Part shown: positions 1-64,000 of the stretch, in pieces
Layout of the letters: each line of letters opens with the position of its first letter
Position numbering within the stretch: position 1 is the stretch's first letter
Source of the DNA: Anderseniella sp.
GTDB lineage: Bacteria > Pseudomonadota > Alphaproteobacteria > Rhizobiales > Aestuariivirgaceae
Length of the DNA: 64,000 bases
Assembly (NCBI GenBank): GCA_028289645.1
Contig: JANQOK010000008.1
Coordinates: 1 to 64,000, forward strand
Direction of reading: 5' to 3'
Notes under the pieces: generated by a model
Told to the model about the DNA's origin: nothing
Seen by the model: only the letters and a program-made list of their open reading frames with translations
Databases searched by the model: none
Position numbers and translations under genes: made by a program

Positions 1-1
1 C

Positions 2-394
2 GGTCCGCCCGGAGACACGCTGGTCTATGTCATGACGGCGACCGGCGCATCGCTGCAGTTTGGCATCGGCGCCGTCACCGGCGTGATACTGGGCGCCACG
101 CTCACAACCCTGGTGCAGCGCCACTTTCGCTGGGAGGCGTGCGATGACGCGCGGGAAATGCGCCGCCAGATTCTGGGCGGCGCCCTGATGGGTTTCGGCG
201 GGGTCACCGCCGTGGGCTGCACCGTCGGACAGGGCCTGTCGGCTGCCTCACTGCTGGCCTTCACCGCGCCTGTCGCGCTCGCCGCCATGTTCTGCGGTGC
301 CTGGCTCGGCCTGCAGATCCTGGTTTACGGGTCAGTTAGGGAAGTATTCCAGGATGCCGTAAACTGGCTGATGCGACGCCAGCCTGATGTTTGA
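2..394 (+). CDS. YeeE/YedE family membrane protein, C-terminal part (5' truncated by window edge)
   Basis: The reading frame is open from base 2 and ends at 394, so only the last ~130 residues are present. They hold hydrophobic segments and the family signature MGFGGVTAVGCTVGQGLS around the conserved Cys of the YeeE/YedE (DUF395) sulfur-compound transporters. The complete YeeE/YedE protein at 1472-2590 has nearly the same signature (MGFGGVTALGCSVGQGLSG), so the two are paralogues. An internal ATG at 32 exists but lies inside the conserved part, so the true start is probably upstream of the window. YeeE/YedE proteins are thought to move thiosulfate or other reduced sulfur across the inner membrane; the substrate here is not known. 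It converges on the small NTF2-like gene with a 28-bp gap. Confidence 0.85.
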   Translation, partial: GPPGDTLVYVMTATGASLQFGIGAVTGVILGATLTTLVQRHFRWEACDDAREMRRQILGGALMGFGGVTAVGCTVGQGLSAASLLAFTAPVALAAMFCGAWLGLQILVYGSVREVFQDAVNWLMRRQPDV

Positions 395-422
395 TGACGA
401 CACCATTTGAAAACCGCAATGC

Positions 423-782
423 TTACAGAACCGAAAACCTATCAATGACCCAGAGCCAGGTTCCGTCGGCCTGACGCCGCGCCACTTCGGCAGTAACACT
501 GCCATCTGGCAGACGAGTTGAGGTCAAAGCCAGATCACCACTTACGACTGCGTTGCTCTGCTTGCCGCGACAGAATCTCTTGCCCTTTGAAACACACTCG
601 GCAAAGACTATTCGGATTTCGTCTTCGCCAACTGCCAACCGTCCCTGCCCGTTGTCCAGAACAGCATTTTTCTCATACAACGCCACCATTCCCTCGACGT
701 CTCCCTGCCACTGGCGCTCTATGAGCAGGCGCTCCAGGTCCTGCGGATCGGACGCCGCTTTCCTGCGGTCTTTGTCGTTCAT
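423..782 (-). CDS. SnoaL/NTF2-like (DUF4440-type) small protein
   Basis: This is a protein of about 119 residues with the pattern of the NTF2/SnoaL fold: an N-terminal helix (LERLLIERQWQGDVEGMVALYEKNAVL), then beta strands ending in ADGTWLWVIDRFSVL. The ending resembles the G-x-W-x-x-x-x-D segment common in ketosteroid-isomerase-like proteins. The ATG at 782 is preferred; a TTG at 788 would add two residues. Members can be enzymes, binding modules or of unknown role, and nothing here reveals a substrate. It stands alone between a YeeE remnant and an SRPBCC protein that reads away from it. The family call is moderate and the function unknown. Confidence 0.65.
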   Translation of the reverse strand: MNDKDRRKAASDPQDLERLLIERQWQGDVEGMVALYEKNAVLDNGQGRLAVGEDEIRIVFAECVSKGKRFCRGKQSNAVVSGDLALTSTRLPDGSVTAEVARRQADGTWLWVIDRFSVL

Positions 783-948
783 GACCAATATTCAGTAACG
801 ATATTCGTTCTCAATTTCCATCCGCCAGGCGGGTCTTTGAATGGCTGGTTCAGACTCGCGGCATCGATGCAACCGTCAGTTCAGTGCACCGCTATGCAAT
901 TCGACCAAGCAGTTGTAGAGTGAACAATGGCAATAAAGGAGTTGCGTC

Positions 949-1407
949 TTGACCGGCACAGACGAGGACAAGATCGTTAAAGTTGTCGAGCTGAATGCAC
1001 CTGTCTCATCGGTTTGGAAAGCTATCTCGGATCACGAAGAGTTCGGGCGATGGTTTCGTGTCAACCTTGATCAGCCGTTCGAAGTTGGCACCAGATCCAC
1101 CGGTCAGATGACCTTGTCCGGTCACGAGCATGTGCCGTGGATCGCACATGTTGAACGTATGGAGCCGGAGCGCCTGTTCTCCATTCGATGGTTCGATTCT
1201 GACGAAGGCTCGACAGAGCAGTCGCAGGATCAACCCGGCCTTGTTGTCGAGTTCCGCCTGGCAGAGGTTTCGGACGGAACTCGCCTGACGATAACCGAAT
1301 CCGGGTTTTCCACACTACCCGACCCCCGAAGGATCGAGGTGATGCGCGGCAACGAAGAAGGCTGGAACATACAAGCGGACAACCTGTCAAAGCATCTCTC
1401 AGCGTAA
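949..1407 (+). CDS. SRPBCC / AHSA1-family protein
   Basis: This 152-residue protein has the START-like SRPBCC layout. It opens with a strand (IVKVVELNAPVSSVWKAISDHEEFGRWF) typical of AHSA1/polyketide-cyclase proteins, has central strands with the HVERMEPERLFSIRWF pattern, and a C-terminal helix (RIEVMRGNEEGWNIQADNLSKHL). Such proteins bind hydrophobic ligands or modulate chaperones, and many are in toxin or stress loci; no specific ligand can be named. The start is a TTG at 949, supported by AAAGGAG about 8 bases upstream. It is a monocistronic plus-strand gene converging on the YeeE gene at 1472. Confidence 0.75.
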   Translation: MTGTDEDKIVKVVELNAPVSSVWKAISDHEEFGRWFRVNLDQPFEVGTRSTGQMTLSGHEHVPWIAHVERMEPERLFSIRWFDSDEGSTEQSQDQPGLVVEFRLAEVSDGTRLTITESGFSTLPDPRRIEVMRGNEEGWNIQADNLSKHLSA

Positions 1408-1471
1408 GGTGCCGTAGGCTGCTCCGGGATGCTTTGCTGCCCGATCCGGGAACGACTTTTGAGTGTACCTG

Positions 1472-2590
1472 TTACGAGTTCATCTGAGCCAATGATGCCT
1501 CAGATTGCGCGGCTGTTTCATTGTGCGCAGCCCGTATCCACATCATGGCGTAGCCACCCGCGGCAATGGCAAGCACGGCGACAGTGGATGACACAGATGC
1601 TGTGCTGAGGCCCGACAAGCCCTGCCCCACGGAACAGCCAAGTGCCGTCACGCCGCCAAATCCCATCAGCAATCCGCCCGCCAGATACCGGGCCAGCGGG
1701 TTGTCCGGGGTGAAGCCTGTCAGGCGGATACGGCGGCCGACCAGTGCGCCTGCAAATGCGCCAAGCAGCACGCCTCCCAGCACGGCCACGGAGAAGCGAA
1801 TGGTGTCGCCTGTGAAGATCATCAGGTACTGGATGGTTTCGCCCGCCGGCGCCACGAAACTGAGGGACGCAAGCTGGGTCGGTTCAAAATCATCAGCGCC
1901 AACGATTCCGGTGACGGCCCAGCCAGCCACAACAACCAGGCCGACAGCCACGCCGCTCAGCAGACCTTTCAGACCTGATTTGCGAACCAGCAGCCCCAGC
2001 AGGACAACCAGGATGACAGCTATGCCTGCAGCGATTGCATATGACGACACTGTCCCTGCCTCATACACCTGCGCCGGTGACGTCTGCAGCGACCAGGCGT
2101 TCTCCAGCCAGATGCGCGGATATGACAAGATGCCCCGCAGGGTTGCATATCCGGCGATACCGGTGACCAGCAGGGTGACGATGGAACGGCCATTGCCCGA
2201 TGCTGCCAGCACCAAGAGCCTCGACACACACCCGCCGGCCAGCACCATGCCGGCACCAAACAGCAGCCCTCCGGCGATCAGCGCCAGGGGACGGATCGGC
2301 ACTGACCAGTAGATGGACTGCGTGAGGTCAATGTTCTGTGAAACGAACAATACCTGGGTTCCGACGAGTGCCACAAGCACCGCAGCCAGATATTGCTTGG
2401 AGCGCGGACGACCGTCCGTGGCGGTTGAAGACCGCTCACTGCCTGGCGCCCACTCCGCAAGGGCGGACCGTGCGCAGTAACGGCTGTATTCAGCGATTAA
2501 TCCAAACAAAATACCAATGAGAAAACCGCCCCACACAACCAGTGTGGCTGTGCCATAGTCTTCACGTAACAGATCAAGCTGCTCAATCAT
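1472..2590 (-). CDS. YeeE/YedE family sulfur-transport membrane protein
   Basis: A full-length DUF395 protein of about 372 residues with roughly nine to ten hydrophobic segments and two family repeats. The first contains FGAGMVLAGGCVSR, the second MGFGGVTALGCSVGQGLSG; the Cys in each repeat is the conserved one proposed to relay thiosulfate in YeeE. The ATG at 2590 is chosen because AGGAG lies about 8 bases before it; the longer frame to 2632 adds an unlikely Cys/Arg-rich leader. A flavodoxin and two metallo-beta-lactamase-fold proteins follow on the same strand, an association often seen near sulfur-oxidation genes, but no sox genes are visible here. The family is firm and the substrate is inferred. 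Confidence 0.85.
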   Translation of the reverse strand: MIEQLDLLREDYGTATLVVWGGFLIGILFGLIAEYSRYCARSALAEWAPGSERSSTATDGRPRSKQYLAAVLVALVGTQVLFVSQNIDLTQSIYWSVPIRPLALIAGGLLFGAGMVLAGGCVSRLLVLAASGNGRSIVTLLVTGIAGYATLRGILSYPRIWLENAWSLQTSPAQVYEAGTVSSYAIAAGIAVILVVLLGLLVRKSGLKGLLSGVAVGLVVVAGWAVTGIVGADDFEPTQLASLSFVAPAGETIQYLMIFTGDTIRFSVAVLGGVLLGAFAGALVGRRIRLTGFTPDNPLARYLAGGLLMGFGGVTALGCSVGQGLSGLSTASVSSTVAVLAIAAGGYAMMWIRAAHNETAAQSEASLAQMNS

Positions 2591-2693
2591 CTGACCACTC
2601 CTGAAGCTGGCGCCGCGACAACGCATGCACATATTCAGAAGTGTTCTTTATATCAAACGATACGTTCGTTCAAGCCCCCGACGAGTAACGGTG

Positions 2694-3653
2694 CTACTCA
2701 AACTCCATCTGCTGAAACACCCGGCCGGCATTGCGGGTGGCAAGTTCGTCGAACGTGTGCAGGTGCTTGTATGGTGACTGATCCACATAGAACGCCTTGT
2801 CCAGTCCGCCGCCTGCATCAAGGTGCTCCTTTATCTTGCCGCGCAGATAGACCAGATAGTCCCGGGTGTAGCGACGCACCTGTGCCATGTTGGTCGGGTG
2901 GCCATGGCCGGGGATCACATAGACGGCACCGAGTTTTTCAAACTCATTTTCCCAGGTTTCCAGCCAGGCCGCCGTGTCGGTTTCGTCGAAGATCGGCAGC
3001 AACCTCTCGTGAAACGCCATGTCGCCGGCAATCACCAGCTTCTCCTCCGGCAACCAGACCTGCGTATCGCCGGCACTGTGCGCCGGCCCCAGATACAGAA
3101 CCTCGATCTTCATCGATCCCAGCGACACATCCTTCCTGTCGGAGAAGGTTTCGTCCGGCTCCTTCACACAGGTCTTGTCCGCCCTATCCTTCAACCGGCG
3201 TTGAGCCGCTTCAAGGATCTGGTGGCCGCTTGCAGTGAACTCTTCAGCCGCGTCTTCGTGGGCCAGTATCTTCACCCCCTGCTCTGCCCAGTAGCAGTTG
3301 CCAAGCGCGGCATGCCCCTGGCCATTTTCATTGACAACCAGCTTGACTGGCTGGTCGGTCACCATCTTGATCTCTGCGTGCAGCGCCTTGGCCAGCCCGT
3401 AACTGCCACCACCATTGATGACGATCACGCCATCGCCGGTCACCAGAAAACTGAGGTTGTTGTTGTGGCCGGCATTGTCGTAGGTCGGCGGTGCTGTTGC
3501 GCCTATCGAGGTCCACACATTGGGGATCACCTCGACCGGCTTCTTGTACAACAGGGATGCCGGGTATTGATCCGGAATGTTCTGATCGGCCTGCGCCGCC
3601 AATGGCAGCAGGCAAATGGCTAGTGCAGCGAGAGCTATGCGGACGATGGTCAT
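2694..3653 (-). CDS. Secreted metallo-beta-lactamase-fold protein with degenerate metal site (SoxH-like)
   Basis: About 319 residues beginning with a clear Sec signal peptide (IVRIALAALAICLLPLAAQADQ). The fold is that of SoxH/quinoprotein-relay zinc hydrolases: a VWTSIGAT segment, VIVINGGGSYGLAKALHAEI, a GPAHSAGDTQVWLP strand, GDMAFHERLLPIF and PGHGHPT near the end. The position that normally reads N-T-H-x-H-x-D-H is VNENGQGHAALGN, so all four N-terminal metal ligands are replaced while the later His and Asp are kept. The start at 3653 has AAGGGAGAA upstream and falls 22 bases after the preceding gene's stop, giving a two-gene unit with it. It may be a non-hydrolytic binding protein or use another metal arrangement. 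Confidence 0.8.
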   Translation of the reverse strand: MTIVRIALAALAICLLPLAAQADQNIPDQYPASLLYKKPVEVIPNVWTSIGATAPPTYDNAGHNNNLSFLVTGDGVIVINGGGSYGLAKALHAEIKMVTDQPVKLVVNENGQGHAALGNCYWAEQGVKILAHEDAAEEFTASGHQILEAAQRRLKDRADKTCVKEPDETFSDRKDVSLGSMKIEVLYLGPAHSAGDTQVWLPEEKLVIAGDMAFHERLLPIFDETDTAAWLETWENEFEKLGAVYVIPGHGHPTNMAQVRRYTRDYLVYLRGKIKEHLDAGGGLDKAFYVDQSPYKHLHTFDELATRNAGRVFQQMEFE

Positions 3654-3675
3654 GGTCAATGGTTCTCCCTTGGGG

Positions 3676-4590
3676 TCAGGACGCGACATAGGTGTATGCG
3701 GCATCTTTGCGTTCGACATAGCCAGTGCCGGGATGGGGCAAGTGGTAGCCGATGATCTGCATTTTCTCTGACGCCATCCGGTCCAGCAGCATCTTGCGGG
3801 CCTTTACACCCTGCTCCGCGTCGCTGTCGGTGCCCATCTGCCAGTCCGGGTTTGAGAACGAGTACAGCGGATTGGTGATGACATCTCCGATGACCATGAC
3901 GCTGTCGCTGCCCTGCTGGATATGAAATGAGGTGTGTCCCGGCGTATGGCCTGCCGTATCGACAGCCGCGATGCCCGGCAGGACTTCCTCGCCGGCCTTG
4001 AACTTGGAGCACTTGTCTTCAATGGCCATCATGTTGCGCCGCGCGCCGACGGCAAATGACTGGCGGTTTTCAGGCACCTTGTTGACGGTTTCAGGATCGA
4101 ACCAGTAGTCCCACTCCGGTGCCGACATCAGGTATTCGGCATTGCCGAACGACAGATCGTCAAAATCATCCAGCACGCCCCATATGTGATCGGGATGGGC
4201 GTGGGTGAACACAACATGAGTGACGTCGTCAGCAGCAATTCCAGCGGTTTCCAGCGCCTCGCCGAGCTTGCCTGCCGAGGGCATGAAGTTGGGGCCTGAA
4301 CCAACGTCGAACAAGACGGTCCTCTCGCCGTCGCGATAAAGCGTCAGATTGAGCGAGGAGCGAACCCTGTCATCAGGCAGTTTGTTTGCAGCCAGGAAAG
4401 CCGAACGCTCGGCCTCCGGCACACGACCCAGGATCATGCTCACCGGCAGTTCGAGGTGGCCATCACTGACAACATCGACACTACCATTTCCGATCGGGAA
4501 GGATGATTTGGAAAATGCCGTTGAACCCAATACCGGCAACGCCAGACCGGCGGCAAGTGTTGCAGTGACGAACTCTCGACGATCAAGCAT
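3676..4590 (-). CDS. Periplasmic MBL-fold metallo-hydrolase (Tat-type leader)
   Basis: A protein of about 304 residues with a twin-arginine-like leader (DRREFVTATLAAGLALPVLG). Its metallo-beta-lactamase motifs are intact: FTHAHPDH (the HxHxDH dinuclear site), DTAGHTPGHTSFH, VIGDVITN and the final IGYHLPHPG. It should therefore be an active zinc or iron hydrolase exported folded to the periplasm; the substrate is unknown. The ATG at 4590 is preferred because GGAG lies 8 bases upstream, against a frame-extending ATG at 4608. It is the first gene of a pair with the degenerate MBL protein just downstream. An intact and a dead copy side by side suggest a heteromer or a division of labour. Confidence 0.85.
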   Translation of the reverse strand: MLDRREFVTATLAAGLALPVLGSTAFSKSSFPIGNGSVDVVSDGHLELPVSMILGRVPEAERSAFLAANKLPDDRVRSSLNLTLYRDGERTVLFDVGSGPNFMPSAGKLGEALETAGIAADDVTHVVFTHAHPDHIWGVLDDFDDLSFGNAEYLMSAPEWDYWFDPETVNKVPENRQSFAVGARRNMMAIEDKCSKFKAGEEVLPGIAAVDTAGHTPGHTSFHIQQGSDSVMVIGDVITNPLYSFSNPDWQMGTDSDAEQGVKARKMLLDRMASEKMQIIGYHLPHPGTGYVERKDAAYTYVAS

Positions 4591-4692
4591 GACAGGAACT
4601 CCAAACATATAAATTTGTGAATATGTTATCCGCCCTCGCCAGCAATTGCTAGGGCATCTGGAGAATTTGTCAGATAGCGGGGCGTCTTCCGC

Positions 4693-5178
4693 TCACTTGG
4701 CTGAGCGCTTTTCAAGCTCTGCGGCGAAATCCCCGACATCATCGGAAAACTTGCCTGCCGCAACCTGCGCACTGTTGAACGTCAGTTTTGCCTCGACCGG
4801 CACGGGCAGCAGTTCAGCAAGTTCATCGATGCAGGTCTGCGGCGGCGAGTGACCGCCATGTGTCAGGAAGACGGCGACCCGCACCGGAAGATCAGGTTTC
4901 CGGTGGAGGAAACTGCGCACCGGCAGCGCCGGATGGCTTGTCCAAATGGGCGTCCCTACCAGCACAATATCGTACTGTTCAGCTGCAAACTGTGCCATCT
5001 CGATCTCCGGCAGGTTGCCGCGGACACTGTCATAGCCCGCCAGCAGGTATCTGAAAATTCCACCGGCATAGCGATCACAGCTGATCTCGCGGATGTCTGC
5101 GTCGAGCCGGTTGGCCAGTGCCCTGGCAACCGTGGCTGTAGTCCCGGTGCGTGAGTAATAGACAATCAATGTACGCAA
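4693..5178 (-). CDS. Flavodoxin-family protein
   Basis: 161 residues with the flavodoxin fold. The N-terminal strand runs straight into an FMN-phosphate loop, VYYSRTGTTATVARAL, followed by an Asp/Arg helix, a central strand DIVLVGTPIWTSHPALPVRSFL (the FMN-ring loop) and VAVFLTHGG. This is the short HemG/flavodoxin-like class used as an electron carrier or small quinone reductase. The start is TTG at 5178, supported by AAGGGAG 8 bases upstream. It follows the nitroreductase gene on the same strand after 47 bases, so the two flavoproteins may be co-transcribed. The redox partner is unknown. Confidence 0.8.
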   Translation of the reverse strand: MRTLIVYYSRTGTTATVARALANRLDADIREISCDRYAGGIFRYLLAGYDSVRGNLPEIEMAQFAAEQYDIVLVGTPIWTSHPALPVRSFLHRKPDLPVRVAVFLTHGGHSPPQTCIDELAELLPVPVEAKLTFNSAQVAAGKFSDDVGDFAAELEKRSAK

Positions 5179-5225
5179 CTTGGCGCTCCCTTCATCAGAA
5201 AAACGGAAACCGAAACAGCTTGCGG

Positions 5226-6320
5226 TCAGGCAATGACCTCGCTAATGGGCCGCCGAAGAGATCTGGGCATTGCCGGCGCATAGCCGTAACGAACCGCCAG
5301 ATCCACGCGTCCATCCGCGATGCCGAGCAACTGCGAAAACGCCGCCCGGACCGCCGGCACATCGACAAGCTGATTGACAAAGGCGTGCCTGATGCCGAGC
5401 GTCGTTGCCCTGAGCGCGAAGCGCTGGTAGCTGCGTCCGGACTGCACCCAGTGAGCCTTGTCGTCCCTGTCGGTGACAAAGACAGCCAGGCCCGAAGACG
5501 ACCTGATCTGCCTGGCCAGCTTGTCGTTTTCGGACCCGGCTGTGAAAAACAGGTCAAGCATGATGCGCCCCAGAAACGGCGGCAATGACGGATTGCCGGT
5601 GCAGGCCGTGTACAATCCGTCCCGAGTGGACGCAGCCTGTCCGCCATTGAAACGAATCCACCGCTTCAGTTCTTCTGTGAACTTCGCATCTTCGATCTGT
5701 GTCGTGTTGGCGGTGATGGCCAGCTCCAGCATCTGCTCGATCTGACCCCGGTCAGGAATGACGATGAGCCTGCATCCGTCCACCCTGGCCGCGGTTTCCA
5801 GTTGTTCGATATGCTCCGCGCTTACCGCACGGCCGTCATATTCCGAACGCGTGCACTGCCGGTCCAGGATCGCGTCAAACAATCCTTCGCTGTGCATGCC
5901 TGCCGGCCCTGGCCGAATCTCCACAGCCCCATCGCCCGCAGGGTTGAAGGTGGCCGACACACCGCTGCCGGCAGCCATGGCGGCAAGCGACAGGTTCTCG
6001 GCCGCGCAGCCAAGACTGGCATACAGATGATGATGGTCTGGGTCAGCCGCGGGTGTTGCGCGCGCCATGTCCGGCCGAATGACGACAGTGTCAGCCGTTA
6101 TTGAAAACAGCCAGGGCTGGGTGTTATGGCTGTTGGCTGCCAGGGTCGCGTAGTGAACCAGGTAGTTGAATTCGCCTGCCTGGGACGGAGACATTGCCGA
6201 CCATGTTTCAAGCACCGCATCCCGGTAAGCTGGCCCCGCCCGGCTCAGCATGTGGTAACCGGCCCCGGCGGCGACCGCCGCGACACCGGTACCAAGGACA
6301 AGATTTCTGCGTGTGACCAC
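5226..6320 (-). CDS. Acg/nitroreductase-like flavoprotein with N-terminal Tat-like segment
   Basis: 364 residues. The start (VTRRNLVLGTGVAAVAAGAGYHML) looks like a twin-arginine leader or membrane anchor. The body matches the Acg-type nitroreductase family: FNYLVHYATLAANSHNTQPWLF carries the SxHNTQPW element that binds FMN in this family, and the C-terminal half has GLAVFVTDRDDKAHWVQSGRSYQRFALRATTLGIRHAFVNQ. Acg proteins have an internally duplicated nitroreductase fold; their substrates are poorly known. The start codon is GTG at 6320 with AGAGGTGG just upstream. The neighbouring flavodoxin is a plausible redox partner. Confidence 0.8.
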   Translation of the reverse strand: MVTRRNLVLGTGVAAVAAGAGYHMLSRAGPAYRDAVLETWSAMSPSQAGEFNYLVHYATLAANSHNTQPWLFSITADTVVIRPDMARATPAADPDHHHLYASLGCAAENLSLAAMAAGSGVSATFNPAGDGAVEIRPGPAGMHSEGLFDAILDRQCTRSEYDGRAVSAEHIEQLETAARVDGCRLIVIPDRGQIEQMLELAITANTTQIEDAKFTEELKRWIRFNGGQAASTRDGLYTACTGNPSLPPFLGRIMLDLFFTAGSENDKLARQIRSSSGLAVFVTDRDDKAHWVQSGRSYQRFALRATTLGIRHAFVNQLVDVPAVRAAFSQLLGIADGRVDLAVRYGYAPAMPRSLRRPISEVIA

Positions 6321-6421
6321 CAGATGCCACCTCTTTCTGGTTCTGATGAGGTATTTTTATCGCCGGCAAGCAGACTTCGCCTTGCGCAAAGTCAAATCAC
6401 CGCAAACGCCGGCAACAGATG

Positions 6422-8863
6422 TCAGGATTTCACGCGTGCAGCAGCTGGATCATAGAGCGGATCGAGGTGAAGCTGCGCCGGCACACGTTCGGTCGCCACC
6501 ACAAGTTCGTAGCTGCCGCTTTTCAGCCAGTCATCGTCGACCCCGTCCTGGTTGCGCACGTAGCCGAGGCCGACCGGTTTGCCCACAGTATGGCCAAAAC
6601 CGCCGCTGCTGAGATACCCAGCAAACTCTCCGTCGCGCAGGATGGTTTCGCGTCCCAGCAGGACCACGCCCGCATCATCGACGGTGAAACAGGCCAGTTT
6701 CTTGACCAGGCGCTGATTGGCCACCCGTTCACAGGCGGCCCGGCCCATGAAATCCCGGTCCGACTTCAGCTTTACAGCCCAGCCGAGACCAGCTTCGAAC
6801 GGTGTGTCATTGGGGGTGATATCGGAACTCCAGGCACGATATCCCTTTTCCAGCCGCAACGATTCAATAGCGCGATAGCCGACAGGACGCACGCCATGGT
6901 CGGCACCTGCCGCCATCAGCGCATCGAACACCTCGCCGGTCGCAGCAATCGGCACATGCAGTTCCCAGCCCAGTTCACCTACATAGGTGACGCGCAAGGC
7001 GCGCACGCCATGCCCGGCAACCTCAATCTCCCGGACATGGCCGAACGGGAATGTGGCGTTGGACACATCTTCATCGGTAACGGTTTCCAGCACGTTGCGC
7101 GCACGCGGCCCCATGAGCGACAGCGTGCCCCACGCCTCGGTGACGTCACTGAGTGCGGCTTCGCTGTTGCCTGGCATGTGGTCCCTGATCCAGGATGCAT
7201 CATGGGTGCGGAAACCGGTGCCGGTGACAATATAAAAATGATCTTCTGCCAGTTGCGCAACGGTCAGATCACACTCGATACCGCCACGCGAGTTCAACAT
7301 CTGCGTGTAGGTGAGCCGGCCCGGCCCTCTGGTGACGTTGTTGGCGCAGATCCAGTCAAGGGCCGCAGCCGCGCCAGGGCCTGACAGTTCATATTTGGCG
7401 AATGAGGACTGGTCGAAAATTCCGGCACTTTCACGCACCAGCCGGTGCTCCTCGGCCACCGGTTGAAACCAATTCTGATGTCCCATGGAGTAGATGTCGT
7501 GCTGCTCCATGCCGTCTGGCGCGAACCAGTTGGGACGCTCCCACCCAAGCTTGGATCCGAATACGGCCCGATGCTTTTTAAGGCGCTCATACAGCGGTGA
7601 AATGATGCGCGGGCGCCCGGATACATACTCCTCGTGCGGGAAACCGACGGTGTAATGCTTGCCGTAGGCCTCCAGGGTGCGCTCACACACCCAGTCGCGA
7701 TCCTCATGCAGGCCTGAGAAGCGGCGGATATCCACAACCCACAGGTCCATCGGCGCTTCACCGGACACCACCCATTGCGCCAACACCCAGCCCGCCCCGC
7801 CGCCCGATGCGATGCCGAAAGCGTTAAAACCGGCACCGACAAACATGTTGGCGCACTCAGGCGCAGATCCGAGGATGAAATTGCCGTCCGGCGTGAAGCT
7901 CTCCGGTCCGTTGATCATCTGCTTGATGCCGGCGGTCTCAAGCGCCGGCATACGTGCCACCGCCTGCTCCAGGTGCTGCTCGAAATGTTCCCAGTCGTCG
8001 TCGAACAGCTGGAACTGGAAATCGTCAGGCACATCGCCGGTGGTCCAGGCAATCGGATTTTGCTCATAGCCGCCCATGACCAGGCCGCCGACTTCCTCCT
8101 TGTAGTAGGTGAAACGATCGGGATCGCGGATGGTGGCGGCATCGCTCGCCAGTCCGTCGATCTTTTCGGTGATGATGTATTGGTGCTTCACCGGCTGCAG
8201 CGGCACATTGATGCCGGCCATGGCGCCGATCTGCCGGGCCCACTGGCCGCCGCAATTGACTACTTTCTCACACTGGATGATGCCGTCGGTTGTTTCCACG
8301 GCCGTTATCCGGTCGCCGTCCATCCGGAACCCGGTGACCCGCACGCCCTCAATCAGGTTTGCCCCGTGCATGCGCGCGCCCTTGGCCAGCGACTGGGTGA
8401 TATCGGACGGGCTGGCCTGGCCGTCGGTCGGCAGCCAACTTGCGCCAACCAGATCATCGACCTGCATCAGGGGCCACATCTTCTTCACCTCCTGCGGCGA
8501 GATCAGATGCATTTCCATGCCGAAGCTGCCGGCGGTGGTCGCCAGGCGCTTGTACTCGATCCAGCGATCTTCATTGCAGGCAAGCCGCAGGCACCCGGTC
8601 ATCTTCCAGCCGGTTTCCAGGCCGGTTTCCTGTTTCAGGGCCTTGTACAGGTCGACCGAGTACTTCAGGACCTGGGTGATCGAGGCCGAAGACCGCAACT
8701 GACCGACCAGGCCGGCTGCATGCCAGGTCGAGCCTGAGGTCAGCTGGCCCTGCTCGAGCAGCACCACATCGGCGTTGTGATCGCGCGCCAGGTGGTAAGC
8801 GGTCGAACAACCGATAATGCCACCGCCAATGACCACAATCTGTGCATGTGTTGGAACCGGCAT
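6422..8863 (-). CDS. FAD-dependent demethylating dehydrogenase with GcvT folate domain (dimethylglycine/sarcosine dehydrogenase family)
   Basis: An 813-residue two-module enzyme. Residues ~8-380 are a DAO-type FAD domain: VVIGGGIIGCSTAYHLA dinucleotide fold, and SGSTWHAAGLVGQ with His48 at the place where dimethylglycine oxidase binds FAD covalently. Residues ~420-800 are a GcvT/aminomethyltransferase domain (FDQSSFAKYELSGPGA, RVTYVGELGWELHVP, AGYLSSGGFGHTVGKPVGLGYV) that binds tetrahydrofolate. The family oxidises an N-methyl group and hands it to folate. Dimethylglycine, sarcosine or a related methylamine is likely; the sequence does not distinguish them. A GGAAAGGT lies inside the end of the preceding phosphotransferase gene, 6 bases away, so it is the last gene of the amine-uptake operon. 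Confidence 0.88.
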   Translation of the reverse strand: MPVPTHAQIVVIGGGIIGCSTAYHLARDHNADVVLLEQGQLTSGSTWHAAGLVGQLRSSASITQVLKYSVDLYKALKQETGLETGWKMTGCLRLACNEDRWIEYKRLATTAGSFGMEMHLISPQEVKKMWPLMQVDDLVGASWLPTDGQASPSDITQSLAKGARMHGANLIEGVRVTGFRMDGDRITAVETTDGIIQCEKVVNCGGQWARQIGAMAGINVPLQPVKHQYIITEKIDGLASDAATIRDPDRFTYYKEEVGGLVMGGYEQNPIAWTTGDVPDDFQFQLFDDDWEHFEQHLEQAVARMPALETAGIKQMINGPESFTPDGNFILGSAPECANMFVGAGFNAFGIASGGGAGWVLAQWVVSGEAPMDLWVVDIRRFSGLHEDRDWVCERTLEAYGKHYTVGFPHEEYVSGRPRIISPLYERLKKHRAVFGSKLGWERPNWFAPDGMEQHDIYSMGHQNWFQPVAEEHRLVRESAGIFDQSSFAKYELSGPGAAAALDWICANNVTRGPGRLTYTQMLNSRGGIECDLTVAQLAEDHFYIVTGTGFRTHDASWIRDHMPGNSEAALSDVTEAWGTLSLMGPRARNVLETVTDEDVSNATFPFGHVREIEVAGHGVRALRVTYVGELGWELHVPIAATGEVFDALMAAGADHGVRPVGYRAIESLRLEKGYRAWSSDITPNDTPFEAGLGWAVKLKSDRDFMGRAACERVANQRLVKKLACFTVDDAGVVLLGRETILRDGEFAGYLSSGGFGHTVGKPVGLGYVRNQDGVDDDWLKSGSYELVVATERVPAQLHLDPLYDPAAARVKS

Positions 8864-8869
8864 CCGCCG

Positions 8870-9763
8870 TCATACCTTTCCATAAGCTGACTGGTAGGCA
8901 ACCAGACTGCGGCCCAGCCGTTCGAGGTTTTCGGTGGTGTAGGCCACGTAATCGACGCCAGGTGCATTCAGATGCAGCTCGGACACCATGCTCCACATGG
9001 CCTCGCGCAGCAGCGATGCACACTGCATTGCCGCATGGCTCTGGATCAGGGCGGCATCCGGTATCCGGCCCATATATCGGGTCAGGAACTCTTCCGTCCG
9101 GTCCTGGTCGAAGCCTGCATTGGAGGTCACGCCGGCGAGGTCAAACATGGCTGTGCCAAAGCCTGCATACTCAAAGTCAATCAGCCACAGCCGCGAGCCG
9201 TCATGAATGAAGTTTGCCGGCAGCAGGTCATGGTGACCATACACTACCGGCATCGGCGCCTGCACCTTTTCCAGTGCTTCCGCCAGCTCGAGATAGCGCG
9301 GCAGCTTGGCGCTCATGCGACTGTTGCCCGCTTCGAGTGTCTTGGCGTAGTCGCGTATCACATGGAACACCCAGAAGATGAAGCCCGCGCCGCTGACATG
9401 TGGCGCCATGGTCTCGTGAAACCGGCGCAGGAGCTGCGCAATGTCCTCGGCATTGTTGCGGACATCTGCTTCGTCATAGGTCTTGCCCTCGATGAACCGC
9501 GACACCATCACGCCGGGCTCGGCATGCACCAGTTCCGGTGCAAAACCAGCCGCGTAAGCGGCGCGCGCGGCCATGACTTCGCGGTCGCGGTAAACGTGGT
9601 GAAAGGGGAAGTCCCGGCCAAAGCGCACGACATACCGCTGACCGGCATCAGACACGACAAAGCTTTCATTGCTGAGGCCGCCATGCAGCGGGGCGATGTC
9701 GACACTCCCCTGCCAGACAGGCAATGCTTGTATGCGTGTTTCTTGGGATGTGGACTGTGTCAT
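8870..9763 (-). CDS. Choline-kinase/aminoglycoside-phosphotransferase-like protein
   Basis: About 297 residues of the APH/choline kinase fold: an N-lobe with LHGGLSNESFVV as a nucleotide loop, HHDLLPANF as the catalytic HxDxxxxN, and LIDFEYAGFG as the metal-binding segment. DxEYAG is typical of choline/ethanolamine kinases rather than drug-modifying enzymes. The ATG at 9763 follows the permease stop by four bases; the longer frame would overlap the permease. Its place between a quaternary-amine transporter and a demethylating dehydrogenase argues for an amino-alcohol or amine-related substrate, or for trapping the imported compound as a phosphate ester. A second homologue lies at 14812-15720. 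Confidence 0.82.
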   Translation of the reverse strand: MTQSTSQETRIQALPVWQGSVDIAPLHGGLSNESFVVSDAGQRYVVRFGRDFPFHHVYRDREVMAARAAYAAGFAPELVHAEPGVMVSRFIEGKTYDEADVRNNAEDIAQLLRRFHETMAPHVSGAGFIFWVFHVIRDYAKTLEAGNSRMSAKLPRYLELAEALEKVQAPMPVVYGHHDLLPANFIHDGSRLWLIDFEYAGFGTAMFDLAGVTSNAGFDQDRTEEFLTRYMGRIPDAALIQSHAAMQCASLLREAMWSMVSELHLNAPGVDYVAYTTENLERLGRSLVAYQSAYGKV

Positions 9764-9767
9764 TGGC

Positions 9768-11756
9768 TCAACCAAGTCTGGCGCGGGTGCGCGCGCTCCA
9801 GGCATTGAACAGGCGGTCGGCGATGATGCCGATAAAGGCAATCGCCAGGCCGGCGACGATACCGCGGCCGGCGTCGGCCTTGGACAGCGCGATGAAGACC
9901 TCCTGACCGAGGTCGCGGGTGCCGATCATGGCGCAGATTATGATCATCGCAAGGGCCATCAGGATGGTCTGATTGATGCCCAGCATGATTTCCGGCAGGG
10001 CTACCGGCAACTGAACCCGGAAGAAGGTTTGCCGCCTGGTGCATCCCGACACCTTGGCCGCCTCGATCAATGAGGCTGGCACCTGCCGAATGCCATGATT
10101 GGTGTAGCGGATGGCAGGCACGACGGCGAAGGCAACCGTTGCAATCATCGCCGTCACATCACCGATGCGGAACAGCATCACCACCGGAATGATGAAACAG
10201 AACGAAGGCATGGTCTGGAGCGTGTCGATGATCGGTGTGAGGAAGCGTTCAAACCGGTCGCTGCGCGAGGCCATCAACCCCAGCGGGATGCCGATCAGGC
10301 AGGCGACAAAGGCAGAGATACCGCACAGGTACACGGTGGCCATCGTCTTTTCCCACAGGCCGGTCGCTGCACAAAACGCCGTCAACGCGGCGACCGTTGC
10401 AGCCAGCCGCCAGCCGCCAAGCTGGAAACCCGCCAACCCAAGCAGGAACACCGCTCCGAGCCAGGGGAAGCCTTCACAGAACGCGCGCAGCGGGTTGAGA
10501 ACATAAAGAATGAGCGTGACACGGAAGGCTTCGATAGCGTCGAACCAGTTGATCGTCACCCAGGTCACGGCATCCTTCCAGGCACGCGCGGTGGAAATGG
10601 TGATCTCGGCGGGCACCTTCGCGAATGCCGGCACCGCCAGCGACAGGACCGTGGTCACCAGCAGCGCGGCAATGGCCAGGACCAGGTTCGGATAGCGCTG
10701 GTGAAACTTGCGCACTGCATCGTCCTGGTGCACATGGCCACGGGCCTGCTTGGCCGCCATCGCCTGGCTCAACCGGTCGAGCGCGATGGCAATGGCGACA
10801 ATGGCAAGACCTGCCTCCATGGCATTGCCAACCTTCAGCGCGCGCAAAGCCAACAGCACATCATAGCCCAGGCCACCTGCCCCGATCATCGATGAGATAA
10901 TCACCATGTTGAGCGCCAGCATGATCACCTGGTTGACCCCGACCATGAGCGTTGGCCGGGCCGACGGCAGTTGAACGCGCCATAGCTTCTGGCGCGTCGT
11001 GCAGCCGGCCATTTCGCTGAAATCGGAAATTTCCGACGGTATGCGGGACAGGCCGAGCATGGTCGCACGCACCATTGGCGGCGTGGCGAAGATGGCGGTG
11101 GCCATCATGGCCGAAACCGGCGAGTTCCCGAACAGCAGCAGCATCGGGATCAGATAGGCAAAGGTCGGCATGGTCTGCATAAGGTCGAGCGCCGGAGACA
11201 CCATGAAACGTTCCGCCCAGGGCTTGCGCCAGGCCCAGATGCCCACGAACAGGCCGGTCACGATGCAAAACGGAACGGCGATGGCGATCAGGCCGAGCGT
11301 AAGCATGGAACTGGTCCACTTGCCGAACAGGGCCACATACAGGAAACATGCGCCGGTCAGCAGCCCCAGCTTCAGCCCGCCGGCGGCCCGACCGGCCAGA
11401 AATGCCACAATCACCACCCCGACCCAGGATAGCCGCGGCAGTGTCCAGGCCTCAGCGCCGTGACCGAACTTGAAGCCCTTGGCCAGCAGATCGAGCGCGA
11501 AACTGAGCGGCACATCCAGAGCCGCCGTGATGGAGCGGGTGAACCAGGTCAGGTTCTGCCTCAGCCAGTCCATGATGGCGCTGATCCAGTCGGCAAACGG
11601 AATTACCCGGTCGGCCGGATACTCAACCGCAGCCGGAAACATCTGGCGGCCATAGTGCAGCAACAGCACGGCGGCCAGCGCTGCAACCCAGATCATGGGC
11701 CATGTGCCGATGCCCCGGCTGTCTCCGCGATGAATGCTTTCAGTTGCGGTGCTCAC
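9768..11756 (-). CDS. Quaternary-amine ABC transporter permease, fused double-domain (ProW type)
   Basis: 662 residues with two complete BPD_transp_1 permease domains in one chain. Each has an EAA-type coupling loop: MAGCTTRQKLWRVQLPSA in the first half and VSGCTRRQTFFRVQLPVA in the second, each followed by VNQVIM or INQTIL and a GLGYDVL or DLGQEVF end. About twelve or more membrane segments are predicted. In the usual ProW-type systems one permease chain dimerises; here both halves are encoded together, as in the transporter at 58789-62000. The start is GTG at 11756, overlapping the ATPase stop as GTGA, so translation is coupled. It imports glycine betaine, choline, TMAO or similar; the substrate is unproven. 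Confidence 0.9.
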   Translation of the reverse strand: MSTATESIHRGDSRGIGTWPMIWVAALAAVLLLHYGRQMFPAAVEYPADRVIPFADWISAIMDWLRQNLTWFTRSITAALDVPLSFALDLLAKGFKFGHGAEAWTLPRLSWVGVVIVAFLAGRAAGGLKLGLLTGACFLYVALFGKWTSSMLTLGLIAIAVPFCIVTGLFVGIWAWRKPWAERFMVSPALDLMQTMPTFAYLIPMLLLFGNSPVSAMMATAIFATPPMVRATMLGLSRIPSEISDFSEMAGCTTRQKLWRVQLPSARPTLMVGVNQVIMLALNMVIISSMIGAGGLGYDVLLALRALKVGNAMEAGLAIVAIAIALDRLSQAMAAKQARGHVHQDDAVRKFHQRYPNLVLAIAALLVTTVLSLAVPAFAKVPAEITISTARAWKDAVTWVTINWFDAIEAFRVTLILYVLNPLRAFCEGFPWLGAVFLLGLAGFQLGGWRLAATVAALTAFCAATGLWEKTMATVYLCGISAFVACLIGIPLGLMASRSDRFERFLTPIIDTLQTMPSFCFIIPVVMLFRIGDVTAMIATVAFAVVPAIRYTNHGIRQVPASLIEAAKVSGCTRRQTFFRVQLPVALPEIMLGINQTILMALAMIIICAMIGTRDLGQEVFIALSKADAGRGIVAGLAIAFIGIIADRLFNAWSARTRARLG

Positions 11757-12841
11757 GGGCTGGATGTGCTCCGGTCAATGCCGGCCAGCAGATCTATGAC
11801 GGCCTGCGGGTGGACCTCGCCAATGGGCTTGCCGGAACCGTTGACGACGGCAAACGGCTTGCCGGCCGAAACGATCTCGGCTGAAAAACTGGACACCTTG
11901 GCATCCGGCTCTACCGTGCCGGCGCACTTGGCGCGGCCCGGTTTCTGCATCAGGCTTCTGGCCGACATCACCTTGGCGCGCTGCACGTCACGGGTGAACT
12001 CCGCCACGTAGTCGGTTGCCGGACTGGTCACCAGTTGCTCCGGCGTGCCGATCTGGATGATCTCGCCGTCCTTCATGATGGCGATGCGATCTGCCAACCG
12101 GATGGCTTCGTCGAAATCGTGAGTGATGAACACGATTGTTTTCTTCAGCACGCCCTGCAGGCGGATCAGTTCGTCCTGCATCTCGCGCCTGATCAGCGGA
12201 TCCAGCGCGGAAAACGGTTCATCGAGAAACCAGATTTCCGGATTGGTCGCCAACGAGCGCGCAATGCCGACACGCTGCTGCTGGCCGCCCGAGAGTTCGC
12301 GCGGATAGAAATGCTCGCGCCCGCTCAAACCAACCAGGTCGACCATCTCGCGCGCCCGGGCCTCTCGTTTTCCCCTATCCATGCCCTGGATCGACAATGG
12401 AAAGGCAATATTGTTGAGAACCGACAGATGGGGCAGCAAAGCGAAGTGCTGGAACACCATGCCCATGCGGTGCCGGCGCAGTTCAATGAGTTCTTCAGTG
12501 GAAATCGACAGCAGATCCTTGCCCTCAAACTCAACTTTGCCGTAGGTCGGTTCGATCAGGCGCGACATGCAACGCACCAGCGTGGATTTGCCGGAGCCGG
12601 ACAGCCCCATGATGATGAATATCTCGCCTTGCCTGACCTCAAGATCAGCACTGCGGACCGCCCCGATCAGGCTGGCAGCTGTCAGGTCCGAGGCACTGGC
12701 GCTGCCGCCGTGGCGGGAAATGAAATCGTCGGCGCCATCGCCGAACACTTTCCAGACATTGCGGCACGCCAGTTTCACCGGGCGATCGGTATTACCATTG
12801 GAAGCTGTATTCCCCTGCTGATCTGGAGAATGACGTGCCAT
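11753..12841 (-). CDS. Quaternary-amine ABC transporter ATP-binding protein (ProV type)
   Basis: About 362 residues. The ATPase core shows Walker A GLSGSGKST, Q-loop region GMVFQHFALLPHLSV, signature LSGGQQQRVGIARSLA, Walker B IWFLDEPFSALD and switch FITHDFDEA. The N-terminus NVWKVFGDGADDFISRHGG is the ProV/OpuAA-type leader, and a single CBS-like tail (KPFAVVNGSGKPIGEVHPQAVIDLLAGI) ends the protein, the osmosensing or regulatory region in OpuA relatives. ATG at 12841 is chosen over upstream in-frame codons, which would read into the hairpin after the binding-protein gene. It is the second gene of the transporter operon. Confidence 0.9.
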   Translation of the reverse strand: MARHSPDQQGNTASNGNTDRPVKLACRNVWKVFGDGADDFISRHGGSASASDLTAASLIGAVRSADLEVRQGEIFIIMGLSGSGKSTLVRCMSRLIEPTYGKVEFEGKDLLSISTEELIELRRHRMGMVFQHFALLPHLSVLNNIAFPLSIQGMDRGKREARAREMVDLVGLSGREHFYPRELSGGQQQRVGIARSLATNPEIWFLDEPFSALDPLIRREMQDELIRLQGVLKKTIVFITHDFDEAIRLADRIAIMKDGEIIQIGTPEQLVTSPATDYVAEFTRDVQRAKVMSARSLMQKPGRAKCAGTVEPDAKVSSFSAEIVSAGKPFAVVNGSGKPIGEVHPQAVIDLLAGIDRSTSSP

Positions 12842-12879
12842 GCGTGTGAAATCCCGTGTTGCCGTCTGAATACAATATG

Positions 12880-12915
12880 CGACCCGATCCGGCGCGTACA
12901 ATCCGGATCGGGTCG
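12880..12915 (-). terminator. Strong intercistronic hairpin after the binding-protein gene
   Basis: A perfect 13-bp inverted repeat (CGACCCGATCCGG at 12880-12892, CCGGATCGGGTCG at 12903-12915) with a 10-base loop lies between the binding-protein stop (12934) and the ATPase start (12841). No clean U-run follows on the minus strand, so it is better read as an attenuating or mRNA-protecting hairpin than as a classical terminator. Such a structure would let the binding protein be made in excess over the membrane complex. Confidence 0.75.
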
Positions 12916-12933
12916 GTGTTCAGGTAACTGCCG

Positions 12934-13908
12934 TTATTCTGCCCATGCCTTCCATTTGGCCTCATTGGCATCCGCCCAGGCGGCGGCAACTTCCTCGATG
13001 GACTTGCCGTCCAGATCGACCTCTCCGCTCATGGCATTGAGTTCGTCGGAAGATACCTGGTAGGCCTTGGCAACCTTGTAGGCGACCGGCCACTTGTCTT
13101 TCATGCCGGCCCAGGCGTATTTCCAGATATCGCCAAACGGCTTGCCGCAGTCGTGCGCCTTGTCCGGATTGATGCCCCATTTCGGATCGCTGTAACATTC
13201 GTCCGTGTATTCGGGAAACTCGACCCATTCGCCCTTGTACTTTGCCGGCGCCCAGTGTGGTGAATAGACCCACAGTATGATCGGTGCCTTGCGCTGGTAA
13301 GCCGATTCAAGTTCAGCGAACATGGCACCGTCGGTACCGGCGTGCACCACCGTGAACGGCAGGTCGAGCGAGACAACGCGCTCGTCGTCAAACCCTTCCC
13401 AGGTTACCGGACCGCCGAGGTAGCGGCCTTTCGGCGCGGTTTCAGGGGTGGAGAATGCTTCGGCACATTTGGGATCTTTCAGTGCTTCCCAGTTGGGCAG
13501 CCCGGGGCATTTCTCCTTCATGTATTCCGGATACCACCACTCTTCCTTGGCCTTGGGCCCGAGTGCGCCAAGGCGTTCGGCCTTGCCGGCAGCGTCGGCG
13601 GCCTTCATGGCTTCGCCGGCGGTTGTGTCCCAGTATTCCATACCGATTGTCAGGTCGCCGTTGGTCAAGCCGGTTGACAGGCTCGACAGGTAATCTCCGG
13701 TTGGATACTCGACCGTGTATCCCAGTCTCTCGAGAACGGTTCCAAGAATCTTGGCGTTCAGATTCACACTGGTCCAGTCAAACAGGACAATCTTAATCGG
13801 ATCATTGGACTCAGGTGCAGCTGCCTGAACCTGGATGCTTGATGTTGCCAAGGCAACCGCCAACAATGAAGACGCCAGCGCGCCGCGAACAGTTTTCCCC
13901 ATACTCAT
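12934..13908 (-). CDS. Quaternary-amine ABC transporter substrate-binding protein (OpuAC/ProX-like)
   Basis: About 324 residues beginning with a Sec signal peptide (VRGALASSLLAVALATSSIQVQA). The mature part is an OpuAC/ProX-type binding protein: DPIKIVLFDWTSVNLNAKILGTVLERLGYTVEY, then many Trp/Tyr-rich segments (KEEWWYPEYMKEKCPG, VTWEGFDDE, ILWVYSPHWAP, YKGEWVEFPEY) of the kind that form the aromatic cage around a quaternary ammonium. GEGs such as DECYSDP and HDCGKPFGD give a conserved Cys pair also seen in the second binding protein at 57718. The start at 13908 has GAGGAAG upstream. It is the first gene of the amine operon; glycine betaine, choline and TMAO are all possible ligands. Confidence 0.88.
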   Translation of the reverse strand: MSMGKTVRGALASSLLAVALATSSIQVQAAAPESNDPIKIVLFDWTSVNLNAKILGTVLERLGYTVEYPTGDYLSSLSTGLTNGDLTIGMEYWDTTAGEAMKAADAAGKAERLGALGPKAKEEWWYPEYMKEKCPGLPNWEALKDPKCAEAFSTPETAPKGRYLGGPVTWEGFDDERVVSLDLPFTVVHAGTDGAMFAELESAYQRKAPIILWVYSPHWAPAKYKGEWVEFPEYTDECYSDPKWGINPDKAHDCGKPFGDIWKYAWAGMKDKWPVAYKVAKAYQVSSDELNAMSGEVDLDGKSIEEVAAAWADANEAKWKAWAE

Positions 13909-14029
13909 GTTTAGACTTCCTCTCACCTGACAAGCACCGCCAACCCATGCAGGCGGCCACTTTCATTATGTCGACCCGATGAAGTCTGGAACCGCTCAGC
14001 GAGTAGAGTCAAATGTTTCTTCGCTGTTT

Positions 14030-14053
14030 GGACTGAAAAATTACTTTCAGTCC
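14030..14053. promoter_or_regulatory. 9-bp palindrome upstream of the amine-transport operon
   Basis: GGACTGAAA (14030-14038) and TTTCAGTCC (14045-14053) form a perfect inverted repeat around a 6-base centre, 122 bases before the binding-protein start at 13908. No gene of this region overlaps it. It could be a regulator's operator or a weak terminator for the methyltransferase gene at 14093-14725, since both read on the minus strand. No long U-run follows, which slightly favours an operator. Confidence 0.5.
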
Positions 14054-14092
14054 CGACTGGAGGCAGTTGCCCGGATTTCAGGTTCCAGGCAT

Positions 14093-14725
14093 TCACCAGA
14101 CCTTTATCACGACCCCTCGGCTCGGAATTGTAGCGGCTTCTCCCGGCATGGAAACGTAAGGTGAGGTCTGCTCGACGAGAGTTACTTTTTCACTGGACTG
14201 CATGCCGGACACGTGGGCGGCGAAGGCTTCAGACCACAGGGTTTCCTTGACCGTCAGCACAATCACACCGCCGGGCCGGCAGATGCGGATCAGTTCGTCG
14301 ACACCTTGTGCGCCAACATGGCCAGTGGTGAACACACCGGCTGAGATGATCCCGGCAAATGCGTTGTCGGCAAACGGCAGCGGGCCACCGAGGGCCAGTT
14401 GATGAATGCCACTGTAGACACCTTTTTTCCTGGCGATGGCGAGCATGCCTTCAGAGATATCCAGCGCCTCAACGCGCGGATATCCCATAATGCCGAGCCA
14501 TTCGCCGACCAGTCCCGTGCCGGCGCCTGCATCCAGCAGAGGCTCTGCGCCGCGCGGCAGGTGACGGGCCAGGAGAGCCAGGCAGATCGCCGGGTGCCGA
14601 TAGCCTGCAGCCGCCATGTCGGCATCGTAGGTTGCAGCCCAGTTGTCATAGTGACCGGCGATTTCCTCGGGCTGTTTCGCATCATAGACAGCACCGAGAT
14701 GCCCGTCGTGCTTGGTATTCGTCAT
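14093..14725 (-). CDS. Class I SAM-dependent methyltransferase
   Basis: About 210 residues. The Rossmann motifs are clear: PLLDAGAGTGLVGEWL (motif I), VEALDISEGMLAIARKKGVY, PFADNAFAGIISAGVFTTGHV (motif IV region) and ELIRICRPGGVIVLTVKE. This is the Methyltransf_11/25 type, close to the WBSCR27-like group with a YDNWAATYDADM start. The substrate cannot be seen. ATG at 14725 is preferred because GGAG sits just ahead; an ATG at 14737 would add four residues. It is divergent from the choline-kinase-like gene at 14812, with an 86-base shared promoter region, and upstream of the amine-transport operon on the same strand. Confidence 0.82.
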   Translation of the reverse strand: MTNTKHDGHLGAVYDAKQPEEIAGHYDNWAATYDADMAAAGYRHPAICLALLARHLPRGAEPLLDAGAGTGLVGEWLGIMGYPRVEALDISEGMLAIARKKGVYSGIHQLALGGPLPFADNAFAGIISAGVFTTGHVGAQGVDELIRICRPGGVIVLTVKETLWSEAFAAHVSGMQSSEKVTLVEQTSPYVSMPGEAATIPSRGVVIKVW

Positions 14726-14811
14726 CAGATGCTCCATGGCGTTTGCGCATTTGCCGGGTCATGATAATCAAGTCCCGCAAACAGTAAACAGCGACCCCAA
14801 AGGATGGCCCG

Positions 14812-15720
14812 ATGACCGACGACCTGAGTGCAGCCCGAACCGCCATGGCGGATATCGAGATACTGAAAAACCATTCGGGACCGATTGAACGGCTGGGCGG
14901 GCTGACCAATCTTGTCTACCGCGTCGGCGAATACTGTCTGCGGGTCCCGGGCAAGGGCACGGAAGAGTACATCGATCGGGCCAATGAAGCAGTTGCGGCA
15001 AAAGAGGCGGCGAAGGCCGGTGTGTCGCCAGAGGTTCTGTACGCCGATGCAGACAGCGGCCTTATGGTCACAAAGTTCATTGAAGGTACCGTAACGATGA
15101 GCCCTGACGCCTTCCGAACCCGGGCTGGCGCCCCGGCCCGGGCGGGCGAAGCCTTCCGCAAGCTTCATGAATCGGGGGCCGAATTTCCGTTTCGCTTTGA
15201 CCTGTTCGAGATGATCGATGACTATCTGGGCATCCTGTCCACCAAGGACGTGGCCCTGCCGGACGGCTATCATGATGTGGTGGCAGAGGCAGAAACCGTG
15301 CGGACAGCCCTTGCAGCTCATCCGGCAGTGCTGGCGCCGTGTCACTGTGATCCGTTGTGCGAGAACTTCCTCGATACCGAGGAGCGCATGTGGATCGTGG
15401 ACTGGGAGTATTCCGGCATGAACGACCCGATGTGGGATCTGGGGGACCTGTCCGTTGAAGGCGAGTTCAACGCCACCCAGGACGACGAAATGATGCAGGC
15501 ATATTTCGGCCGCACCCCCACCGCGGCGGAACACGGCCGTGTGGTGATCTACAAGGCCATGTGCGACTTGTTATGGACGTTGTGGGGCCTGATCCAGCTG
15601 GCCAATGACAACCCTGCAGATGACTTTCGCGCCTATGCCGACGGCCGCTTCGCGCGCTGCAAGGCACTGATGGCCGACCCGGCCTTCGCCGGCCATGTGG
15701 CGGCGGTCAAGGCCGGGTAA
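14812..15720 (+). CDS. Choline/ethanolamine-kinase-like phosphotransferase
   Basis: 302 residues with the APH/choline-kinase fold: [20 protein letters not shown] as the nucleotide loop, MVTKFIEG hinge, [10 protein letters not shown] as catalytic HxDxxxxN, and [19 protein letters not shown], the DxEYxG-N-xxxDLG signature of choline kinase/LicA proteins. It probably phosphorylates choline, ethanolamine or a related amino alcohol in the cytoplasm. AAAGGA precedes the ATG. It ends 14 bases inside the end of ureG on the other strand. With the phosphotransferase at 8870-9763 this is the second such kinase next to amine transport genes. Confidence 0.82.
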
Positions 15721-16354
15721 CCGCCGGCTGGTCTGCAGCCGCGTCGAGGCCGCCGGACTGCACAAGGAAGCGCACAATATCAGGTACGCCAGTGCCGCGT
15801 TTCAAATCGGTGAAACCGGTCTTGCCGCCTTGGCGCATGCGGTCTGCGTCTGACCGCATGACCTCCAGGTCGGCGCCCACATGTGGCGCCAGGTCGGTCT
15901 TGTTGATCACCAGCAGGTCAGAGCGGGTTATGCCGGGGCCACCCTTGCGCGGGATTTCCTCGCCCTGGCAGACGCTGATCACGTACAGGGTCAAATCCGC
16001 CAGTTCCGGTGAAAACGTGGCCGCAAGATTGTCGCCACCCGATTCAATGAACACCACATCCAGATCACTGTGCCGTTGCGACAGATCGGCAATGGCGGCC
16101 AGGTTGATCGAGGCATCCTCGCGGATGGCGGTATGCGGGCAACCGCCCGTCTCTACGCCAATGATGCGGTCCTCCGGCAACGCCTGGAGCCTGGCCAGCA
16201 TCAAGGCGTCTTCTTTTGTGTAGATATCGTTGGTGACAACTCCAATGGAGTAGTGTTGCCGCATGGCTTCGCACAGGCGCTGGGTCAGCGTGGTTTTGCC
16301 TGACCCGACCGGGCCGCCAATACCGATGCGCAGAGGACCGTTGGAAGAATTCAT
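15707..16354 (-). CDS. ureG: Urease accessory GTPase UreG
   Basis: 215 residues. The P-loop [11 protein letters not shown], the switch and nickel-handling motif [15 protein letters not shown] (conserved Cys-Pro-His) and [10 protein letters not shown] identify the SIMIBI GTPase UreG. It couples GTP hydrolysis to nickel delivery into apo-urease with UreD, UreE and UreF. Length is normal for the family. The start overlaps the ureF stop as ATGA, and it is the last gene of the urt-ure run. Its end overlaps the convergent phosphotransferase gene by 14 bases. Confidence 0.97.
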
Positions 16355-17040
16355 GACCGGAACAACCTCGTGGTTTGCGTCTCGTGCCGCATGGAACAGA
16401 TCTCGGCAGCGAAATTGTTGGTTGCCATATCGCGCAGCAGTGTCTCCTGAGCCAGTTCCGTCACTTCGGCGATGGCCGGTTCAACGGATGCAAGTATCTC
16501 CTGGCCCTGGGTCTGACCGAGCGGCACCAGGCGAATGGCTGCGGAGACAAGATTCGACACCGCCGCATGCAGCCAGGCATCAAGCGCTGCATTCAGGCCA
16601 ACACCATGACCGGCGGCGGCACACCCCACCGCCACCGGATAAGCGATTTCGTCGCACTCGATCCGTGTGAGCTTTTCGAGTGCTGCGCACGGCCAAGCCT
16701 GCATTGTCACCTTCAGAAATGCATCGCCTTGCGCCATGGTCTCGAGACGCAACTCCGCGGATGGCTGGAATGCTGCGGCGACTTCGACCACCTCGCGCAG
16801 ACTGCCGGAACCGGCAGCAGATGCCGCTTCGTGCGCACGTGCGAACAACACGGCATCCGACCACAAGGTCCCGCCTGACAACAAGGTTTCAATCCACACC
16901 TGCATGGACGACATATTAGATACCAGCCCCCTTGCAATGGCGGTTTCCAGGCCCTGGCTGTAGCTGAAGGCGCCAACCGGATAGGACGGCGAAAGCCAGG
17001 TCAACAGCCTGTAAAGCCCTGGATCGTGATCAGTGGTCAT
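16351..17040 (-). CDS. ureF: Urease accessory protein UreF
   Basis: About 229 residues. The hallmark [20 protein letters not shown] lies right at the N-terminus, followed by the all-helical UreF body and the region [22 protein letters not shown]. UreF bridges UreD and UreG on apo-urease and acts as the GTPase gate. The ATG at 17040 puts the signature near residue 10-30 as in the family; the frame extends to 17103 without support. The start overlaps the ureE end by 11 bases, so translation is coupled. Confidence 0.95.
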
Positions 17041-17521
17041 GGCTTTGACCTGCATGGGAGTGATGATGACTGTCCCCGTGCCCGTGACCTTGATATGCGC
17101 CACCTTGCGGACTGAATGGTTCGATGACTTCAGCCGTTGTCGCGCCCAGTCCTGTCAGCATGTCCCTGATGACATGGTCGCGCCTGACCAGAATGCGGTC
17201 TTCCTCAATTTGCGCCTCAAGGTGGCGGTTGCCGAGATGCCAGGCCAGTTGCAGCAGATGATGGCTGTCTTGCCCGCGCACCTGCAAAAGCTCCTCGGCT
17301 TCGGCCAACACCTTGATCACCCGGCCGTCTTCCAGTTGCAGGCCGTCTCCGTGGCAAAGCTGGATTGCATCGGGCAGATCCAGCAGGAACTCCACCCCGC
17401 TGTCGGTAGTGAGGGCAATTCGCCTGCGATGGCGCTGATCCTTGTTCAAGGTGATGGCGCACAAGGGTTCGTCGCGCCAACTTCCAGCGCTCAGACATTT
17501 GATTGCACGTAACCGGGTCAT
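17030..17521 (-). CDS. ureE: Urease nickel metallochaperone UreE
   Basis: About 163 residues: a UreE N-terminal domain (RRIALTTDSGVEFLLDLPDA), a C-terminal domain with LLQLAWHLGNRHL containing the dimer-interface His, and a His-rich tail ([18 protein letters not shown]) that binds extra nickel. It feeds Ni to the UreDFG complex. ATG at 17521 is chosen over TTG at 17527; GAGGG lies upstream. It sits 13 bases after ureC and overlaps ureF. Confidence 0.96.
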   Translation of the reverse strand: MTRLRAIKCLSAGSWRDEPLCAITLNKDQRHRRRIALTTDSGVEFLLDLPDAIQLCHGDGLQLEDGRVIKVLAEAEELLQVRGQDSHHLLQLAWHLGNRHLEAQIEEDRILVRRDHVIRDMLTGLGATTAEVIEPFSPQGGAYQGHGHGDSHHHSHAGQSHDH

Positions 17522-17534
17522 CAGCAAAAAGCCC

Positions 17535-19244
17535 TCAGAACAGAAAATACCGTTGTGCCATGGGCAGCACCTCGGCAGGTTCGCAGGTCAGCAGTACACC
17601 ATCGGCATGAACCTCATAGGTTTCCGGGTCGACAGAAATGGTCGGCATTAGATCATTGAGGACCATGTCCTTCTTGCCGATCAGGCGGGTGTTCTTGACC
17701 GGCAGGACCTTGCTGGCCAGGCCATACTTTCCGCCAACCCCGGCTGCCATGGCGGCCTCGGAAACAAACGTCACCCGGCTTTGCGGCATTGCTTTGCCGA
17801 AGGCACCGAACATCGGCCGATAGTGCACCGGCTGCGGGGTCGGGATCGACGCGTTGGGATCGCCCATGGGCGCAGCCGCGATGGTTCCCATCTTGAGGAT
17901 CATGTCGGGCTTGACGCCGAAGAATGCCGGTGTCCACAACACCAAATCGGCCAGTTTTCCGACTTCAACGGAACCGATGTGGTCGGACATTCCGTGCGCG
18001 ACCGCCGGATTGATGGTGTATTTTGCAATGTATCGGCGCACCCGCAGATTGTCGTTTTCGCCTGTCTCGCCCGGCAGCCGGCCGCGCTGGCGCTTCATCT
18101 TGTCGGCGGTCTGCCAGGTTCTGATCAGGACCTCGCCGACACGCCCCATGGCCTGGCTGTCCGACGCGATGATCGAAAAGGCGCCCATATCGTGCAGGAT
18201 GTCTTCGGCGGCAATGGTTTCCTTGCGGATGCGGCTTTCAGCGAATGCAATGTCCTCTGAAATCGATGCATCCAGGTGATGACAGACCATGAGCATGTCG
18301 AGATGTTCATCAACGGTGTTGACGGTATAGGGCCGCGTCGGATTGGTGGACGATGGGATGACATTGGGCTCGCCGCACACCTTGATGATGTCCGGCGCAT
18401 GCCCGCCGCCGGCACCTTCGGTATGGAAGGCGTGGATGGTGCGGCCTTTGATAGCAGCGACGGTGTTCTCGACAAAGCCGGACTCGTTCAGCGTATCGGT
18501 GTGGATCATCACCTGGACATCCAGGTCATCAGCCACCGACAGGCAGCAGTCGATAGCCGCCGGCGTGGTGCCCCAGTCCTCATGCAGCTTGAGCGCGCAG
18601 GCACCCGCCTCGACCATTTCAACCAGGCCTTCAGGCAATGAGGCATTGCCCTTGCCGGAAAGCCCGAGATTGACCGGAAAGGCTTCCGCCGCCTCCATCA
18701 TGCGCTGAATATGCCAGGCGCCGGGCGTACAGGTGGTGGCATTGGTGCCGGTCGCAGGACCGGTGCCGCCGCCGAGCATGGTGGTAACACCCGAATACAG
18801 GGCCTCTTCGATCTGTTGCGGGCAGATGAAATGGATGTGCGCGTCAAAGCCGCCTGCCGTGAGTATCCTGCCCTCTCCGGCAATGGCTTCGGTGGACGGA
18901 CCGATGATGATATCGACTCCGGGTTGCGTATCCGGGTTGCCGGCCTTGCCGATGGCGGCGATCAGGCCATCGCGAATGCCGACATCGGCCTTGTAGATTC
19001 CAGTGTGATCGACAATCAGGGCATTGGTTATGACTGTATCAACGGCGCCTTCGGCACGGGTGACCTGTGACTGGCCCATGCCATCGCGGATGACCTTGCC
19101 GCCACCGAACTTCACTTCTTCACCATAGGTCGTGAGGTCTTTTTCAACTTCGATGAACAACTCAGTGTCGGCCAGCCGGACCTTGTCTCCGGTGGTCGGA
19201 CCATACATTGCCGCATAGGTGGAACGCGGAAGGGGTGCCGGCAT
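17535..19244 (-). CDS. ureC: Urease alpha subunit
   Basis: 569 residues, the standard UreC length. Visible active-site elements are [14 protein letters not shown] (metal His pair), [12 protein letters not shown] with the carbamylated Lys, [26 protein letters not shown] and MVCHHLD with the flap/catalytic His. It hydrolyses urea to ammonia and carbamate at a dinickel centre. The ATG overlaps the ureB stop by one base, so ureB and ureC are separate as in typical proteobacteria. Nothing is missing. Confidence 0.98.
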
Positions 19245-19552
19245 CAGTCGAGGTCCCCCATGATTTTCTGGTTGAAGCCGTAGATCCGGCGGGTGCCGAC
19301 CATGGGTACCAGTTGGACTTCGCGGCGCTGGCCCGGCTCAAACCTGACGGCCGTTCCTGCCGCAATGTCCAGCCGCATGCCGCGCGCCTTGTCGCGGTCA
19401 AACTCAAGCGCCGGATTGGTTTCATAAAAATGATAATGCGAGCCGACCTGAACCGGCCGGTCACCGGCATTGGCAACCAGCAGTGTCGTCACTGCACTGT
19501 CCTTGTTCAGAACGATATCACCATCCTGAATGATGTATTCACCGGGGATCAT
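19244..19552 (-). CDS. ureB: Urease beta subunit
   Basis: 102 residues, typical of a stand-alone Ure[16 protein letters not shown] at the start, [24 protein letters not shown] in the middle and [14 protein letters not shown] at the end. It packs with UreA and UreC into the (ABC)3 urease. AGAGG lies about 13 bases before the ATG. It lies 17 bases after ureA. Confidence 0.97.
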
Positions 19553-19569
19553 GGTTCAAATCGCCTCTT

Positions 19570-19872
19570 TCATCTGATCGGTTCGTGCACGGTCACAAGC
19601 TTGGTGCCGTCGGGAAAAGTCGCCTCGACCTGCACGTCATGGATCATCTCTGCGACGCCCTCCATGACCTGGTCGCGGGTAATGACCGCAGCGCCGTCCG
19701 CCATCAACTGCGCGACGCTCGTGCCGTCGCGGGCACCCTCGACGACAAAGTCCGATATCAGCGCCACGGCTTCCGGATAGTTCAGCTTGACGCCGCGCTC
19801 CAGGCGGCGGCGGGCAACCATGGCGGCCATGGAAACCAGCAATTTGTCCTTCTCACGCGGTGTCAGGTTCAC
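19570..19872 (-). CDS. ureA: Urease gamma subunit
   Basis: 100 residues beginning [22 protein letters not shown], the canonical UreA N-terminus, with [21 protein letters not shown] and [15 protein letters not shown] at the end. The GTG at 19872 is chosen because it has AGGGAGG directly upstream and gives the standard 100-residue length; the open frame continues to 19938 but would enter the end of ureD. It lies 19 bases after ureD. Confidence 0.97.
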
Positions 19873-19891
19873 AGCGCCCTCCCTTCTGCAA

Positions 19892-20776
19892 TCAACATGT
19901 CCACACCCGCGGCAATTCGGTTCCGCACAGGCCGGCAAGCATCGGCATTATAGTTCTACGAAGTTCATGGCCACTTGGCGCCAACACCCGCGTCAGACAA
20001 ACACCGCCCAGATCACTGCTGCCGCCGAACGCACCATGCTCGTCAATCACCTGTCGAGCCACTTCACAATGACGCCCGGTATCGTGGCCTGCCGTTATCA
20101 CGCTGGCAAACGCCCGCGCACCACCCGCAATGGCTGCCTCATCAAGCAGTGCGGAAACGTCTCCGGTCAGATTTACGCGGTCAATAAAGGCGATCGCGCC
20201 GTCGCGCTCGATGATCCACTCATCGCGCAGGCTGGCGGTGTGTACATATTCTCCCATGGCCGGGCGCCCGATAATCACAGCTTCGCATGCAACGAAAGTG
20301 GAACTCTCCGACAGTTTCACATGCGTCCTGCGGCTGAGCCTGGCACCTTCGAACAAGATGGTTTCCTGGGGCAGCCAGCAACCGGTTGCATTCTCACCGA
20401 CCATCAACTGCGACGTGATGGTGGCATCCTCGCCGGTAGACTTGTAAATGCGTTCGCACGCCTGCGTGGTAATCGCTGCACAGGTTTCCGGCTGCCAGGC
20501 CGCATTTATGGTCAGTGCATCTCCACCGGTCAAACCGCCTGAGGTGTTGATCATCACCGCCTCATGCGCCTTTGAGCTCTGCTTTGGCAAGCGCGCTTTG
20601 AGACAACCCTGCTGATACAGGTTACCAAGCACCGTGCGGTCGCCGGGCGACGGCTTGAACGAAATACGCAGCGACCCCCGCGAGCGCTGCAGGAGCTGAC
20701 TGTTCAGCGTCTTGCCGCCGGCGGCCACCAGCCTGAGGCCGGCTTTACGTCTCTTTTCTGCACTGTTGGCCGGCAA
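19892..20776 (-). CDS. ureD: Urease accessory protein UreD
   Basis: About 294 residues. Typical UreD segments are [54 protein letters not shown] and GALIGRP-like [11 protein letters not shown]. UreD is the scaffold on which UreF and UreG assemble on apo-urease. The start is a TTG at 20776 with GAGGGAGAC about 8 bases upstream. The gene sits 11 bases after urtE, joining the transporter and urease parts of the run. Confidence 0.93.
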
Positions 20777-20787
20777 GAAAGTCTCCC

Positions 20788-21483
20788 TCAGATCGTCATA
20801 TGCTTCAGAATAGCCTTCTCGTCAGCGCTGCTCATTTCACCTGACATAATCATCTCACCGCGCTCCATCACCGCATAGGTATCCGCCAATGCCCGGGCAA
20901 ACTCGAAATACTGCTCAACCAGCAGGATGCTCATGCCGCCGCGTTCACGCAACAAAGATATGACCCGTTCTATATCCTTGATAATTGACGGCTGTATGCC
21001 CTCGGTCGGCTCATCAAGAATGAGCAGTTTCGGCCGCATTACAAGGGCCCGTGCAATGGCCAATTGCTGCTGCTGCCCGCCGGACAGGTCACCGCCGCGG
21101 CGAGACAGCATGTCCTTGAGCACCGGAAACAGGTCGAATATCTCATCTGATATGCGGCGCTCGTTTCGCGGCAGCACAAACAGACCGGTCTGCAGGTTTT
21201 CGCGCACACTGAGCAGCGGAAAAATTTCCCGCCCCTGCGGAACATAGGCCACACCGGCGCGAGCCCTGTCCTCACAAGATGCCCGAGTGACTGAAACCCC
21301 GTTCCATGAAATCTCGCCCGCGGTTATGGGCAACTGGCCAACGATTGCACCCAGCAAAGTCGTCTTGCCGACACCATTGCGCCCCATCACGCAAGTTACC
21401 TTGTCTGCCGGCACATCCAGGCTTACGCCGCGCAGTGCCTGCGCCGCTCCGTAGTGAAGGTCCAGATCGGTGACACTGAGCAT
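20788..21483 (-). CDS. urtE: Urea ABC transporter ATP-binding subunit UrtE
   Basis: About 231 residues of a LivF-type ATPase: Walker A GRNGVGKTTLL, AYVPQGREIFPLLSV, LSGGQQQQLAIARALV, Walker B LLILDEPTEGIQPSI, the IxP pattern of the branched-chain/urea group. The ATG at 21483 fits the normal N-terminus (LSVTDLDLHYGAAQALRGVSL); the longer frame overlaps urtD. With UrtD it powers high-affinity urea import. The linked urease operon supports the urea assignment over amino acids. Confidence 0.94.
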   Translation of the reverse strand: MLSVTDLDLHYGAAQALRGVSLDVPADKVTCVMGRNGVGKTTLLGAIVGQLPITAGEISWNGVSVTRASCEDRARAGVAYVPQGREIFPLLSVRENLQTGLFVLPRNERRISDEIFDLFPVLKDMLSRRGGDLSGGQQQQLAIARALVMRPKLLILDEPTEGIQPSIIKDIERVISLLRERGGMSILLVEQYFEFARALADTYAVMERGEMIMSGEMSSADEKAILKHMTI

Positions 21484-21490
21484 ATGATGG

Positions 21491-22243
21491 CTACCTTCCC
21501 AGATAACTTTCAATGACCTGGTCATTGGCGCTGACTGCATCAAGGGACCCTTCCGCCAGGACCGACCCCTCGGCCAACACGGTCACCTTGACATCCAGGT
21601 CACGCACGAAAGCCATGTCATGCTCGACGACAATAACCGAGTGGTCTTTGGCAATGTCGCGCAGCAGTCGCGCCGTTTCAGCCGTTTCGGAATCCGTCAT
21701 GCCGGCGACCGGTTCGTCGATCAGTAACACGGTCGGATCTTGCGCCAGCAGCATGCCGATTTCGAGCCACTGCTTCTGGCCGTGCGACAGTTCGCGGGCC
21801 ATTTTTCCCCGAACCTCCGACAGGCGAATGGTTTCAAGCACCTGCGCCAGGCGATCACAGTCGACCGGTGACGCGAACCAGGCGAGAGCTTCCGTTACGC
21901 GCCTTGCGCCTGCCAGCGCCAGTTCAAGATTCTGCGAGACCGTCTGGTTCTCAAAGACGGTCGGTTTCTGGAACTTCCTGCCAATGCCGAGCTGGGCAAT
22001 ATCGGCTTCATCGAGCCGGATCAGATCGATCTCGCCGTTGAAGAATATCTCACCGCCGTCAGGCCGGGTCTTGCCGGTGATGACATCCATCATGGTGGTC
22101 TTGCCTGCCCCGTTTGGACCGATGATGGCGCGCATCTCGCCCGGGTCGATTATCAGCGACAGATTGTTGAGGGCCTTGAACCCGTCAAAGCTGACCGAAA
22201 CGCCGTCCAGGTAGAGCACAGGGGTAATCGGAGTATCGGTCAT
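21491..22243 (-). CDS. urtD: Urea ABC transporter ATP-binding subunit UrtD
   Basis: 250 residues, a LivG-type ATPase with Walker A GPNGAGKTTMMD, VITGKTRPDGGEIFFNG, IGRKFQKPTVFENQTVSQNLELAL and signature LSHGQKQWLEIGMLL. The HGQKQWLEIGM form of the signature distinguishes UrtD from LivG. Walker B is VLLIDEPVAGMTDSE. The start overlaps the urtC stop as ATGA. It forms the ATPase heterodimer with UrtE. Confidence 0.95.
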   Translation of the reverse strand: MTDTPITPVLYLDGVSVSFDGFKALNNLSLIIDPGEMRAIIGPNGAGKTTMMDVITGKTRPDGGEIFFNGEIDLIRLDEADIAQLGIGRKFQKPTVFENQTVSQNLELALAGARRVTEALAWFASPVDCDRLAQVLETIRLSEVRGKMARELSHGQKQWLEIGMLLAQDPTVLLIDEPVAGMTDSETAETARLLRDIAKDHSVIVVEHDMAFVRDLDVKVTVLAEGSVLAEGSLDAVSANDQVIESYLGR

Positions 22244-23397
22244 TTCGTCGCCCCGCGATGTTCCGATAGCAGACCCGGCGCGGCTGCCGGTTTGGAAAAC
22301 CTGCTTGTCAGCGACTGCCGGATTTGCGCCGCCAACCCCATGATACCCCTAGGCAGGAACAAGGTCACGGCAATGAACAGGCCGCCCAGCGCGAACAGCC
22401 AGTATTCGGGCAACGCGCCGGTGAACCAGGTCTTGGCGTAGTTGATCAGGATGGCGCCCAGCACCGCGCCGATCAGCGTACCGCGTCCGCCAACCGCAAC
22501 AGCAATGACGATCTCGATTGAATTGGCCGGAGAGAACTCACTTGGATTGATGATGCCGACCTGCGGGACATAGAGCGCACCTGCGACACCCGCCAGACAG
22601 GCGGACACCACAAAGACAAACAGCTTGTAGTGCTCCACCTTGTAGCCGAGAAACCGGGTGCGGCTTTCCGCATCGCGAATGGCTTCAAGCACCTGACCGG
22701 CGCGCGACGTGGTAATGAGCCGGCAAACAATGTAGCCAAGCCCCAGAGCGACAGCAGACGCGGCAAACAAGCCGGCACGTGTGCCGTCTGCCTGCAAGGA
22801 GAACCCCAGGATGTCCTTGAAGTCAGTCAGCCCGTTATTGCCCCCAAACCCCATATCGTTGCGGAAAAACGCCAGCAGCAGGGCATAGGTCATGGCCTGG
22901 GTGATAATCGACAGGTAAACCCCGGTCACCCTTGAGCGGAAGGCGAACCAGCCGAAGACAAATGCCAACAGCCCCGGGACGGCAAGCACCATGATGCAGG
23001 CAAAGATGAAGCTGTCGAACCCGTACCAGTACCAGGGCAGCTCCTGCCAGTTGAGGAAAACCATGAAGTCAGGCAGTTCCGGATTTGCATATACCCCGCG
23101 GCTGCCGATCTGACGCATCAGGTACATGCCCATGGCATAACCACCAAGAGCAAAGAAAGCGCCGTGACCCAGCGAGAGAATACCGCAATACCCCCAGATC
23201 AGGTCGACCGAAAGCGCCAGCAGCGCAAAACACAGATACTTGCCCAACAGGGCCACCGCATAACCTGAAATGTGCACCGGGTGGTCGGGCGGCAAGGCCA
23301 GATGCATGACCGGAACTGCCACGGCAATCACTGCAAGCAGCGTCAAAAACCAACCGGTCTGCCGGCCGAGCGCCCGCATCAGCATGGCCGTGATCAT
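22240..23397 (-). CDS. urtC: Urea ABC transporter permease UrtC
   Basis: About 385 residues of a LivM-type permease. WGYCGILSLGHGAFFALGGYAMGMYLM is the conserved family block, and ATPase coupling runs through VLEAIRDAESRTRFLGYKVEHYKLFVFVVSA. About ten membrane segments. The ATG at 23397 overlaps the urtB stop as ATGA; the frame's upstream extension is a shadow of urtB. Substrate inferred from the urt gene order and urease linkage. Confidence 0.95.
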   Translation of the reverse strand: MITAMLMRALGRQTGWFLTLLAVIAVAVPVMHLALPPDHPVHISGYAVALLGKYLCFALLALSVDLIWGYCGILSLGHGAFFALGGYAMGMYLMRQIGSRGVYANPELPDFMVFLNWQELPWYWYGFDSFIFACIMVLAVPGLLAFVFGWFAFRSRVTGVYLSIITQAMTYALLLAFFRNDMGFGGNNGLTDFKDILGFSLQADGTRAGLFAASAVALGLGYIVCRLITTSRAGQVLEAIRDAESRTRFLGYKVEHYKLFVFVVSACLAGVAGALYVPQVGIINPSEFSPANSIEIVIAVAVGGRGTLIGAVLGAILINYAKTWFTGALPEYWLFALGGLFIAVTLFLPRGIMGLAAQIRQSLTSRFSKPAAAPGLLSEHRGATK

Positions 23398-25010
23398 GTC
23401 TCCGCTCCCCGGCCCTTGAGTGCAAACAGGCCACGCGGACGTTTCTGGATAAACAGAATGATGAACACCAGTATCAGAACCTTTGCCAGAACCGCGCCGG
23501 CAAAGGGTTCCATGAACTTGTTGGCGATGCCGAGCGTCAGCGCACCGACCAGAGTACCCCACAGGTTTCCGACACCGCCGAACACAACAACCATGAAACT
23601 GTCGATAATGTAGCTCTGCCCCAGATTGGGGCTGACATTATCGATCTGGCTGATGGCAACACCTGCCAGACCGGCTATGCCGGAACCGAGCCCGAATGTC
23701 AGTGCATCGATCCATTTGGTGCGAATACCCATGGAGCCGGCCATGCGACGGTTCTGCACAACGGCGCGCATCTGCAGACCAAAACCAGTGAACCGCATCG
23801 CCAGAAACAGCAGCGCGAAGATCGTCAGGGCAAATGCGATGATGTAGAGTCGGTTCCAGGTCAGCGTAAGCTGCCCGAATTCCAGCGAACCCGACATCCA
23901 GGACGGATTGCCCACTTCCCGATTGTTGGGTCCGAAAATGGTCCTGACGGCCTGCTGCAGGATCAACGACACACCCCAGGTCGCCAGCAGCGTCTCAAGC
24001 GGGCGGCCATACAGAAACCGTATGATGCCGCGTTCCATCGCGATGCCGACCAGACCGGTAAGCGCGAACGCCAGCGGCAGGGCAATCAGAAGTGACCAGT
24101 CAAACAGCCCGGGCATGGTCTGCCGGATCACTTCCTGCACCATGAAGGTGACATAAGCGCCCAGCATGACCATTTCGCCGTGCGCCATGTTGATGACACC
24201 CATGACACCGAATGTAATCGCGAGACCAATTGCCGCCAGCAGCAGAACGGAACCGAGGCTCAAGCCGTAAACGACGTTCTGCGCGTTGCGCCAGACAGCG
24301 AGTGTGCTGTTGATGGCTGCGATTGCGGTTTTGGCACTGTCCGCCACGGCGCCCGCCTCTCCTGCCGCAAGCGGCGCCAGCAAGCTGATTGCCTGCTGAT
24401 TGCCCATCGCCTGCACCAGCTTGATTGCAGCAAGCTTGTCTGCGTCGGGCGCGGACGATGCCAGCACCGAGGCGGCGCGCGCGCGCTGCATGGCCAACCT
24501 CACTTCGGCATCGGTTTCTTCCGCAATGGCAGCGGTCAGGTTTTCGAACGCCGCCGCATCCGGAGATGCAATCATGGTGCGGGCCGCCGCAAGACGGCGG
24601 CCTCTGTCCTTAGACCGCAAGGTCAACCCGCCGAGCGCATCTCGAATGGCGCCGCGCATTCGATTGTTGATCCGGACCTTTTTCAACGATCCACGATCAA
24701 TGGCACCGAGGTTTTCGCCAGTTATGGCATCAACATAGGTGCCGGGGCTGGCAGCGTCAGGAATAACCACCTTGCCGTCGGGTGCAGCGACAAAGGCCTT
24801 GCTGCTGGACAGTGCATTGAGGATGTCGGCTGCTCGCTCATGACCGGTTGCGGCAATTGCCCCAACTGCCTTGAGACGCTTGGAAAAACTCTTTTCCTTC
24901 AGGCCGGATACAGCCGTATCGAGCCCTGCCGCCTGAACTGAACCGGTTGCCAGGAAACTGGCAACGATCAAGCTGGCAGCCAGAACGGCTATGGTGCGTA
25001 ACAGCATCAT
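23394..25010 (-). CDS. urtB: Urea ABC transporter permease UrtB
   Basis: 538 residues. It has a signal-like start (TIAVLAASLIVASFLATGSVQA) and a long periplasmic or helical-repeat N-terminal domain (~30-250, SFSKRLKAVGAIAATGHERAADILNAL) that is characteristic of UrtB and absent from LivH. A LivH-type permease follows (LGLAITFGVMGVINMAHGEMVMLGAYVTFMVQE). The length and this extra domain identify it as urea-type. It follows urtA after 105 bases containing a hairpin. Confidence 0.95.
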   Translation of the reverse strand: MMLLRTIAVLAASLIVASFLATGSVQAAGLDTAVSGLKEKSFSKRLKAVGAIAATGHERAADILNALSSSKAFVAAPDGKVVIPDAASPGTYVDAITGENLGAIDRGSLKKVRINNRMRGAIRDALGGLTLRSKDRGRRLAAARTMIASPDAAAFENLTAAIAEETDAEVRLAMQRARAASVLASSAPDADKLAAIKLVQAMGNQQAISLLAPLAAGEAGAVADSAKTAIAAINSTLAVWRNAQNVVYGLSLGSVLLLAAIGLAITFGVMGVINMAHGEMVMLGAYVTFMVQEVIRQTMPGLFDWSLLIALPLAFALTGLVGIAMERGIIRFLYGRPLETLLATWGVSLILQQAVRTIFGPNNREVGNPSWMSGSLEFGQLTLTWNRLYIIAFALTIFALLFLAMRFTGFGLQMRAVVQNRRMAGSMGIRTKWIDALTFGLGSGIAGLAGVAISQIDNVSPNLGQSYIIDSFMVVVFGGVGNLWGTLVGALTLGIANKFMEPFAGAVLAKVLILVFIILFIQKRPRGLFALKGRGAET

Positions 25011-25058
25011 TTATGGGATATCGGCCCTCGCCGCGATTGGGAGCTTTCAGAGAAAAGA

Positions 25059-25094
25059 GGGGGACAGCCACGGTGATGTAACGAGACCGCCCCC
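25059..25094 (-). terminator. Possible attenuator hairpin between urtA and urtB
   Basis: On the minus strand GGGGG (25094-25090) can pair with CCCCC (25063-25059), with an inner CGGT/ACCG pairing and a bulge, followed by a pyrimidine-rich CUCUUUUCU. It sits in the only sizeable gap of the urt run. It would lower expression of the membrane genes relative to the binding protein. The fold is imperfect, so confidence is limited. Confidence 0.4.
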
Positions 25095-25115
25095 ATAAGT
25101 TGGGAGGATATCCTG

Positions 25116-26420
25116 TTAGCTGCCTTGGCCGCCGCATTTGCCAATCTTGACGTTGTAGTTGCCGCATGACATGGGCGCCCGCCAATCCGAAATCAGGTCC
25201 TTGGAGCCATCCAGGTAGTCGGACCAGGCGTCACCGACGACGAGACCCGACGTCTCCCAGACAGTTTCAAACTGGCCATCGGCCTGGATTTCTCCAATCA
25301 GGACCGGTTTGGTGATGTGATGGTTGGGCATCATGGCAGAGTACCCGCCTGACAGGTTGGGTACTGTCACTCCAATGATTGCCTGACCGACCGCGTCGGG
25401 ATCGGTGGTCCCGGCTTTCTTCACTGCCTCGACCCACATATTGAAACCTATGAAGTGAGCTTCCATGGGGTCGTTGGTGACGCGTTTCTCGTCCTTGATG
25501 AAAGCCTTCCAGGTTTTCACGAAGCTTGCGTTCACCGGTGCTTCGACACTTTGGAAATAATTCCATGCGGCCAGGTGACCGACCAGCGGGCCGGTATCGA
25601 GGCCTGCCAGTTCCTCTTCACCAACCGAGAAGGCAACAACTGGAATATCTTCGGCCTTGACCCCCTGGTTGCCGAGTTCCTTGTAGAACGGAACATTGGC
25701 GTCGCCGTTGATTGTCGACACCACGGCGGTTTTCTTGCCGGCGGCGCCGAATTTCTTGATGTCCGAGACGATGGTCTGCCAATCGGAGTGCCCGAACGGC
25801 GTGTAGTTGATCATGATGTCTTCGGCAGCCACTCCCTTGGATTTCAGGTAAGCTTCCAGAATCTTGTTGGTGGTGCGCGGATAGACATAGTCGGTACCGG
25901 CCAGAACCCAGCGCTTTACCGAGCCGCCGTCTTCGCTCATCAGATAGTCAACGGCGGGGATCGCCTGCTGGTTGGGTGCTGCACCGGTATAGAAGACGTT
26001 CTTCGAGCTCTCTTCACCTTCATACTGGACCGGGTAAAACAGCAGGCCGTTGAGTTCCTCAAACACCGGCAACACCGATTTGCGCGAAACGGATGTCCAC
26101 GCACCGAACACGGCTGAGACCTTTTCCTTTTCCAGAAGCTCCCTGGCCTTCTCGGCGAACAGCGGCCAGTCGGATGCCGGGTCAACGACAACGGCTTCGA
26201 GTTTCTTGCCAAGCAGGCCGCCCTTTTTGTTCTGTTCCTCGATCAGCATCAGCATGACGTCTTTCAGGGTGGTTTCTGAAATCGCCATGGTGCCTGACAG
26301 GGAATGCAGCACTCCGACCTTGATTGTTTCTTCTGCCGACACCACGGCTGATGTGGACATCAGCGCTGCGCCTATGAGAGCGGCCTTGTAGCCTGACCGG
26401 ATTATCCCTGACTTGAACAT
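25116..26420 (-). CDS. urtA: Urea ABC transporter substrate-binding protein UrtA
   Basis: 434 residues with a Sec signal peptide (GYKAALIGAALMSTSAVVSAEE). The periplasmic-binding type I fold shows IKVGVLHSLSGTMAISETTLKD, VVDPASDWPLFAEKARELLEKEKVSAVFGAWTSVSRK and GLLFYPVQYEGEESSKNVFYTGA. The motif FYPVQYEGEE and the WTSVSRKSVLPVFE segment are characteristic of UrtA/FmdD against leucine-binding proteins. FmdD (short-chain amides) is the main alternative, but the urease operon downstream makes urea most likely. GGGAGA precedes the ATG. Confidence 0.93.
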   Translation of the reverse strand: MFKSGIIRSGYKAALIGAALMSTSAVVSAEETIKVGVLHSLSGTMAISETTLKDVMLMLIEEQNKKGGLLGKKLEAVVVDPASDWPLFAEKARELLEKEKVSAVFGAWTSVSRKSVLPVFEELNGLLFYPVQYEGEESSKNVFYTGAAPNQQAIPAVDYLMSEDGGSVKRWVLAGTDYVYPRTTNKILEAYLKSKGVAAEDIMINYTPFGHSDWQTIVSDIKKFGAAGKKTAVVSTINGDANVPFYKELGNQGVKAEDIPVVAFSVGEEELAGLDTGPLVGHLAAWNYFQSVEAPVNASFVKTWKAFIKDEKRVTNDPMEAHFIGFNMWVEAVKKAGTTDPDAVGQAIIGVTVPNLSGGYSAMMPNHHITKPVLIGEIQADGQFETVWETSGLVVGDAWSDYLDGSKDLISDWRAPMSCGNYNVKIGKCGGQGS

Positions 26421-26455
26421 GTTGCGTCTCCCGCGTTTGTATTTTGCGACGCAAC
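26421..26455 (-). promoter_or_regulatory. Leader hairpin directly before urtA
   Basis: GTTGCGTC (26421-26428) and GACGCAAC (26448-26455) are perfect complements. In the transcript the eight bases directly before the AUG would pair with an upstream segment, leaving the ribosome-binding GGGAGA partly in the loop. A second 7-bp palindrome (CATGCAC/GTGCATG, 26455-26474) adjoins it. This could modulate urtA translation; no riboswitch class is recognised. Confidence 0.4.
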
Positions 26456-26461
26456 ATGCAC

Positions 26462-26477
26462 TTCAAGGTGCATGCCA
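26462..26477 (-). promoter_or_regulatory. Sigma-54-like promoter candidate for the urt-ure operon
   Basis: On the minus strand the sequence reads TGGCATGCACCTTGAA. Set against the sigma-54 consensus TGGCACG-N4-TTGCW it matches 6 of 7 bases in the -24 box and 4 of 5 in the -12 box at exact spacing. The deviation at the -12 C is a real weakness. Its place about 45 bases before urtA, in a nitrogen-scavenging operon, fits NtrC control. The site overlaps a short palindrome. Confidence 0.4.
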
Positions 26478-26659
26478 AACTTCAGTTATGAATCGTCCTT
26501 TGATGAGTTTTTCTTAAGATTATGATTTCAATAACTAAAAAATTGCTCGCCAGATGAACCCTCGATTCAAAGCAAAGAAATCATCTCTTGAAGCTGCATG
26601 AAATTTACTGCACTGCACAAATTTTGCGCACAGAAACCAGATGCAATTTGATTGAGCAG

Positions 26660-28246
26660 TTACAGGTTGAGCCTGGCCAGGGCCGCCCTGGCGCGCGCCA
26701 GCATGTCTTCTTCGGCAAACTGGAGAGCTTTGAAGAAATCGTCCTGACAATAGGCCCGGCTGGACTGGCGGATGATGTCGGCATGGCACCTGGCAAGCTC
26801 GGTCTTGCCGGCCAGTTCGTTGGCAAGTGCCGCAATGGTGTGGATGTGTATGTGGGCATTGGGCGCCTTGGTGGCCCGCTCAGCCCATCCAGCTGCCGCT
26901 TCATAGTCGCCGCGCACGATATGTGACATGGCGCGGGTTGCAAGCATGGCGTAGTTGAGCGGATCGATAGGGCTCAGCGATATTGCCTTCATGATGTTGT
27001 CCTGGCTGGTCTGGCCGTCGCCCATCAGGGCGCCAAGCAAGGCCCGGTTGTAGATGGCAAAGGCGTAGTTCGGACTGAGCTCAACACTTCTTTCAAGCCA
27101 GGGCACACCGGCATCAAGATCACCGGACAGCCACTGCGACCGGCCCATCATCAGGTTCACGAACGGGTCGAACGGATCAAGCTGCAGACCTTTTTCCGCA
27201 TACAGCCGGGCCAGGTTTCTCTGTTCGCCATGGTCTCCGGCATGTCCAAGGAACGCGTTCTGGAAGTGGGTGAATGACAATCCTGCGTGGGCGCGGGCAA
27301 AGCCGTGGTCAGCCGACACGGCACGGTCGAACATTCGGGTTGCTATCGCATTGTCATGCGGATTGAAGCGATACATGTGCCACAGCCCGCGATGATAGGC
27401 CGACCAGGCATCCAGATTTTCGGTTGGCAGCTTGGCGGCCTCGATGGCCTCCTTGACCTGAATGCGGGTTTCTATGGCGGTGACAATGTTGGCCGATATG
27501 GTCGAGCGCAATTGCAGCAGGTCGTCCATGGAGCTTTCAAACCGGTCAGCCCATACGGTCTGGCCGTCAGGCGCATGGGAAAGCTCGACCGTTACGATGC
27601 TGGTGCGGTCGCGGAATGCGATACTTCCAGTCAGCACGTAGCGTGCGCCCAGGATACGGCCGGCCTCGGCAATGTCGACATCGGCGTCTCGAAACCTGAA
27701 CGTCGAGCCGCGAGCAATGACGAACAGCCAGTGCAGCCTGGAAAGTTCCAGTATGACTTCCTGGGACACCGCGTCGCCAAGGGTGCCGAAGCGTTCGTCG
27801 GGGGTCAGCACCTGCAACGGCAGCACGGCAATCGACGGGCGCCCACCGGTTGCAGCCGCGCCCGGACTTTCAACCTCCGGAGATGCGGTACCGGTATCAT
27901 GGTGTGGGCGGGTTGATCCTACAGCGGGAATTGTGTCTGCGGATTCAACTTCACCAACAAACCGGAAGCCGCGGCCATGCACCGTGCGGATTAGTTTCTG
28001 AGCCTTGCCGTCGTCGTCAATGGCCTGACGGGCCATGCGGACCCGGCTGTTGACCACCGCCTCCGATACCACCCTGCCGCCCCAGACGTGCAGGTTAATC
28101 TCATCCTTGGTCACCAGCCTGGCATGGTTGGAGACGATCAGTTCGAGCAATGCAAACACCTGCGGTTCGACCTTGCGCGGCACACCGCCTGAGCGCAGCT
28201 CAAAGCGATCAGTATCGAGCTCGAAGTTGTCAAACCTGTAAATCAC
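26660..28246 (-). CDS. CadC-like winged-helix regulator with TolB-like and TPR domains
   Basis: 528 residues. An OmpR/CadC-type DNA-binding domain occupies ~1-100 (VEPQVFALLELIVSNHARLVTKDEINLHVWGG, IRTVHGRGFRFVGEV). A TolB/FlgO-like segment follows at ~145-270 (IAVLPLQVLTPDERFGTLGDAVSQEVILELSRL), then TPR-like helices to the end (WSGDLDAGVPWLERSVELSPNYAFAIYNRALLGAL). There is no clear membrane span, so it is probably cytoplasmic. The start is GTG at 28246 with AGAAGG ahead. Such proteins are transcriptional regulators with unknown signals. It diverges from the methyltransferase at 28495, a possible target. In the 239-base gap towards urtA I see only the urtA leader elements. Confidence 0.85.
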   Translation of the reverse strand: MIYRFDNFELDTDRFELRSGGVPRKVEPQVFALLELIVSNHARLVTKDEINLHVWGGRVVSEAVVNSRVRMARQAIDDDGKAQKLIRTVHGRGFRFVGEVESADTIPAVGSTRPHHDTGTASPEVESPGAAATGGRPSIAVLPLQVLTPDERFGTLGDAVSQEVILELSRLHWLFVIARGSTFRFRDADVDIAEAGRILGARYVLTGSIAFRDRTSIVTVELSHAPDGQTVWADRFESSMDDLLQLRSTISANIVTAIETRIQVKEAIEAAKLPTENLDAWSAYHRGLWHMYRFNPHDNAIATRMFDRAVSADHGFARAHAGLSFTHFQNAFLGHAGDHGEQRNLARLYAEKGLQLDPFDPFVNLMMGRSQWLSGDLDAGVPWLERSVELSPNYAFAIYNRALLGALMGDGQTSQDNIMKAISLSPIDPLNYAMLATRAMSHIVRGDYEAAAGWAERATKAPNAHIHIHTIAALANELAGKTELARCHADIIRQSSRAYCQDDFFKALQFAEEDMLARARAALARLNL

Positions 28247-28494
28247 GGTGCCTTCTGCCGTCTGTGAATCTTGCGGGACGCAATTAGCTCAAACCACAAC
28301 CCCAACAATGTGCGATTTCTCACTCTGCACAATTATGCATGGTTTCTGCAGATTTTCTAAATCCCGTCTGCAAGCATGCTGCTGCGTTTTCGATCATGGT
28401 GACCTCAAACAGGCAGCCAATCTCATGAACTGGTTCACGAGATTGGCTGCCCCGGTTGGCATGGTGTCGACCGGACAACATAGAGGAAACCGTG

Positions 28495-29313
28495 ATGGAT
28501 CAGATCACCCAACCGGATTTTAGTGCAATCAAGGCCAAGCAGAATGCAGCATGGTCTTCAGGCGATTACGCGATCGTCGGCACGACGCTGCAAATTGTCG
28601 GCGAGAACCTTGCCGAGGCGATGGACCTGCGCTCGGGCCAGAAGGTGCTGGATGTTGCAGCCGGCAATGGCAATTTCACCCTGGCAGCTGCGCGCAGGTG
28701 GGCAGAAGTCACCTCAACCGACTACGTTGCCAGCCTGCTGGAGCGTGGCAAGCAACGGGCGGAAACCGAACGTCTTGATGTCAATTTCCAGCTCGCTGAC
28801 GCCGAGGAGCTGCCGTTCGCGGATGCCAGCTTCGATGCGGTTGGCTCGACATTCGGGGTGATGTTCACACCCAACCAGAACAAGGCTGCGGCTGAAATGC
28901 TAAGGGTATGCAGGAGCGGCGGCAAAATCGGCCTGGCGAACTGGACGCCGGAGGGTTTCATCGGGGCGCTGTTCAAGGTCATCGGCCGTTACATGCCGCC
29001 GCCGGCCGGTGTGCAGTCTCCCTCCCTGTGGGGCACCAAAACCCGGCTTGAAGAGCTGTTCGGCGATACCGGTTCAGACATCAAGATCACCGAGCGGGAT
29101 TTCACCTTCAGATACCGCTCGCCGGATCACTGGCTGCAGATTTTCCGGGACTTTTACGGACCTACACACAAGGCTTTCGGTGCACTGGATGCCGATGCCC
29201 GCGCATCGTTGAGCGAAGACCTGCTTGACCTGATCGCGCGCAACAACGTGGCGGATGACGGCACCATGGTGGTACCGTCGGCCTATCTGGAGGTCGTGGT
29301 GACCCGGCGCTAG
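28495..29313 (+). CDS. Class I SAM-dependent methyltransferase (UbiE/Methyltransf_11 type)
   Basis: About 272 residues. Motif I is VLDVAAGNGNFTLAAARR; STDYVASLLERGKQRAE, FQLADAEELPFADASFDAVGSTFGVMFTPNQ and EMLRVCRSGGKIGLANWTPEGFIG follow. The start QNAAWSSGDYAIVGTTLQIVGENLAEAMDL is typical of a small family of uncharacterised methyltransferases. The ATG at 28495 has AGAGGAAA upstream. It is divergent from the CadC-like regulator, and the 248-base gap between them should hold both promoters; I see no clear operator in it. The substrate is unknown. Confidence 0.83.
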   Translation: MDQITQPDFSAIKAKQNAAWSSGDYAIVGTTLQIVGENLAEAMDLRSGQKVLDVAAGNGNFTLAAARRWAEVTSTDYVASLLERGKQRAETERLDVNFQLADAEELPFADASFDAVGSTFGVMFTPNQNKAAAEMLRVCRSGGKIGLANWTPEGFIGALFKVIGRYMPPPAGVQSPSLWGTKTRLEELFGDTGSDIKITERDFTFRYRSPDHWLQIFRDFYGPTHKAFGALDADARASLSEDLLDLIARNNVADDGTMVVPSAYLEVVVTRR

Positions 29314-29344
29314 AGTAACCCTGCCCTCAGAAGCCAAATCTAGT

Positions 29345-29373
29345 CTGCAATCAGGTGGTAAGCCTGGTTGCAG
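29345..29373. terminator. Hairpin between convergent genes
   Basis: CTGCAATCAGG (29345-29355) and CCTGGTTGCAG (29363-29373) pair over 11 bp with a single G-U wobble and a 7-base loop. The hairpin lies between the methyltransferase stop (29313) and the stop of the AAA+ ATPase (29401). No strong U-run follows on either strand, so it may mark 3' ends processed from both sides. Confidence 0.55.
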
Positions 29374-29400
29374 GCTGTCCTGAGCTCAGCGGAATTTGCG

Positions 29401-30861
29401 CTAGCTCCTCTTGACCCCGAACATTGTGCCGTCCGATTTCTTGACGAACAGGTTTGCAAGGGCGTCGTCTATGTTGTCGGCGGTGAACTGGGGCTTGGTG
29501 CCTTCGAATTTGCAGGATGCCAGCACCTGCTCCACGATGAATTTCGGCTGGAAATAGGCCAGCGGCACGCCATTTTGCCTAATGCCGCCAATAACATGGC
29601 TGAAAACTTCATCTGTGACCGCCAGACCGTGTTTTTCCGCCATGCCAACAAATACGTTGCGGAAAAGGTCTTCAGGCGGCTCAACAGTTTCAAGCTTGTA
29701 GCTGATACGGCGCTGGAAGGCCGGATCCATGAGATCGTCGGGATGCATGTTGGTTGAGAAAATCACGATTTCGTCGAAAGGTATCATCACACTTTTGCCG
29801 GTGTGAAGCGTGAGATAGTCTACACGGCTGTTCAATGGAACAATCCAGCGATTTAGGATGTCCTCGGGCTTGGCACGCTGGCGACCGAAATCATCGATCA
29901 GAAATGTACCGTTCAGGGCCTTGATATGAAGCGGTGCTTCATAGAATTTTGATACCGGATTAAACTTGAGATCGAGCATTTCTATCGTCAATTCGCCACC
30001 CGTCATCACCATCGGCCGTTCGCATGCAACCCAACGCGGGTCGATACGGCTTCGGCGCAGGCGCGAAGCATCGTTTTGGATGGGCGCGTCGGCCACCGGC
30101 CGGTGAACGGCCGGATCGAAAACCCTCATGATCTCGCCATTGATCTCCACGCAATAAGGAACATAAATGACATTCTGGAAGATGTTGCCGACGATCTCGG
30201 CGATCGTCGTCTTGCCATTTCCCGCAGGTCCGTAGATGAGGATGGCGTTTCCCGAATTGACCGCGGGCCCCAGCCGGCTCACAAACCGTTCCGTCATGGC
30301 AAGGTTGGAAAATGCCTCGTCCAGCTTCTGACGCGTCACAACTTCGTTGCTAACCCGTTGTCGCAGGATCCTGTCCTGGTAGTCTTTGAGAGAAACCGGC
30401 GCCGGCCCGAAATACTGACCACGGCTCAATGCATCGACAGCCCACTCACGCCCGGCGCGGGTGAGCGTAAGGCGCATTTCCCGGCTTAACCCTTCTCCGG
30501 CAGCAGAGCCTAACGCTTCTACAAGCTTGCGCTCCTTGGCTGTCTGCAAAAGCTGCTCCACAACCGTGCTGGACAATTTTATGGCCTTTGCCATCTGCGA
30601 CGCAGTTTCGATGTTTTCTGCGTACATGCCCTTGATGGCCAACTCTAAAAGGAACACGGCATCGATACCCGTGTCCTCCAGCGTCGTCGGCACCTGTGGC
30701 GCATCTGCAAGTACCGTATCGATTTGTGACTTGGTCAGGAAACCAAGGGCAACGATGCTGTCGCCAAGACGACCGCCATTGACCTTTTGATGATCGATTG
30801 CCTGATTGATGGCTTCCGGAGAAGCAAGACCTTTGGCGACAAGAAGATTGCCTATGTTCAT
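29401..30861 (-). CDS. AAA+ ATPase with GspE/MshEN-like N-terminal domain
   Basis: 486 residues. Residues ~1-55 (NIGNLLVAKGLASPEAINQAIDHQK, GGRLGDSIVALGFLTKSQID) match the GspE/PilB N-terminal MshEN fold, which binds c-di-GMP in some ATPases. A central helical region (~60-190, winged-helix-like) leads to a AAA+ ATPase with Walker A GPAGNGKTTIAEIVG, a metal-site FLIDDFGRQRA, IVIFSTNMHPDDLMDPAFQRRISYK (sensor/arginine-finger region) and a C-terminal lid. This is not a classical secretion ATPase, since no pilus or secretion gene is near. AGAGG precedes the ATG. The role is unknown, and gene architecture is the main clue. Confidence 0.8.
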   Translation of the reverse strand: MNIGNLLVAKGLASPEAINQAIDHQKVNGGRLGDSIVALGFLTKSQIDTVLADAPQVPTTLEDTGIDAVFLLELAIKGMYAENIETASQMAKAIKLSSTVVEQLLQTAKERKLVEALGSAAGEGLSREMRLTLTRAGREWAVDALSRGQYFGPAPVSLKDYQDRILRQRVSNEVVTRQKLDEAFSNLAMTERFVSRLGPAVNSGNAILIYGPAGNGKTTIAEIVGNIFQNVIYVPYCVEINGEIMRVFDPAVHRPVADAPIQNDASRLRRSRIDPRWVACERPMVMTGGELTIEMLDLKFNPVSKFYEAPLHIKALNGTFLIDDFGRQRAKPEDILNRWIVPLNSRVDYLTLHTGKSVMIPFDEIVIFSTNMHPDDLMDPAFQRRISYKLETVEPPEDLFRNVFVGMAEKHGLAVTDEVFSHVIGGIRQNGVPLAYFQPKFIVEQVLASCKFEGTKPQFTADNIDDALANLFVKKSDGTMFGVKRS

Positions 30862-31156
30862 GTCTGCGCACCTCTTGCTATCGCCGCTGACGTGGGGCCG
30901 TAACCGATTTCAGGGCAGAGTAATTTTCAGAAAACAACACTTCATGAATTGATCATCACAGGGGAAGACAATTTACGTAGGGATAAACCAAGACAAGCCG
31001 GTCGCGTGGCCAAACACGGACAAGGCGGCTCTGGAATGCCATTGGCCGTCACGGCGGAATGATGAGTAAGTGTCGAGATGGTGAGGCCTGACAATCAAGC
31101 TGAAGCACCACCCAACGCCCGTCCCCTTGACTCATTCACGTGAGTTGGCTTTACTG

Positions 31157-31171
31157 GAACAAAACAAGAAC
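31157..31171 (+). promoter_or_regulatory. LexA (SOS) box of the imuA-imuB-dnaE2 operon
   Basis: GAAC (31157-31160), seven bases, GAAC (31168-31171) exactly fits the direct-repeat LexA box known from alphaproteobacteria. It lies 28 bases before the chosen imuA start, a normal place for SOS repression. The 337-base gap from 30862 to 31198 otherwise shows nothing recognisable. Confidence 0.85.
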
Positions 31172-31198
31172 GATTATATTGCCAAAGGATCGCAAGGG

Positions 31199-32035
31199 AT
31201 GGCCGCGATTGCCCATAAACGCATTGCGGATGCCACAAAAAGCCTGGCTCAAAGCTTGTCTCCCGGACCTGGGCAGACAGCTTGCCAGCCCGGTGCATCG
31301 TTTGGCATTCCAGCGCTGGATCAGCACCTGAGCGGCGGCATGTGGAGCAATGCACTGCATGAAGTGCGGTGCTCCCTGGCACGTGATTTCGCCTGTGCCG
31401 CCGGGTTTGCGCTGGGACTGGCTGCGCAATTCGGCAAGCAGGATGCGAAGAGGATCTTGTGGGTCATCGACCCTGCGGCATCGGTTGATTCCGGCCTGCC
31501 CTTTCCCGATGGACTGAGCGAGCACGGCATCGATCCGAAACGGATGATTTTTGTACGCCCGATCACCCTGCAGGATGCCTTGTGGTCGGCTGACCAGGCG
31601 GCCAAGTGCAGCGATCTTTCAGCGGTGGTTTTTCAGGTCAAGGGCAATCCGAAGCCGTTTGACATGACCGCCACACGCCGGCTGATGCTGCGGGCCCGCG
31701 AAAGCGGCGTGCTGGTTTGCGTGCTGCGGCAAAGCGGCGCCGAAGAAGCCAGTGCAGCAGCCACGCGCTGGCATGTGGAAATCATGCCTTCGGGAGATGA
31801 TGCCGATTTTGAACACGGCCCCGGACAGGCGCGTCATGCGCAGACACTTGAACGCAACCGCCACGGGCGCACAGGACAATGGACTTTGGTATGGAACCCG
31901 GAAAGCCGAGCCTTTGAGGATGGCACATCGAACCTTGAAACAACGCATCGCGTCCATCGCATTCACGCATCTGCCCACAGACCGGATCGCCCGGTTGAAA
32001 TGGGGCAAGTCGTGGATCTTGAACGCGCGTCCTGA
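31199..32035 (+). CDS. imuA: ImuA, SOS mutasome RecA-like protein
   Basis: About 278 residues. It resembles RecA/SulA-like ImuA: FGIPALDQHLSGGMWSNALHEVRCSLARDFACAAGFALGLAAQ with a degenerate P-loop region, ILWVIDPAASVDSGLPFPDG, DQAAKCSDLSAVVFQVKG. ImuA binds ImuB and is required for translesion mutagenesis with DnaE2. The ATG at 31199 is chosen since the LexA box lies just upstream; an in-frame TTG at 31127 would put the operator inside the coding region. It overlaps imuB by about 116 bases. Confidence 0.9.
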   Translation: MAAIAHKRIADATKSLAQSLSPGPGQTACQPGASFGIPALDQHLSGGMWSNALHEVRCSLARDFACAAGFALGLAAQFGKQDAKRILWVIDPAASVDSGLPFPDGLSEHGIDPKRMIFVRPITLQDALWSADQAAKCSDLSAVVFQVKGNPKPFDMTATRRLMLRARESGVLVCVLRQSGAEEASAAATRWHVEIMPSGDDADFEHGPGQARHAQTLERNRHGRTGQWTLVWNPESRAFEDGTSNLETTHRVHRIHASAHRPDRPVEMGQVVDLERAS

Positions 32036-33497
32036 CACCCCGCCGATTGTCGTTACGGATATGGAAAACAATGCCGTTCGCGTCGTGGCGCATGAAACCC
32101 ATGCGGCGCGCTCAGGCATTTTCAACGGGCAAAGCCTGAGCGATGCCCGGGCCCTGGTGCCTGACCTTGAGTGCCATTCAAGAGACCGGGCCGCGGAGCG
32201 CAAGCTGCTTGGCTCACTTGCCGCATGGTGCGAACGCTACACGCCACTGGTCGCACTGGATGGTGACGACAGCCTGTTGATGGATGTCACCGGATGCACC
32301 CACCTGTTTGGCGGAGAGGCAAGCTTCATTGCCGACATCGAAACCCGGCTTGCGGCGCAGGGGTTCACCATCCGCACCTGCCTTGCAGATACCGCCGGTG
32401 CGGCATGGGCCATGGCACGGTACGGCACTGAACGGATTATCGCCTGCGATCAACATGAAGACGCCATCAGCCCCCTGCCGCTTGCCGGCCTTCGTCTTGA
32501 CGCTGCGCTTGTAAAGAGCCTTGGCCGGGTCGGCTTCAAGACCATTGGCTGCATTGCCGAGATACCGCGCGCACCGCTGACGGCACGCTTCGGCACGTAT
32601 CTGCTTGACAGGCTGGATCAGGCGTCGGGCCGTCAGGACGAGATCATTTCGCCGCTCATGCCGGTTGCCGAGCTGGCGTCGGAAAAACGCTTTGCAGATC
32701 CGATTGTGCATGAAGACGACATCAAGCGCTGCATCGGCCCTCTGGCCGGCAACATCATTGCCTTGCTGGAGCGCCGCGATCTCGGCGTAAGAACGTGCGA
32801 GTTAAAACTGTTTCGGGTTGACGGTGAAGTCCAGTCGCTCAGTGTTCACGCGTCCAACCCGCTGCGCGATGCAGAGCGCATCGCCGCCTTATTCCATGAA
32901 CGCCTGGCCAGGCTGCACACCGATCTGGATGCAGGCTTCGGGTTCGACATCGTACGGCTCAATATCCTGCAGGCAGATCCGTTCAATGGCGGCCAGCATG
33001 ACCTGGTTGAGCGCCAGGATGCCGGCGACGGGTACGATGCCCTCATCGACCGGCTGGGGGCCCGGCTGGGGCGCGACCGGGTGCTGCAGTTTTCCTTCAC
33101 CGACACCCATATTCCGGAGCGCCGGTTTGCCCTTGTGCCGGTGTGCGGACGTGACGGCAAAACCGACCCGGAGCAGATTGTATTGCCCGGCCCTGCCCGT
33201 ACACCGACCCGTCCTCTGGTGCTGCTGGAAAGACCGGAGCCCATAGATGCCATCGCCCAGGTGCCCGACAGCCCGCCAAGCCGGTTCCGCTGGCGCAAGG
33301 TGCTGTATGAAATTGCCCGCTCGGAAGGCCCGGAGCGGATTGCCTGTGAATGGTGGCGCGACGGACGGACCAGCCTGAGCCGGGATTATTTTCGTGTCGA
33401 GGACACGCAGGGCTATCGTTTCTGGCTGTTTCGGTACGGGCTGTATGACCGCGAAACCGCACGGCCGGACTGGTACATGCACGGGCTGTTCTCATGA
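31920..33497 (+). CDS. imuB: ImuB, Y-family polymerase-like clamp-binding protein
   Basis: About 525 residues of the Y-family fold. The first catalytic acid motif is replaced (IASIAFTHLPTDRIARL at the place of DMDxFFA), while ALDGDDSLLMDVTG and the helix-hairpin (LGRVGFKTIGCIAEIPRAPLTARFG) are present. This pattern marks ImuB, a non-catalytic hub that links DnaE2 to the sliding clamp. The ATG at 31920 gives the usual length; the frame extends back to 31752 within imuA. The stop overlaps the dnaE2 start as ATGA. Confidence 0.92.
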   Translation: MAHRTLKQRIASIAFTHLPTDRIARLKWGKSWILNARPDTPPIVVTDMENNAVRVVAHETHAARSGIFNGQSLSDARALVPDLECHSRDRAAERKLLGSLAAWCERYTPLVALDGDDSLLMDVTGCTHLFGGEASFIADIETRLAAQGFTIRTCLADTAGAAWAMARYGTERIIACDQHEDAISPLPLAGLRLDAALVKSLGRVGFKTIGCIAEIPRAPLTARFGTYLLDRLDQASGRQDEIISPLMPVAELASEKRFADPIVHEDDIKRCIGPLAGNIIALLERRDLGVRTCELKLFRVDGEVQSLSVHASNPLRDAERIAALFHERLARLHTDLDAGFGFDIVRLNILQADPFNGGQHDLVERQDAGDGYDALIDRLGARLGRDRVLQFSFTDTHIPERRFALVPVCGRDGKTDPEQIVLPGPARTPTRPLVLLERPEPIDAIAQVPDSPPSRFRWRKVLYEIARSEGPERIACEWWRDGRTSLSRDYFRVEDTQGYRFWLFRYGLYDRETARPDWYMHGLFS

Positions 33498-36400
33498 CCC
33501 GGTACTGCGAACTTGCATGCAGCAGCAATTTCTCATTCCTGCGCGGCGCCTCCCATCCGGAAGAACTGGTTGTACAGGCACAGCACCTGGGGCTGAGCGG
33601 GCTTTGCATCACCGACCGCAATTCCCTGGCAGGTGTCGTGCGCGGGCACATGGCGGCAAAGGAGGCCGGGCTGGCCTATGCGCCGGGCTGCCGTCTGGTG
33701 TTTGCCGACAAGACGCCGGATATCCTGGTGTGGCCGAAAAACCGCCCAGGCTGGGGGCAGCTTTGCGAATTGCTCACGCTTGGCAAGCGGCGCACCGTCA
33801 AGGGCGGATGCGAACTCTACCTGCAGGATCTGCTGGACAATGGCGATGAATTGCTGATGGCGCTGGTGCCGCAACGTGCCGACGAGATGCTGCACAGCTG
33901 TCTTGAAGAACTGGCCACAGCCTTTCCTCATCACGTGCATGTTGCTGCCATGCGCAATCACAATACGATCGACCAGCGCAAGCTGTCCGTAATTGCGAAG
34001 CTGGCAGCCAGTCACCGCGTCCCGCTCATCGCCATTGGCGATGTGCTCTATCACCACCCGGACCGGCGTCCGCTGCAGGACGTGCTGACCTGCATTCGCG
34101 AGCACGAGACCCTGGCGTCCATCGGCACCCGGCTTGAACCCAATGCGGAGAGGCACTTGCGCCCGCCGGCGGAAATGCTGCGCCTGTTCAAAGGGCATGA
34201 GCATGCGGTCGAGAACACCGCGAAGCTGTTTGCACAGATTGAATTCTCGCTTGACGAGTTGCGGTATCAATACCCGGAAGACCCGGTGTTTGAAGAACTC
34301 GGCAACCGGCCCCTGCCGTCACAGGAAGCCCTGGAAAGACTGACCGCAATCGGCCTGAGCAGGCGCTATCCCGATGGCGCACCGCAGAAGGTCATTGACG
34401 CCGTCGCCCACGAAACCCGGCTGATTGCAAAGCTAAACTATGCCCCCTACTTCCTCACCGTTTATGACATCGTGCGCTTTGCGCGGTCGAAGAACATCCT
34501 GTGCCAGGGGCGCGGGTCGGCCGCCAATTCCTCCATCTGTTACTGCCTTGGCATCACCGAGGTCGATCCCGGCAAGGTTGACCTGCTGTTTGAGCGTTTC
34601 ATTTCCGAGGAACGCAACGAGCCGCCGGACATCGACGTAGACTTCGAGCATGAGCGGCGCGAAGAGGTGATCCAGTATATCTATGCCAGGTACGGGCGCG
34701 ACAAGGCCGGCCTTGCCGCCACCGTGATTTCCTACCGGTCGCGCTCCGCCCTGCGCGAGGTCGGCAAGGTGTTCGGACTGTCCGATGACGCGATCACCGC
34801 CATCTCGAGCACCAAGTGGGGCAGCTATTCGCGCGAGATCGACCTGGAAGACGCCCGGCGCGCCGGGCTCGACACAGACGACAAGCACCTGAAACAAATG
34901 CTGGACCTGGCCTCCCAGATCATCGGCTTTCCGCGACACCTGTCACAGCATGTCGGCGGCTTCGTCATCTCGCGGGACCGGCTGTCGTCTCTGATCCCGA
35001 TCGAGAATGCCGCCATGCAGGACCGCACCATCGTCGAATGGGACAAGGACGACCTGGAAAGCCTCAACATGCTGAAGATCGACGTGCTGGCACTGGGCAT
35101 GCTGACCTGCATCCGCAAGGCGTTCAGTTTTCTGCACAGCCATTACGGACGCAGCGAAACCCTGTCCTCGCTGCCCGACGAGGATGAGGCGACCTATGAC
35201 ATGATCTGCCGGGCAGATACGATCGGCGTGTTCCAGATTGAGAGCCGGGCCCAGATGTCGATGCTGCCGCGCCTCAAGCCGAGGAGCTATTACGACCTGG
35301 TCATCGAGGTGGCGATCGTGCGGCCGGGGCCGATTCAGGGCGACATGGTGCACCCCTATCTGCGCCGGCGCCAGGGCAAGGAGCAGGTCAGTTTTCCCAA
35401 GGCGGAGCTGACCGAGGTGCTCGGCAAGACGCTGGGAGTGCCGCTGTTTCAGGAGCAGGCCATGAACATCGCCATCGTGGCGGCGAAGTTCTCGCCCGGC
35501 GAGGCTGACAAGCTGCGCCGCGCCATGGCGACTTTCAGGCGTGTCGGCACCATCAATTCATTCCGGGACAAGATGGTCGAGGGCATGGTGTCGAACGGCT
35601 ATGAACGGGAATTTGCCGAACATTGCTTCAAGCAGATCGAAGGCTTTGGCGACTATGGCTTCCCCGAAAGCCATGCCGCCAGCTTTGCCCTGCTGGTCTA
35701 TGTGTCGTGCTGGCTGAAGTGTTATTATCCGGACGTGTTCTGCGCCGCCATCTTGAATTCGCAGCCCATGGGGTTTTATGCGCCGGCCCAGCTGATCCGC
35801 GATGCCCGCGAACACGGCGTCGACGTGCGTGATGTCGACATCAACCATTCCGACTGGCTGTCGCTGCTGGAGCCGGACGCCGGCACGCTGCCGGTTTCCC
35901 GGCAACATCGCCCGCAGCAGGCGGTTCAGAAAAACACCCATGCGGTGCGGCTGGGGCTGCAGCAGGTCAAGGGGTTTGGCGAAGAGGATGCAAAACTGCT
36001 GATCGCGCATCGCGAGCGCGGTTATGACAGCGTACGTGATCTATGGATGCGTTCGGGGCTGACCCGCCGGGTCATTGAAAAGCTTGCCGATGCCGACTGC
36101 TTCCGTTCCATCGGCCTGAACCGGCGTGATGCACTGTGGGCGGTAAAGGCTCTTGATCCGCTAAGCAGCAGCGAACGCCTGCCCCTGTTTGCTGCAGCAG
36201 ATGCACATGACCTGCAGCGTGAACCTGATATTCACCTGCCGCCAATGCCGCTGGGAGAACACGTCATCAACGATTATCAATCGCTGTCTTATTCACTGAA
36301 GGCACATCCGGTCTCATTCCTGCGGCAACGCCTGGTGCAACAGCGTCACGTGAAAAGCGAAGCCCTGCCGACAATACCCGATGGGCGCATGGTGAAAGTG

Positions 36401-36844
36401 GCGGGTCTTGTGCTGGTACGCCAGCGGCCGGGCTCCGCCAAGGGGGTCATCTTCGCGACCATTGAGGATGAGACCGGCGTGGCCAATATCATTGTGTGGC
36501 CGAAGGCGTTTGAAAAATACCGCACGGTTATTCTGGGCAGCAGGTGCATCAGCGTACGTGGCAGATTGCAGAGCGAAGATGGCGTCATTCATGTGGTCGC
36601 ACACCATATGGAGGATCTGACGCCTCTGCTGGCAGAGATCTCCACCCTGGCAGACGATATGGGCGGACTTGCCAATGCCGATGAGGTGCGCAATCCGCAG
36701 GACAGCATTCGCAACAAGATCAAGCGGCCAAGGCGCCTGGCAAACTTTGTCCAGAACGCAGCCGGGACCGACACCGAACATCAGCAGATGATGCAAGCGA
36801 AAACCACCCGCCAGGCTCTTCCAAAGGGCCGGAATTTTCATTAG
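33494..36844 (+). CDS. dnaE2: Error-prone DNA polymerase DnaE2
   Basis: 1116 residues, normal for DnaE2. It has an N-terminal PHP domain ([23 protein letters not shown]), the C-family polymerase core with the PDIDVDF triad ([23 protein letters not shown]), [47 protein letters not shown], and an OB-fold near the end ([29 protein letters not shown]). It performs mutagenic lesion bypass during SOS with ImuA/ImuB. The three genes overlap, forming the standard alphaproteobacterial cassette. DnaE (replicative) is excluded by gene context and the [10 protein letters not shown]-type start of DnaE2. Confidence 0.96.
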   Translation: [1116 protein letters not shown]

Positions 36845-37003
36845 GCGGGAGCAAACGCACCATGATCCTGATTACGAGACAGCACGTAGACGAGTGAAGA
36901 TTTTGATTTTTCCGAGAACAGGATTATATGATTTCAGAGAAGCGAAGCATTTTTTGATCATCTCCGACGGTCGGCAAGATGAATAAAGAAAGACCCCGAC
37001 ACC

Positions 37004-37672
37004 ATGAGCGAAACACTTGAAAAGCCAGCCACTGGTTCCAGCGACGCAAAGCCTGTGTTTTCTCAAGACCCGCACAAGAAGAGTGAACCGCGGGAAAAAG
37101 TGCTCGAGGTCGCCATCGGGCGCGAAGTCCGCTCCATCCGCCGCCAGCACAACATCACCGTTGCCGATCTTGCCAAGACCACGGGCCTGTCCATCGGCAT
37201 GCTGTCGAAAATCGAAAACGGGGTAACCTCACCCTCGCTCACCACGCTGCAGGCTCTGTCCAATGCCCTGAGCATTCCGTTGACGACATTCTTCCGCGGA
37301 TTTGAGGAACAGCGCGAAGCGGTGCACGTCAAGGCCGGCACCGGCGACGAAGCCGACCGGCGCGGCACCCGGGCCGGCCATCAGTACAACCTGCTTGGCC
37401 ATATCGGCTCCAACGCTTCAGGCGTCATCGTCGAACCCTACCTGATCACCCTGACCGAAGAATCCGACACATTTCCCGACTTCCAGCACGATGGCATGGA
37501 GTTCATCTACATGCTGGAAGGCGAAGTCGAATACCGGCACGGCGACAAGACCTTCATCCTGCAGCCCGGCGACAGCTTCTTCTTCGATGCCGATGCACCG
37601 CACGGGCCGAAGACCCACATCAAGCTGCCGGCGCGCTACCTGTCGATCATCTCCTATCCGCAGAACTCATAA
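37004..37672 (+). CDS. XRE-family regulator with C-terminal cupin
   Basis: 222 residues. An HTH_3 domain occupies ~35-95 (IGREVRSIRRQHNITVADLAKTTGLSIGMLSKIENGVTSPSLTTLQALSNAL), and a cupin lies at ~150-215 (GMEFIYMLEGEVEYRHGDKTFILQPGDSFFFDADAPHG). This PuuR-like architecture senses a small metabolite, often an amine or an amino acid derivative, through the cupin. The plus-strand gene precedes the ammonium transporter and cluster A, and those are its likely targets. The ribosome site is weak. It is 160 bases after dnaE2. Confidence 0.88.
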   Translation: MSETLEKPATGSSDAKPVFSQDPHKKSEPREKVLEVAIGREVRSIRRQHNITVADLAKTTGLSIGMLSKIENGVTSPSLTTLQALSNALSIPLTTFFRGFEEQREAVHVKAGTGDEADRRGTRAGHQYNLLGHIGSNASGVIVEPYLITLTEESDTFPDFQHDGMEFIYMLEGEVEYRHGDKTFILQPGDSFFFDADAPHGPKTHIKLPARYLSIISYPQNS

Positions 37673-37839
37673 AAGCCTCCCGAGCCTGCTGCCGGCAAAT
37701 GGCTGCATACGACAAGTTCCGAAGCCGGGTCTGTGATTCCTCTCCGGTTCAATAAAATTCTCCGTGAACGGTGTCCGTAGAGCCGGTCGCCACCATTCCA
37801 ACCGATCATAAAGCATCGAATTATCGCATGCCGGTTGAT

Positions 37840-37867
37840 CGTCAGCCGCTAAAAACTGCGGCTGACG
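37840..37867. promoter_or_regulatory. 10-bp palindrome upstream of the ammonium transporter
   Basis: CGTCAGCCGC (37840-37849) and GCGGCTGACG (37858-37867) are perfect complements with an 8-base A-rich loop. It lies in the 374-base gap between the XRE-cupin gene and amt, with no U-run after it. It may be an operator for the XRE-cupin regulator or end the regulator's mRNA. Nothing else recognisable is in the gap. Confidence 0.5.
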
Positions 37868-38046
37868 CGCAATCCTGCAAGCTCAATTTTCTTCCACAAT
37901 TACGCCAATGCCAGTGGTGCGGCATATTGACAGAGCCCCGGTTTTGCACGAACCTTAACGTTCAACTTTTTTTACTAGCAGGCATATTTTGCCCAAAACA
38001 AACCAACTGAATGCCTAGAGGGGCATCTTGAGAGGGAGGCAGAGAA

Positions 38047-39405
38047 ATGGGGAGTAATATCGACGCACTTACCACCGTTTTCACCGAGTTTTATTACTGG
38101 GTGACGGTGGTGATGATGTTTTTGATCCATGTTGGATTCTGTATGTATGAGGTGGGCGCCAGCCGCCGCCGCAACCACATGCACACGCTTATGAAGAACA
38201 CGATGCTGATCCCGCTGGTCACCATCACATTCTTCTTCTTCGGCTGGTGGATTTACTGGGCGTTTCCAAACGGTCCCGGCTTCATTGGCGGCCTGGAAGA
38301 CGGATCGGCCAACGCGGCATGGTCCCCGACCATGGCCACGAACCTGAGCGACCGCATCACCGGCGTGTTCTGGGCGGCATTCCTGCTGTTCTCCTGGACC
38401 GCGGCATCGATTGTGTCCGGTTCGGTCATCGAGCGTATCCGCTCAACCGCGTTCTGGATCCATGCCGTGCTGATCGGTTCGGTGTTCTGGATCATCGACG
38501 CAGCGTGGGGCTGGCACTATGCCGGCTGGATGGTCAAGGTGCTCGGCTATCATGATGCCTATGCATCCGGTGTGATCCATGCCATTGCCGGCGGTTACGC
38601 GCTGGGCGTGCTGGTGGTCCTCGGGCCACGCCTCGGCAAGTTTGCCGCCGACGGCACGCCGCGGGATATCCCGCCGCACAATCCGTGGCTGGTCACTATC
38701 GGCCTGTTCCTGATCTACACGGGCTTCTGGGGATTTTACGCCGCGTGCAACGTGCCGATCATCTCGCCTGAGGTCATTGACGGCCAGATCACCGGTGTGA
38801 CGTGGACAGCCACCAATATCTATCTTGGCCCGACCACACTGGGTGCCATCACCTTCAACTTCCTGATGTCACTTTCGGGCGGACTGCTGGTGGCTTACAT
38901 CGTGTCCAAGGGCGATGCCTTCTGGACATATTCAGGCGGCCTTGCGGGAATCATCACCGCATCTGCCGGCAACGATCTGTACCATCCGATACAGGCCATG
39001 TTCATCGCCGGCTTCGGTGCCTATTGCGCCTACAAGCTGCACTACTGGGTCGAGCGCAAGTTCAAGATCGACGATGCCGTTGGTGCTGTCGCGGTGCACG
39101 GCTATGCCGGTTTCATCGGCGTGTGCATTGCCGGCTTCATGCTCTGGGGCCAGCCATCGTCACCATATGAAGGCTATGCGGCCATCAACCCGCTTGGCCA
39201 GTTCTTGGGTGCGGTGATCATGTTCGGCGTGCTTGGCTTCGTGCCGGCGTTCATCGTCTCGAAGATCATGGCTGCAAGAGGTATGCTGCGCATTCCTGCG
39301 AAAGCTGAACTGCAGGGTCTTGATCATCACAGCGAGCTTGCCTATCAGGCGGCCATCGACGATGTCCGCGAAGCAGAACGCGAACTCGCTGCAGCTCAGA
39401 AATAA
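38047..39405 (+). CDS. amt: Amt-type ammonium transporter
   Basis: 452 residues with about eleven membrane segments. Typical Amt elements are IDAAWGWHYAGWMVKVLGYHDAYASGVIHAIAGGYALGVLVVLGPRLGKF, with the His of the pore (twin-His) in VIHAIAGG, and VAVHGYAGFIGVCIAGF for the second. It imports ammonium and often methylammonium, which would suit cluster A next to it. GAGGGAGG lies ahead of the ATG. A C-terminal tail of ~30 charged residues ends the protein. I use amt as a family-level name. Confidence 0.93.
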   Translation: MGSNIDALTTVFTEFYYWVTVVMMFLIHVGFCMYEVGASRRRNHMHTLMKNTMLIPLVTITFFFFGWWIYWAFPNGPGFIGGLEDGSANAAWSPTMATNLSDRITGVFWAAFLLFSWTAASIVSGSVIERIRSTAFWIHAVLIGSVFWIIDAAWGWHYAGWMVKVLGYHDAYASGVIHAIAGGYALGVLVVLGPRLGKFAADGTPRDIPPHNPWLVTIGLFLIYTGFWGFYAACNVPIISPEVIDGQITGVTWTATNIYLGPTTLGAITFNFLMSLSGGLLVAYIVSKGDAFWTYSGGLAGIITASAGNDLYHPIQAMFIAGFGAYCAYKLHYWVERKFKIDDAVGAVAVHGYAGFIGVCIAGFMLWGQPSSPYEGYAAINPLGQFLGAVIMFGVLGFVPAFIVSKIMAARGMLRIPAKAELQGLDHHSELAYQAAIDDVREAERELAAAQK

Positions 39406-39417
39406 GGAGGATAGATC

Positions 39418-39633
39418 ATGTCTACCAATGGTATGGAAAGCTGGGCAGTCGATCTGAAGGATGTCGGTGCCATCTATCCCTTCCAGGGAACCGAAGTCAT
39501 CCTGGTGATCCTGGGAGTTGCATTCTGGATCGCATTCCATGTGATGCAGGCCAAAGTTGAAGCCGGAGAGCTGAAAGACGCCGAACGCGACTTCAACGCG
39601 GAGCACTCGCAAAACAGTATTGATCGATACTAG
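39418..39633 (+). CDS. Small membrane protein paired with Amt
   Basis: 71 residues with one membrane helix (VILVILGVAFWIAFHVMQAKV) and a charged C-terminal half (AGELKDAERDFNAEHSQNSIDRY). It follows amt after 12 bases with AAGGAGG, so the pair is translated together. I do not recognise the family. A subunit, anchor or regulator of the transporter is inferred from position only. It is followed directly by a strong terminator, so amt and this gene form a two-gene operon separate from cluster A. Confidence 0.75.
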   Translation: MSTNGMESWAVDLKDVGAIYPFQGTEVILVILGVAFWIAFHVMQAKVEAGELKDAERDFNAEHSQNSIDRY

Positions 39634-39650
39634 ATCAATTCGCTAAAGCA

Positions 39651-39686
39651 AGGGCGGATGTGAACAGCATCCGCCCTTTTGTTTTG
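39651..39686 (+). terminator. Rho-independent terminator of the amt operon
   Basis: AGGGCGGATG (39651-39660), loop TGAACAG, CATCCGCCCT (39668-39677), then TTTTGTTTT. The 10-bp stem is perfect and the U-rich tail is clear. It sits 17 bases after the small membrane protein's stop. Confidence 0.93.
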
Positions 39687-39730
39687 CCTGTAGAGAAAAA
39701 AACATTCCTGTGAGTTGAAAACGTTTATTG

Positions 39731-39765
39731 TTGGTGATAGCGTTTTTTCCAATCACAATCACCAA
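39731..39765. promoter_or_regulatory. Inverted repeat in the cluster A promoter region
   Basis: TTGGTGAT (39731-39738) and ATCACCAA (39758-39765) are perfect complements 19 bases apart, ending 17 bases before the first cluster A start. ACCAAATTGG adjoins at the 3' side. The spacing between half-site centres is 27 bases, about two and a half helical turns. It may be an operator; the XRE-cupin protein is a candidate binder. Confidence 0.45.
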
Positions 39766-39782
39766 ATTGGACACAAGAAGAC

Positions 39783-40679
39783 ATGTGCGGGATCGTCGGA
39801 CTATTCCTCAAGGACAAATCGCTGGAACCCAAGCTGGGGTCGATGCTGACAGACATGCTGATCACCATGACCGACCGGGGGCCCGACAGCGCGGGCATCG
39901 CCATTTACGGCCGGGATGAGGACAGCAATACCAAGCTGACCATCCAGTCGAGCAATCCGGATGAGGATTTTGACGGACTCGAAAAACTGCTGTCCGATGC
40001 CGCCAACAGCAAGGTTTCCATGCAGATCAAGGACACCCACGCGGTTCTTGAAGTATCGGACGAGCATGCGGACAAAGTCCGGCAGGCGTTGGCTGACCTG
40101 CGTCCGGGCATTCGCGTCATGAGCGTCGGTGACATCATCGAAATCTACAAGGAAGTGGGCCTGCCCAAGGATGTCGCCGAACGGTTTGAGCTGGCTGAAA
40201 TGAGTGGCAGCCATGGCATCGGCCATACCCGGATGGCGACTGAATCGGCGGTCACCACCCTCGGCGCGCATCCGTTTTCCACCGGATCCGACCAGTGTCT
40301 TGTGCACAATGGCTCGCTTTCAAATCACAACAGCCTGCGGCGCAAACTGAAGCGTGACGGCATCGCGTTTGAGACGGACAATGATTCAGAAGTGGCTGCC
40401 GCCTACCTGACCCACAAAATGAAGCATGGCAGCAATCTCGGCGAGGCGCTGGAATCCAGCCTTGATGACCTCGACGGGTTCTTCACCTTTGTTGTCGGCA
40501 CCAAGGACGGCTTTGGTGTTGTACGGGATCCGATTGCCTGCAAACCTGCAGTCATGGCGGAAACGGATCAGTACGTGGCTTTCGGGTCGGAATACCGCGC
40601 ACTGGTCAACCTGCCCGGTATCGAACAGGCCCGTGTGTGGGAACCTGAACCTGCAACCGTCTATTTCTGGGAGCACTGA
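39783..40679 (+). CDS. mgsA: Class II glutamine amidotransferase subunit of N-methylglutamate-synthase-like complex (MgsA/GlxB type)
   Basis: 298 residues starting MCGIVGLF, with Cys2 as the Ntn nucleophile once Met1 is removed. Other elements are DRGPDSAGIAIYG, GHTRMATESAVTTLGAHPF and LVHNGSLSNHNSLRRKL of the GltB/PurF amidotransferase fold. This is only the glutaminase third of a glutamate synthase; the other two parts are the next two genes, as in NMG synthase MgsABC and GlxBCD. It releases ammonia or methylamine from the gamma-amide of glutamine or gamma-glutamylmethylamide. AAGAAG precedes the start. The mgs name rests on gene order and lengths; glxBCD-glnT is the alternative. Confidence 0.85.
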   Translation: MCGIVGLFLKDKSLEPKLGSMLTDMLITMTDRGPDSAGIAIYGRDEDSNTKLTIQSSNPDEDFDGLEKLLSDAANSKVSMQIKDTHAVLEVSDEHADKVRQALADLRPGIRVMSVGDIIEIYKEVGLPKDVAERFELAEMSGSHGIGHTRMATESAVTTLGAHPFSTGSDQCLVHNGSLSNHNSLRRKLKRDGIAFETDNDSEVAAAYLTHKMKHGSNLGEALESSLDDLDGFFTFVVGTKDGFGVVRDPIACKPAVMAETDQYVAFGSEYRALVNLPGIEQARVWEPEPATVYFWEH

Positions 40680-40683
40680 GCCC

Positions 40684-41367
40684 ATGCAAACCATCGACAT
40701 GGCCTCCACCGCACTTCGCGAGGTCAATTCCACACTGCAGGCCCAGAAAGCCGACACCAACCAGAAGGCATGGGAAATAATAAATCCCAAGGGCAGCCAC
40801 GCAGTTGCTGTCGGCCTCGACGGTCCGATAGAAGTCACCGTGCGCGGCTCAACCGGCTATTACTGCGCCGGCATGAACAAGCAGGCCCATATCCATATCG
40901 TCGGATCTGCCGGACCCGGCGTTGCCGAAAACATGATGTCTGGCACCGTGATCATCGACGGCGACGCAAGCCAGTATGCCGGCGCCACAGGTCACGGCGG
41001 CCTGCTGGTGATCAAGGGCAATGCCTCGTCACGCTGTGGCATCTCGATGAAGGGCATAGACATTGTCGTACATGGCAATATTGGCCATATGAGCGCCTTC
41101 ATGGCCCAATCCGGCAACCTGGTGGTGCTTGGCGATGCCGGCGATGCGCTGGGCGATTCCCTGTATGAGGCGCGGCTGTTTGTCCGTGGCACAGTCAAGA
41201 GCCTGGGCGCCGACTGCATCGAAAAGGACATGCGGCCGGAACACCTGGACATTCTGAAGGACCTGCTGGAGCGCGCCGGCGCGGACGCCAAACCGGAAGA
41301 GTTCAAACGCTATGGCTCGGCCCGCAAACTGTATAACTTCGATGTCGACAACGCGTCCGCGTATTAG
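40684..41367 (+). CDS. mgsB: GXGXG beta-helix subunit (MgsB/GlxC type)
   Basis: 227 residues with the glutamate-synthase alpha-subunit C-terminal beta-helix: YYCAGMNKQAHIHIVGSAGPGVAENMMSGTVIIDG, GHGGLLVIKGNASSRCG, GNIGHMSAFMAQSGNLVVLGDAGDALGDSLYEA, with repeated Gly at strand turns. In glutamate synthase this domain holds the two catalytic halves together; here it is a separate chain. The ATG at 40684 follows the amidotransferase stop by four bases, with GGGAG upstream. The frame extends back without support. Confidence 0.85.
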   Translation: MQTIDMASTALREVNSTLQAQKADTNQKAWEIINPKGSHAVAVGLDGPIEVTVRGSTGYYCAGMNKQAHIHIVGSAGPGVAENMMSGTVIIDGDASQYAGATGHGGLLVIKGNASSRCGISMKGIDIVVHGNIGHMSAFMAQSGNLVVLGDAGDALGDSLYEARLFVRGTVKSLGADCIEKDMRPEHLDILKDLLERAGADAKPEEFKRYGSARKLYNFDVDNASAY

Positions 41368-41381
41368 AGCGAGATGAGGCA

Positions 41382-42731
41382 ATGAACAAGATGACCAAAG
41401 ATGTGTCGGGCGTTCCGCGCACAGTGCCACAAAAGCCGGCCACCTTCACCGATCCCGTAAACGCTGAAATCCGCCGCGCGGCCGCGACCGGCATCTACGA
41501 CATCCGCGGTGGCGGCGCGAAGCGCAAGGTCCCCCACTTCGACGACCTGCTGTTTCTCGGCGCCTCGATTTCCCGCTATCCGCTGGAAGGCTATCGGGAG
41601 AAATGTGAAACCAAGGTGGTGCTCGGCACCCGGTTTGCGAAAAAGCCGATCGAGCTCGACATCCCGATCACCATTGCCGGGATGAGCTTCGGTTCGCTGT
41701 CCGGACCGGCCAAGGAGGCCCTGGGACGTGGCGCAAGTGCCGCCGGCACTTCAACCACCACCGGCGACGGCGGCATGACGGAAGAAGAACGCGGCCATTC
41801 CGACAAGCTGGTGTATCAGTACCTGCCATCGCGCTACGGCATGAACCCTGACGATCTCAGACGCTGCGACGCAATCGAGGTTGTGGTTGGCCAGGGTGCA
41901 AAGCCTGGCGGCGGCGGCATGCTGCTCGGCCAGAAAATCTCCGACCGGGTAGCCGAAATGCGCAACCTGCCCAAGGGCATTGACCAGCGTTCGGCGTGCC
42001 GGCATCCGGACTGGACAGGGCCGGATGACCTGGAAATCAAGATCCTGGAATTGCGCGAGATCACCGGTTGGGAAAAGCCGATCTACATCAAGGTCGGCGG
42101 TGCGCGCCCCTACTTCGACACCACGCTGGCGGTCAAGGCCGGCGCGGATGTTGTCGTGCTTGACGGCATGCAGGGCGGCACGGCGGCGACCCAGGATGTG
42201 TTCATCGAACATGTCGGCCAGCCGACGCTGGCCTGTATCCGACCGGCGGTTCAGGCGCTGCAGGACCTTGGCATGCACCGCGAGGTACAGCTGGTCGTGT
42301 CAGGCGGCATCCGGTCCGGCGCCGATGTTGCAAAGGTTCTCGCACTGGGTGCCGACGCGGTCTCGATAGGCACGGCGGCCATGGTCGCGCTGGGAGACAA
42401 TGACCCGCGCTGGGAAGCCGAGTACAATGAGTTGGGAACCACCGCTGGCGCCTATGACGACTGGCATGAAGGCCAGGATCCGGCCGGCATCACCACCCAG
42501 GACCCAAACCTGATGTCCCGCCTCGACCCGATCGCGGGCGGGCGCAGGCTGTCGAACTATCTCAAGGTCATGACACTGGAAGCACAAACCATCGCGCGGG
42601 CATGTGGCAAGAACCATGTACACAACCTGGAGCCGGAAGACCTGTGTGCGCTGACGGTGGAAGCGTCGGCCATGTCCGGCGTACCGCTTGCCGGAACAAG
42701 CTGGGTTCCCGGGCGCGAAGGAAATTACTAA
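41382..42731 (+). CDS. mgsC: FMN-dependent glutamate-synthase-like catalytic subunit lacking Fe-S cysteines (MgsC/GlxD type)
   Basis: 449 residues matching the FMN-binding barrel of glutamate synthase: ITIAGMSFGSLSGPAKEALGRGAS, GGMTEEERGHSDKLVYQYLPSRYG, VGQGAKPGGGGMLLGQKIS, VVLDGMQGGTAATQDVF, VVSGGIRSGADVAKVLALGADAV. Where cluster B (and GltB) has a cysteine motif, residues 357-373 here read AYDDWHEGQDPAGITTQ with no cysteine, so no [3Fe-4S] cluster can form there. In NMG synthase this subunit transfers methylamine onto glutamate or 2-oxoglutarate. GAGG precedes the ATG. Confidence 0.85.
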   Translation: MNKMTKDVSGVPRTVPQKPATFTDPVNAEIRRAAATGIYDIRGGGAKRKVPHFDDLLFLGASISRYPLEGYREKCETKVVLGTRFAKKPIELDIPITIAGMSFGSLSGPAKEALGRGASAAGTSTTTGDGGMTEEERGHSDKLVYQYLPSRYGMNPDDLRRCDAIEVVVGQGAKPGGGGMLLGQKISDRVAEMRNLPKGIDQRSACRHPDWTGPDDLEIKILELREITGWEKPIYIKVGGARPYFDTTLAVKAGADVVVLDGMQGGTAATQDVFIEHVGQPTLACIRPAVQALQDLGMHREVQLVVSGGIRSGADVAKVLALGADAVSIGTAAMVALGDNDPRWEAEYNELGTTAGAYDDWHEGQDPAGITTQDPNLMSRLDPIAGGRRLSNYLKVMTLEAQTIARACGKNHVHNLEPEDLCALTVEASAMSGVPLAGTSWVPGREGNY

Positions 42732-42779
42732 AAGCAAACAACGACAGAAAACACGAAAAGTCTGGGAGGAAACAAGTCC

Positions 42780-44087
42780 ATGGCAACCGATCTGGCCCAA
42801 TTCGCCAAGGAAAACGGCGTCAAGTATTTCATGATCTCGTTCACCGACCTGTTCGGCGGGCAGCGGGCAAAGCTGGTTCCGGCACAGGCCATTGCCGAGA
42901 TGCAGACGGAGGGCGCCGGGTTTGCCGGTTTCGCCACCTGGCTCGACATGACCCCTGCCCACCCGGACATGCTGGCAGTGCCGGACCCAGACTCGGTCAT
43001 CCAATTGCCATGGAAGAAGGACGTCGCATGGGTGGCCGGCAACTGTGTCATGGAAGACGAGTTCGTTGCCCAGGCACCGCGCAATGTGCTCAACCGCCTG
43101 ATCAAGGAAGCGGCCGATGAAGGCATGCGCGTAAAGACCGGTATCGAGGCCGAGTATTTCCTGCTGACGCCGGACGGGTCACAGATTTCCGACGAGTACG
43201 ATACCGCTGAAAAGCCGTGCTACGACCAGCAGGCAGTGATGCGGCGGTATGATGTTGTCGCGGAAATCTGCGACTACATGCTGGAGATGGGCTGGGGTCC
43301 CTACCAGAACGACCATGAGGACGCCAACGGGCAGTTCGAGATGAACTGGGAGTTTGACGATACACTGAACACGGCCGACAAGCACTCGTTCTTCAAGTTC
43401 ATGACAAAGTCGGTTGCGGAGAAACACGGGCTGCGTGCCACGTTCATGCCAAAGCCAATCGAAGGCCTGACCGGAAACGGCTGCCATGCCCACATTTCCG
43501 TCTGGGACAAGGCCGGCAAGGTCAATGTGTTCGCCGATGACAGCATGGAGCTGGGACTATCGGCGAAGGGCCGCAATTTCCTCGGCGGCATCATGAAACA
43601 TGCGTCCGCCCTGGCCGCGATCACCAACCCGACGGTGAATTCCTACAAGCGCATCAATGCGCCGCGCACAACGTCGGGCGCAACTTGGGCACCGAATACG
43701 GTCACATGGACCGGCAACAACCGCACGCACATGGTGCGCGTGCCGGGACCGGGCAGGTTCGAACTGCGCCTGGCGGACGGCGCGGCCAATCCCTATCTGC
43801 TGCAGGCAGTCATCATTGCCGCCGGCCTCGATGGTATCCGTACCGAAGCGGACCCCGGCAAGCGCTATGACATCGACATGTATGCGGAAGGCCATAAGGT
43901 CAAGGGAGCACCGAAGCTGCCGCTCAACATGCTCGATGCGTTGCGAGCCTTCGACAAGGACAAGGGCTTGAAGGCCGCCCTGGGCGATGAATTCTCCGCC
44001 GCGTACCTGAAAATGAAACATCAGGAGTGGCATTCGTTCACCGCACACTTCTCACAGTGGGAAAAGGACAACACGCTCGACATCTAG
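42780..44087 (+). CDS. gmaS: Type III glutamine-synthetase-like ligase, probable gamma-glutamylmethylamide synthetase
   Basis: 435 residues, the length of GmaS/GlnT, with the GS metal and glutamate motifs: GIEAEYFLL, EDANGQFEMNW, GNGCHAHISVW and PGRFELRLADGAANPYL. GmaS makes gamma-glutamylmethylamide from methylamine, glutamate and ATP, the first step of the N-methylglutamate route. The next steps would be the three preceding mgs-like genes. A GlnT-like ammonia ligase is the alternative, since both belong to the same family; the amt gene upstream does not decide between them. GGGAGGAAACAAGTCC precedes the ATG. N-methylglutamate dehydrogenase genes are not in the window. Confidence 0.82.
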   Translation: MATDLAQFAKENGVKYFMISFTDLFGGQRAKLVPAQAIAEMQTEGAGFAGFATWLDMTPAHPDMLAVPDPDSVIQLPWKKDVAWVAGNCVMEDEFVAQAPRNVLNRLIKEAADEGMRVKTGIEAEYFLLTPDGSQISDEYDTAEKPCYDQQAVMRRYDVVAEICDYMLEMGWGPYQNDHEDANGQFEMNWEFDDTLNTADKHSFFKFMTKSVAEKHGLRATFMPKPIEGLTGNGCHAHISVWDKAGKVNVFADDSMELGLSAKGRNFLGGIMKHASALAAITNPTVNSYKRINAPRTTSGATWAPNTVTWTGNNRTHMVRVPGPGRFELRLADGAANPYLLQAVIIAAGLDGIRTEADPGKRYDIDMYAEGHKVKGAPKLPLNMLDALRAFDKDKGLKAALGDEFSAAYLKMKHQEWHSFTAHFSQWEKDNTLDI

Positions 44088-44165
44088 AACGATTGCCTGC
44101 TGGTCAAAAGGTGTCGAAACTGATTTAATCCAACGGGTTATCAGTTGCTTTAAACGGAGCCTAAC

Positions 44166-44738
44166 GTGCTAGCCAATGAACTGCGCGATCATTTCCTGAC
44201 CTGGCAGTGCCGCATCCGCCAAATCGCCATGCGCGAAGGCGAAGGCCGTCCCAGCCAGGGCATGCGGCCGCGTGTCGTTGATGCCAGCGGGCAGCAATTG
44301 TCCTCCGGCATCATTGTGCTGCTGGTGCGCGAAGAGCCGTTTGAAAGCACCGAGTTCTTAAAATTCCAGGTTCAGAAGTACAATGATCCTCAGGACGTGT
44401 ACAAAAAGGCACTGATCTTCCTGCAATCCACCCACTATCACCGCGCTGCTGAATTCTCCGACCAGATGACCGGGTTGTTCAGCAAGGGATCCACCCTGGT
44501 CGAGCGCATGATGGGCGATGCAAAGGTTACCCTGCACTTCAGCCAGTTTTCGCAGACCTACTCCATACCGTGCCGGACGCACTTGCTGGACACCGACGAT
44601 GCCGCCTATCAGGCAACCCTGTGGCACAACCGGGTCTTCAATCCGAATATCGGCGCGGACATTGAGGTTGTGGGATTTCAGCCGGATTGGAACGCGGCAG
44701 TTGAGTTATTGAATAATTCAGTAAAAGCAACGGGTTGA
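44166..44738 (+). CDS. Conserved hypothetical protein downstream of gmaS
   Basis: 190 residues starting at a GTG with GGAG 8 bases ahead. The sequence is hydrophilic and compact (HFLTWQCRIRQIAMREGEGRPSQGMRPRV, IIVLLVREEPFESTEFLKFQVQK, QATLWHNRVFNPNIGADIEVVGFQPDWN). There is no signal peptide or membrane segment and I recognise no domain. It lies 79 bases after gmaS in the same direction, and a LysE exporter follows after 56 bases. A role in the GS/NMG pathway is inferred from position only. Confidence 0.7.
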   Translation: MLANELRDHFLTWQCRIRQIAMREGEGRPSQGMRPRVVDASGQQLSSGIIVLLVREEPFESTEFLKFQVQKYNDPQDVYKKALIFLQSTHYHRAAEFSDQMTGLFSKGSTLVERMMGDAKVTLHFSQFSQTYSIPCRTHLLDTDDAAYQATLWHNRVFNPNIGADIEVVGFQPDWNAAVELLNNSVKATG

Positions 44739-44793
44739 GCTGACGTTTTCAACTGCTGCCGGTGGCCCGCGCAGTTTGGGGAGAATTTCTCTT

Positions 44794-45426
44794 ATGGATC
44801 TTACGACACTTTTCAGTTTCACCTTCATCGCTGCTCTGCTGGTGATGTCGCCCGGTCCCAACGGAGTGCTGGTCGCCAAGACTGTTCCCACTTCCGGAAA
44901 AGCTGCCGGGTTTGCCAATGTGGCCGGCTTTGTAGCCGCTTTCTATGTTCACGGCGCTTTGTCGATTCTCGGCATATCGCTGATTCTGGTGCAGTCCGCC
45001 CAGGCATTTTTCATCGTCAAGATGCTGGGAGCGGCCTATCTTTGCTGGATCGGCATCAAGGCATTGCTGGAAGCCTGGAGAAGTGTTTCGGCACCACGGA
45101 ACATTGAACCGGCCAAGCGACAGAGGACGCTTTTGAAAGCCTTCATGGAAGGGTTTCTGACCAACACCCTGAACCCGAAAGTGTCCATGTTCTACCTGGC
45201 CGCGTTTCCCCAGTTCATCACCCAGGCGCAGGGGGCACTGGGGGCGTCCTTCACACTGGTTTTCGTGCACTCCATGCTCAACCTGGTTTGGTTCTCGGCA
45301 ATGGTCCTGCTGTTTTCCCGGCTGGCGAACGCAACCCGCAGCGGCGCTTTTCAAAAATGGCTCAAGGGGATTACCGGCGTGGTATTCATCGGCTTCGGGG
45401 CAAAGCTGGCAACGCTGAAACCCTGA
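44794..45426 (+). CDS. LysE/RhtB-family amino acid exporter
   Basis: About 211 residues with five to six membrane segments. The family start TLFSFTFIAALLVMSPGPNGVLVAKTV contains the SPGPN signature, and ALSILGISLILVQSAQAFFIVKMLGAAYLCWIGIKAL and GFLTNTLNPKVSMFYLAAFPQF follow. It exports an amino acid or derivative. Close to glutamate and methylglutamate genes, excess amino acid export is plausible, but the substrate is unknown. GGGGAGAA lies 8 bases before the ATG at 44794. Confidence 0.88.
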   Translation: MDLTTLFSFTFIAALLVMSPGPNGVLVAKTVPTSGKAAGFANVAGFVAAFYVHGALSILGISLILVQSAQAFFIVKMLGAAYLCWIGIKALLEAWRSVSAPRNIEPAKRQRTLLKAFMEGFLTNTLNPKVSMFYLAAFPQFITQAQGALGASFTLVFVHSMLNLVWFSAMVLLFSRLANATRSGAFQKWLKGITGVVFIGFGAKLATLKP

Positions 45427-45478
45427 GTTCGAGCAGAGTTTGCCCCTCATTAATGGTCCGCAAGAAACAGTTTTCCGG

Positions 45479-46450
45479 TTAACCGGAAATACCGCGCCGT
45501 GCATCTGGAGTTGCCTGGCCATTGAGCAGTGCAAGCAGCGCTTCTGCGTAAACCGCCTTAAAACCGGACTGCGGTTCAGACAGGAACCACGACTGCCGGA
45601 TATCCCACGCGGCGCCCTGCGCTGCCAGGAGTGCGTCGTCATTGTTCAAGAGGATGTATCCGCCCTGATTGTACAAGGTGTACTCACCGAAAAATATCTT
45701 GCTGCCGACCAGGTAAAGATCGCATCTCATATGATCGAAACCATCGCAGAGTTGCAGTGCAATGTTGTCAATGATCTCGCGGTTTGCGGGCACGGTCCGA
45801 TCCGCAGTCTTCACTCCAATTGAGTTTCCGCCTGTGCTGGTGGTCCAGTTCCCACGCAGAAGCGAGGCGGAGGGTTCAAGTTGACGGTCATATATCATTG
45901 CGATCTGCTTGATCTGTCCACAGTAGACATACAGCTTGACCTCTGTCGTGCCATAGCCGCCGTTTTCATCGAGTATCAGCTCTTCGACATACAATTGCGG
46001 CCTGACACCGAAATATCCCCACTCCCAATGCCGCCAGCCATAGCGTGTGCGGAGCCAATCGCCGGTGGTGGCCAGCAGTTCGTCACGATCGTACTTGCCG
46101 CCGAAAACCGGAAAACAGAAACCGGAGCCGTGCGTCGCCTTGACCATCACGTCGCCTTGCAGGTGCTGTTCCGGAATGTCGGCAGCATCTTCGCCCACCC
46201 ACAATACCTTGGGAAGCAATATGTCCGGGCATTTCTGTTTGGCCATCTGTTTGCATAGCAACTTGTCGCTCAAGCCAATGAAAGCAGGGTTTCGATCGAA
46301 GACCTTGCGCCACAGGAACTTGTCGTTGACGGTTTTCGGGTAAGCCACATTCGGAATTTCCCGGCAGGTGACGATGTGCAGGATGATCACCCGCGCATAC
46401 CGGAGGTAGATCCACAGGTTAGACATGCCGACGATCAGGTGATTTCTCAT
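45479..46450 (-). CDS. TupA-like ATP-grasp protein
   Basis: 323 residues. It has the ATPgrasp_TupA pattern: NVAYPKTVNDKFLWRKVFDRNP, LADKLLCKQMA-type region, VMVKATHGSGFCFPVF (nucleotide-binding strand and loop), PQLYVEELILDENGGYGTTEVKLYVYCGQIKQIAMIYDRQ and CDLYLVGSKIFFGEYTLYNQGGYI. TupA-like proteins ligate carboxyl and amino groups in teichuronopeptide or surface-polysaccharide pathways. No polysaccharide genes are nearby, so the role is open. It reads away from the metallophosphoesterase gene; the 209-base gap between them holds a TTACA-N4-TGTAA dyad at 46580-46593 and nothing else I can name. Confidence 0.78.
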   Translation of the reverse strand: MRNHLIVGMSNLWIYLRYARVIILHIVTCREIPNVAYPKTVNDKFLWRKVFDRNPAFIGLSDKLLCKQMAKQKCPDILLPKVLWVGEDAADIPEQHLQGDVMVKATHGSGFCFPVFGGKYDRDELLATTGDWLRTRYGWRHWEWGYFGVRPQLYVEELILDENGGYGTTEVKLYVYCGQIKQIAMIYDRQLEPSASLLRGNWTTSTGGNSIGVKTADRTVPANREIIDNIALQLCDGFDHMRCDLYLVGSKIFFGEYTLYNQGGYILLNNDDALLAAQGAAWDIRQSWFLSEPQSGFKAVYAEALLALLNGQATPDARRGISG

Positions 46451-46659
46451 TGCGTGTCAGAATGCCAATAGTGCTGTGAACAGACAAGATGCAGAAGGCG
46501 CGAACAGATCACCTGCGTATTACCCCCGGAAAGTCCAAAGCGTCAGGCAGCACGCAGCCTGTTGTTGACGATCCCTCTCTTACAGTTTTGTAAACCTGCC
46601 AGCATCCGCGTGTAATCAATTCCCACTAGCAAGCTCCCGGAAACACAGGAGCGTGCCGG

Positions 46660-47745
46660 GTGAGAAACAAACAACAGCAGCGGATCGTAACCATCCTGGC
46701 TTGCTGTCTCGCACTGCTGGCATTGGTGATTGTCACTAGGGGCCAGCTATTCTCAATTTCTGCCCACCTGGTCAGACAGGCAATATCACCTGATCTAACC
46801 AATACCGCCATGGCCAAGTCGGCCCCTGCAGGGTTCGATGCAGATTTCATCTTCCAGACTGGCAAACCTGGTGAGGCTGTCACGCTGCTGGCCGTGGGCG
46901 ACATTGCGAGTTGCTCAGCAACAACGATGTTCGGAAAAATCGGCGACGACCTGTTGTTCTCGGCGGGCCTTGGCGCCGACATGACTGCCAAAGGCACCGG
47001 ACATATCCGAACAGAAGAACTTGTCAGGCAGTATCGAGATCTACCTATACTGGCGCTGGGCGACTTAGTCTATCATAGCGGATCACCGGCCGAGTTTCAG
47101 CACTGTTACCATCCGTCCTGGGGACACCATAAGGCGCGCACTTTCCCAACACCGGGAAATCATGAGTACAAGTCTTTCGGCGCGCTGGGATACTTCAACT
47201 ACTGGGGCGCCAGAGCGGGTCCCAACCGAAGGGGCTACTACAGCATCCGGTTCGGCGACTGGCTGGTGTTGTCGCTCAACAGCGAAGTTGGCGTACATGA
47301 GGGATCGAGCCAGTTTGACTGGATAAATGCGACACTGGCCGACAACCGTAGCGATTGTGTGCTCGCCTTCTATCACTCGCCGGCCTTTTCCAGCCGTCAT
47401 CGCAAAAACAGCGATGGGGTTAAACCGCTTTTCAAACTGCTGGAAAGTCTCGGCGTGACTGCCGTTCTGAACGGCCACAACCATTTCTACGAGCGTACCA
47501 AGCCGCTGGACGGGACTGGCGCCCCTGCCCTTGAAGATGGCATGCGAACCTTTATCGTCGGCACCGGCGGAAAAGTCAGGAAACGGCGAGAACGACCGGC
47601 ACCGATTTCAGACAAGATGATCACCGAGGAAAACGGCGTGCTCAAACTTGAGTTGCGCGAAGGCTCCTTCGACTGGCAGTTCATCGCCGCCATGGGCCAA
47701 CGGGTGCTGGATGCAGGCACCGCACCTTGTCGCCGGCGCAGCTAA
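46660..47745 (+). CDS. Membrane-anchored calcineurin-like metallophosphoesterase
   Basis: 361 residues with an N-terminal membrane anchor (VTILACCLALLALVIVTRG). The metallophosphoesterase motifs follow: LLAVGDIASC (metal Asp), ILALGDLVYHSGSPAEF, TPGNHEY, VLAFYHSPAF and NGHNHFYERTKPLDG. GNHEY and GHNH fit the purple-acid-phosphatase-like class. The catalytic domain should lie outside the cytoplasmic membrane. The start is GTG at 46660 with CAGGAG upstream. It precedes a response regulator on the same strand by about 100 bases. Confidence 0.85.
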   Translation: MRNKQQQRIVTILACCLALLALVIVTRGQLFSISAHLVRQAISPDLTNTAMAKSAPAGFDADFIFQTGKPGEAVTLLAVGDIASCSATTMFGKIGDDLLFSAGLGADMTAKGTGHIRTEELVRQYRDLPILALGDLVYHSGSPAEFQHCYHPSWGHHKARTFPTPGNHEYKSFGALGYFNYWGARAGPNRRGYYSIRFGDWLVLSLNSEVGVHEGSSQFDWINATLADNRSDCVLAFYHSPAFSSRHRKNSDGVKPLFKLLESLGVTAVLNGHNHFYERTKPLDGTGAPALEDGMRTFIVGTGGKVRKRRERPAPISDKMITEENGVLKLELREGSFDWQFIAAMGQRVLDAGTAPCRRRS

Positions 47746-47843
47746 TCCTACGATCAGCCGCTGCCACGATCTCAGTGTTTGACAATTTGCTGCATCGGTC
47801 GAAACTGCCATCACGAACAACAACCGCAAAGACTTTATCTGTC

Positions 47844-48521
47844 ATGCATCTCCTGATCGTCGAAGACGACGACACCATTGCCAAATATGTCGAGAAGGGA
47901 CTGAACGAGGCCGGACATTCCTGCGAGCTTTGCAGTGACGGCCGCGACGGGCTGGCCCTGGCGGTTCAGGGCAATTTCGACGTAGTGATAGCAGACCGCA
48001 TGCTGCCCGGGCTTGACGGACTATCAATGGTGAAGGCGATGCGCCAGGCCCGCTGCGTGGTGCCGGTGGTGTTTGTGACCTCGGTCGGCGGACTGGGTGA
48101 TCGCGTGGAAGGCCTCGATGCAGGCGGTGACGATTATGTGGTCAAGCCGTTTGCCTTCATCGAACTGATGGCACGCATCAATGCCATAGCCCGGCGACCC
48201 AACATCAACAGCGAACAACTGGTCTTGAAGGTCGCCGACCTCGAGGTGGACATTCTGAAGCGCCGGGTCACTCGCGCCTCGATTGTCATTGACCTGAAGC
48301 CGCGTGAGTTTGCCATCCTGGAAATGCTGATGCGTGCCGAGGGCCGGGTGATCACCCGCACCATGCTGCTGGAACGCATCTGGGAGTTCAACTTTGATCC
48401 GCAGACCAGCGTGGTGGAAACCCAGATCAGTCGACTGCGCGCCAAAGTGGACAAACCGTTTGACCCGCCACTCATTCATACGGTGCGCAATACCGGATAC
48501 CGCCTCAATGCCCCGTCATGA
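47844..48521 (+). CDS. OmpR-family two-component response regulator
   Basis: 225 residues. The receiver domain occupies ~1-115 (LLIVEDDDTIAKYVEKGLNEAGH, DVVIADRMLPGLDGLSMV with the phosphoacceptor Asp, VPVVFVTSVGG, DDYVVKPFAFIEL). A winged-helix effector follows at ~130-225 (DLEVDILKRRVTRA, LKPREFAILEMLMRAEGRVITRTMLLERIWEFNFDP, VRNTGYRLNAPS). The ATG at 47844 is chosen because it starts exactly at the conserved strand. It overlaps the kinase gene by 14 bases, forming a two-component operon. Confidence 0.93.
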   Translation: MHLLIVEDDDTIAKYVEKGLNEAGHSCELCSDGRDGLALAVQGNFDVVIADRMLPGLDGLSMVKAMRQARCVVPVVFVTSVGGLGDRVEGLDAGGDDYVVKPFAFIELMARINAIARRPNINSEQLVLKVADLEVDILKRRVTRASIVIDLKPREFAILEMLMRAEGRVITRTMLLERIWEFNFDPQTSVVETQISRLRAKVDKPFDPPLIHTVRNTGYRLNAPS

Positions 48522-49881
48522 GTTTCTGCACAGCTCCGCTTTTCGTCTGGCCGGGGTTTTCATCGGCCTGCTGTCGGCAGTTCTTCTGGTGGTCGGCTGG
48601 CTGTTTTACTCCACCTTGTCAGGCGAATTGCTGGAGCATCTGGACGAACGCATCGATGACCAGGTTGCATTGTTTGAAACCGAGCTGAAAAGCGATGGCG
48701 AGGCCAGCCTGACCGCGCTAATACAGCGCCATATGCAAACCGGGGACACCGAAGACCGATTGTTCTACTTCGGTCGCGATGGAACCAGGCTCGCCGGTGT
48801 CGATTTGCCGGACGCAGTTGCCGGCAGCCGCGGTTATTTCACCCGGGCCGGCCCGCAGGGAGAGCTCAACCTGTACCGTTATGCCGGCCGCAAGCTGGCT
48901 CAACATGAGCTGATCGTAGCTTTTGAGGCTGAACACGTCGAAGAGATGAATTCCATTCTGAGGCGCATTCTGGCGTGGTTTATCCCGCTTGTGCTGGGCC
49001 TTGCCTTGGTTCTGGCGCTGGTGTTTGCCCGCCGCTCGCAAACCCGCCTCTCCGGATTCCGGCAGTCGCTGTCCAGCGTGGCTGATGGCAAACTGTCAGT
49101 GCGGCTTGCCGTATCCGGCAGCAATGATGACGTCGACCGCTTCGCCCAGGAAATCAACAGCACGCTGGCAAGGCTGCAGACCACGGTCGAGGCCATCAGG
49201 CAGGTCAGCACCGACATTGCCCATGACTTGAAAACACCGATCGGGCGACTGTCCATCGCCATCGAGAACGCCCTTGATAAGCTCGAAGCGGGCGACGATG
49301 CCACACCCGACCTGCAACTGGCCCAGAGCGAAGCTGACACGGTCAACAGGACGTTCGATGCCCTGCTGCGAATTTCACAGATCGAGGCCGCTGACCGGAC
49401 CAGCGAGTTTGCCAGACTGGATTTGTCCAGCATTATCGGGAATCTGATGGACGGCTATGAAGCGGCTGTGGACGCACACGGTGCGCGTGTTTCCGTTCAG
49501 CTGCGCCATGACGAGGCTCACCCGGTCAACGGCGACAGCTCGCTGGTGACCCAGATGCTGGCTAACCTGCTCGACAATGCCCTGCATCACGGCGGCAAAC
49601 CGGCTACCATCGCAATCACAACGTCGAGCGACGCGTCACATGTTATGCTTGAAGTCGCCGACCATGGCGCCGGCATTCCGCCGGAGGAACGCGACAAGGT
49701 GTTCCGCCGCCTCTACCGACTGGAGCGCAGCCGCACGACGCCCGGCAACGGCCTGGGCCTAAGCCTGGTAAAGGCCGTCACAGAATTGCATGGCGGCACC
49801 ATAACCCTGTCCGACAACGAGCCTGGTCTCAAGGTGAGTATCCGGCTTCCGGTGAGCGAAGCCCGCACCAAGATCAATTGA
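48508..49881 (+). CDS. Two-component sensor histidine kinase
   Basis: About 457 residues. There are two membrane helices (~10-30 and ~150-172) around a ~115-residue periplasmic sensor, then HAMP (FARRSQTRLSGFRQSLSSVADGKLSVRL), HisKA with the phospho-His in STDIAHDLKTPIGRLSI, and HATPase_c (NLLDNALHHGGKP, VADHGAGIPPEERDKVF, GNGLGLSLVKAV). The ATG at 48508 lies inside the response regulator's end, so the pair is coupled. The stop overlaps the convergent cupin gene. The signal is unknown; the metallophosphoesterase upstream may be part of the system. Confidence 0.92.
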   Translation: MPRHEFLHSSAFRLAGVFIGLLSAVLLVVGWLFYSTLSGELLEHLDERIDDQVALFETELKSDGEASLTALIQRHMQTGDTEDRLFYFGRDGTRLAGVDLPDAVAGSRGYFTRAGPQGELNLYRYAGRKLAQHELIVAFEAEHVEEMNSILRRILAWFIPLVLGLALVLALVFARRSQTRLSGFRQSLSSVADGKLSVRLAVSGSNDDVDRFAQEINSTLARLQTTVEAIRQVSTDIAHDLKTPIGRLSIAIENALDKLEAGDDATPDLQLAQSEADTVNRTFDALLRISQIEAADRTSEFARLDLSSIIGNLMDGYEAAVDAHGARVSVQLRHDEAHPVNGDSSLVTQMLANLLDNALHHGGKPATIAITTSSDASHVMLEVADHGAGIPPEERDKVFRRLYRLERSRTTPGNGLGLSLVKAVTELHGGTITLSDNEPGLKVSIRLPVSEARTKIN

Positions 49882-50242
49882 AACCGACACCGGGCGACAG
49901 GTACTCCTTGCGCACCGGCGAGAAGATATCCAGCACCACCGCGCCGTCCGGCCCCGCTTTCATGGTGTGCAGCGCGTTCGGTGGCGTGCGCCAGATATCA
50001 CCCTTGCTGATCTGGAACTCCTCATCGTCCTGGTAGCGGGTGGCCGATCCCGACAGCATGACGCCCCACTGTTCTTCCGGGTGCTTGTGCATCTCACCCA
50101 TGGCATGCGGCTCAATGCGCACCACCGACAGCATTGCATTCTCACCTGGAAAAACCGTCGTCGTCATGCCGTCTGCAAGCTGGCGGAACATGCCACCTTC
50201 CTCACTGTCCAGGTTGAAGAGTTCGATTTTTGAACGGGCCAT
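49874..50242 (-). CDS. Single-domain cupin protein at the end of cluster B
   Basis: 122 residues of one cupin barrel: MLSVVRIEPHAMGEMHKHPEEQWGVMLSG with metal-binding His/Glu (motif 1) and KGDIWRTPPNALHTMKAGPDGAVVLDIF (motif 2). It may bind or isomerise a small metabolite. GGAG lies before the ATG. It is separated from the upstream 136-residue gene by a strong terminator, so it is either transcribed with partial read-through or from its own promoter. A cluster role is inferred. Confidence 0.8.
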   Translation of the reverse strand: MARSKIELFNLDSEEGGMFRQLADGMTTTVFPGENAMLSVVRIEPHAMGEMHKHPEEQWGVMLSGSATRYQDDEEFQISKGDIWRTPPNALHTMKAGPDGAVVLDIFSPVRKEYLSPGVGFN

Positions 50243-50262
50243 TTAACACTCCGTGAGTTTTG

Positions 50263-50296
50263 AAAAAACACCCCGCCGACATTGAACCTGGCGGGG
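50263..50296 (-). terminator. Rho-independent terminator/attenuator of cluster B
   Basis: On the minus strand CCCCGCC (50296-50290), a 12-base loop, GGCGGGG (50277-50271), then UGUUUUUUC. The 7-bp stem is GC-only and the U-run is clear. It sits between the 136-residue gene (stop at 50320) and the cupin gene (start at 50242). Confidence 0.88.
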
Positions 50297-50319
50297 CATT
50301 CTCGTTGTTCACCGATCGT

Positions 50320-50730
50320 CTAGAACTTACGGTAGGCCTTGTTCAGCACCACCATCGGATGGTCCGGCGACATCTGAAACTTGATCAGGAGTTCGCGGGC
50401 AATCATATCGCGATCCTGCTGGTTGTCAGGCAGGTCGTAGCTTTCCGGTATCGCCACCCAGCCGTTGATGTTCCGGTCGAAAACAGCAGGTTTGCCGTCG
50501 TCATAGCCCATGTGCACATCCTCCAGCCAGTTGAGGTCCTCCCAGCCCATGAACTCGATATATCCTTTGAGGAAATCGGTGAGGCGCTCGTAGTCAGGCA
50601 ACAGGTTCACATCATAGCGGTAGCCGATGTGCTGACCGATCACCTGCTCGCGTTCTGAGTCGATGCCACCACCTTTGAGGAAATGATCGACGTCTTCGAT
50701 TTCGGCGCCTTTATAGCCAGTTCCAGCCAT
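50320..50730 (-). CDS. Conserved-looking hypothetical protein of cluster B (136 aa)
   Basis: 136 residues, acidic and rich in Asp, Tyr and Trp (YKGAEIEDVDHFLKGGGI, GYIEFMGWEDLNWLEDVHMGYDDGKPAVFDR, GWVAIPESYDLPDNQQDRDMIAREL). There is no signal peptide and no membrane segment, and I recognise no domain. GGAGGA precedes the ATG. It lies 14 bases after the FMN subunit, so it is part of the same transcript. It might be a small subunit or regulator of the cluster B synthase. The product is real by spacing and start signal; the function is unknown. Confidence 0.78.
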   Translation of the reverse strand: MAGTGYKGAEIEDVDHFLKGGGIDSEREQVIGQHIGYRYDVNLLPDYERLTDFLKGYIEFMGWEDLNWLEDVHMGYDDGKPAVFDRNINGWVAIPESYDLPDNQQDRDMIARELLIKFQMSPDHPMVVLNKAYRKF

Positions 50731-50744
50731 GTTCGTGTCCTCCG

Positions 50745-52118
50745 TCAGATATGGTGATAGTCGTCTACGCCGACAGTGAAGTCGGTACCGGCAAGCGGCA
50801 CCTGGGCAATGGCTGAGGCTTCCATGGTCAGCGCTGCCAGGTCTTCCGGCTCAAGACTGTGGATGTTGGTCTTGCCGCAGGCGCGTGCCATCATCTGGGC
50901 TTCCATGGTCAGGGTATGCAGGAAGTTGTAGACACGCTCTGCCGCCTGGTCCGGATCGAGGCGCTTGCGCAAGGCGGGATCCTGCGTCGCCACACCGACC
51001 GGGCAGCGCCCGGTGTGGCAGTGATAGCACTCACCCGGCTCCACGCCCATCTCGGACGGATAGTCGGCTTCGTCGATATCCTTGTTGCAGTTCAGCGCCA
51101 TCATGGCGGAGTGCCCGATGGCAATCGCATCGGCACCGAGCGCCAACGCCTTGGCGACATCGCCACCATTGCGGATACCGCCAGCATAGATGAGGGTGAT
51201 GTCACCACGCTTGCCGATATCATCGATGGCGCGCCGTGCCTGGCGAATGGCCGCCATGCCCGGCACACCGGTTTCCTCCGTGGCCAGATGCGGACCGGCA
51301 CCGGTGCCGCCTTCCATGCCATCAATATAGATCGAGTCAGGATCACACTTTGCCGCCATGCGCACATCATCGTAGACGCGCGCCGCACCGAGCTTGAGCT
51401 GGATCGGAATCTGCCAGTCGGTCGCCTCGCGGATTTCCTGAATCTTCAAAGCCAGATCATCCGGTCCCAGCCAGTCCGGGTGGCGGGCAGGTGAACGCTG
51501 GTCAATACCGGCAGGCAGCGAACGCATTTCGGCAACCTGGTCGGTGACCTTCTGTCCCATCAGGTGTCCGCCGAGGCCAACCTTACAGCCCTGCCCAATG
51601 AAAAACTCGCAGCCATCGGCCAGTTGCAGATGGTGCGGATTGAAGCCATAACGGGACTGGATGCACTGGTAAAACCACTTGGATGAATAGCGGCGTTCAT
51701 CCGGAATCATGCCGCCTTCACCGGAACAGGTTGCCGTTCCGGCCATTGTGGCGCCACGCGCCAGGGCGGTCTTGGCTTCGAACGACAGGGCGCCGAAACT
51801 CATGCCGGTGATGTAGATCGGAATATCCAGCACCAGCGGACGCTTGGCACGCGGGCCGATAACGGTCTTGGTCAGGCACTTCTCGCGATAGCCTTCAATC
51901 ACGAAACGGGTCAGCGTACCCGGCAGGAAGGTCAGGTCGTCCCAGTGGGGAATCTTCTTGAACAGGGAAAACCCGCGCATGCGGTAGCGTCCGAGTTCGG
52001 ACTTGATGTGAATGTCGTTCACCACTTCCGGCGGGAACACAAACGAGTTGCCGAGCTTGTACTTCTTCTCGACCTGCAACTTGGAATGGCCGGTATCTTT
52101 TTTGGTCTTGCCAGTCAT
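50745..52118 (-). CDS. FMN-dependent glutamate-synthase-like catalytic subunit with cysteine motif (cluster B)
   Basis: About 457 residues of the GltB FMN-barrel: LDIPIYITGMSFGALSFEAKTALARGATMAGT, GEGGMIPDERRYSSKWFYQCIQSRYG, FFIGQGCKVGLGGHLMGQKVTDQVAEM, DGMEGGTGAGPHLATEETG, YAGGIRNGGDVAKALALGADAIAIG. Cys364, Cys367 and Cys372 (CYHCHTGRC, followed by PVGVATQDP) keep two of the three spacings of the glutamate-synthase [3Fe-4S] ligands and add a C-x2-C. Cluster A has none of these. The start is ATG 52118 or GTG 52127. The amine acceptor and donor are unknown. Confidence 0.88.
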   Translation of the reverse strand: MTGKTKKDTGHSKLQVEKKYKLGNSFVFPPEVVNDIHIKSELGRYRMRGFSLFKKIPHWDDLTFLPGTLTRFVIEGYREKCLTKTVIGPRAKRPLVLDIPIYITGMSFGALSFEAKTALARGATMAGTATCSGEGGMIPDERRYSSKWFYQCIQSRYGFNPHHLQLADGCEFFIGQGCKVGLGGHLMGQKVTDQVAEMRSLPAGIDQRSPARHPDWLGPDDLALKIQEIREATDWQIPIQLKLGAARVYDDVRMAAKCDPDSIYIDGMEGGTGAGPHLATEETGVPGMAAIRQARRAIDDIGKRGDITLIYAGGIRNGGDVAKALALGADAIAIGHSAMMALNCNKDIDEADYPSEMGVEPGECYHCHTGRCPVGVATQDPALRKRLDPDQAAERVYNFLHTLTMEAQMMARACGKTNIHSLEPEDLAALTMEASAIAQVPLAGTDFTVGVDDYHHI

Positions 52119-52161
52119 TGAATTCACTTTCTCATGTGGTTGGAGCCTGAAAACCCGATCC

Positions 52162-53010
52162 CTAAAGGACCAGCTTTTTCTCCGACGGTTCGAGGTTGTC
52201 GTAACTCCACAGCTGTTTGCCCGCGACGATCTTGGTGAAATGATCCACGCCCTTATCCGGCATCATTTCGTACTGGGTCAGCTTGCGGGTCAGCCAGGCC
52301 TTATCGAGATCGGTAAGCTCGGCAGGAACAGCATCAACGCCCAGGTCCTGGATTTCGCCACCGACAAAGATGGTGCCGTCATACATGCTGTCACCGAGGT
52401 TCTTGCCGGCATTGCCGCACACGACCATGCGGCCGCGCTGCATCATGAAGCCGGAAAATGCGCCGGTATCACCACCGACCAGAATGGTGCCGCCCTTCTG
52501 ATCAATACCGGTGCGCGACCCGACCGAGCCCTTGCACACAAGATCGCCGCCGCGAATGGCGGCGCCAAACGTCGAGCCGGCGTTTTTCTCGACAACACAG
52601 ACGCCGGCCATCATGTTTTCGGCAAAAGACCAACCGACACGCCCGGAAATCCGCACGGTCGGGCCATCAAGCAGGCCGCAGCCGAAGTAGCCCAGCGACC
52701 CGTTCACGATGAAGTTCATCCGGTGAAGGATGCCGACAATGATCGAATGCTTCGCGCCGGGATTTTCCAGCACGATGGTGCCGTGGCCGGATTTAATGAG
52801 ATCGCGGATCTCGCAGTTGATCTCGGTTGCATCCTTGTCCTCGCAATCAACCGAGGCACGTTTGTTGAAGTCCACGTCCGGTGCAAATGCATAAGCATAG
52901 CCACCTTCGTTCTCGAGCGAGAACATGGTCTTGATGTCACGGCCTTTCAGCGGCTCGACATGGAGGCCCATCTCTTCGCCGGCGTGGCCCGTCGTATCTA
53001 CGCCTGCCAT
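52162..53010 (-). CDS. GXGXG beta-helix protein of cluster B
   Basis: 282 residues. A ~70-residue N-terminal region (GEEMGLHVEPLKGRDIKTMF, YAYAFAPDVDFNKRASVD) precedes the beta-helix (GYFGCGLLDGPTVRISGRVGWSFAENMMAGVCVVEKNAGSTFGAA, KGSVGSRTGIDQKGGTILVGGDTGAFSGFMMQRGRMVVCGNAGKNLGDSMYDG). The cluster A counterpart is 227 residues, so the extra part is specific to B. GAGGAGGT lies inside the end of the amidotransferase gene, and the genes overlap by 13 bases, so translation is coupled. Confidence 0.87.
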   Translation of the reverse strand: MAGVDTTGHAGEEMGLHVEPLKGRDIKTMFSLENEGGYAYAFAPDVDFNKRASVDCEDKDATEINCEIRDLIKSGHGTIVLENPGAKHSIIVGILHRMNFIVNGSLGYFGCGLLDGPTVRISGRVGWSFAENMMAGVCVVEKNAGSTFGAAIRGGDLVCKGSVGSRTGIDQKGGTILVGGDTGAFSGFMMQRGRMVVCGNAGKNLGDSMYDGTIFVGGEIQDLGVDAVPAELTDLDKAWLTRKLTQYEMMPDKGVDHFTKIVAGKQLWSYDNLEPSEKKLVL

Positions 53011-53933
53011 ACTCTTACCTCCTCGTCGTAAGGGTCCCAGGTATCAATTTCATGGGGAACAATTGCTCGGATCGCGACTTCCTCCGACGCCAGCGCAACC
53101 ATGTCGTCGGTTTCGTAGAGCACCATCGGTTTGGCGGCCATGGTATCCTTGGCCATGCCAAGCTGGTCCTTGGTGGTCACCAGATAGGTGAATACGCCGT
53201 CAATCTCCTCGATGGACTTTTTCAGGGTTTCCTCAAGGGTCATGCCTTTTTCCAGGCTGGTGGCCACATAAACCGCCAACAGTTCGGAATCACAGTTGGA
53301 GACAAAACGCTGACCTTCACGCTCCAATTGCCGGCGCATCAGCCAGTAGTTGGTGATCTGGCCGTTATGCACCACGGCAATATCGCTGTAAGGGTAGGCC
53401 CAGTATGGATGCGCCGAGCGGATGTCGACATCGGACTCGGTGGCCATGCGGGTGTGCCCGATCCCATGGGTGCCGGTGAAATCGCCCAGCCCGTAGGCGT
53501 CGGAAACCACGCCTGCATCGCCCAGGTCCTTGATCAGCTCGAGCGCCGACCCGATGGACAGGATTTCTGCCCCCTCGATGTCCTCGATATGATCGGACAG
53601 CTTCTTCATGTCGCCGTCATACTGAATCTCGTAACGGTAAGCGTACTCGGTTGCTTCTTCCAGTTCCTTGACCTTCACCCCGAGCGCCTTCAGGGTTTCG
53701 TCAACGGCGTCCTTGCGGCGCTTGATCTCCTCATGGATCTTCAGCGCGCCGTCCAGGTCTTCCTGCTCGGCAACCTTGAAGCGCAACACGAATGTATTTT
53801 CCTCAGGTTCGCCGTAAATCGCGAACCCGGTTGAATCCGGCCCCCGGTGTTTCAGGGCCTGCAGCATGCTGGTCATTTCCTGACCGACATTGCTGGAGCC
53901 CTTCCGGTGTATCAGCCCTGCAATTCCGCACAT
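52998..53933 (-). CDS. Class II glutamine amidotransferase subunit of cluster B
   Basis: About 311 residues starting MCGIAGLI, with the N-terminal Cys nucleophile. Amidotransferase elements are KHRGPDSTGFAIYG, GHTRMATESDVDIRSAHPYW and VVHNGQITNYWLMRRQL. A charged helical insertion (IHEEIKRRKDAVDETLKALGVKVKELEEATEYAYR) is longer than in the cluster A protein. AGGAGAAA precedes the ATG at 53933; the frame upstream to 53990 runs into a hairpin. It probably feeds ammonia or an amine to the FMN subunit. Confidence 0.88.
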   Translation of the reverse strand: MCGIAGLIHRKGSSNVGQEMTSMLQALKHRGPDSTGFAIYGEPEENTFVLRFKVAEQEDLDGALKIHEEIKRRKDAVDETLKALGVKVKELEEATEYAYRYEIQYDGDMKKLSDHIEDIEGAEILSIGSALELIKDLGDAGVVSDAYGLGDFTGTHGIGHTRMATESDVDIRSAHPYWAYPYSDIAVVHNGQITNYWLMRRQLEREGQRFVSNCDSELLAVYVATSLEKGMTLEETLKKSIEEIDGVFTYLVTTKDQLGMAKDTMAAKPMVLYETDDMVALASEEVAIRAIVPHEIDTWDPYDEEVRVWQA

Positions 53934-53961
53934 GGGCACATTTCTCCTGTTAAGTGGTTCG

Positions 53962-53983
53962 CCGGCGGGCCGTTGCCCGCCGG
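53962..53983 (-). other. Intercistronic hairpin between GS and amidotransferase genes
   Basis: CCGGCGGGC (53962-53970) and GCCCGCCGG (53975-53983) pair perfectly over 9 bp with a 4-base CGTT loop. There is no U-run, so it is more likely an mRNA-stabilising or processing element than a terminator. It lies in the 76-base gap after the ligase stop. Confidence 0.6.
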
Positions 53984-54009
53984 AATTCAATCGTCGAAAA
54001 GGCCGCTGG

Positions 54010-55488
54010 TTACGGCAGGCATTCCATGTAGGTCTCTTTGTCCCAATCGGTCACGGAAGACATGAAGCGTCCCCACTCATCCGATTTGTACTCGTGGTAA
54101 AGCCGGTACATTTCGCCGGGCAGACCACGCTGGACAACCTCATCAGCCTCAAGCGCCTCGAGCGCTTCGCCGAGTGACATCGGCAGTTTCTTAACATCCT
54201 TGCCGGCCTTGATGGCCTCATAGATGTTTCTCTCCTCCGGCTCGCCGGGATCGAGCTTGTTCTCGATACCGTCATCTGCCGCCGCCAGAATGCACGATCC
54301 CATGAGATACGGGTTCACCATGGAATCCACAGAGCGGTATTCAAACCGGCCCGGCGCCGACACGCGCAAGCCTGTCGTACGGTTCTGGAATCCCCAGTCG
54401 GCAAACACCGGTGCCCAGAAACCGGTATCCCACAAGCGCCGATACGAGTTCACAGTGGACGATCCGATCGCAGTCAGCGCCCGCAGGTGATGCACGATGC
54501 CGCCGATGGCCTCCAGACCCGCCTTTTGCGGCATCTGCGGGTCATCTCCGTCGGGCATGAAGGTGTTTTCACCGCCCTTCACGTACATGTAATTGTCCTT
54601 CATGCCCGGCAGCGCCTTGGGGTCATTGCCGGTGCGACAGAACTCGTCCTCACCACCGCGCCACAGTGACATGTTGTGATGACAGCCGGATGCTGACACA
54701 CCTTCGAACGGCTTACTCATGAAGCAGGCGAAAATGCCAAATTCACGGGCAACCTGGGCGCAAATCTGCCGATAGGTAGTCAGCCGGTCCGCATTGCGCA
54801 GCACGTCGTCGAACATCCAGTTCAACTCCAGCTGTCCCGGCGCATCCTCATGATCACCCTGGATCATGTCGAGGCCCATGGCACGGGCGTATTCCATCAC
54901 CTTCATGTAAACCGGACGCAGGCTCTCGAACTGGTCGATGTGGTAGCAGTATGGCTTGGAGAACCCCTCCTCCGGCTTGCCGTCCTCGTTGAACTTGAGC
55001 CACATCATTTCCGGCTCGGTGCCCATGCGCAGGCTGAGACCGTTGTGCTTTTTCTTGAAGTCGTCATGCAGGCGGCGCAGGTTGCCACGGCAGTCTGCTG
55101 TCAGATATCCGCCAGGATCCACTTTTTCCTCGCGGTTGCGGAACAGTGTGCAGAAAAACCGGCCCACACGCTTGTCCCAGGGCAGTTGCATGAAAGTTTC
55201 CGGCTCCGGAATGCCGACCAGTTCGGCCGCTTCAGGACCATAACCGAGATAGTCGCCGGCCCGGTTCGTAAACAGGTTCATGGTGGCGCCGTAGACGAGC
55301 TGGAAACCCTTTTTGGCAACAGATTCCCAGTGATCGGCTGGTATGCCCTTGCCCATCACCTTGCCAGTAACGGATACGAACTGAAGGTAGAGATACTCGA
55401 TCCCCAGCTCGTCGATCATTTTCCGGACTTCCTTGACCTTTTCGGCCCTGCCCGGCGCATCTACAAAATTTTCAATATCCATTGCCAT
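54010..55488 (-). CDS. Glutamine-synthetase-family ligase of cluster B
   Basis: 492 residues with GS catalytic motifs: GTEPEMMWLKF, GDHEDAPGQLELNWMFDD, SASGCHHNMSLW, SAPGRFEYRSVDSMVNPYL. It is 57 residues longer than the cluster A enzyme and differs in the ligand-facing strand (HHNMS against HAHIS). It probably joins glutamate to an amine with ATP; the amine may be ammonia, methylamine, a polyamine or an amino alcohol. GGGAGAAA precedes the ATG. It is the first gene of cluster B and divergent from the GntR gene. Confidence 0.88.
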   Translation of the reverse strand: MAMDIENFVDAPGRAEKVKEVRKMIDELGIEYLYLQFVSVTGKVMGKGIPADHWESVAKKGFQLVYGATMNLFTNRAGDYLGYGPEAAELVGIPEPETFMQLPWDKRVGRFFCTLFRNREEKVDPGGYLTADCRGNLRRLHDDFKKKHNGLSLRMGTEPEMMWLKFNEDGKPEEGFSKPYCYHIDQFESLRPVYMKVMEYARAMGLDMIQGDHEDAPGQLELNWMFDDVLRNADRLTTYRQICAQVAREFGIFACFMSKPFEGVSASGCHHNMSLWRGGEDEFCRTGNDPKALPGMKDNYMYVKGGENTFMPDGDDPQMPQKAGLEAIGGIVHHLRALTAIGSSTVNSYRRLWDTGFWAPVFADWGFQNRTTGLRVSAPGRFEYRSVDSMVNPYLMGSCILAAADDGIENKLDPGEPEERNIYEAIKAGKDVKKLPMSLGEALEALEADEVVQRGLPGEMYRLYHEYKSDEWGRFMSSVTDWDKETYMECLP

Positions 55489-55521
55489 TGCACGGTTTCT
55501 CCCTGCTTACGCACCAAATTG

Positions 55522-55549
55522 ACCAATAGCATACCAATGCTATACCAAT
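55522..55549. promoter_or_regulatory. Three ACCAAT repeats at 11-bp steps before cluster B
   Basis: ACCAAT occurs at 55522, 55533 and 55544, one helical turn apart, and an ATAGCAT-ACCA-ATGCTAT palindrome (55526-55543) overlaps them. The site lies 34 bases before the ligase start. On the minus strand it reads ATTGGTATAGCATTGGT over 55549-55533, and a 16/17 copy is upstream of the amidase gene. It is the best operator candidate for the adjacent GntR protein. The rest of the 331-base gap (55489-55819) shows no other clear site. Confidence 0.6.
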
Positions 55550-55819
55550 TTTGACAACCTACAAAATGAACCATACCGGTTTTTTGGACGAAAACTCCCT
55601 GCAACGCTCACTGTCAGTTAGACCGTGATGACATCAGAACGGTTGCCAAAACCGCTCCATGTGTGCGTATTCTGGTGCCATGGTGCAATTAATCGAGGCA
55701 TGAAACTGATTCAAAGATGACCAGCAACAAATTGATATACATGGCAAATCATAGCTGCTGTTCCTATATACAGTGCAACTGAGGCAGCGGCTGACCATTA
55801 TTACCGCAAGGCAAAACGA

Positions 55820-56521
55820 ATGATTTCGATCGAACAAAAGAGCGCCCGGGGAGCCCGATCCATTACATCGGAACTGCGCAAGGCGATTGAGACCGGCAGG
55901 TATCATGACGGGGACCAATTGCCGCCTGAACGAGACCTTTCCGACACCTACTCGGCTTCCCGCAATACGATCAGGAAGGCTCTGGACAACCTTGAAGAGG
56001 CCGGCCTGGTGGTCCGGAAAGTCGGCAGCGGCACTTTTGTCAGCTATGCCGGCCCGACGGACCTTGAAACCGAGAACGTCGTTGAGCAGATCAGCCCGCT
56101 GCAGCTGATCGACGCGCGGATCGGTTTCGAACGGCAGATGACGCGCCTGGCTGTGGTTCACGCCACCGGACGGGATATCGAAAAAATGCAGGCCCTGCTC
56201 ATCCAGTTGGAGGCAACCGAGCACGACCGCAATGCTTTCACGAAACTGGATTCAGAGTTCCACCACCAATTGGCGAAAGCATCCGGCAATCTGTTGATTG
56301 TGAAGCTGTACCACCAGATCAACGAAGTACGCACTCACTCCCAGTGGAGAAAGGCGCGTGAACTGGTGCTCAGCCCCGACAAGATTCGCCAGTACAACAA
56401 GTTCCACAGGGGCATACTGGACGGGTTGATAAACCGTGACACCAAAGCCGCGATCGATGCACTCAACGCCCACATGGAACTGGCCCACCTCGATCTCGTT
56501 GGCACCGCCGACGACGATTGA
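55820..56521 (+). CDS. GntR-family regulator of FadR subfamily
   Basis: 233 residues: an N-terminal winged HTH (SITSELRKAIETGRYHDGDQLPPERDLSDTYSASRNTIRKALDNLEEAGLVVRKVGSGTFV) and an FCD-type all-helical ligand domain (LIDARIGFERQMTRLAVVHATGRDI, DSEFHHQLAKASGNLLIVKLY, HRGILDGLINRDTKAAIDALNAHMELA) with the His/Asp metal residues typical of the group. It is divergent from cluster B and probably controls it, the amidase gene and possibly tmoX. AAGG lies about 9 bases before the ATG. Confidence 0.92.
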   Translation: MISIEQKSARGARSITSELRKAIETGRYHDGDQLPPERDLSDTYSASRNTIRKALDNLEEAGLVVRKVGSGTFVSYAGPTDLETENVVEQISPLQLIDARIGFERQMTRLAVVHATGRDIEKMQALLIQLEATEHDRNAFTKLDSEFHHQLAKASGNLLIVKLYHQINEVRTHSQWRKARELVLSPDKIRQYNKFHRGILDGLINRDTKAAIDALNAHMELAHLDLVGTADDD

Positions 56522-56536
56522 GCTGCTCCCCGACGA

Positions 56537-57400
56537 TCAGCCGGCACCGGCAAGCCGCGGCTTGCGTTCCAGACCCTCTTCATCCAAGTGAATTGGCCGA
56601 TCATGCTCAAGTGCCGGAATTCTGGTCCTGGCGGCTTCAACCCTGGCCATGTCCAGTTCGGCCACAATATACCCTTCACCGTCGCCGGCATCCGCCAACA
56701 CCTCTCCCCACGGGTCGATAATCAGCGAATGCCCGTAGCACTCGCCTCCGCCTGATATTTTCCCATACTGGCACGGCGCAATCACAAAGCACCCGGTTTC
56801 GATAGCCCGGGCACGCTGCAGCACATGCCAGTGGGCCTCACCTGTCACCCTGGTGAATGCGGCTGGGGTTGCCAACACCTGTGCGCCGGCCTTGGCAAGC
56901 TTCCGGTACAGCGATGCAAACCGCAAGTCATAACAGATCGACAGACCGATGGGCGCCCAAGGTGTATCTGCGACGACGGCCTGATCACCCGGTGAAATGG
57001 TCGCCGATTCACGATATGAGCCACCTTCCAGATTCACGTCGAACATGTGAATCTTGTCATAGTGCGCGACGAGATCACCCTCAGGGCTGATCACATAAGA
57101 GCGGTTTGATATGCGGCCATCTGTGTTTTGCACACCGACCGAGCCAAGCAGGAACCAGACACCGAGCCTGCGGGCGGCATCGGCAAACGCAGGCAGCACA
57201 GGATGCTCAGCTTCCGGGTACGCACCGGGCAGAAACAGTCCGCCCCTGGTTTCCAGCCCGGAAAAATACTCCGGTGTCGCGATCAACTGAGCCCCCGCCT
57301 CCGCGGCCGCGGTCGACAACCGCAGGCTTGTCTCGATGTTTTGCTGAACGTCCGGTGTGGCACAGTTCTGCACGCAGGCTGCAGTGAAGGTCTTCGGCAT
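56537..57400 (-). CDS. Carbon-nitrogen hydrolase (Nit/omega-amidase-like)
   Basis: About 287 residues of the nitrilase superfamily. The catalytic triad is visible: Glu in IATPEYFSG, Lys in VAHYDKIHMFDV and Cys in GLSICYDLRFASLY. The EYF-YDKIH-CYDLRF pattern is nearest to the Nit1/Nit2 amidases (deaminated-glutathione amidase, omega-amidase) rather than nitrilases. It may open glutaramate-type amides, a by-product of glutamine chemistry. The start is ATG 57400 with an ATTGGT-repeat motif upstream. It ends 15 bases after the GntR stop on the other strand. Confidence 0.85.
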   Translation of the reverse strand: MPKTFTAACVQNCATPDVQQNIETSLRLSTAAAEAGAQLIATPEYFSGLETRGGLFLPGAYPEAEHPVLPAFADAARRLGVWFLLGSVGVQNTDGRISNRSYVISPEGDLVAHYDKIHMFDVNLEGGSYRESATISPGDQAVVADTPWAPIGLSICYDLRFASLYRKLAKAGAQVLATPAAFTRVTGEAHWHVLQRARAIETGCFVIAPCQYGKISGGGECYGHSLIIDPWGEVLADAGDGEGYIVAELDMARVEAARTRIPALEHDRPIHLDEEGLERKPRLAGAG

Positions 57401-57426
57401 GTCATTTTCCAATCACGTTGCTTGCA

Positions 57427-57443
57427 ACCAATTCTATACCAAT
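57427..57443. promoter_or_regulatory. Shared ATTGGTATAGnATTGGT motif before the amidase gene
   Basis: ACCAAT at 57427 and 57438 are 11 bases apart. The minus strand reads ATTGGTATAGAATTGGT, matching the site before cluster B (55549-55533) in 16 of 17 bases. It lies 27 bases before the amidase start. The rest of the 317-base gap to tmoX contains CCAA-AA-TTGG near 57554-57563 and no other clear element. Confidence 0.6.
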
Positions 57444-57717
57444 CCATAGGAGTTCAAAAGAGAGTTGCTGGCGCGACCAGACTTTTGCCGGAAATCTGCA
57501 CGAAGATCATGACACCAGGGACACCTGACATCGCCCACCAACTCAACCAATCTCCAAAATTGGCTCATAATCGGTTCTATTTTGGGTTGATTTGGTTGAT
57601 GATTCAGCCAATAGTGCAGATGATGTCGCCGCCGAGACAGGTGGAACGAGCGTCCAAAAAGACACAATCAGCACTAAAACGCCCGCCAAGGGCCCAACAA
57701 ATCCGGGAGGAACGACG

Positions 57718-58671
57718 ATGAAGATGACAAAACTGCTGGCCACTTCGGCCATTGTTGCCGCCAGTCTGGCGTTCACACTACCAGCCTATGCAGAAGCAGA
57801 GTCCGATGATCCGATCATCATGGTTCAAAACAACTGGACCAGCCAGCTGGTGCTGTCGTTCGTTGTCGGCAAGACACTGGAAGGCATGGGCTACACCGTC
57901 GAATACGCTCCGTCGGACTCGCAGTTGCAGTTCAAAGCCATTGCCGATGGCGACATGCATTTCCAGGTCGAAGCCTGGGAAGGTTCGATGAAGGAAGCCT
58001 TCGAGAAGGCGGTTGCAGAAGATGGCATGGTCGACGCCGGCACACATACAGCCGAGACCCGGGAAGAATGGTGGATCCCCGACTATGTCCTGGAGAAGTG
58101 CCCAGAGGCCCAGGACTGGAAGGGCCTGAATGCCTGCGCGGAAATCTTTGCAACCGCGGAGACCAAACCAAAGGGCCGCTTCGTCGGGCCGCCCGCCGAC
58201 TGGGGCAAGAACTACGCCGCCCGCATTGAATCGCTGGAGATGGACTTCAAGGCCATCAATGTCGGACAGGCTGCCACCTTGTGGGCGGAATTGCAGTCAG
58301 CATACGACCGCAAGGAGCCGATTGTGCTGTTCAACTGGACTCCGAATTTCATCGAGTCGAAGTTCAAGGGCCGGTTTGTCGACTTCCCGAAACCTGAAAA
58401 GGGTTGCATGGAAGACAAGGCCTGGGGACCAAACCCGAACGCCACAGGTGACTGCGGCGCGCCACATTCAGGCTGGTTGAAGAAGGCCGCCTGGTCGGGG
58501 CTGGCCGACAAGTATCCGAAGGCCTGGGCCGTAATGCAGAAGGTCGACTTCGACAACGCCCAGATTGCCGCCGCAGCCCTGATGGTTGATGTGGACGGCA
58601 TGTCTCCTGAAGAAGCCGCTGACAAGTGGATTGCCGAAAATGCAGCGGTCGTCGAAGGCTGGAAGAAATAG
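57718..58671 (+). CDS. tmoX: Substrate-binding protein of amine ABC transporter, probable TMAO (TmoX-like)
   Basis: About 317 residues with a Sec signal peptide (TKLLATSAIVAASLAFTLPAYAEA). The OpuAC-type fold has many aromatic residues for a cation cage: QNNWTSQLVLSFVVGKTLE, EAWEGSMKEAFEKA, EEWWIPDYVLEKCPEAQDW, GPPADWGKNYAA, FNWTPNFIESKFKGRFVDFP. It is a paralogue of the protein at 12934-13908. GGGAGG lies upstream of the ATG at 57718; earlier in-frame codons have no such site. The TMAO assignment comes from the order binding protein-ATPase-permease-tmm; betaine is the alternative. Confidence 0.82.
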   Translation: MKMTKLLATSAIVAASLAFTLPAYAEAESDDPIIMVQNNWTSQLVLSFVVGKTLEGMGYTVEYAPSDSQLQFKAIADGDMHFQVEAWEGSMKEAFEKAVAEDGMVDAGTHTAETREEWWIPDYVLEKCPEAQDWKGLNACAEIFATAETKPKGRFVGPPADWGKNYAARIESLEMDFKAINVGQAATLWAELQSAYDRKEPIVLFNWTPNFIESKFKGRFVDFPKPEKGCMEDKAWGPNPNATGDCGAPHSGWLKKAAWSGLADKYPKAWAVMQKVDFDNAQIAAAALMVDVDGMSPEEAADKWIAENAAVVEGWKK

Positions 58672-58700
58672 CGTCACATCCAATGTGAACAAACTTCGAG

Positions 58701-58733
58701 GCCGGGCTGAAGACATCTTTTGCCCGGCTTTTT
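58701..58733 (+). terminator. Terminator-like attenuator after tmoX
   Basis: GCCGGGC (58701-58707), a 14-base loop, GCCCGGC (58722-58728), then TTTTTC. It lies between the binding-protein stop (58671) and the ATPase start (58789). Partial termination here would raise binding-protein output over the membrane genes. The stem is 7 bp and GC-rich. Confidence 0.75.
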
Positions 58734-58788
58734 CATCTGTGCAACGATAAGAAGACGATCCGGCGGGCAAGCTGCTGAAGGGGACAAA

Positions 58789-59829
58789 ATGGGCGTCGAC
58801 GCGCAAATCAAATGCCGGAACATCTGGAAAATCTTCGGCGGTGACCCGGAAGGCTTCATGCAGCGTCATAACGGCAAGCCAACTGCTGACGACCTAGCCG
58901 CGGAGGGCTATATCGGCGCTGTGCGCAATGTCTCGTTTGATGTCCATCAGGGTGAAATCCTGATCATAATGGGTCTGTCGGGCTCCGGAAAATCCACCAT
59001 CATCCGCTGCATCACGAGGTTGAACGACCCGACCGCCGGAGAGGTGGAATATGAAGGGCGCGACCTGCTCAAGGCGACCCCGCAGGAACTGATCGATATC
59101 CGCCGCCACAAGATGGGCATGGTGTTCCAGAGTTTCGGCCTGCTGCCGCATCGCACGGTTCTGTCGAATGTCGCCTTCCCGCTTGAAGTCCAGAACATCG
59201 ATCAGCTGGAGCGCGAAAAGCGCGCCATTGAGATGATTGAGCTTGTCGGGCTGGGCGGCAGGGAGAACTATTTCCCGCGCGAGCTGTCCGGTGGCCAGCA
59301 GCAACGGGTGGGCATTGCCAGATCGCTGGCCGTGGAGCCGGACATCTGGTTTCTTGATGAGCCGTTTTCCGCACTCGATCCCCTTATCCGGGCCGAAATG
59401 CAGGACGAGTTCATTCGCCTTCAGCAAATGCTGAAAAAGACCATTGTGTTCATCACGCACGATTTCGAGGAGGCCACCAAGCTTGCAGACCGCATCGGCA
59501 TCATGAAAGACGGCGAGATGGTGCAGCTGTGCACGCCTGAGGAAATGGTGCTGAATCCAGCAGACGAGTATGTGGCCGAATTCGCCCGCAATGCGCCGCG
59601 GGACCGGATTGTTTCTGCAGCGGCGATCATGGAGAAAACTTCAGCCAAAACACCGCGCAAAGTGTCGGGCGCATCGGTTTCTGCCGGTGCCAAGATCGGT
59701 GAGATTGCGGCGCAGGTCATCAGTTCAGACAAACCAACACCGGTGGCCGATTCAAACGGGCATTTGCTGGGACATGTGGACCGGGACCGCATTACCAGGG
59801 CCCTGTTCGGCAAGGGTGAGATTGTATGA
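58789..59829 (+). CDS. tmoV: ATP-binding subunit of amine ABC transporter, probable TMAO (ProV type)
   Basis: About 346 residues. The core has Walker A GLSGSGKSTI, GMVFQSFGLLPHRTV, LSGGQQQRVGIARSLAVEP, IWFLDEPFSALD and FITHDFEEA. The start NIWKIFGGDPEGFMQRHNGK is the ProV-type N-terminus, and a CBS-like tail (TPVADSNGHLLGHVDRDRITRALFGKG) ends it. ATG at 58789 has AAGGGGAC ahead. The stop overlaps the permease start by four bases. It is a close paralogue of 11753-12841. Confidence 0.85.
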   Translation: MGVDAQIKCRNIWKIFGGDPEGFMQRHNGKPTADDLAAEGYIGAVRNVSFDVHQGEILIIMGLSGSGKSTIIRCITRLNDPTAGEVEYEGRDLLKATPQELIDIRRHKMGMVFQSFGLLPHRTVLSNVAFPLEVQNIDQLEREKRAIEMIELVGLGGRENYFPRELSGGQQQRVGIARSLAVEPDIWFLDEPFSALDPLIRAEMQDEFIRLQQMLKKTIVFITHDFEEATKLADRIGIMKDGEMVQLCTPEEMVLNPADEYVAEFARNAPRDRIVSAAAIMEKTSAKTPRKVSGASVSAGAKIGEIAAQVISSDKPTPVADSNGHLLGHVDRDRITRALFGKGEIV

Positions 59830-62000
59830 ACAGTGCGGTGACAGATGTCGGCAAGACGCCCTCGTCCAATGTACCGGGGCTGAATTCGTTCTGGGCGCAG
59901 ATGGGAGCCATGATCTGTGTCACCGTGTTGCTGAGCCTGGTCCTCGACTTCATGAAGGTCTGGCCACAGGAGTGGATCGTTCCCATCAAGGAATGGGTCA
60001 CCCGGTTCTTCACATGGCTCGACAAGGAAGCCGGAATCGGCCCGCTCAAGTTCAAGACTGTCACGCGCTCAATCGCCTGGTTGCTGGAACAGCCGCTGGA
60101 CTGGGCTGAGTACATTTTGTACCGCGGCATCAAGGCCAAGCAGTTCCCGGCGATCTTCTGGATATTCGGCCCGCTGATCGCCTTGGCGGCACTGCACAAC
60201 CGTTTTGGCATGCAGAAATGCTTGCTTGCTGTCGCATCCATATGGGCTGTCATGGTTGCCGACAATGTGCTGCTGCACACAGGCCTTTTCCAGTTGCCGG
60301 CCACGGTTCTGGATGTACTTGGCGTCAAGAAACTGGATGCGCTTCCCTGGGTGGTGATCGTGGCCGGCGCCGGGATACTGGGACATTGGATCGGCGGCTG
60401 GAAACTGGCGCTGTTTTCGGCAGGATGCATTGGCTATCTGGCCATCATGGGCCTGTGGCGCGATTCCATGCGGACGTTCTCCATCGTCGTGGTCTCAGTG
60501 CCGTTCGCGGTCGTGCTGGGCCTTGGCCTCGGTATCTGGGTGACCCGCTCGAAACGAGCTGCGGCGATCATCTCTCCGATGTTCGACATCATGCAGGCAA
60601 CCCCGCACATGGCCTATCTCGTGCCGGTGGTGGTATTGTTTGGCGCAGGTCAGGTGCCGGCCATGATCGCAACGGTGATCTTTGCCATGCCGCCCATGGC
60701 CCGGTGTACCATACTGGGGATCCAGACAGTCTCCAGCGACGTAGTGGAATCCGGCCACATGTCAGGATGCACACCGCGACAGCTGTTGTGGAAAGTCACG
60801 CTGCCATCGTCACAACGCATCCTCATGCTTGGGGTCAACCAGGTCGTTATGCAGACACTTGCAATGGTGGTCATCGCGTCCATGGTCGGTGCCCAGGGCC
60901 TGGGCCACAAGCTGTTGTTTTCCCTGCAGCAATTACGCCTGGGCGCTGCCGTCGAACAAGGCCTCGCGATCGTTCTGATGGCTGTGGTCCTCGACCGCCT
61001 GACGCAAGCCTATGCCAACCGCGCACCAGGCGAACTGGCATCGCGCGAGATCGGCTGGAAGGCCAGAAAACACCTGTGGCTTTTCCTTGGCGTCACTGTT
61101 GCGGCGTACCTGCTGGCACAGTTTCTGCCCATGGTGGAAAAGTATCCCCGGGCCTACACTTTCACGCTCGGCCGCAATATCGACTTCGCCCTGCGCGCCT
61201 TCTCCAAGCATGCCTACGACTACATCAATCCGGTGAGGGATTTCATCACCGTCTACATGCTGATCCCGTTCCGGGACTTTTTCCTGTGGTTGCCATGGAC
61301 CACCGTTGTCGGCGCCGTCGGCCTCGCCGCCTACTGGCTTGGCGGCATTCGCACCACATTGCTGACCACCGCCCTGATCGCCGTCGTTATTCTGGTAACC
61401 GGCAACTGGGAACAGGGCATGCTGACGCTGTATCTTGTCACGTCCGCCGTTATTTTGTGCGTGCTGATCGGTGTGCCAATCGGCATCTGGGCGACGCGGT
61501 CTGACCGCGCCGCCCGAGCCATAATGGCAACGTGCGATACGCTGCAGACGTTTCCGTCGTTCATCTATCTGATCCCGGTGATCATGCTGCTGAAGGTTGG
61601 TGACCTGTCCAATGTGATTGCCATCCTGGCCTATGCCACCGTGCCGGCGGTCCGCTACACATACTTGGGCATCAAGCGTATTCCTGAGGTCACCATCGAA
61701 GCTTCCATCGCCAACGGGACAACGCCATTGCAACGGCTGTGGAAAGTGGAACTGCCGATCGCGCTGCCTGAAATCATGCTGGGTATCAATCAGACAATCA
61801 TGATGGCTCTCGCGATGACGGCGATCACCGCGCTGATCGGATCATCCGACCTGGGTCAGGAAATCTACCGAGCGCTGCCGACCGCTGATTCCGGTCGCGG
61901 CATCATGGCGGGCCTCGGGATCGCCGTTATCGGCATTGTCGCCGACCGGTTGATCCAGGCCTGGGCGGCCGAACGCAAGAAGCAATTGGGCATAAGTTAA
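59826..62000 (+). CDS. tmoW: Fused double-domain permease of amine ABC transporter, probable TMAO
   Basis: 724 residues with two BPD_transp_1 domains. The first ends in MSGCTPRQLLWKVTLPSSQRILMLGVNQVVM, the second in ANGTTPLQRLWKVELPIALPEIMLGINQTIM. They are joined by a membrane segment (HLWLFLGVTVAAYLLAQFL), so the whole membrane unit is one chain, as in the paralogue at 9768-11756. There are about twelve to fourteen membrane helices. The ATG overlaps the ATPase stop. Tmm follows after 30 bases. Confidence 0.87.
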   Translation: MNSAVTDVGKTPSSNVPGLNSFWAQMGAMICVTVLLSLVLDFMKVWPQEWIVPIKEWVTRFFTWLDKEAGIGPLKFKTVTRSIAWLLEQPLDWAEYILYRGIKAKQFPAIFWIFGPLIALAALHNRFGMQKCLLAVASIWAVMVADNVLLHTGLFQLPATVLDVLGVKKLDALPWVVIVAGAGILGHWIGGWKLALFSAGCIGYLAIMGLWRDSMRTFSIVVVSVPFAVVLGLGLGIWVTRSKRAAAIISPMFDIMQATPHMAYLVPVVVLFGAGQVPAMIATVIFAMPPMARCTILGIQTVSSDVVESGHMSGCTPRQLLWKVTLPSSQRILMLGVNQVVMQTLAMVVIASMVGAQGLGHKLLFSLQQLRLGAAVEQGLAIVLMAVVLDRLTQAYANRAPGELASREIGWKARKHLWLFLGVTVAAYLLAQFLPMVEKYPRAYTFTLGRNIDFALRAFSKHAYDYINPVRDFITVYMLIPFRDFFLWLPWTTVVGAVGLAAYWLGGIRTTLLTTALIAVVILVTGNWEQGMLTLYLVTSAVILCVLIGVPIGIWATRSDRAARAIMATCDTLQTFPSFIYLIPVIMLLKVGDLSNVIAILAYATVPAVRYTYLGIKRIPEVTIEASIANGTTPLQRLWKVELPIALPEIMLGINQTIMMALAMTAITALIGSSDLGQEIYRALPTADSGRGIMAGLGIAVIGIVADRLIQAWAAERKKQLGIS

Positions 62001-62030
62001 GGTCTGTAGACAGTAAGGAGAACAAAATCG

Positions 62031-63371
62031 ATGTCTAAAAGAGTAGCCGTCATTGGTGCCGGTCCGTCCGGTCTTGCACAACTGCGCGCCTTCCAGTCAG
62101 CTGCCAAGGCGGGCGCCGACATTCCCGAGATCGTGTGCTTTGAGAAGCAGGAAGACTGGGGCGGGCTGTGGAACTACACCTGGCGCACCGGACTGGACGA
62201 GTATGGCGAGCCGGTGCACTGCTCCATGTATCGCTATCTTTGGTCCAATGGTCCCAAGGAAGGCCTGGAGTTTGCCGACTATTCGTTCGAGGAACACTTC
62301 GGCAAGCAGATCGCCTCATACCCACCGCGCGCAGTCCTGTTCGATTACATCAAAGGCCGGGTTGAAAAAGCCGATGTGCGCAAGTGGATCAGGTTCAGGA
62401 CACCTGTCCGCTATGTCGAGTGGGATGCCGGCGCAAGCAAATTCAAGGTATCATCGCATGATCTGGTCAACGACAAGACGAGCACCGAGATGTTTGACAA
62501 TGTGGTGTGCTGTAGTGGCCATTTCTCGACACCGAACACGCCTCACTTCGACGGCCTCGACCGGTTCAACGGCAGGGTCCTGCACGCCCATGATTTCCGC
62601 GACGCAGTGGAATTCAAGGACAAGGACCTGCTGCTTATAGGCACATCCTATTCAGCCGAGGACATCGGCTCGCAATGCTGGAAGTATGGCGCCAAATCAA
62701 TCACCGTCAGCCACCGTACTGCACCCATGGGCTATGACTGGCCGGACAACTGGCAGGAAGTACCGCTGCTGACCAAAGTCGAGGGCAATACCTGCACCTT
62801 CAAGGACGGCACAACCAAGGATGTCGATGCCATTATCCTGTGCACCGGCTACCTGCATCACTTCCCGTTCATGGCAGAGGACCTGAAACTGCACACCGCC
62901 AACCGGCTGGCCACCGCCGACCTCTACAAGGGTGTGGCGTTTGTCCACAACCCGGCCCTGTTCTACATCGGCATGCAGGACCAGTGGTTCACCTTCAACA
63001 TGTTTGACGCGCAGGGCTGGTGGGCGCGTGATGTCATCATGGGACGTATCGCCCTGCCCGACAAAGCCGCCATGCAAGCAGACGTGGAAGAACGGGTCGC
63101 GCGTGAGGACCAGAATGAGGACGACTATGCCTGCATCCGGTATCAGGGCGACTATGTCAAAGAGCTGATCGCGGAAACCGACTACCCAAGCTTCGACGTG
63201 GACGGCGCCAATGAGGCCTTCTTCCAATGGAAGAAACACAAGAAGCAGAACATCATGACGTTCCGGGACAACAGCTACAAATCGGTGATCACCGGAACCA
63301 TGGCGCCAAAACACCATACGCCGTGGAAGGATGCGCTCGACGATACGCTGGAATCGTATCTGGAGAACTGA
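62031..63371 (+). CDS. tmm: Trimethylamine monooxygenase (flavin-containing)
   Basis: 446 residues, the usual Tmm length. FAD site [15 protein letters not shown] site [10 protein letters not shown]; the FMO fingerprint [11 protein letters not shown] (FxGxxxHxxxF) and [10 protein letters not shown]. Tyr207 in GTSYSAED sits where Tmm proteins have the active-site Tyr that favours trimethylamine. It oxidises trimethylamine to TMAO with NADPH and O2. AAGGAG precedes the ATG. Following the TMAO-type transporter it closes the operon. A baeyer-villiger or general FMO role is less likely because the Tmm-type residues and context are present. Confidence 0.93.
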
Positions 63372-63374
63372 AGC

Positions 63375-64000
63375 ATGAAAAGGCTGGCACATGCGCGGCA
63401 TTGTGCCAGCCTGCTCTGCCTGTGGTTCATGGCCATGTCCGGCCTGCCGGCACCGGCTGCGCGGGCACAGCAGGTCGACCTGGAAATTGTGCTGGCCATG
63501 GACGGGTCCGGCAGCATAAGTGCCGATGAGTTTCTGCTGCAGGTCATCGGCACCGCCGCCGCGCTGAAGGATGCAAGTGTCCAGCAGGCGATTCTGTCCG
63601 GGCCGACCGGGCGTGTGGCAATTTCCGCGGTGATCTGGTCGGATGCGGCGTTTCCCAAGTATCCCACCGAATGGCATCTGCTCAATTCGCCCGAGACGAT
63701 CGATGCGTTTGCGCAGCGCTTGCTGAACTTCAACAACCCGGCCAATGCCAGCAAACGCCAGGGCAAGGGCGGCGGCGGAACCGGGATCGGCGACGGCATT
63801 GTCTACGCTCTGGAGATGATCCACAGCAACAGGTTTGACGGTGCCCGCAAGGTGGTGGACGTATCAGGCGACGGGGTCGAGACCGACCCGTGGTTCAAGA
63901 AGGCCTTCACCCTGCCCGACGCCCGCAGGCTGGCCAGGGCCAGGGGGGTGACGATCAATGGCCTGGCCATTCTCACCGACAACTGGAAACTGCATGATTA
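63375..64000 (+). CDS. DUF1194/VWA domain protein, 3' truncated by window edge
   Basis: The frame opens four bases after tmm and runs off the window (about 208 residues visible). A signal peptide (HCASLLCLWFMAMSGLPAPAARAQ) is followed by QVDLEIVLAMDGSGSISADEFLLQ with the MIDAS DGSGS of a von Willebrand factor A fold, and VVDVSGDGVETDPW, typical of DUF1194 secreted proteins. Its function is unknown. Frame and start are clear, since the stop codon of tmm lies just before the ATG. Confidence 0.85.
   Translation, partial: MKRLAHARHCASLLCLWFMAMSGLPAPAARAQQVDLEIVLAMDGSGSISADEFLLQVIGTAAALKDASVQQAILSGPTGRVAISAVIWSDAAFPKYPTEWHLLNSPETIDAFAQRLLNFNNPANASKRQGKGGGGTGIGDGIVYALEMIHSNRFDGARKVVDVSGDGVETDPWFKKAFTLPDARRLARARGVTINGLAILTDNWKLHD

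Follow-up and report, generated by a model that had tools for sequence, protein, structure and literature searches.

Cluster B, on the minus strand of the window – the 64,000-nucleotide stretch of Anderseniella sp. DNA analysed here – is a conserved five-gene cassette encoding a ligase of the glutamine synthetase (GS) family, a class II glutamine amidotransferase, a GXGXG protein, an FMN subunit and a protein of 136 aa. The cassette is located in trimethylamine (TMA) loci and is present in many marine bacteria, SAR11 included; no description of it was found in the literature searched. We think it likely that it assimilates dimethylamine (DMA) and stands in, as a non-orthologous replacement, for the DMA monooxygenase (DmmDABC) of the TMA/TMAO pathway. 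There is a reasonable, if somewhat less secure, case that it constitutes an undescribed monooxygenase-free DMA route, supplying the step so far missing in SAR11 and in many other marine alphaproteobacteria. Behind this proposal stand the gene content and order of the cassette, the residues of its ligase, its co-occurrence with Tdm, the lack of overlap with Dmm in our samples, and repeated swapping. It is genomic evidence that ties the cassette to DMA; both the substrate and every chemical step are inferred.

If true, the proposal would close a gap already recognised in the nitrogen chemistry of the ocean. SAR11 and other abundant marine bacteria carry genes from TMA/TMAO to DMA, together with methylamine genes, but lack the known DMA enzyme; one study interprets the gap as a metabolic bottleneck by which DMA accumulates and feeds marine aerosols (PMC5520151). 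Were the cassette the DMA step, the published surface-ocean 'DMA bottleneck' would need revision, metagenome inference from dmm gene counts would be wrong, and a new marker for DMA use would be at hand; gamma-glutamyl-dimethylamide and N,N-dimethylglutamate would become measurable targets. Cassette-bearing Roseovarius strains are possible test hosts; genetic manipulation of SAR11 is, in a passage of PMC8918994, at present impossible.

Make-up of the cassette

A preliminary description of the window had assigned six minus-strand genes to cluster B, and all six open reading frames are where it placed them. They comprise the ligase (54010..55488; Gln-synt_C), the amidotransferase (52998..53990; GATase_6/7, aligned with cluster A and HTCC1062), the GXGXG subunit (52162..53010; PF01493), the FMN subunit (50745..52127; Glu_synthase, PF01645, 305 bits), the 136-aa protein (50320..50730; no Pfam family) and a Cupin_2 protein. 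The cupin does not belong: across the 106 stretches compared, its family was found in 6 loci, that of the window among them, a count that, like all our neighbour-family counts (frames of at least 80 aa, linked at 35% identity, 106 stretches), is a lower bound. The cassette ends in a stem-loop, CCCCGCC...GGCGGGG, followed by a T-run (50263..50296, minus strand), which can be read directly from the sequence ahead of the cupin, where the preliminary description had placed a terminator; our terminator scan did not list it because its loop has 12 bases and the scan allows 8.

The five genes stand in this order in 91 of 105 loci, with 11 further loci cut by contig ends. Of these loci, 25 were chosen for their 136-aa gene and 80 for their ligase, and the count thus speaks to order and not to frequency. 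In one locus (L062) a GmaS-type ligase precedes the other four genes, and in two (L078 and L126) the cassette ligase occurs without them.

The 136-aa protein marks the cassette. Its family (33-row alignment, 85% mean column identity) has no match in Pfam or NCBIfam; a fold search with its model (pLDDT 74.5) gave a best E of 0.9 and nothing at 0.001 or better, and a family profile search of the PDB returned one chance match (E 0.025). By position its HTCC1062 counterpart is SAR11_1309. We take it as a putative extra subunit.

A second set of synthase genes

The four core modules of cluster B recur on the plus strand as cluster A, as Pfam and TIGR03105 bear out. Cluster A consists of an MgsA-type class II amidotransferase (39783..40679; Pfam, alignment), an MgsB-type GXGXG protein (40426..41367; Pfam, alignment), an MgsC-type FMN subunit (41382..42731; alignment, tree) and the gamma-glutamylmethylamide synthetase GmaS (42780..44087). 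The MgsB-type frame is over-long at its 5' end, and its true start likely lies beyond the stop of the gene before it. That this is the GmaS/Mgs set of the N-methylglutamate pathway for monomethylamine, as first supposed, is supported by the ligase, which scores 670.1 bits against TIGR03105 (GmaS, type III; curated cut-off 469.6) and 621 bits against the GmaS crystal structure 7cql.

Like GmaS-MgsABC, cluster B combines a GS-family ligase, its catalytic residues conserved, with three separate glutamate-synthase-type subunits (class II amidotransferase, GXGXG and FMN, by Pfam). It differs in that the ligase comes first, is longer (492 against 435 aa) and shares only about 30% identity; in its extra 136-aa protein; and in its company, being found with Tdm and not with Dmm. 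Alignments show that the differences from cluster A initially noted – gene order, protein lengths, an N-terminal extension of the GXGXG protein and an insertion in the amidotransferase – are real, and the extension is also found in HTCC1062. The difference in cysteine motif is real too: the FMN subunit of B carries the 3Fe-4S-like motif CYHCHTGRCPVG, but HTCC1062 cluster A shares it and GltB has a similar one, and it is in the window's cluster A that the Fe-S cysteines have been lost. For the amidotransferase, the start codon is very likely the ATG at 53933 (MCGI, with Cys2 as nucleophile) and not the TTG at 53990.

GltBD has homologous domains and keeps the cysteine motif, but in cluster B those domains are split over three separate reading frames, in place of a fused large subunit, and no GltD-like gene is among the five. 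Cluster B was also rejected as a GltB fragment: GltB is encoded elsewhere in the genome, on contig C5, in a 1577-aa open frame.

The ligase

Against TIGR03105 the cluster B ligase, proposed here as a gamma-glutamyl-dimethylamide synthetase, reaches 309.2 bits, under the cut-off. In the ligase tree ten B rows form their own clade (99/96) and ten A rows another (100/100); in the FMN-subunit tree the clades are likewise apart (A, 98/99, six rows; B, 99/99, ten rows). The preliminary description had named nesting within the GmaS or MgsC branch as grounds against a separate pathway, and when set against cluster A-type sequences neither B protein nested there. Plasmid ligases lie nearer to B than A does, in a tree whose long branches leave the deeper joins unsure.

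Across 81 B-ligase rows, the catalytic residues D177, E186 and R312 (GmaS numbering) and the metal residues are kept in every row, as are the methylamine-pocket residues Y147, Q175, D177, E179, E186, N188 and K30. Four sites are uniformly changed: D22, Y174, G231 and H237 of GmaS are S, I, A and N throughout. Two of these (Y174 and H237) are ATP contacts, alongside W189, which varies; among glutamate contacts G231 is altered and R327 is kept in 80 of 81. D22 presumably corresponds to the Asp50-like position of ammonia-type glutamine synthetase; the Asp of that enzyme is replaced by Ser in all 81 rows. An AlphaFold model of the cluster B ligase (mean pLDDT 45) was left unused. GmaS itself takes DMA poorly, with a Km of 16 mM against 27 uM for methylamine according to PMC7948447.

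The trimethylamine setting

Upstream of the ligase are a divergent GntR/FCD regulator (55820..56521, plus strand), whose family occurs in 85 loci and lies opposite the ligase strand in 88 of 89 copies, and a CN-hydrolase of nitrilase/omega-amidase type (56537..57412, minus), a frequent companion (42 loci). Then follow, on the plus strand, a TmoX-like OpuAC-type binding protein (57592..58671; PF04069, in a set adjoining tmm), a TmoW-like ABC ATPase (58720..59829) and a TmoV-like permease (59826..62000), the last two assigned by sequence reading and position, and a flavin monooxygenase of the trimethylamine monooxygenase type, Tmm (62031..63371; 815 bits to 5ipy and 580 bits to 6kbw, itself named trimethylamine monooxygenase). 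Tdm lies directly past the window end, at contig position 64335-66698.

The HTCC1062 genes run tmoX, Tdm, FAD oxidoreductase, ligase (SAR11_1305, the orthologue by gene order), amidotransferase, GXGXG, FMN, 136-aa, Amt, MgsABC and GmaS. The cassette sits where the DMA step is missing on paper. According to two papers HTCC1062 is without dmmDABC, yet grows with TMAO as sole nitrogen source (PMC5520151, PMC8918994); the authors of the growth study invoke an unknown isoenzyme for the DMA step (PMC8918994), and the other paper reports no evidence for DMA oxidation by SAR11 (PMC5520151).

Among 117 genomes of the order holding HTCC1062, the 136-aa gene is present in 46, Tdm in 46 and both in 44. 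In the two genomes with the 136-aa gene only, the contig stops 7 and about 370 bases past the FAD gene, at the expected Tdm site. Two genomes (G304 and G335) have Tdm without the 136-aa gene, in a sample scored for Tdm and the 136-aa gene.

Cassette and Dmm in Tdm genomes

Among 218 genomes of the family of Roseovarius atlanticus, the 136-aa gene occurs in 20, Tdm in 51 and a Dmm-type PF11927 gene in 30; the 51 Tdm genomes divide into 19 with the cassette, 28 with Dmm, none with both and 4 with neither. In a class sample of 289 genomes there are 24 Tdm genomes, comprising 19 with the cassette, 3 with Dmm, none with both and 2 with neither, which makes six with neither across the two samples. 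Tdm is at most 11 kb from the 136-aa gene in 15 of 19 cases. Cassette presence was scored in all samples by the 136-aa gene alone; all five genes were read in 25 of the 26 other class genomes with that gene (the exception being G071) and in a few family genomes.

A bare PF11927 match was rejected as the Dmm marker: 163 of the 218 family genomes have one, owing to a common shorter paralogue. In the family sample we therefore required 214 bits or more, a threshold chosen once the scores had shown a gap between 215 and 199 bits; 22 of the 28 Dmm-type genes in Tdm genomes then lie within 29 kb of Tdm. Weaker matches occur in 13 of the 20 cassette genomes and reach 190.1 bits at most. The class-sample marker is an E of 1e-63 or better (18 genomes), with no clear gap (221 then 211 bits), and three class Tdm genomes have weaker matches: G000 (191.6 bits), G259 (59.0) and G030 (51.3). 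G000 would hold both systems if its gene counted as Dmm; that gene is alone beside peptidase and dehydrogenase genes, with no other Dmm-like genes noticed.

Tdm was called at 50% identity or more, with search cut-offs of 1e-60 (class and SAR11-order samples) and 1e-150 (family sample). Paralogues were dropped from the family (G469, G479, G531, G551 and G616, with only 46-47% matches) and class samples (G022, 46%; G088, 43%, partial), and the partial G079 (73%) was kept. A tree of 69 Tdms, from which G079 and the four family and two class genomes with neither system were left out, shows five switches between cassette and Dmm. One is at the window's own genome, whose Tdm nests among Dmm-type Tdms (100/98) despite the cassette.

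Proposed route and alternatives

The preliminary description had left the substrate of cluster B open. It need not stay so, since distribution and neighbourhood point to DMA. Its broader interpretation is partly supported, with cupin membership and substrate revised: a ligase/transferase pathway apart from GmaS-MgsABC, passing through a gamma-glutamyl amide, fits the clades, the ligase residues and the gene order. The cassette probably attaches DMA to glutamate rather than oxidising it directly. Tdm would release DMA from TMAO, and the 492-aa ligase would spend ATP to couple this DMA to glutamate at the gamma-carboxyl, forming gamma-glutamyl-dimethylamide; the amidotransferase would free the amine within a complex with the GXGXG and FMN subunits, and the complex would condense it with 2-oxoglutarate and reduce the product to N,N-dimethylglutamate. 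The 136-aa protein may be a new subunit of this N,N-dimethylglutamate synthase (amidotransferase, GXGXG, FMN-FeS). An FAD enzyme would then remove one methyl by oxidative demethylation, and Mgd would turn the resulting N-methylglutamate back into glutamate, making free methylamine and GmaS dispensable. We know of no precedent for a class II amidotransferase opening a tertiary amide, which counts against this route.

Candidates for the FAD enzyme are a DAO-family protein often encoded just upstream and a heterotetrameric Sox/Mgd-type dehydrogenase. The FAD oxidoreductase is neither obligatory for cassette genomes nor exclusive to them. It is encoded in 23 of 27 class cassette genomes but missing from the window genome, G071, G077, G229, R. 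atlanticus and R. nubinhibens, while G173, G290, G304 and the Dmm genome G159 have it and lack the 136-aa gene. On contig C8 of the window genome neither a close match to this enzyme nor a close Sox/Mgd set was found.

DmmDABC would occupy the same place as the cassette, between Tdm and the methylamine steps. It differs in its PF11927 haem-type subunit, for which Pfam finds no equivalent among the cassette proteins, and the cassette would spend ATP and glutamate in place of O2.

One alternative is that the cassette handles DMA but releases methylamine, the gamma-glutamyl amide being demethylated by an FAD enzyme or the synthase and cluster A taking methylamine or gamma-glutamylmethylamide onward. 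The HTCC1062 cassette adjoins MgsABC-GmaS, and GmaS exceeds its cut-off in 35 of 47 cassette genomes; a further nine SAR11 cassette genomes all have it and seven SAR11 genomes without the cassette all lack it, and because GmaS accompanies the cassette there, SAR11 alone cannot separate DMA from methylamine. We regard such release as unlikely, since it gives the cassette's own synthase trio no job and 12 of the 47 genomes have no GmaS above the cut-off, against none of 10 Dmm genomes (10 of the 30; p 0.10, the Fisher values counting related genomes as independent). The 12 include G507, in which a single 4.4-Mb contig carries Tmm, Tdm, the FAD enzyme and the cassette, and G086, which lacks Tdm and is listed as 100% complete; GmaS-less genomes may, for their part, use methylamine dehydrogenase.

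A second methylamine pathway, a divergent GmaS/MgsABC-type set of isozymes, would account for the shared modules and the retained methylamine pocket, but is very improbable: HTCC1062, streamlined as it is, retains the two sets next to each other, the cassette is never with Dmm in Tdm genomes yet mostly with GmaS, and the four ligase changes and separate clade led us, with the distribution, to reject a simple GmaS isozyme. Also very improbable is another amine (ethylamine, ethanolamine, polyamine or choline-derived) drawn into TMA loci through shared nitrogen/C1 regulation, a reading that is in keeping with the 8 of 27 class cassette genomes without Tdm and with the plasmid ligases, but leaves unexplained the cassette/Dmm non-overlap despite five switches.

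Other observations

The plasmid relatives of the ligase (38-54% identity) are in unrelated settings, beside P450 or aldehyde dehydrogenase genes. The nearest non-cassette ones seen (40-54% identity), from Paracoccus sp. TOH, Ruegeria sp. SCSIO 43209 and Rhodococcus opacus 1CP, differ from cluster B in having no synthase trio or 136-aa gene within 10-12 kb either side. A promoter scan found 2 sites against 2.8 expected, and a tRNA scan none. On the plus strand, cluster A is flanked by an ammonium transporter (38047..39405; 66% identity to the gene at the HTCC1062 amt position) and by a conserved 190-aa protein without a Pfam family (44166..44738), whose family occurs near the cassette in 61 loci.

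Results

Cluster B (49874-55488, minus strand) consists of the six open reading frames that the preliminary description had given it; these carry, in order, the Pfam domains Gln-synt_C, GATase_6/7, GXGXG, Glu_synthase, none (the 136-aa protein) and Cupin_2. Its four core modules do indeed recur in cluster A (39783-44087). With TIGR03105 (cut-off 469.6) the ligase of cluster A reaches 670 bits, and against the crystallised GmaS 7cql 621 bits; on these grounds we assign cluster A, as its protein lengths had suggested, to the monomethylamine set GmaS-MgsABC. The ligase of cluster B reaches 309 bits with TIGR03105, below the cut-off, and 193 bits with 7cql. Nesting of the B proteins within the GmaS/MgsC branch, the outcome that would have told against a separate pathway, was not seen: the B ligase forms a clade of its own (99/96), as does the B FMN subunit (99/99), the deeper joins of both trees being unsure, with long branches outside the B clades.

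Residue numbering of RhGmaS was transferred, through alignment to 7cql, to an alignment of 81 B ligases and 11 GmaS. The residues that PMC7948447 names in RhGmaS for catalysis, metal binding and the methylamine pocket are kept in 81 of 81 B ligases; R327 is kept in 80. D22, Y174, G231 and H237 are uniformly replaced by S, I, A and N (n=81) and W189 is variable; three residues of this group contact ATP in RhGmaS and one contacts glutamate (PMC7948447). The Km of RhGmaS for dimethylamine (DMA) is 16 mM, against 27 µM for methylamine (PMC7948447); ligation of DMA is thus possible for the fold, and GmaS is a poor DMA enzyme.

The cassette was read in 105 loci: 25 stretches selected by the 136-aa gene and 80 named loci selected by the ligase, the latter being the best 80 of 332 confirmed matches and including among their hosts Roseovarius, Ruegeria, Nitratireductor, SAR116 and Hyphomicrobiales and Rhodobacteraceae bins. 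Roseovarius nubinhibens ISM is one of the strains with the cassette (L128). The order ligase, amidotransferase, GXGXG, FMN, 136-aa gene, all on one strand, holds in 91 of the 105; a contig end interrupts the cassette in 11, and in two (L078 and L126) the ligase is present and the remaining genes are absent. Locus L062 (genome G229, 4787-10245) is a natural ligase swap, in which a GmaS-type ligase (TIGR03105, 638 bits) precedes the other four cassette genes. The 136-aa protein has a mean column identity of 85% in a 33-row alignment and lacks cysteine in all 33 rows; searches of Pfam/NCBIfam and of folds placed it in no known family and gave no fold match. The cupin, initially listed as the sixth member, is not counted as part of the cassette, because its family was found in 6 loci and because in the window it lies beyond a stem-loop with a T-run.

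The neighbourhood of the cassette is a trimethylamine locus. Counted over the 105 loci and the window, all counts being lower bounds, its neighbours comprise a divergent GntR/FCD regulator (at least 85 loci), a CN-hydrolase (at least 42), a DAO-family FAD oxidoreductase, mostly immediately upstream of the ligase (at least 39), a class I amidotransferase (at least 32), OpuA-type ABC transporter genes (at least 27-30 each), an AraC/DJ-1-type regulator (at least 28), SoxB-like and SoxA-like subunits (at least 28 and at least 26), a flavin monooxygenase (at least 22), Amt (at least 17) and a Tdm-like DUF1989-GCV_T protein (at least 12). Relatives of a protein of ~190 aa with no Pfam family (window 44166-44738) lie near the cassette in at least 61 loci. 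The flavin monooxygenase of the window scores 815 bits against 5ipy, which, with 5gsn, we take to be the trimethylamine monooxygenase (Tmm) of R. nubinhibens, and 580 bits against 6kbw, which is named as such an enzyme. The gene for Tdm, which releases DMA from TMAO, lies just beyond the window (C8:64335-66698, on the same contig). The R. pomeroyi GntR-family regulator TmoR represses tmm, with DMA as its primary effector (PMC13390433), and most loci have, divergent to the cassette, a GntR-family gene that is a candidate orthologue of TmoR.

Genomes were scored for the cassette by the 136-aa gene in all three samples. In the SAR11-order sample (117 genomes, scored for this gene and Tdm) each was found in 46 genomes and both in 44 (Fisher p 3e-27, relatedness ignored). 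The two genomes with the 136-aa gene and without Tdm (G315, G400) have contigs that stop 7 and ~370 bases past the FAD gene, at the expected position of Tdm; those with Tdm and without the 136-aa gene are G304 and G335. Among 218 genomes of the R. atlanticus family the 136-aa gene occurs in 20, Tdm (at least 54% identity) in 51, and the PF11927 subunit of Dmm, the DMA monooxygenase, in 30 at a cut of at least 214 bits that was chosen after the data were seen. The 51 Tdm genomes divide into 19 with the cassette only, 28 with Dmm only, none with both and four with neither (p 1.8e-10, relatedness ignored). In 15 of the 19, Tdm lies on the contig of the 136-aa gene and no more than 11 kb from it, and Dmm lies within 29 kb of Tdm in 22 of the 28. 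The class sample (289 genomes) holds the cassette in 27, Tdm in 24 and both in 19; the other five Tdm genomes have Dmm (three) or neither (two), so that cassette and Dmm are together in no Tdm genome at the cut used (p 0.005, relatedness ignored). In the Roseovarius family, weaker-scoring PF11927 paralogues occur widely and are easily confused with Dmm; genome G000 has a lone gene of this haem-dependent N-demethylase-like kind (contig C5, 231971-232792).

Five changes between cassette and Dmm are required by a tree of 69 Tdm sequences, of which 47 come from the family sample, 21 from the class sample and one from the SAR11 strain HTCC1062. The well-supported branches force no fewer than five, and the bootstrap trees stay at five over their whole 5-95% range. 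A single ancient split therefore does not account for the mutual exclusion. The Tdm of the window genome is placed among Dmm-type Tdms (100/98), yet the genome carries the cassette; G416 and G572 present the converse case.

Discussion

The cassette seems to stand in for DmmDABC in the use of trimethylamine and TMAO. It would work in a manner analogous to GmaS-MgsABC, but is set apart from that family since its ligase falls outside by both TIGR03105 score and tree; it differs from DmmDABC in having no haem-type subunit. Among the open-licence papers listed by literature searches, none dealt with the cassette, or with gamma-glutamyl-dimethylamide or N,N-dimethylglutamate in DMA use.

Genome G296, from the sample around G207, is presumably that of 'Ca. 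Pelagibacter ubique' HTCC1062. Its genes run TmoX (on the opposite strand), Tdm, a 116-aa ORF, FAD oxidoreductase, ligase, amidotransferase, GXGXG, FMN, 136-aa gene, Amt, MgsABC and GmaS. The match to the 136-aa gene ends at 1,245,728. This agrees with PMC2704228, in which SAR11_1309 (hypothetical) and SAR11_1310 (amt) are separated by an intergenic stretch at 1245732-1245856. By order, the ligase is SAR11_1305, named glnT in PMC5069961, and the FAD enzyme SAR11_1304, named monomeric sarcosine oxidase in PMC3160333. The 116-aa ORF (locus L192, 4266-4616) does not fit into the SAR11 gene numbering and so may not be a gene. Similarly low values for SAR11_1302 opuAC (tmoX) and SAR11_1305 glnT in sulfur-limited stationary cells, in the table of PMC5069961, hint at joint regulation of tmoX and what is by position the B ligase. 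According to PMC5520151, SAR11 genomes possess tmm, tdm, tmoX and gmaS and lack dmmDABC, which its authors term a bottleneck; they also state that there is no evidence of DMA oxidation by SAR11. HTCC1062 grows with TMAO as sole nitrogen source, and the authors of that finding suppose an unknown DmmDABC isoenzyme (PMC8918994). The cassette sits in the place of the missing DMA step.

Most likely the ligase would join glutamate and DMA, with ATP, to gamma-glutamyl-dimethylamide. By analogy with MgsABC, the synthase trio would then most likely yield N,N-dimethylglutamate, the amidotransferase freeing DMA for condensation with 2-oxoglutarate and FMN-dependent reduction; an FAD enzyme would most likely strip one methyl group to give N-methylglutamate, and an Mgd-type enzyme would probably complete the demethylation. 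The support for a bypass of methylamine comes from a screen for GmaS and is suggestive only: GmaS over the TIGR03105 cut-off is absent from 12 of 47 cassette genomes, but from none of 10 Dmm genomes screened out of the 30 (p 0.10). One of the 12 is G507, in which the cassette is accompanied by Tmm, Tdm and the FAD enzyme. This support is limited by the SAR11 genomes screened, where GmaS goes with the cassette, being present in 9 of 9 with it and 0 of 7 without it.

The weak point of this scheme is the FAD oxidoreductase, which 23 of the 27 cassette genomes of the class sample possess but which is absent from the window genome, R. atlanticus and R. nubinhibens. Where it is absent, a Sox/Mgd-type enzyme would need to perform both demethylations; no such set was seen on contig C8 of the window genome. 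The oxidoreductase also occurs without the 136-aa gene (for example in G159, G173, G290 and G304). Two such loci, L207 (G290) and L208 (G304), belong to the SAR11 order; in G304 it adjoins Tdm directly, so its substrate there may not depend on the cassette.

Several related arrangements were encountered. L079 (1-2339) and L054 (3457-6400) hold, near the cassette, a divergent third trio of neither A nor B type: amidotransferase, GXGXG and a 650-aa FMN protein that lacks the cysteine motif. In L046 (10001-12403), on plasmid pGKT2 of Gordonia sp. KTR9, a ligase relative (39%) leads straight into an FAD-dependent oxidoreductase, the pair being flanked by two cytochrome P450 genes; this may be the XplB region known from RDX degradation. 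In cluster A the MgsC-type FMN subunit (41382-42731) has lost its 3Fe-4S-like cysteines, with DDWHEGQDPAG there instead, and the motif is likewise missing in L076 and L078; the MgsC of HTCC1062 retains it as CHHCHTGKCPVG.
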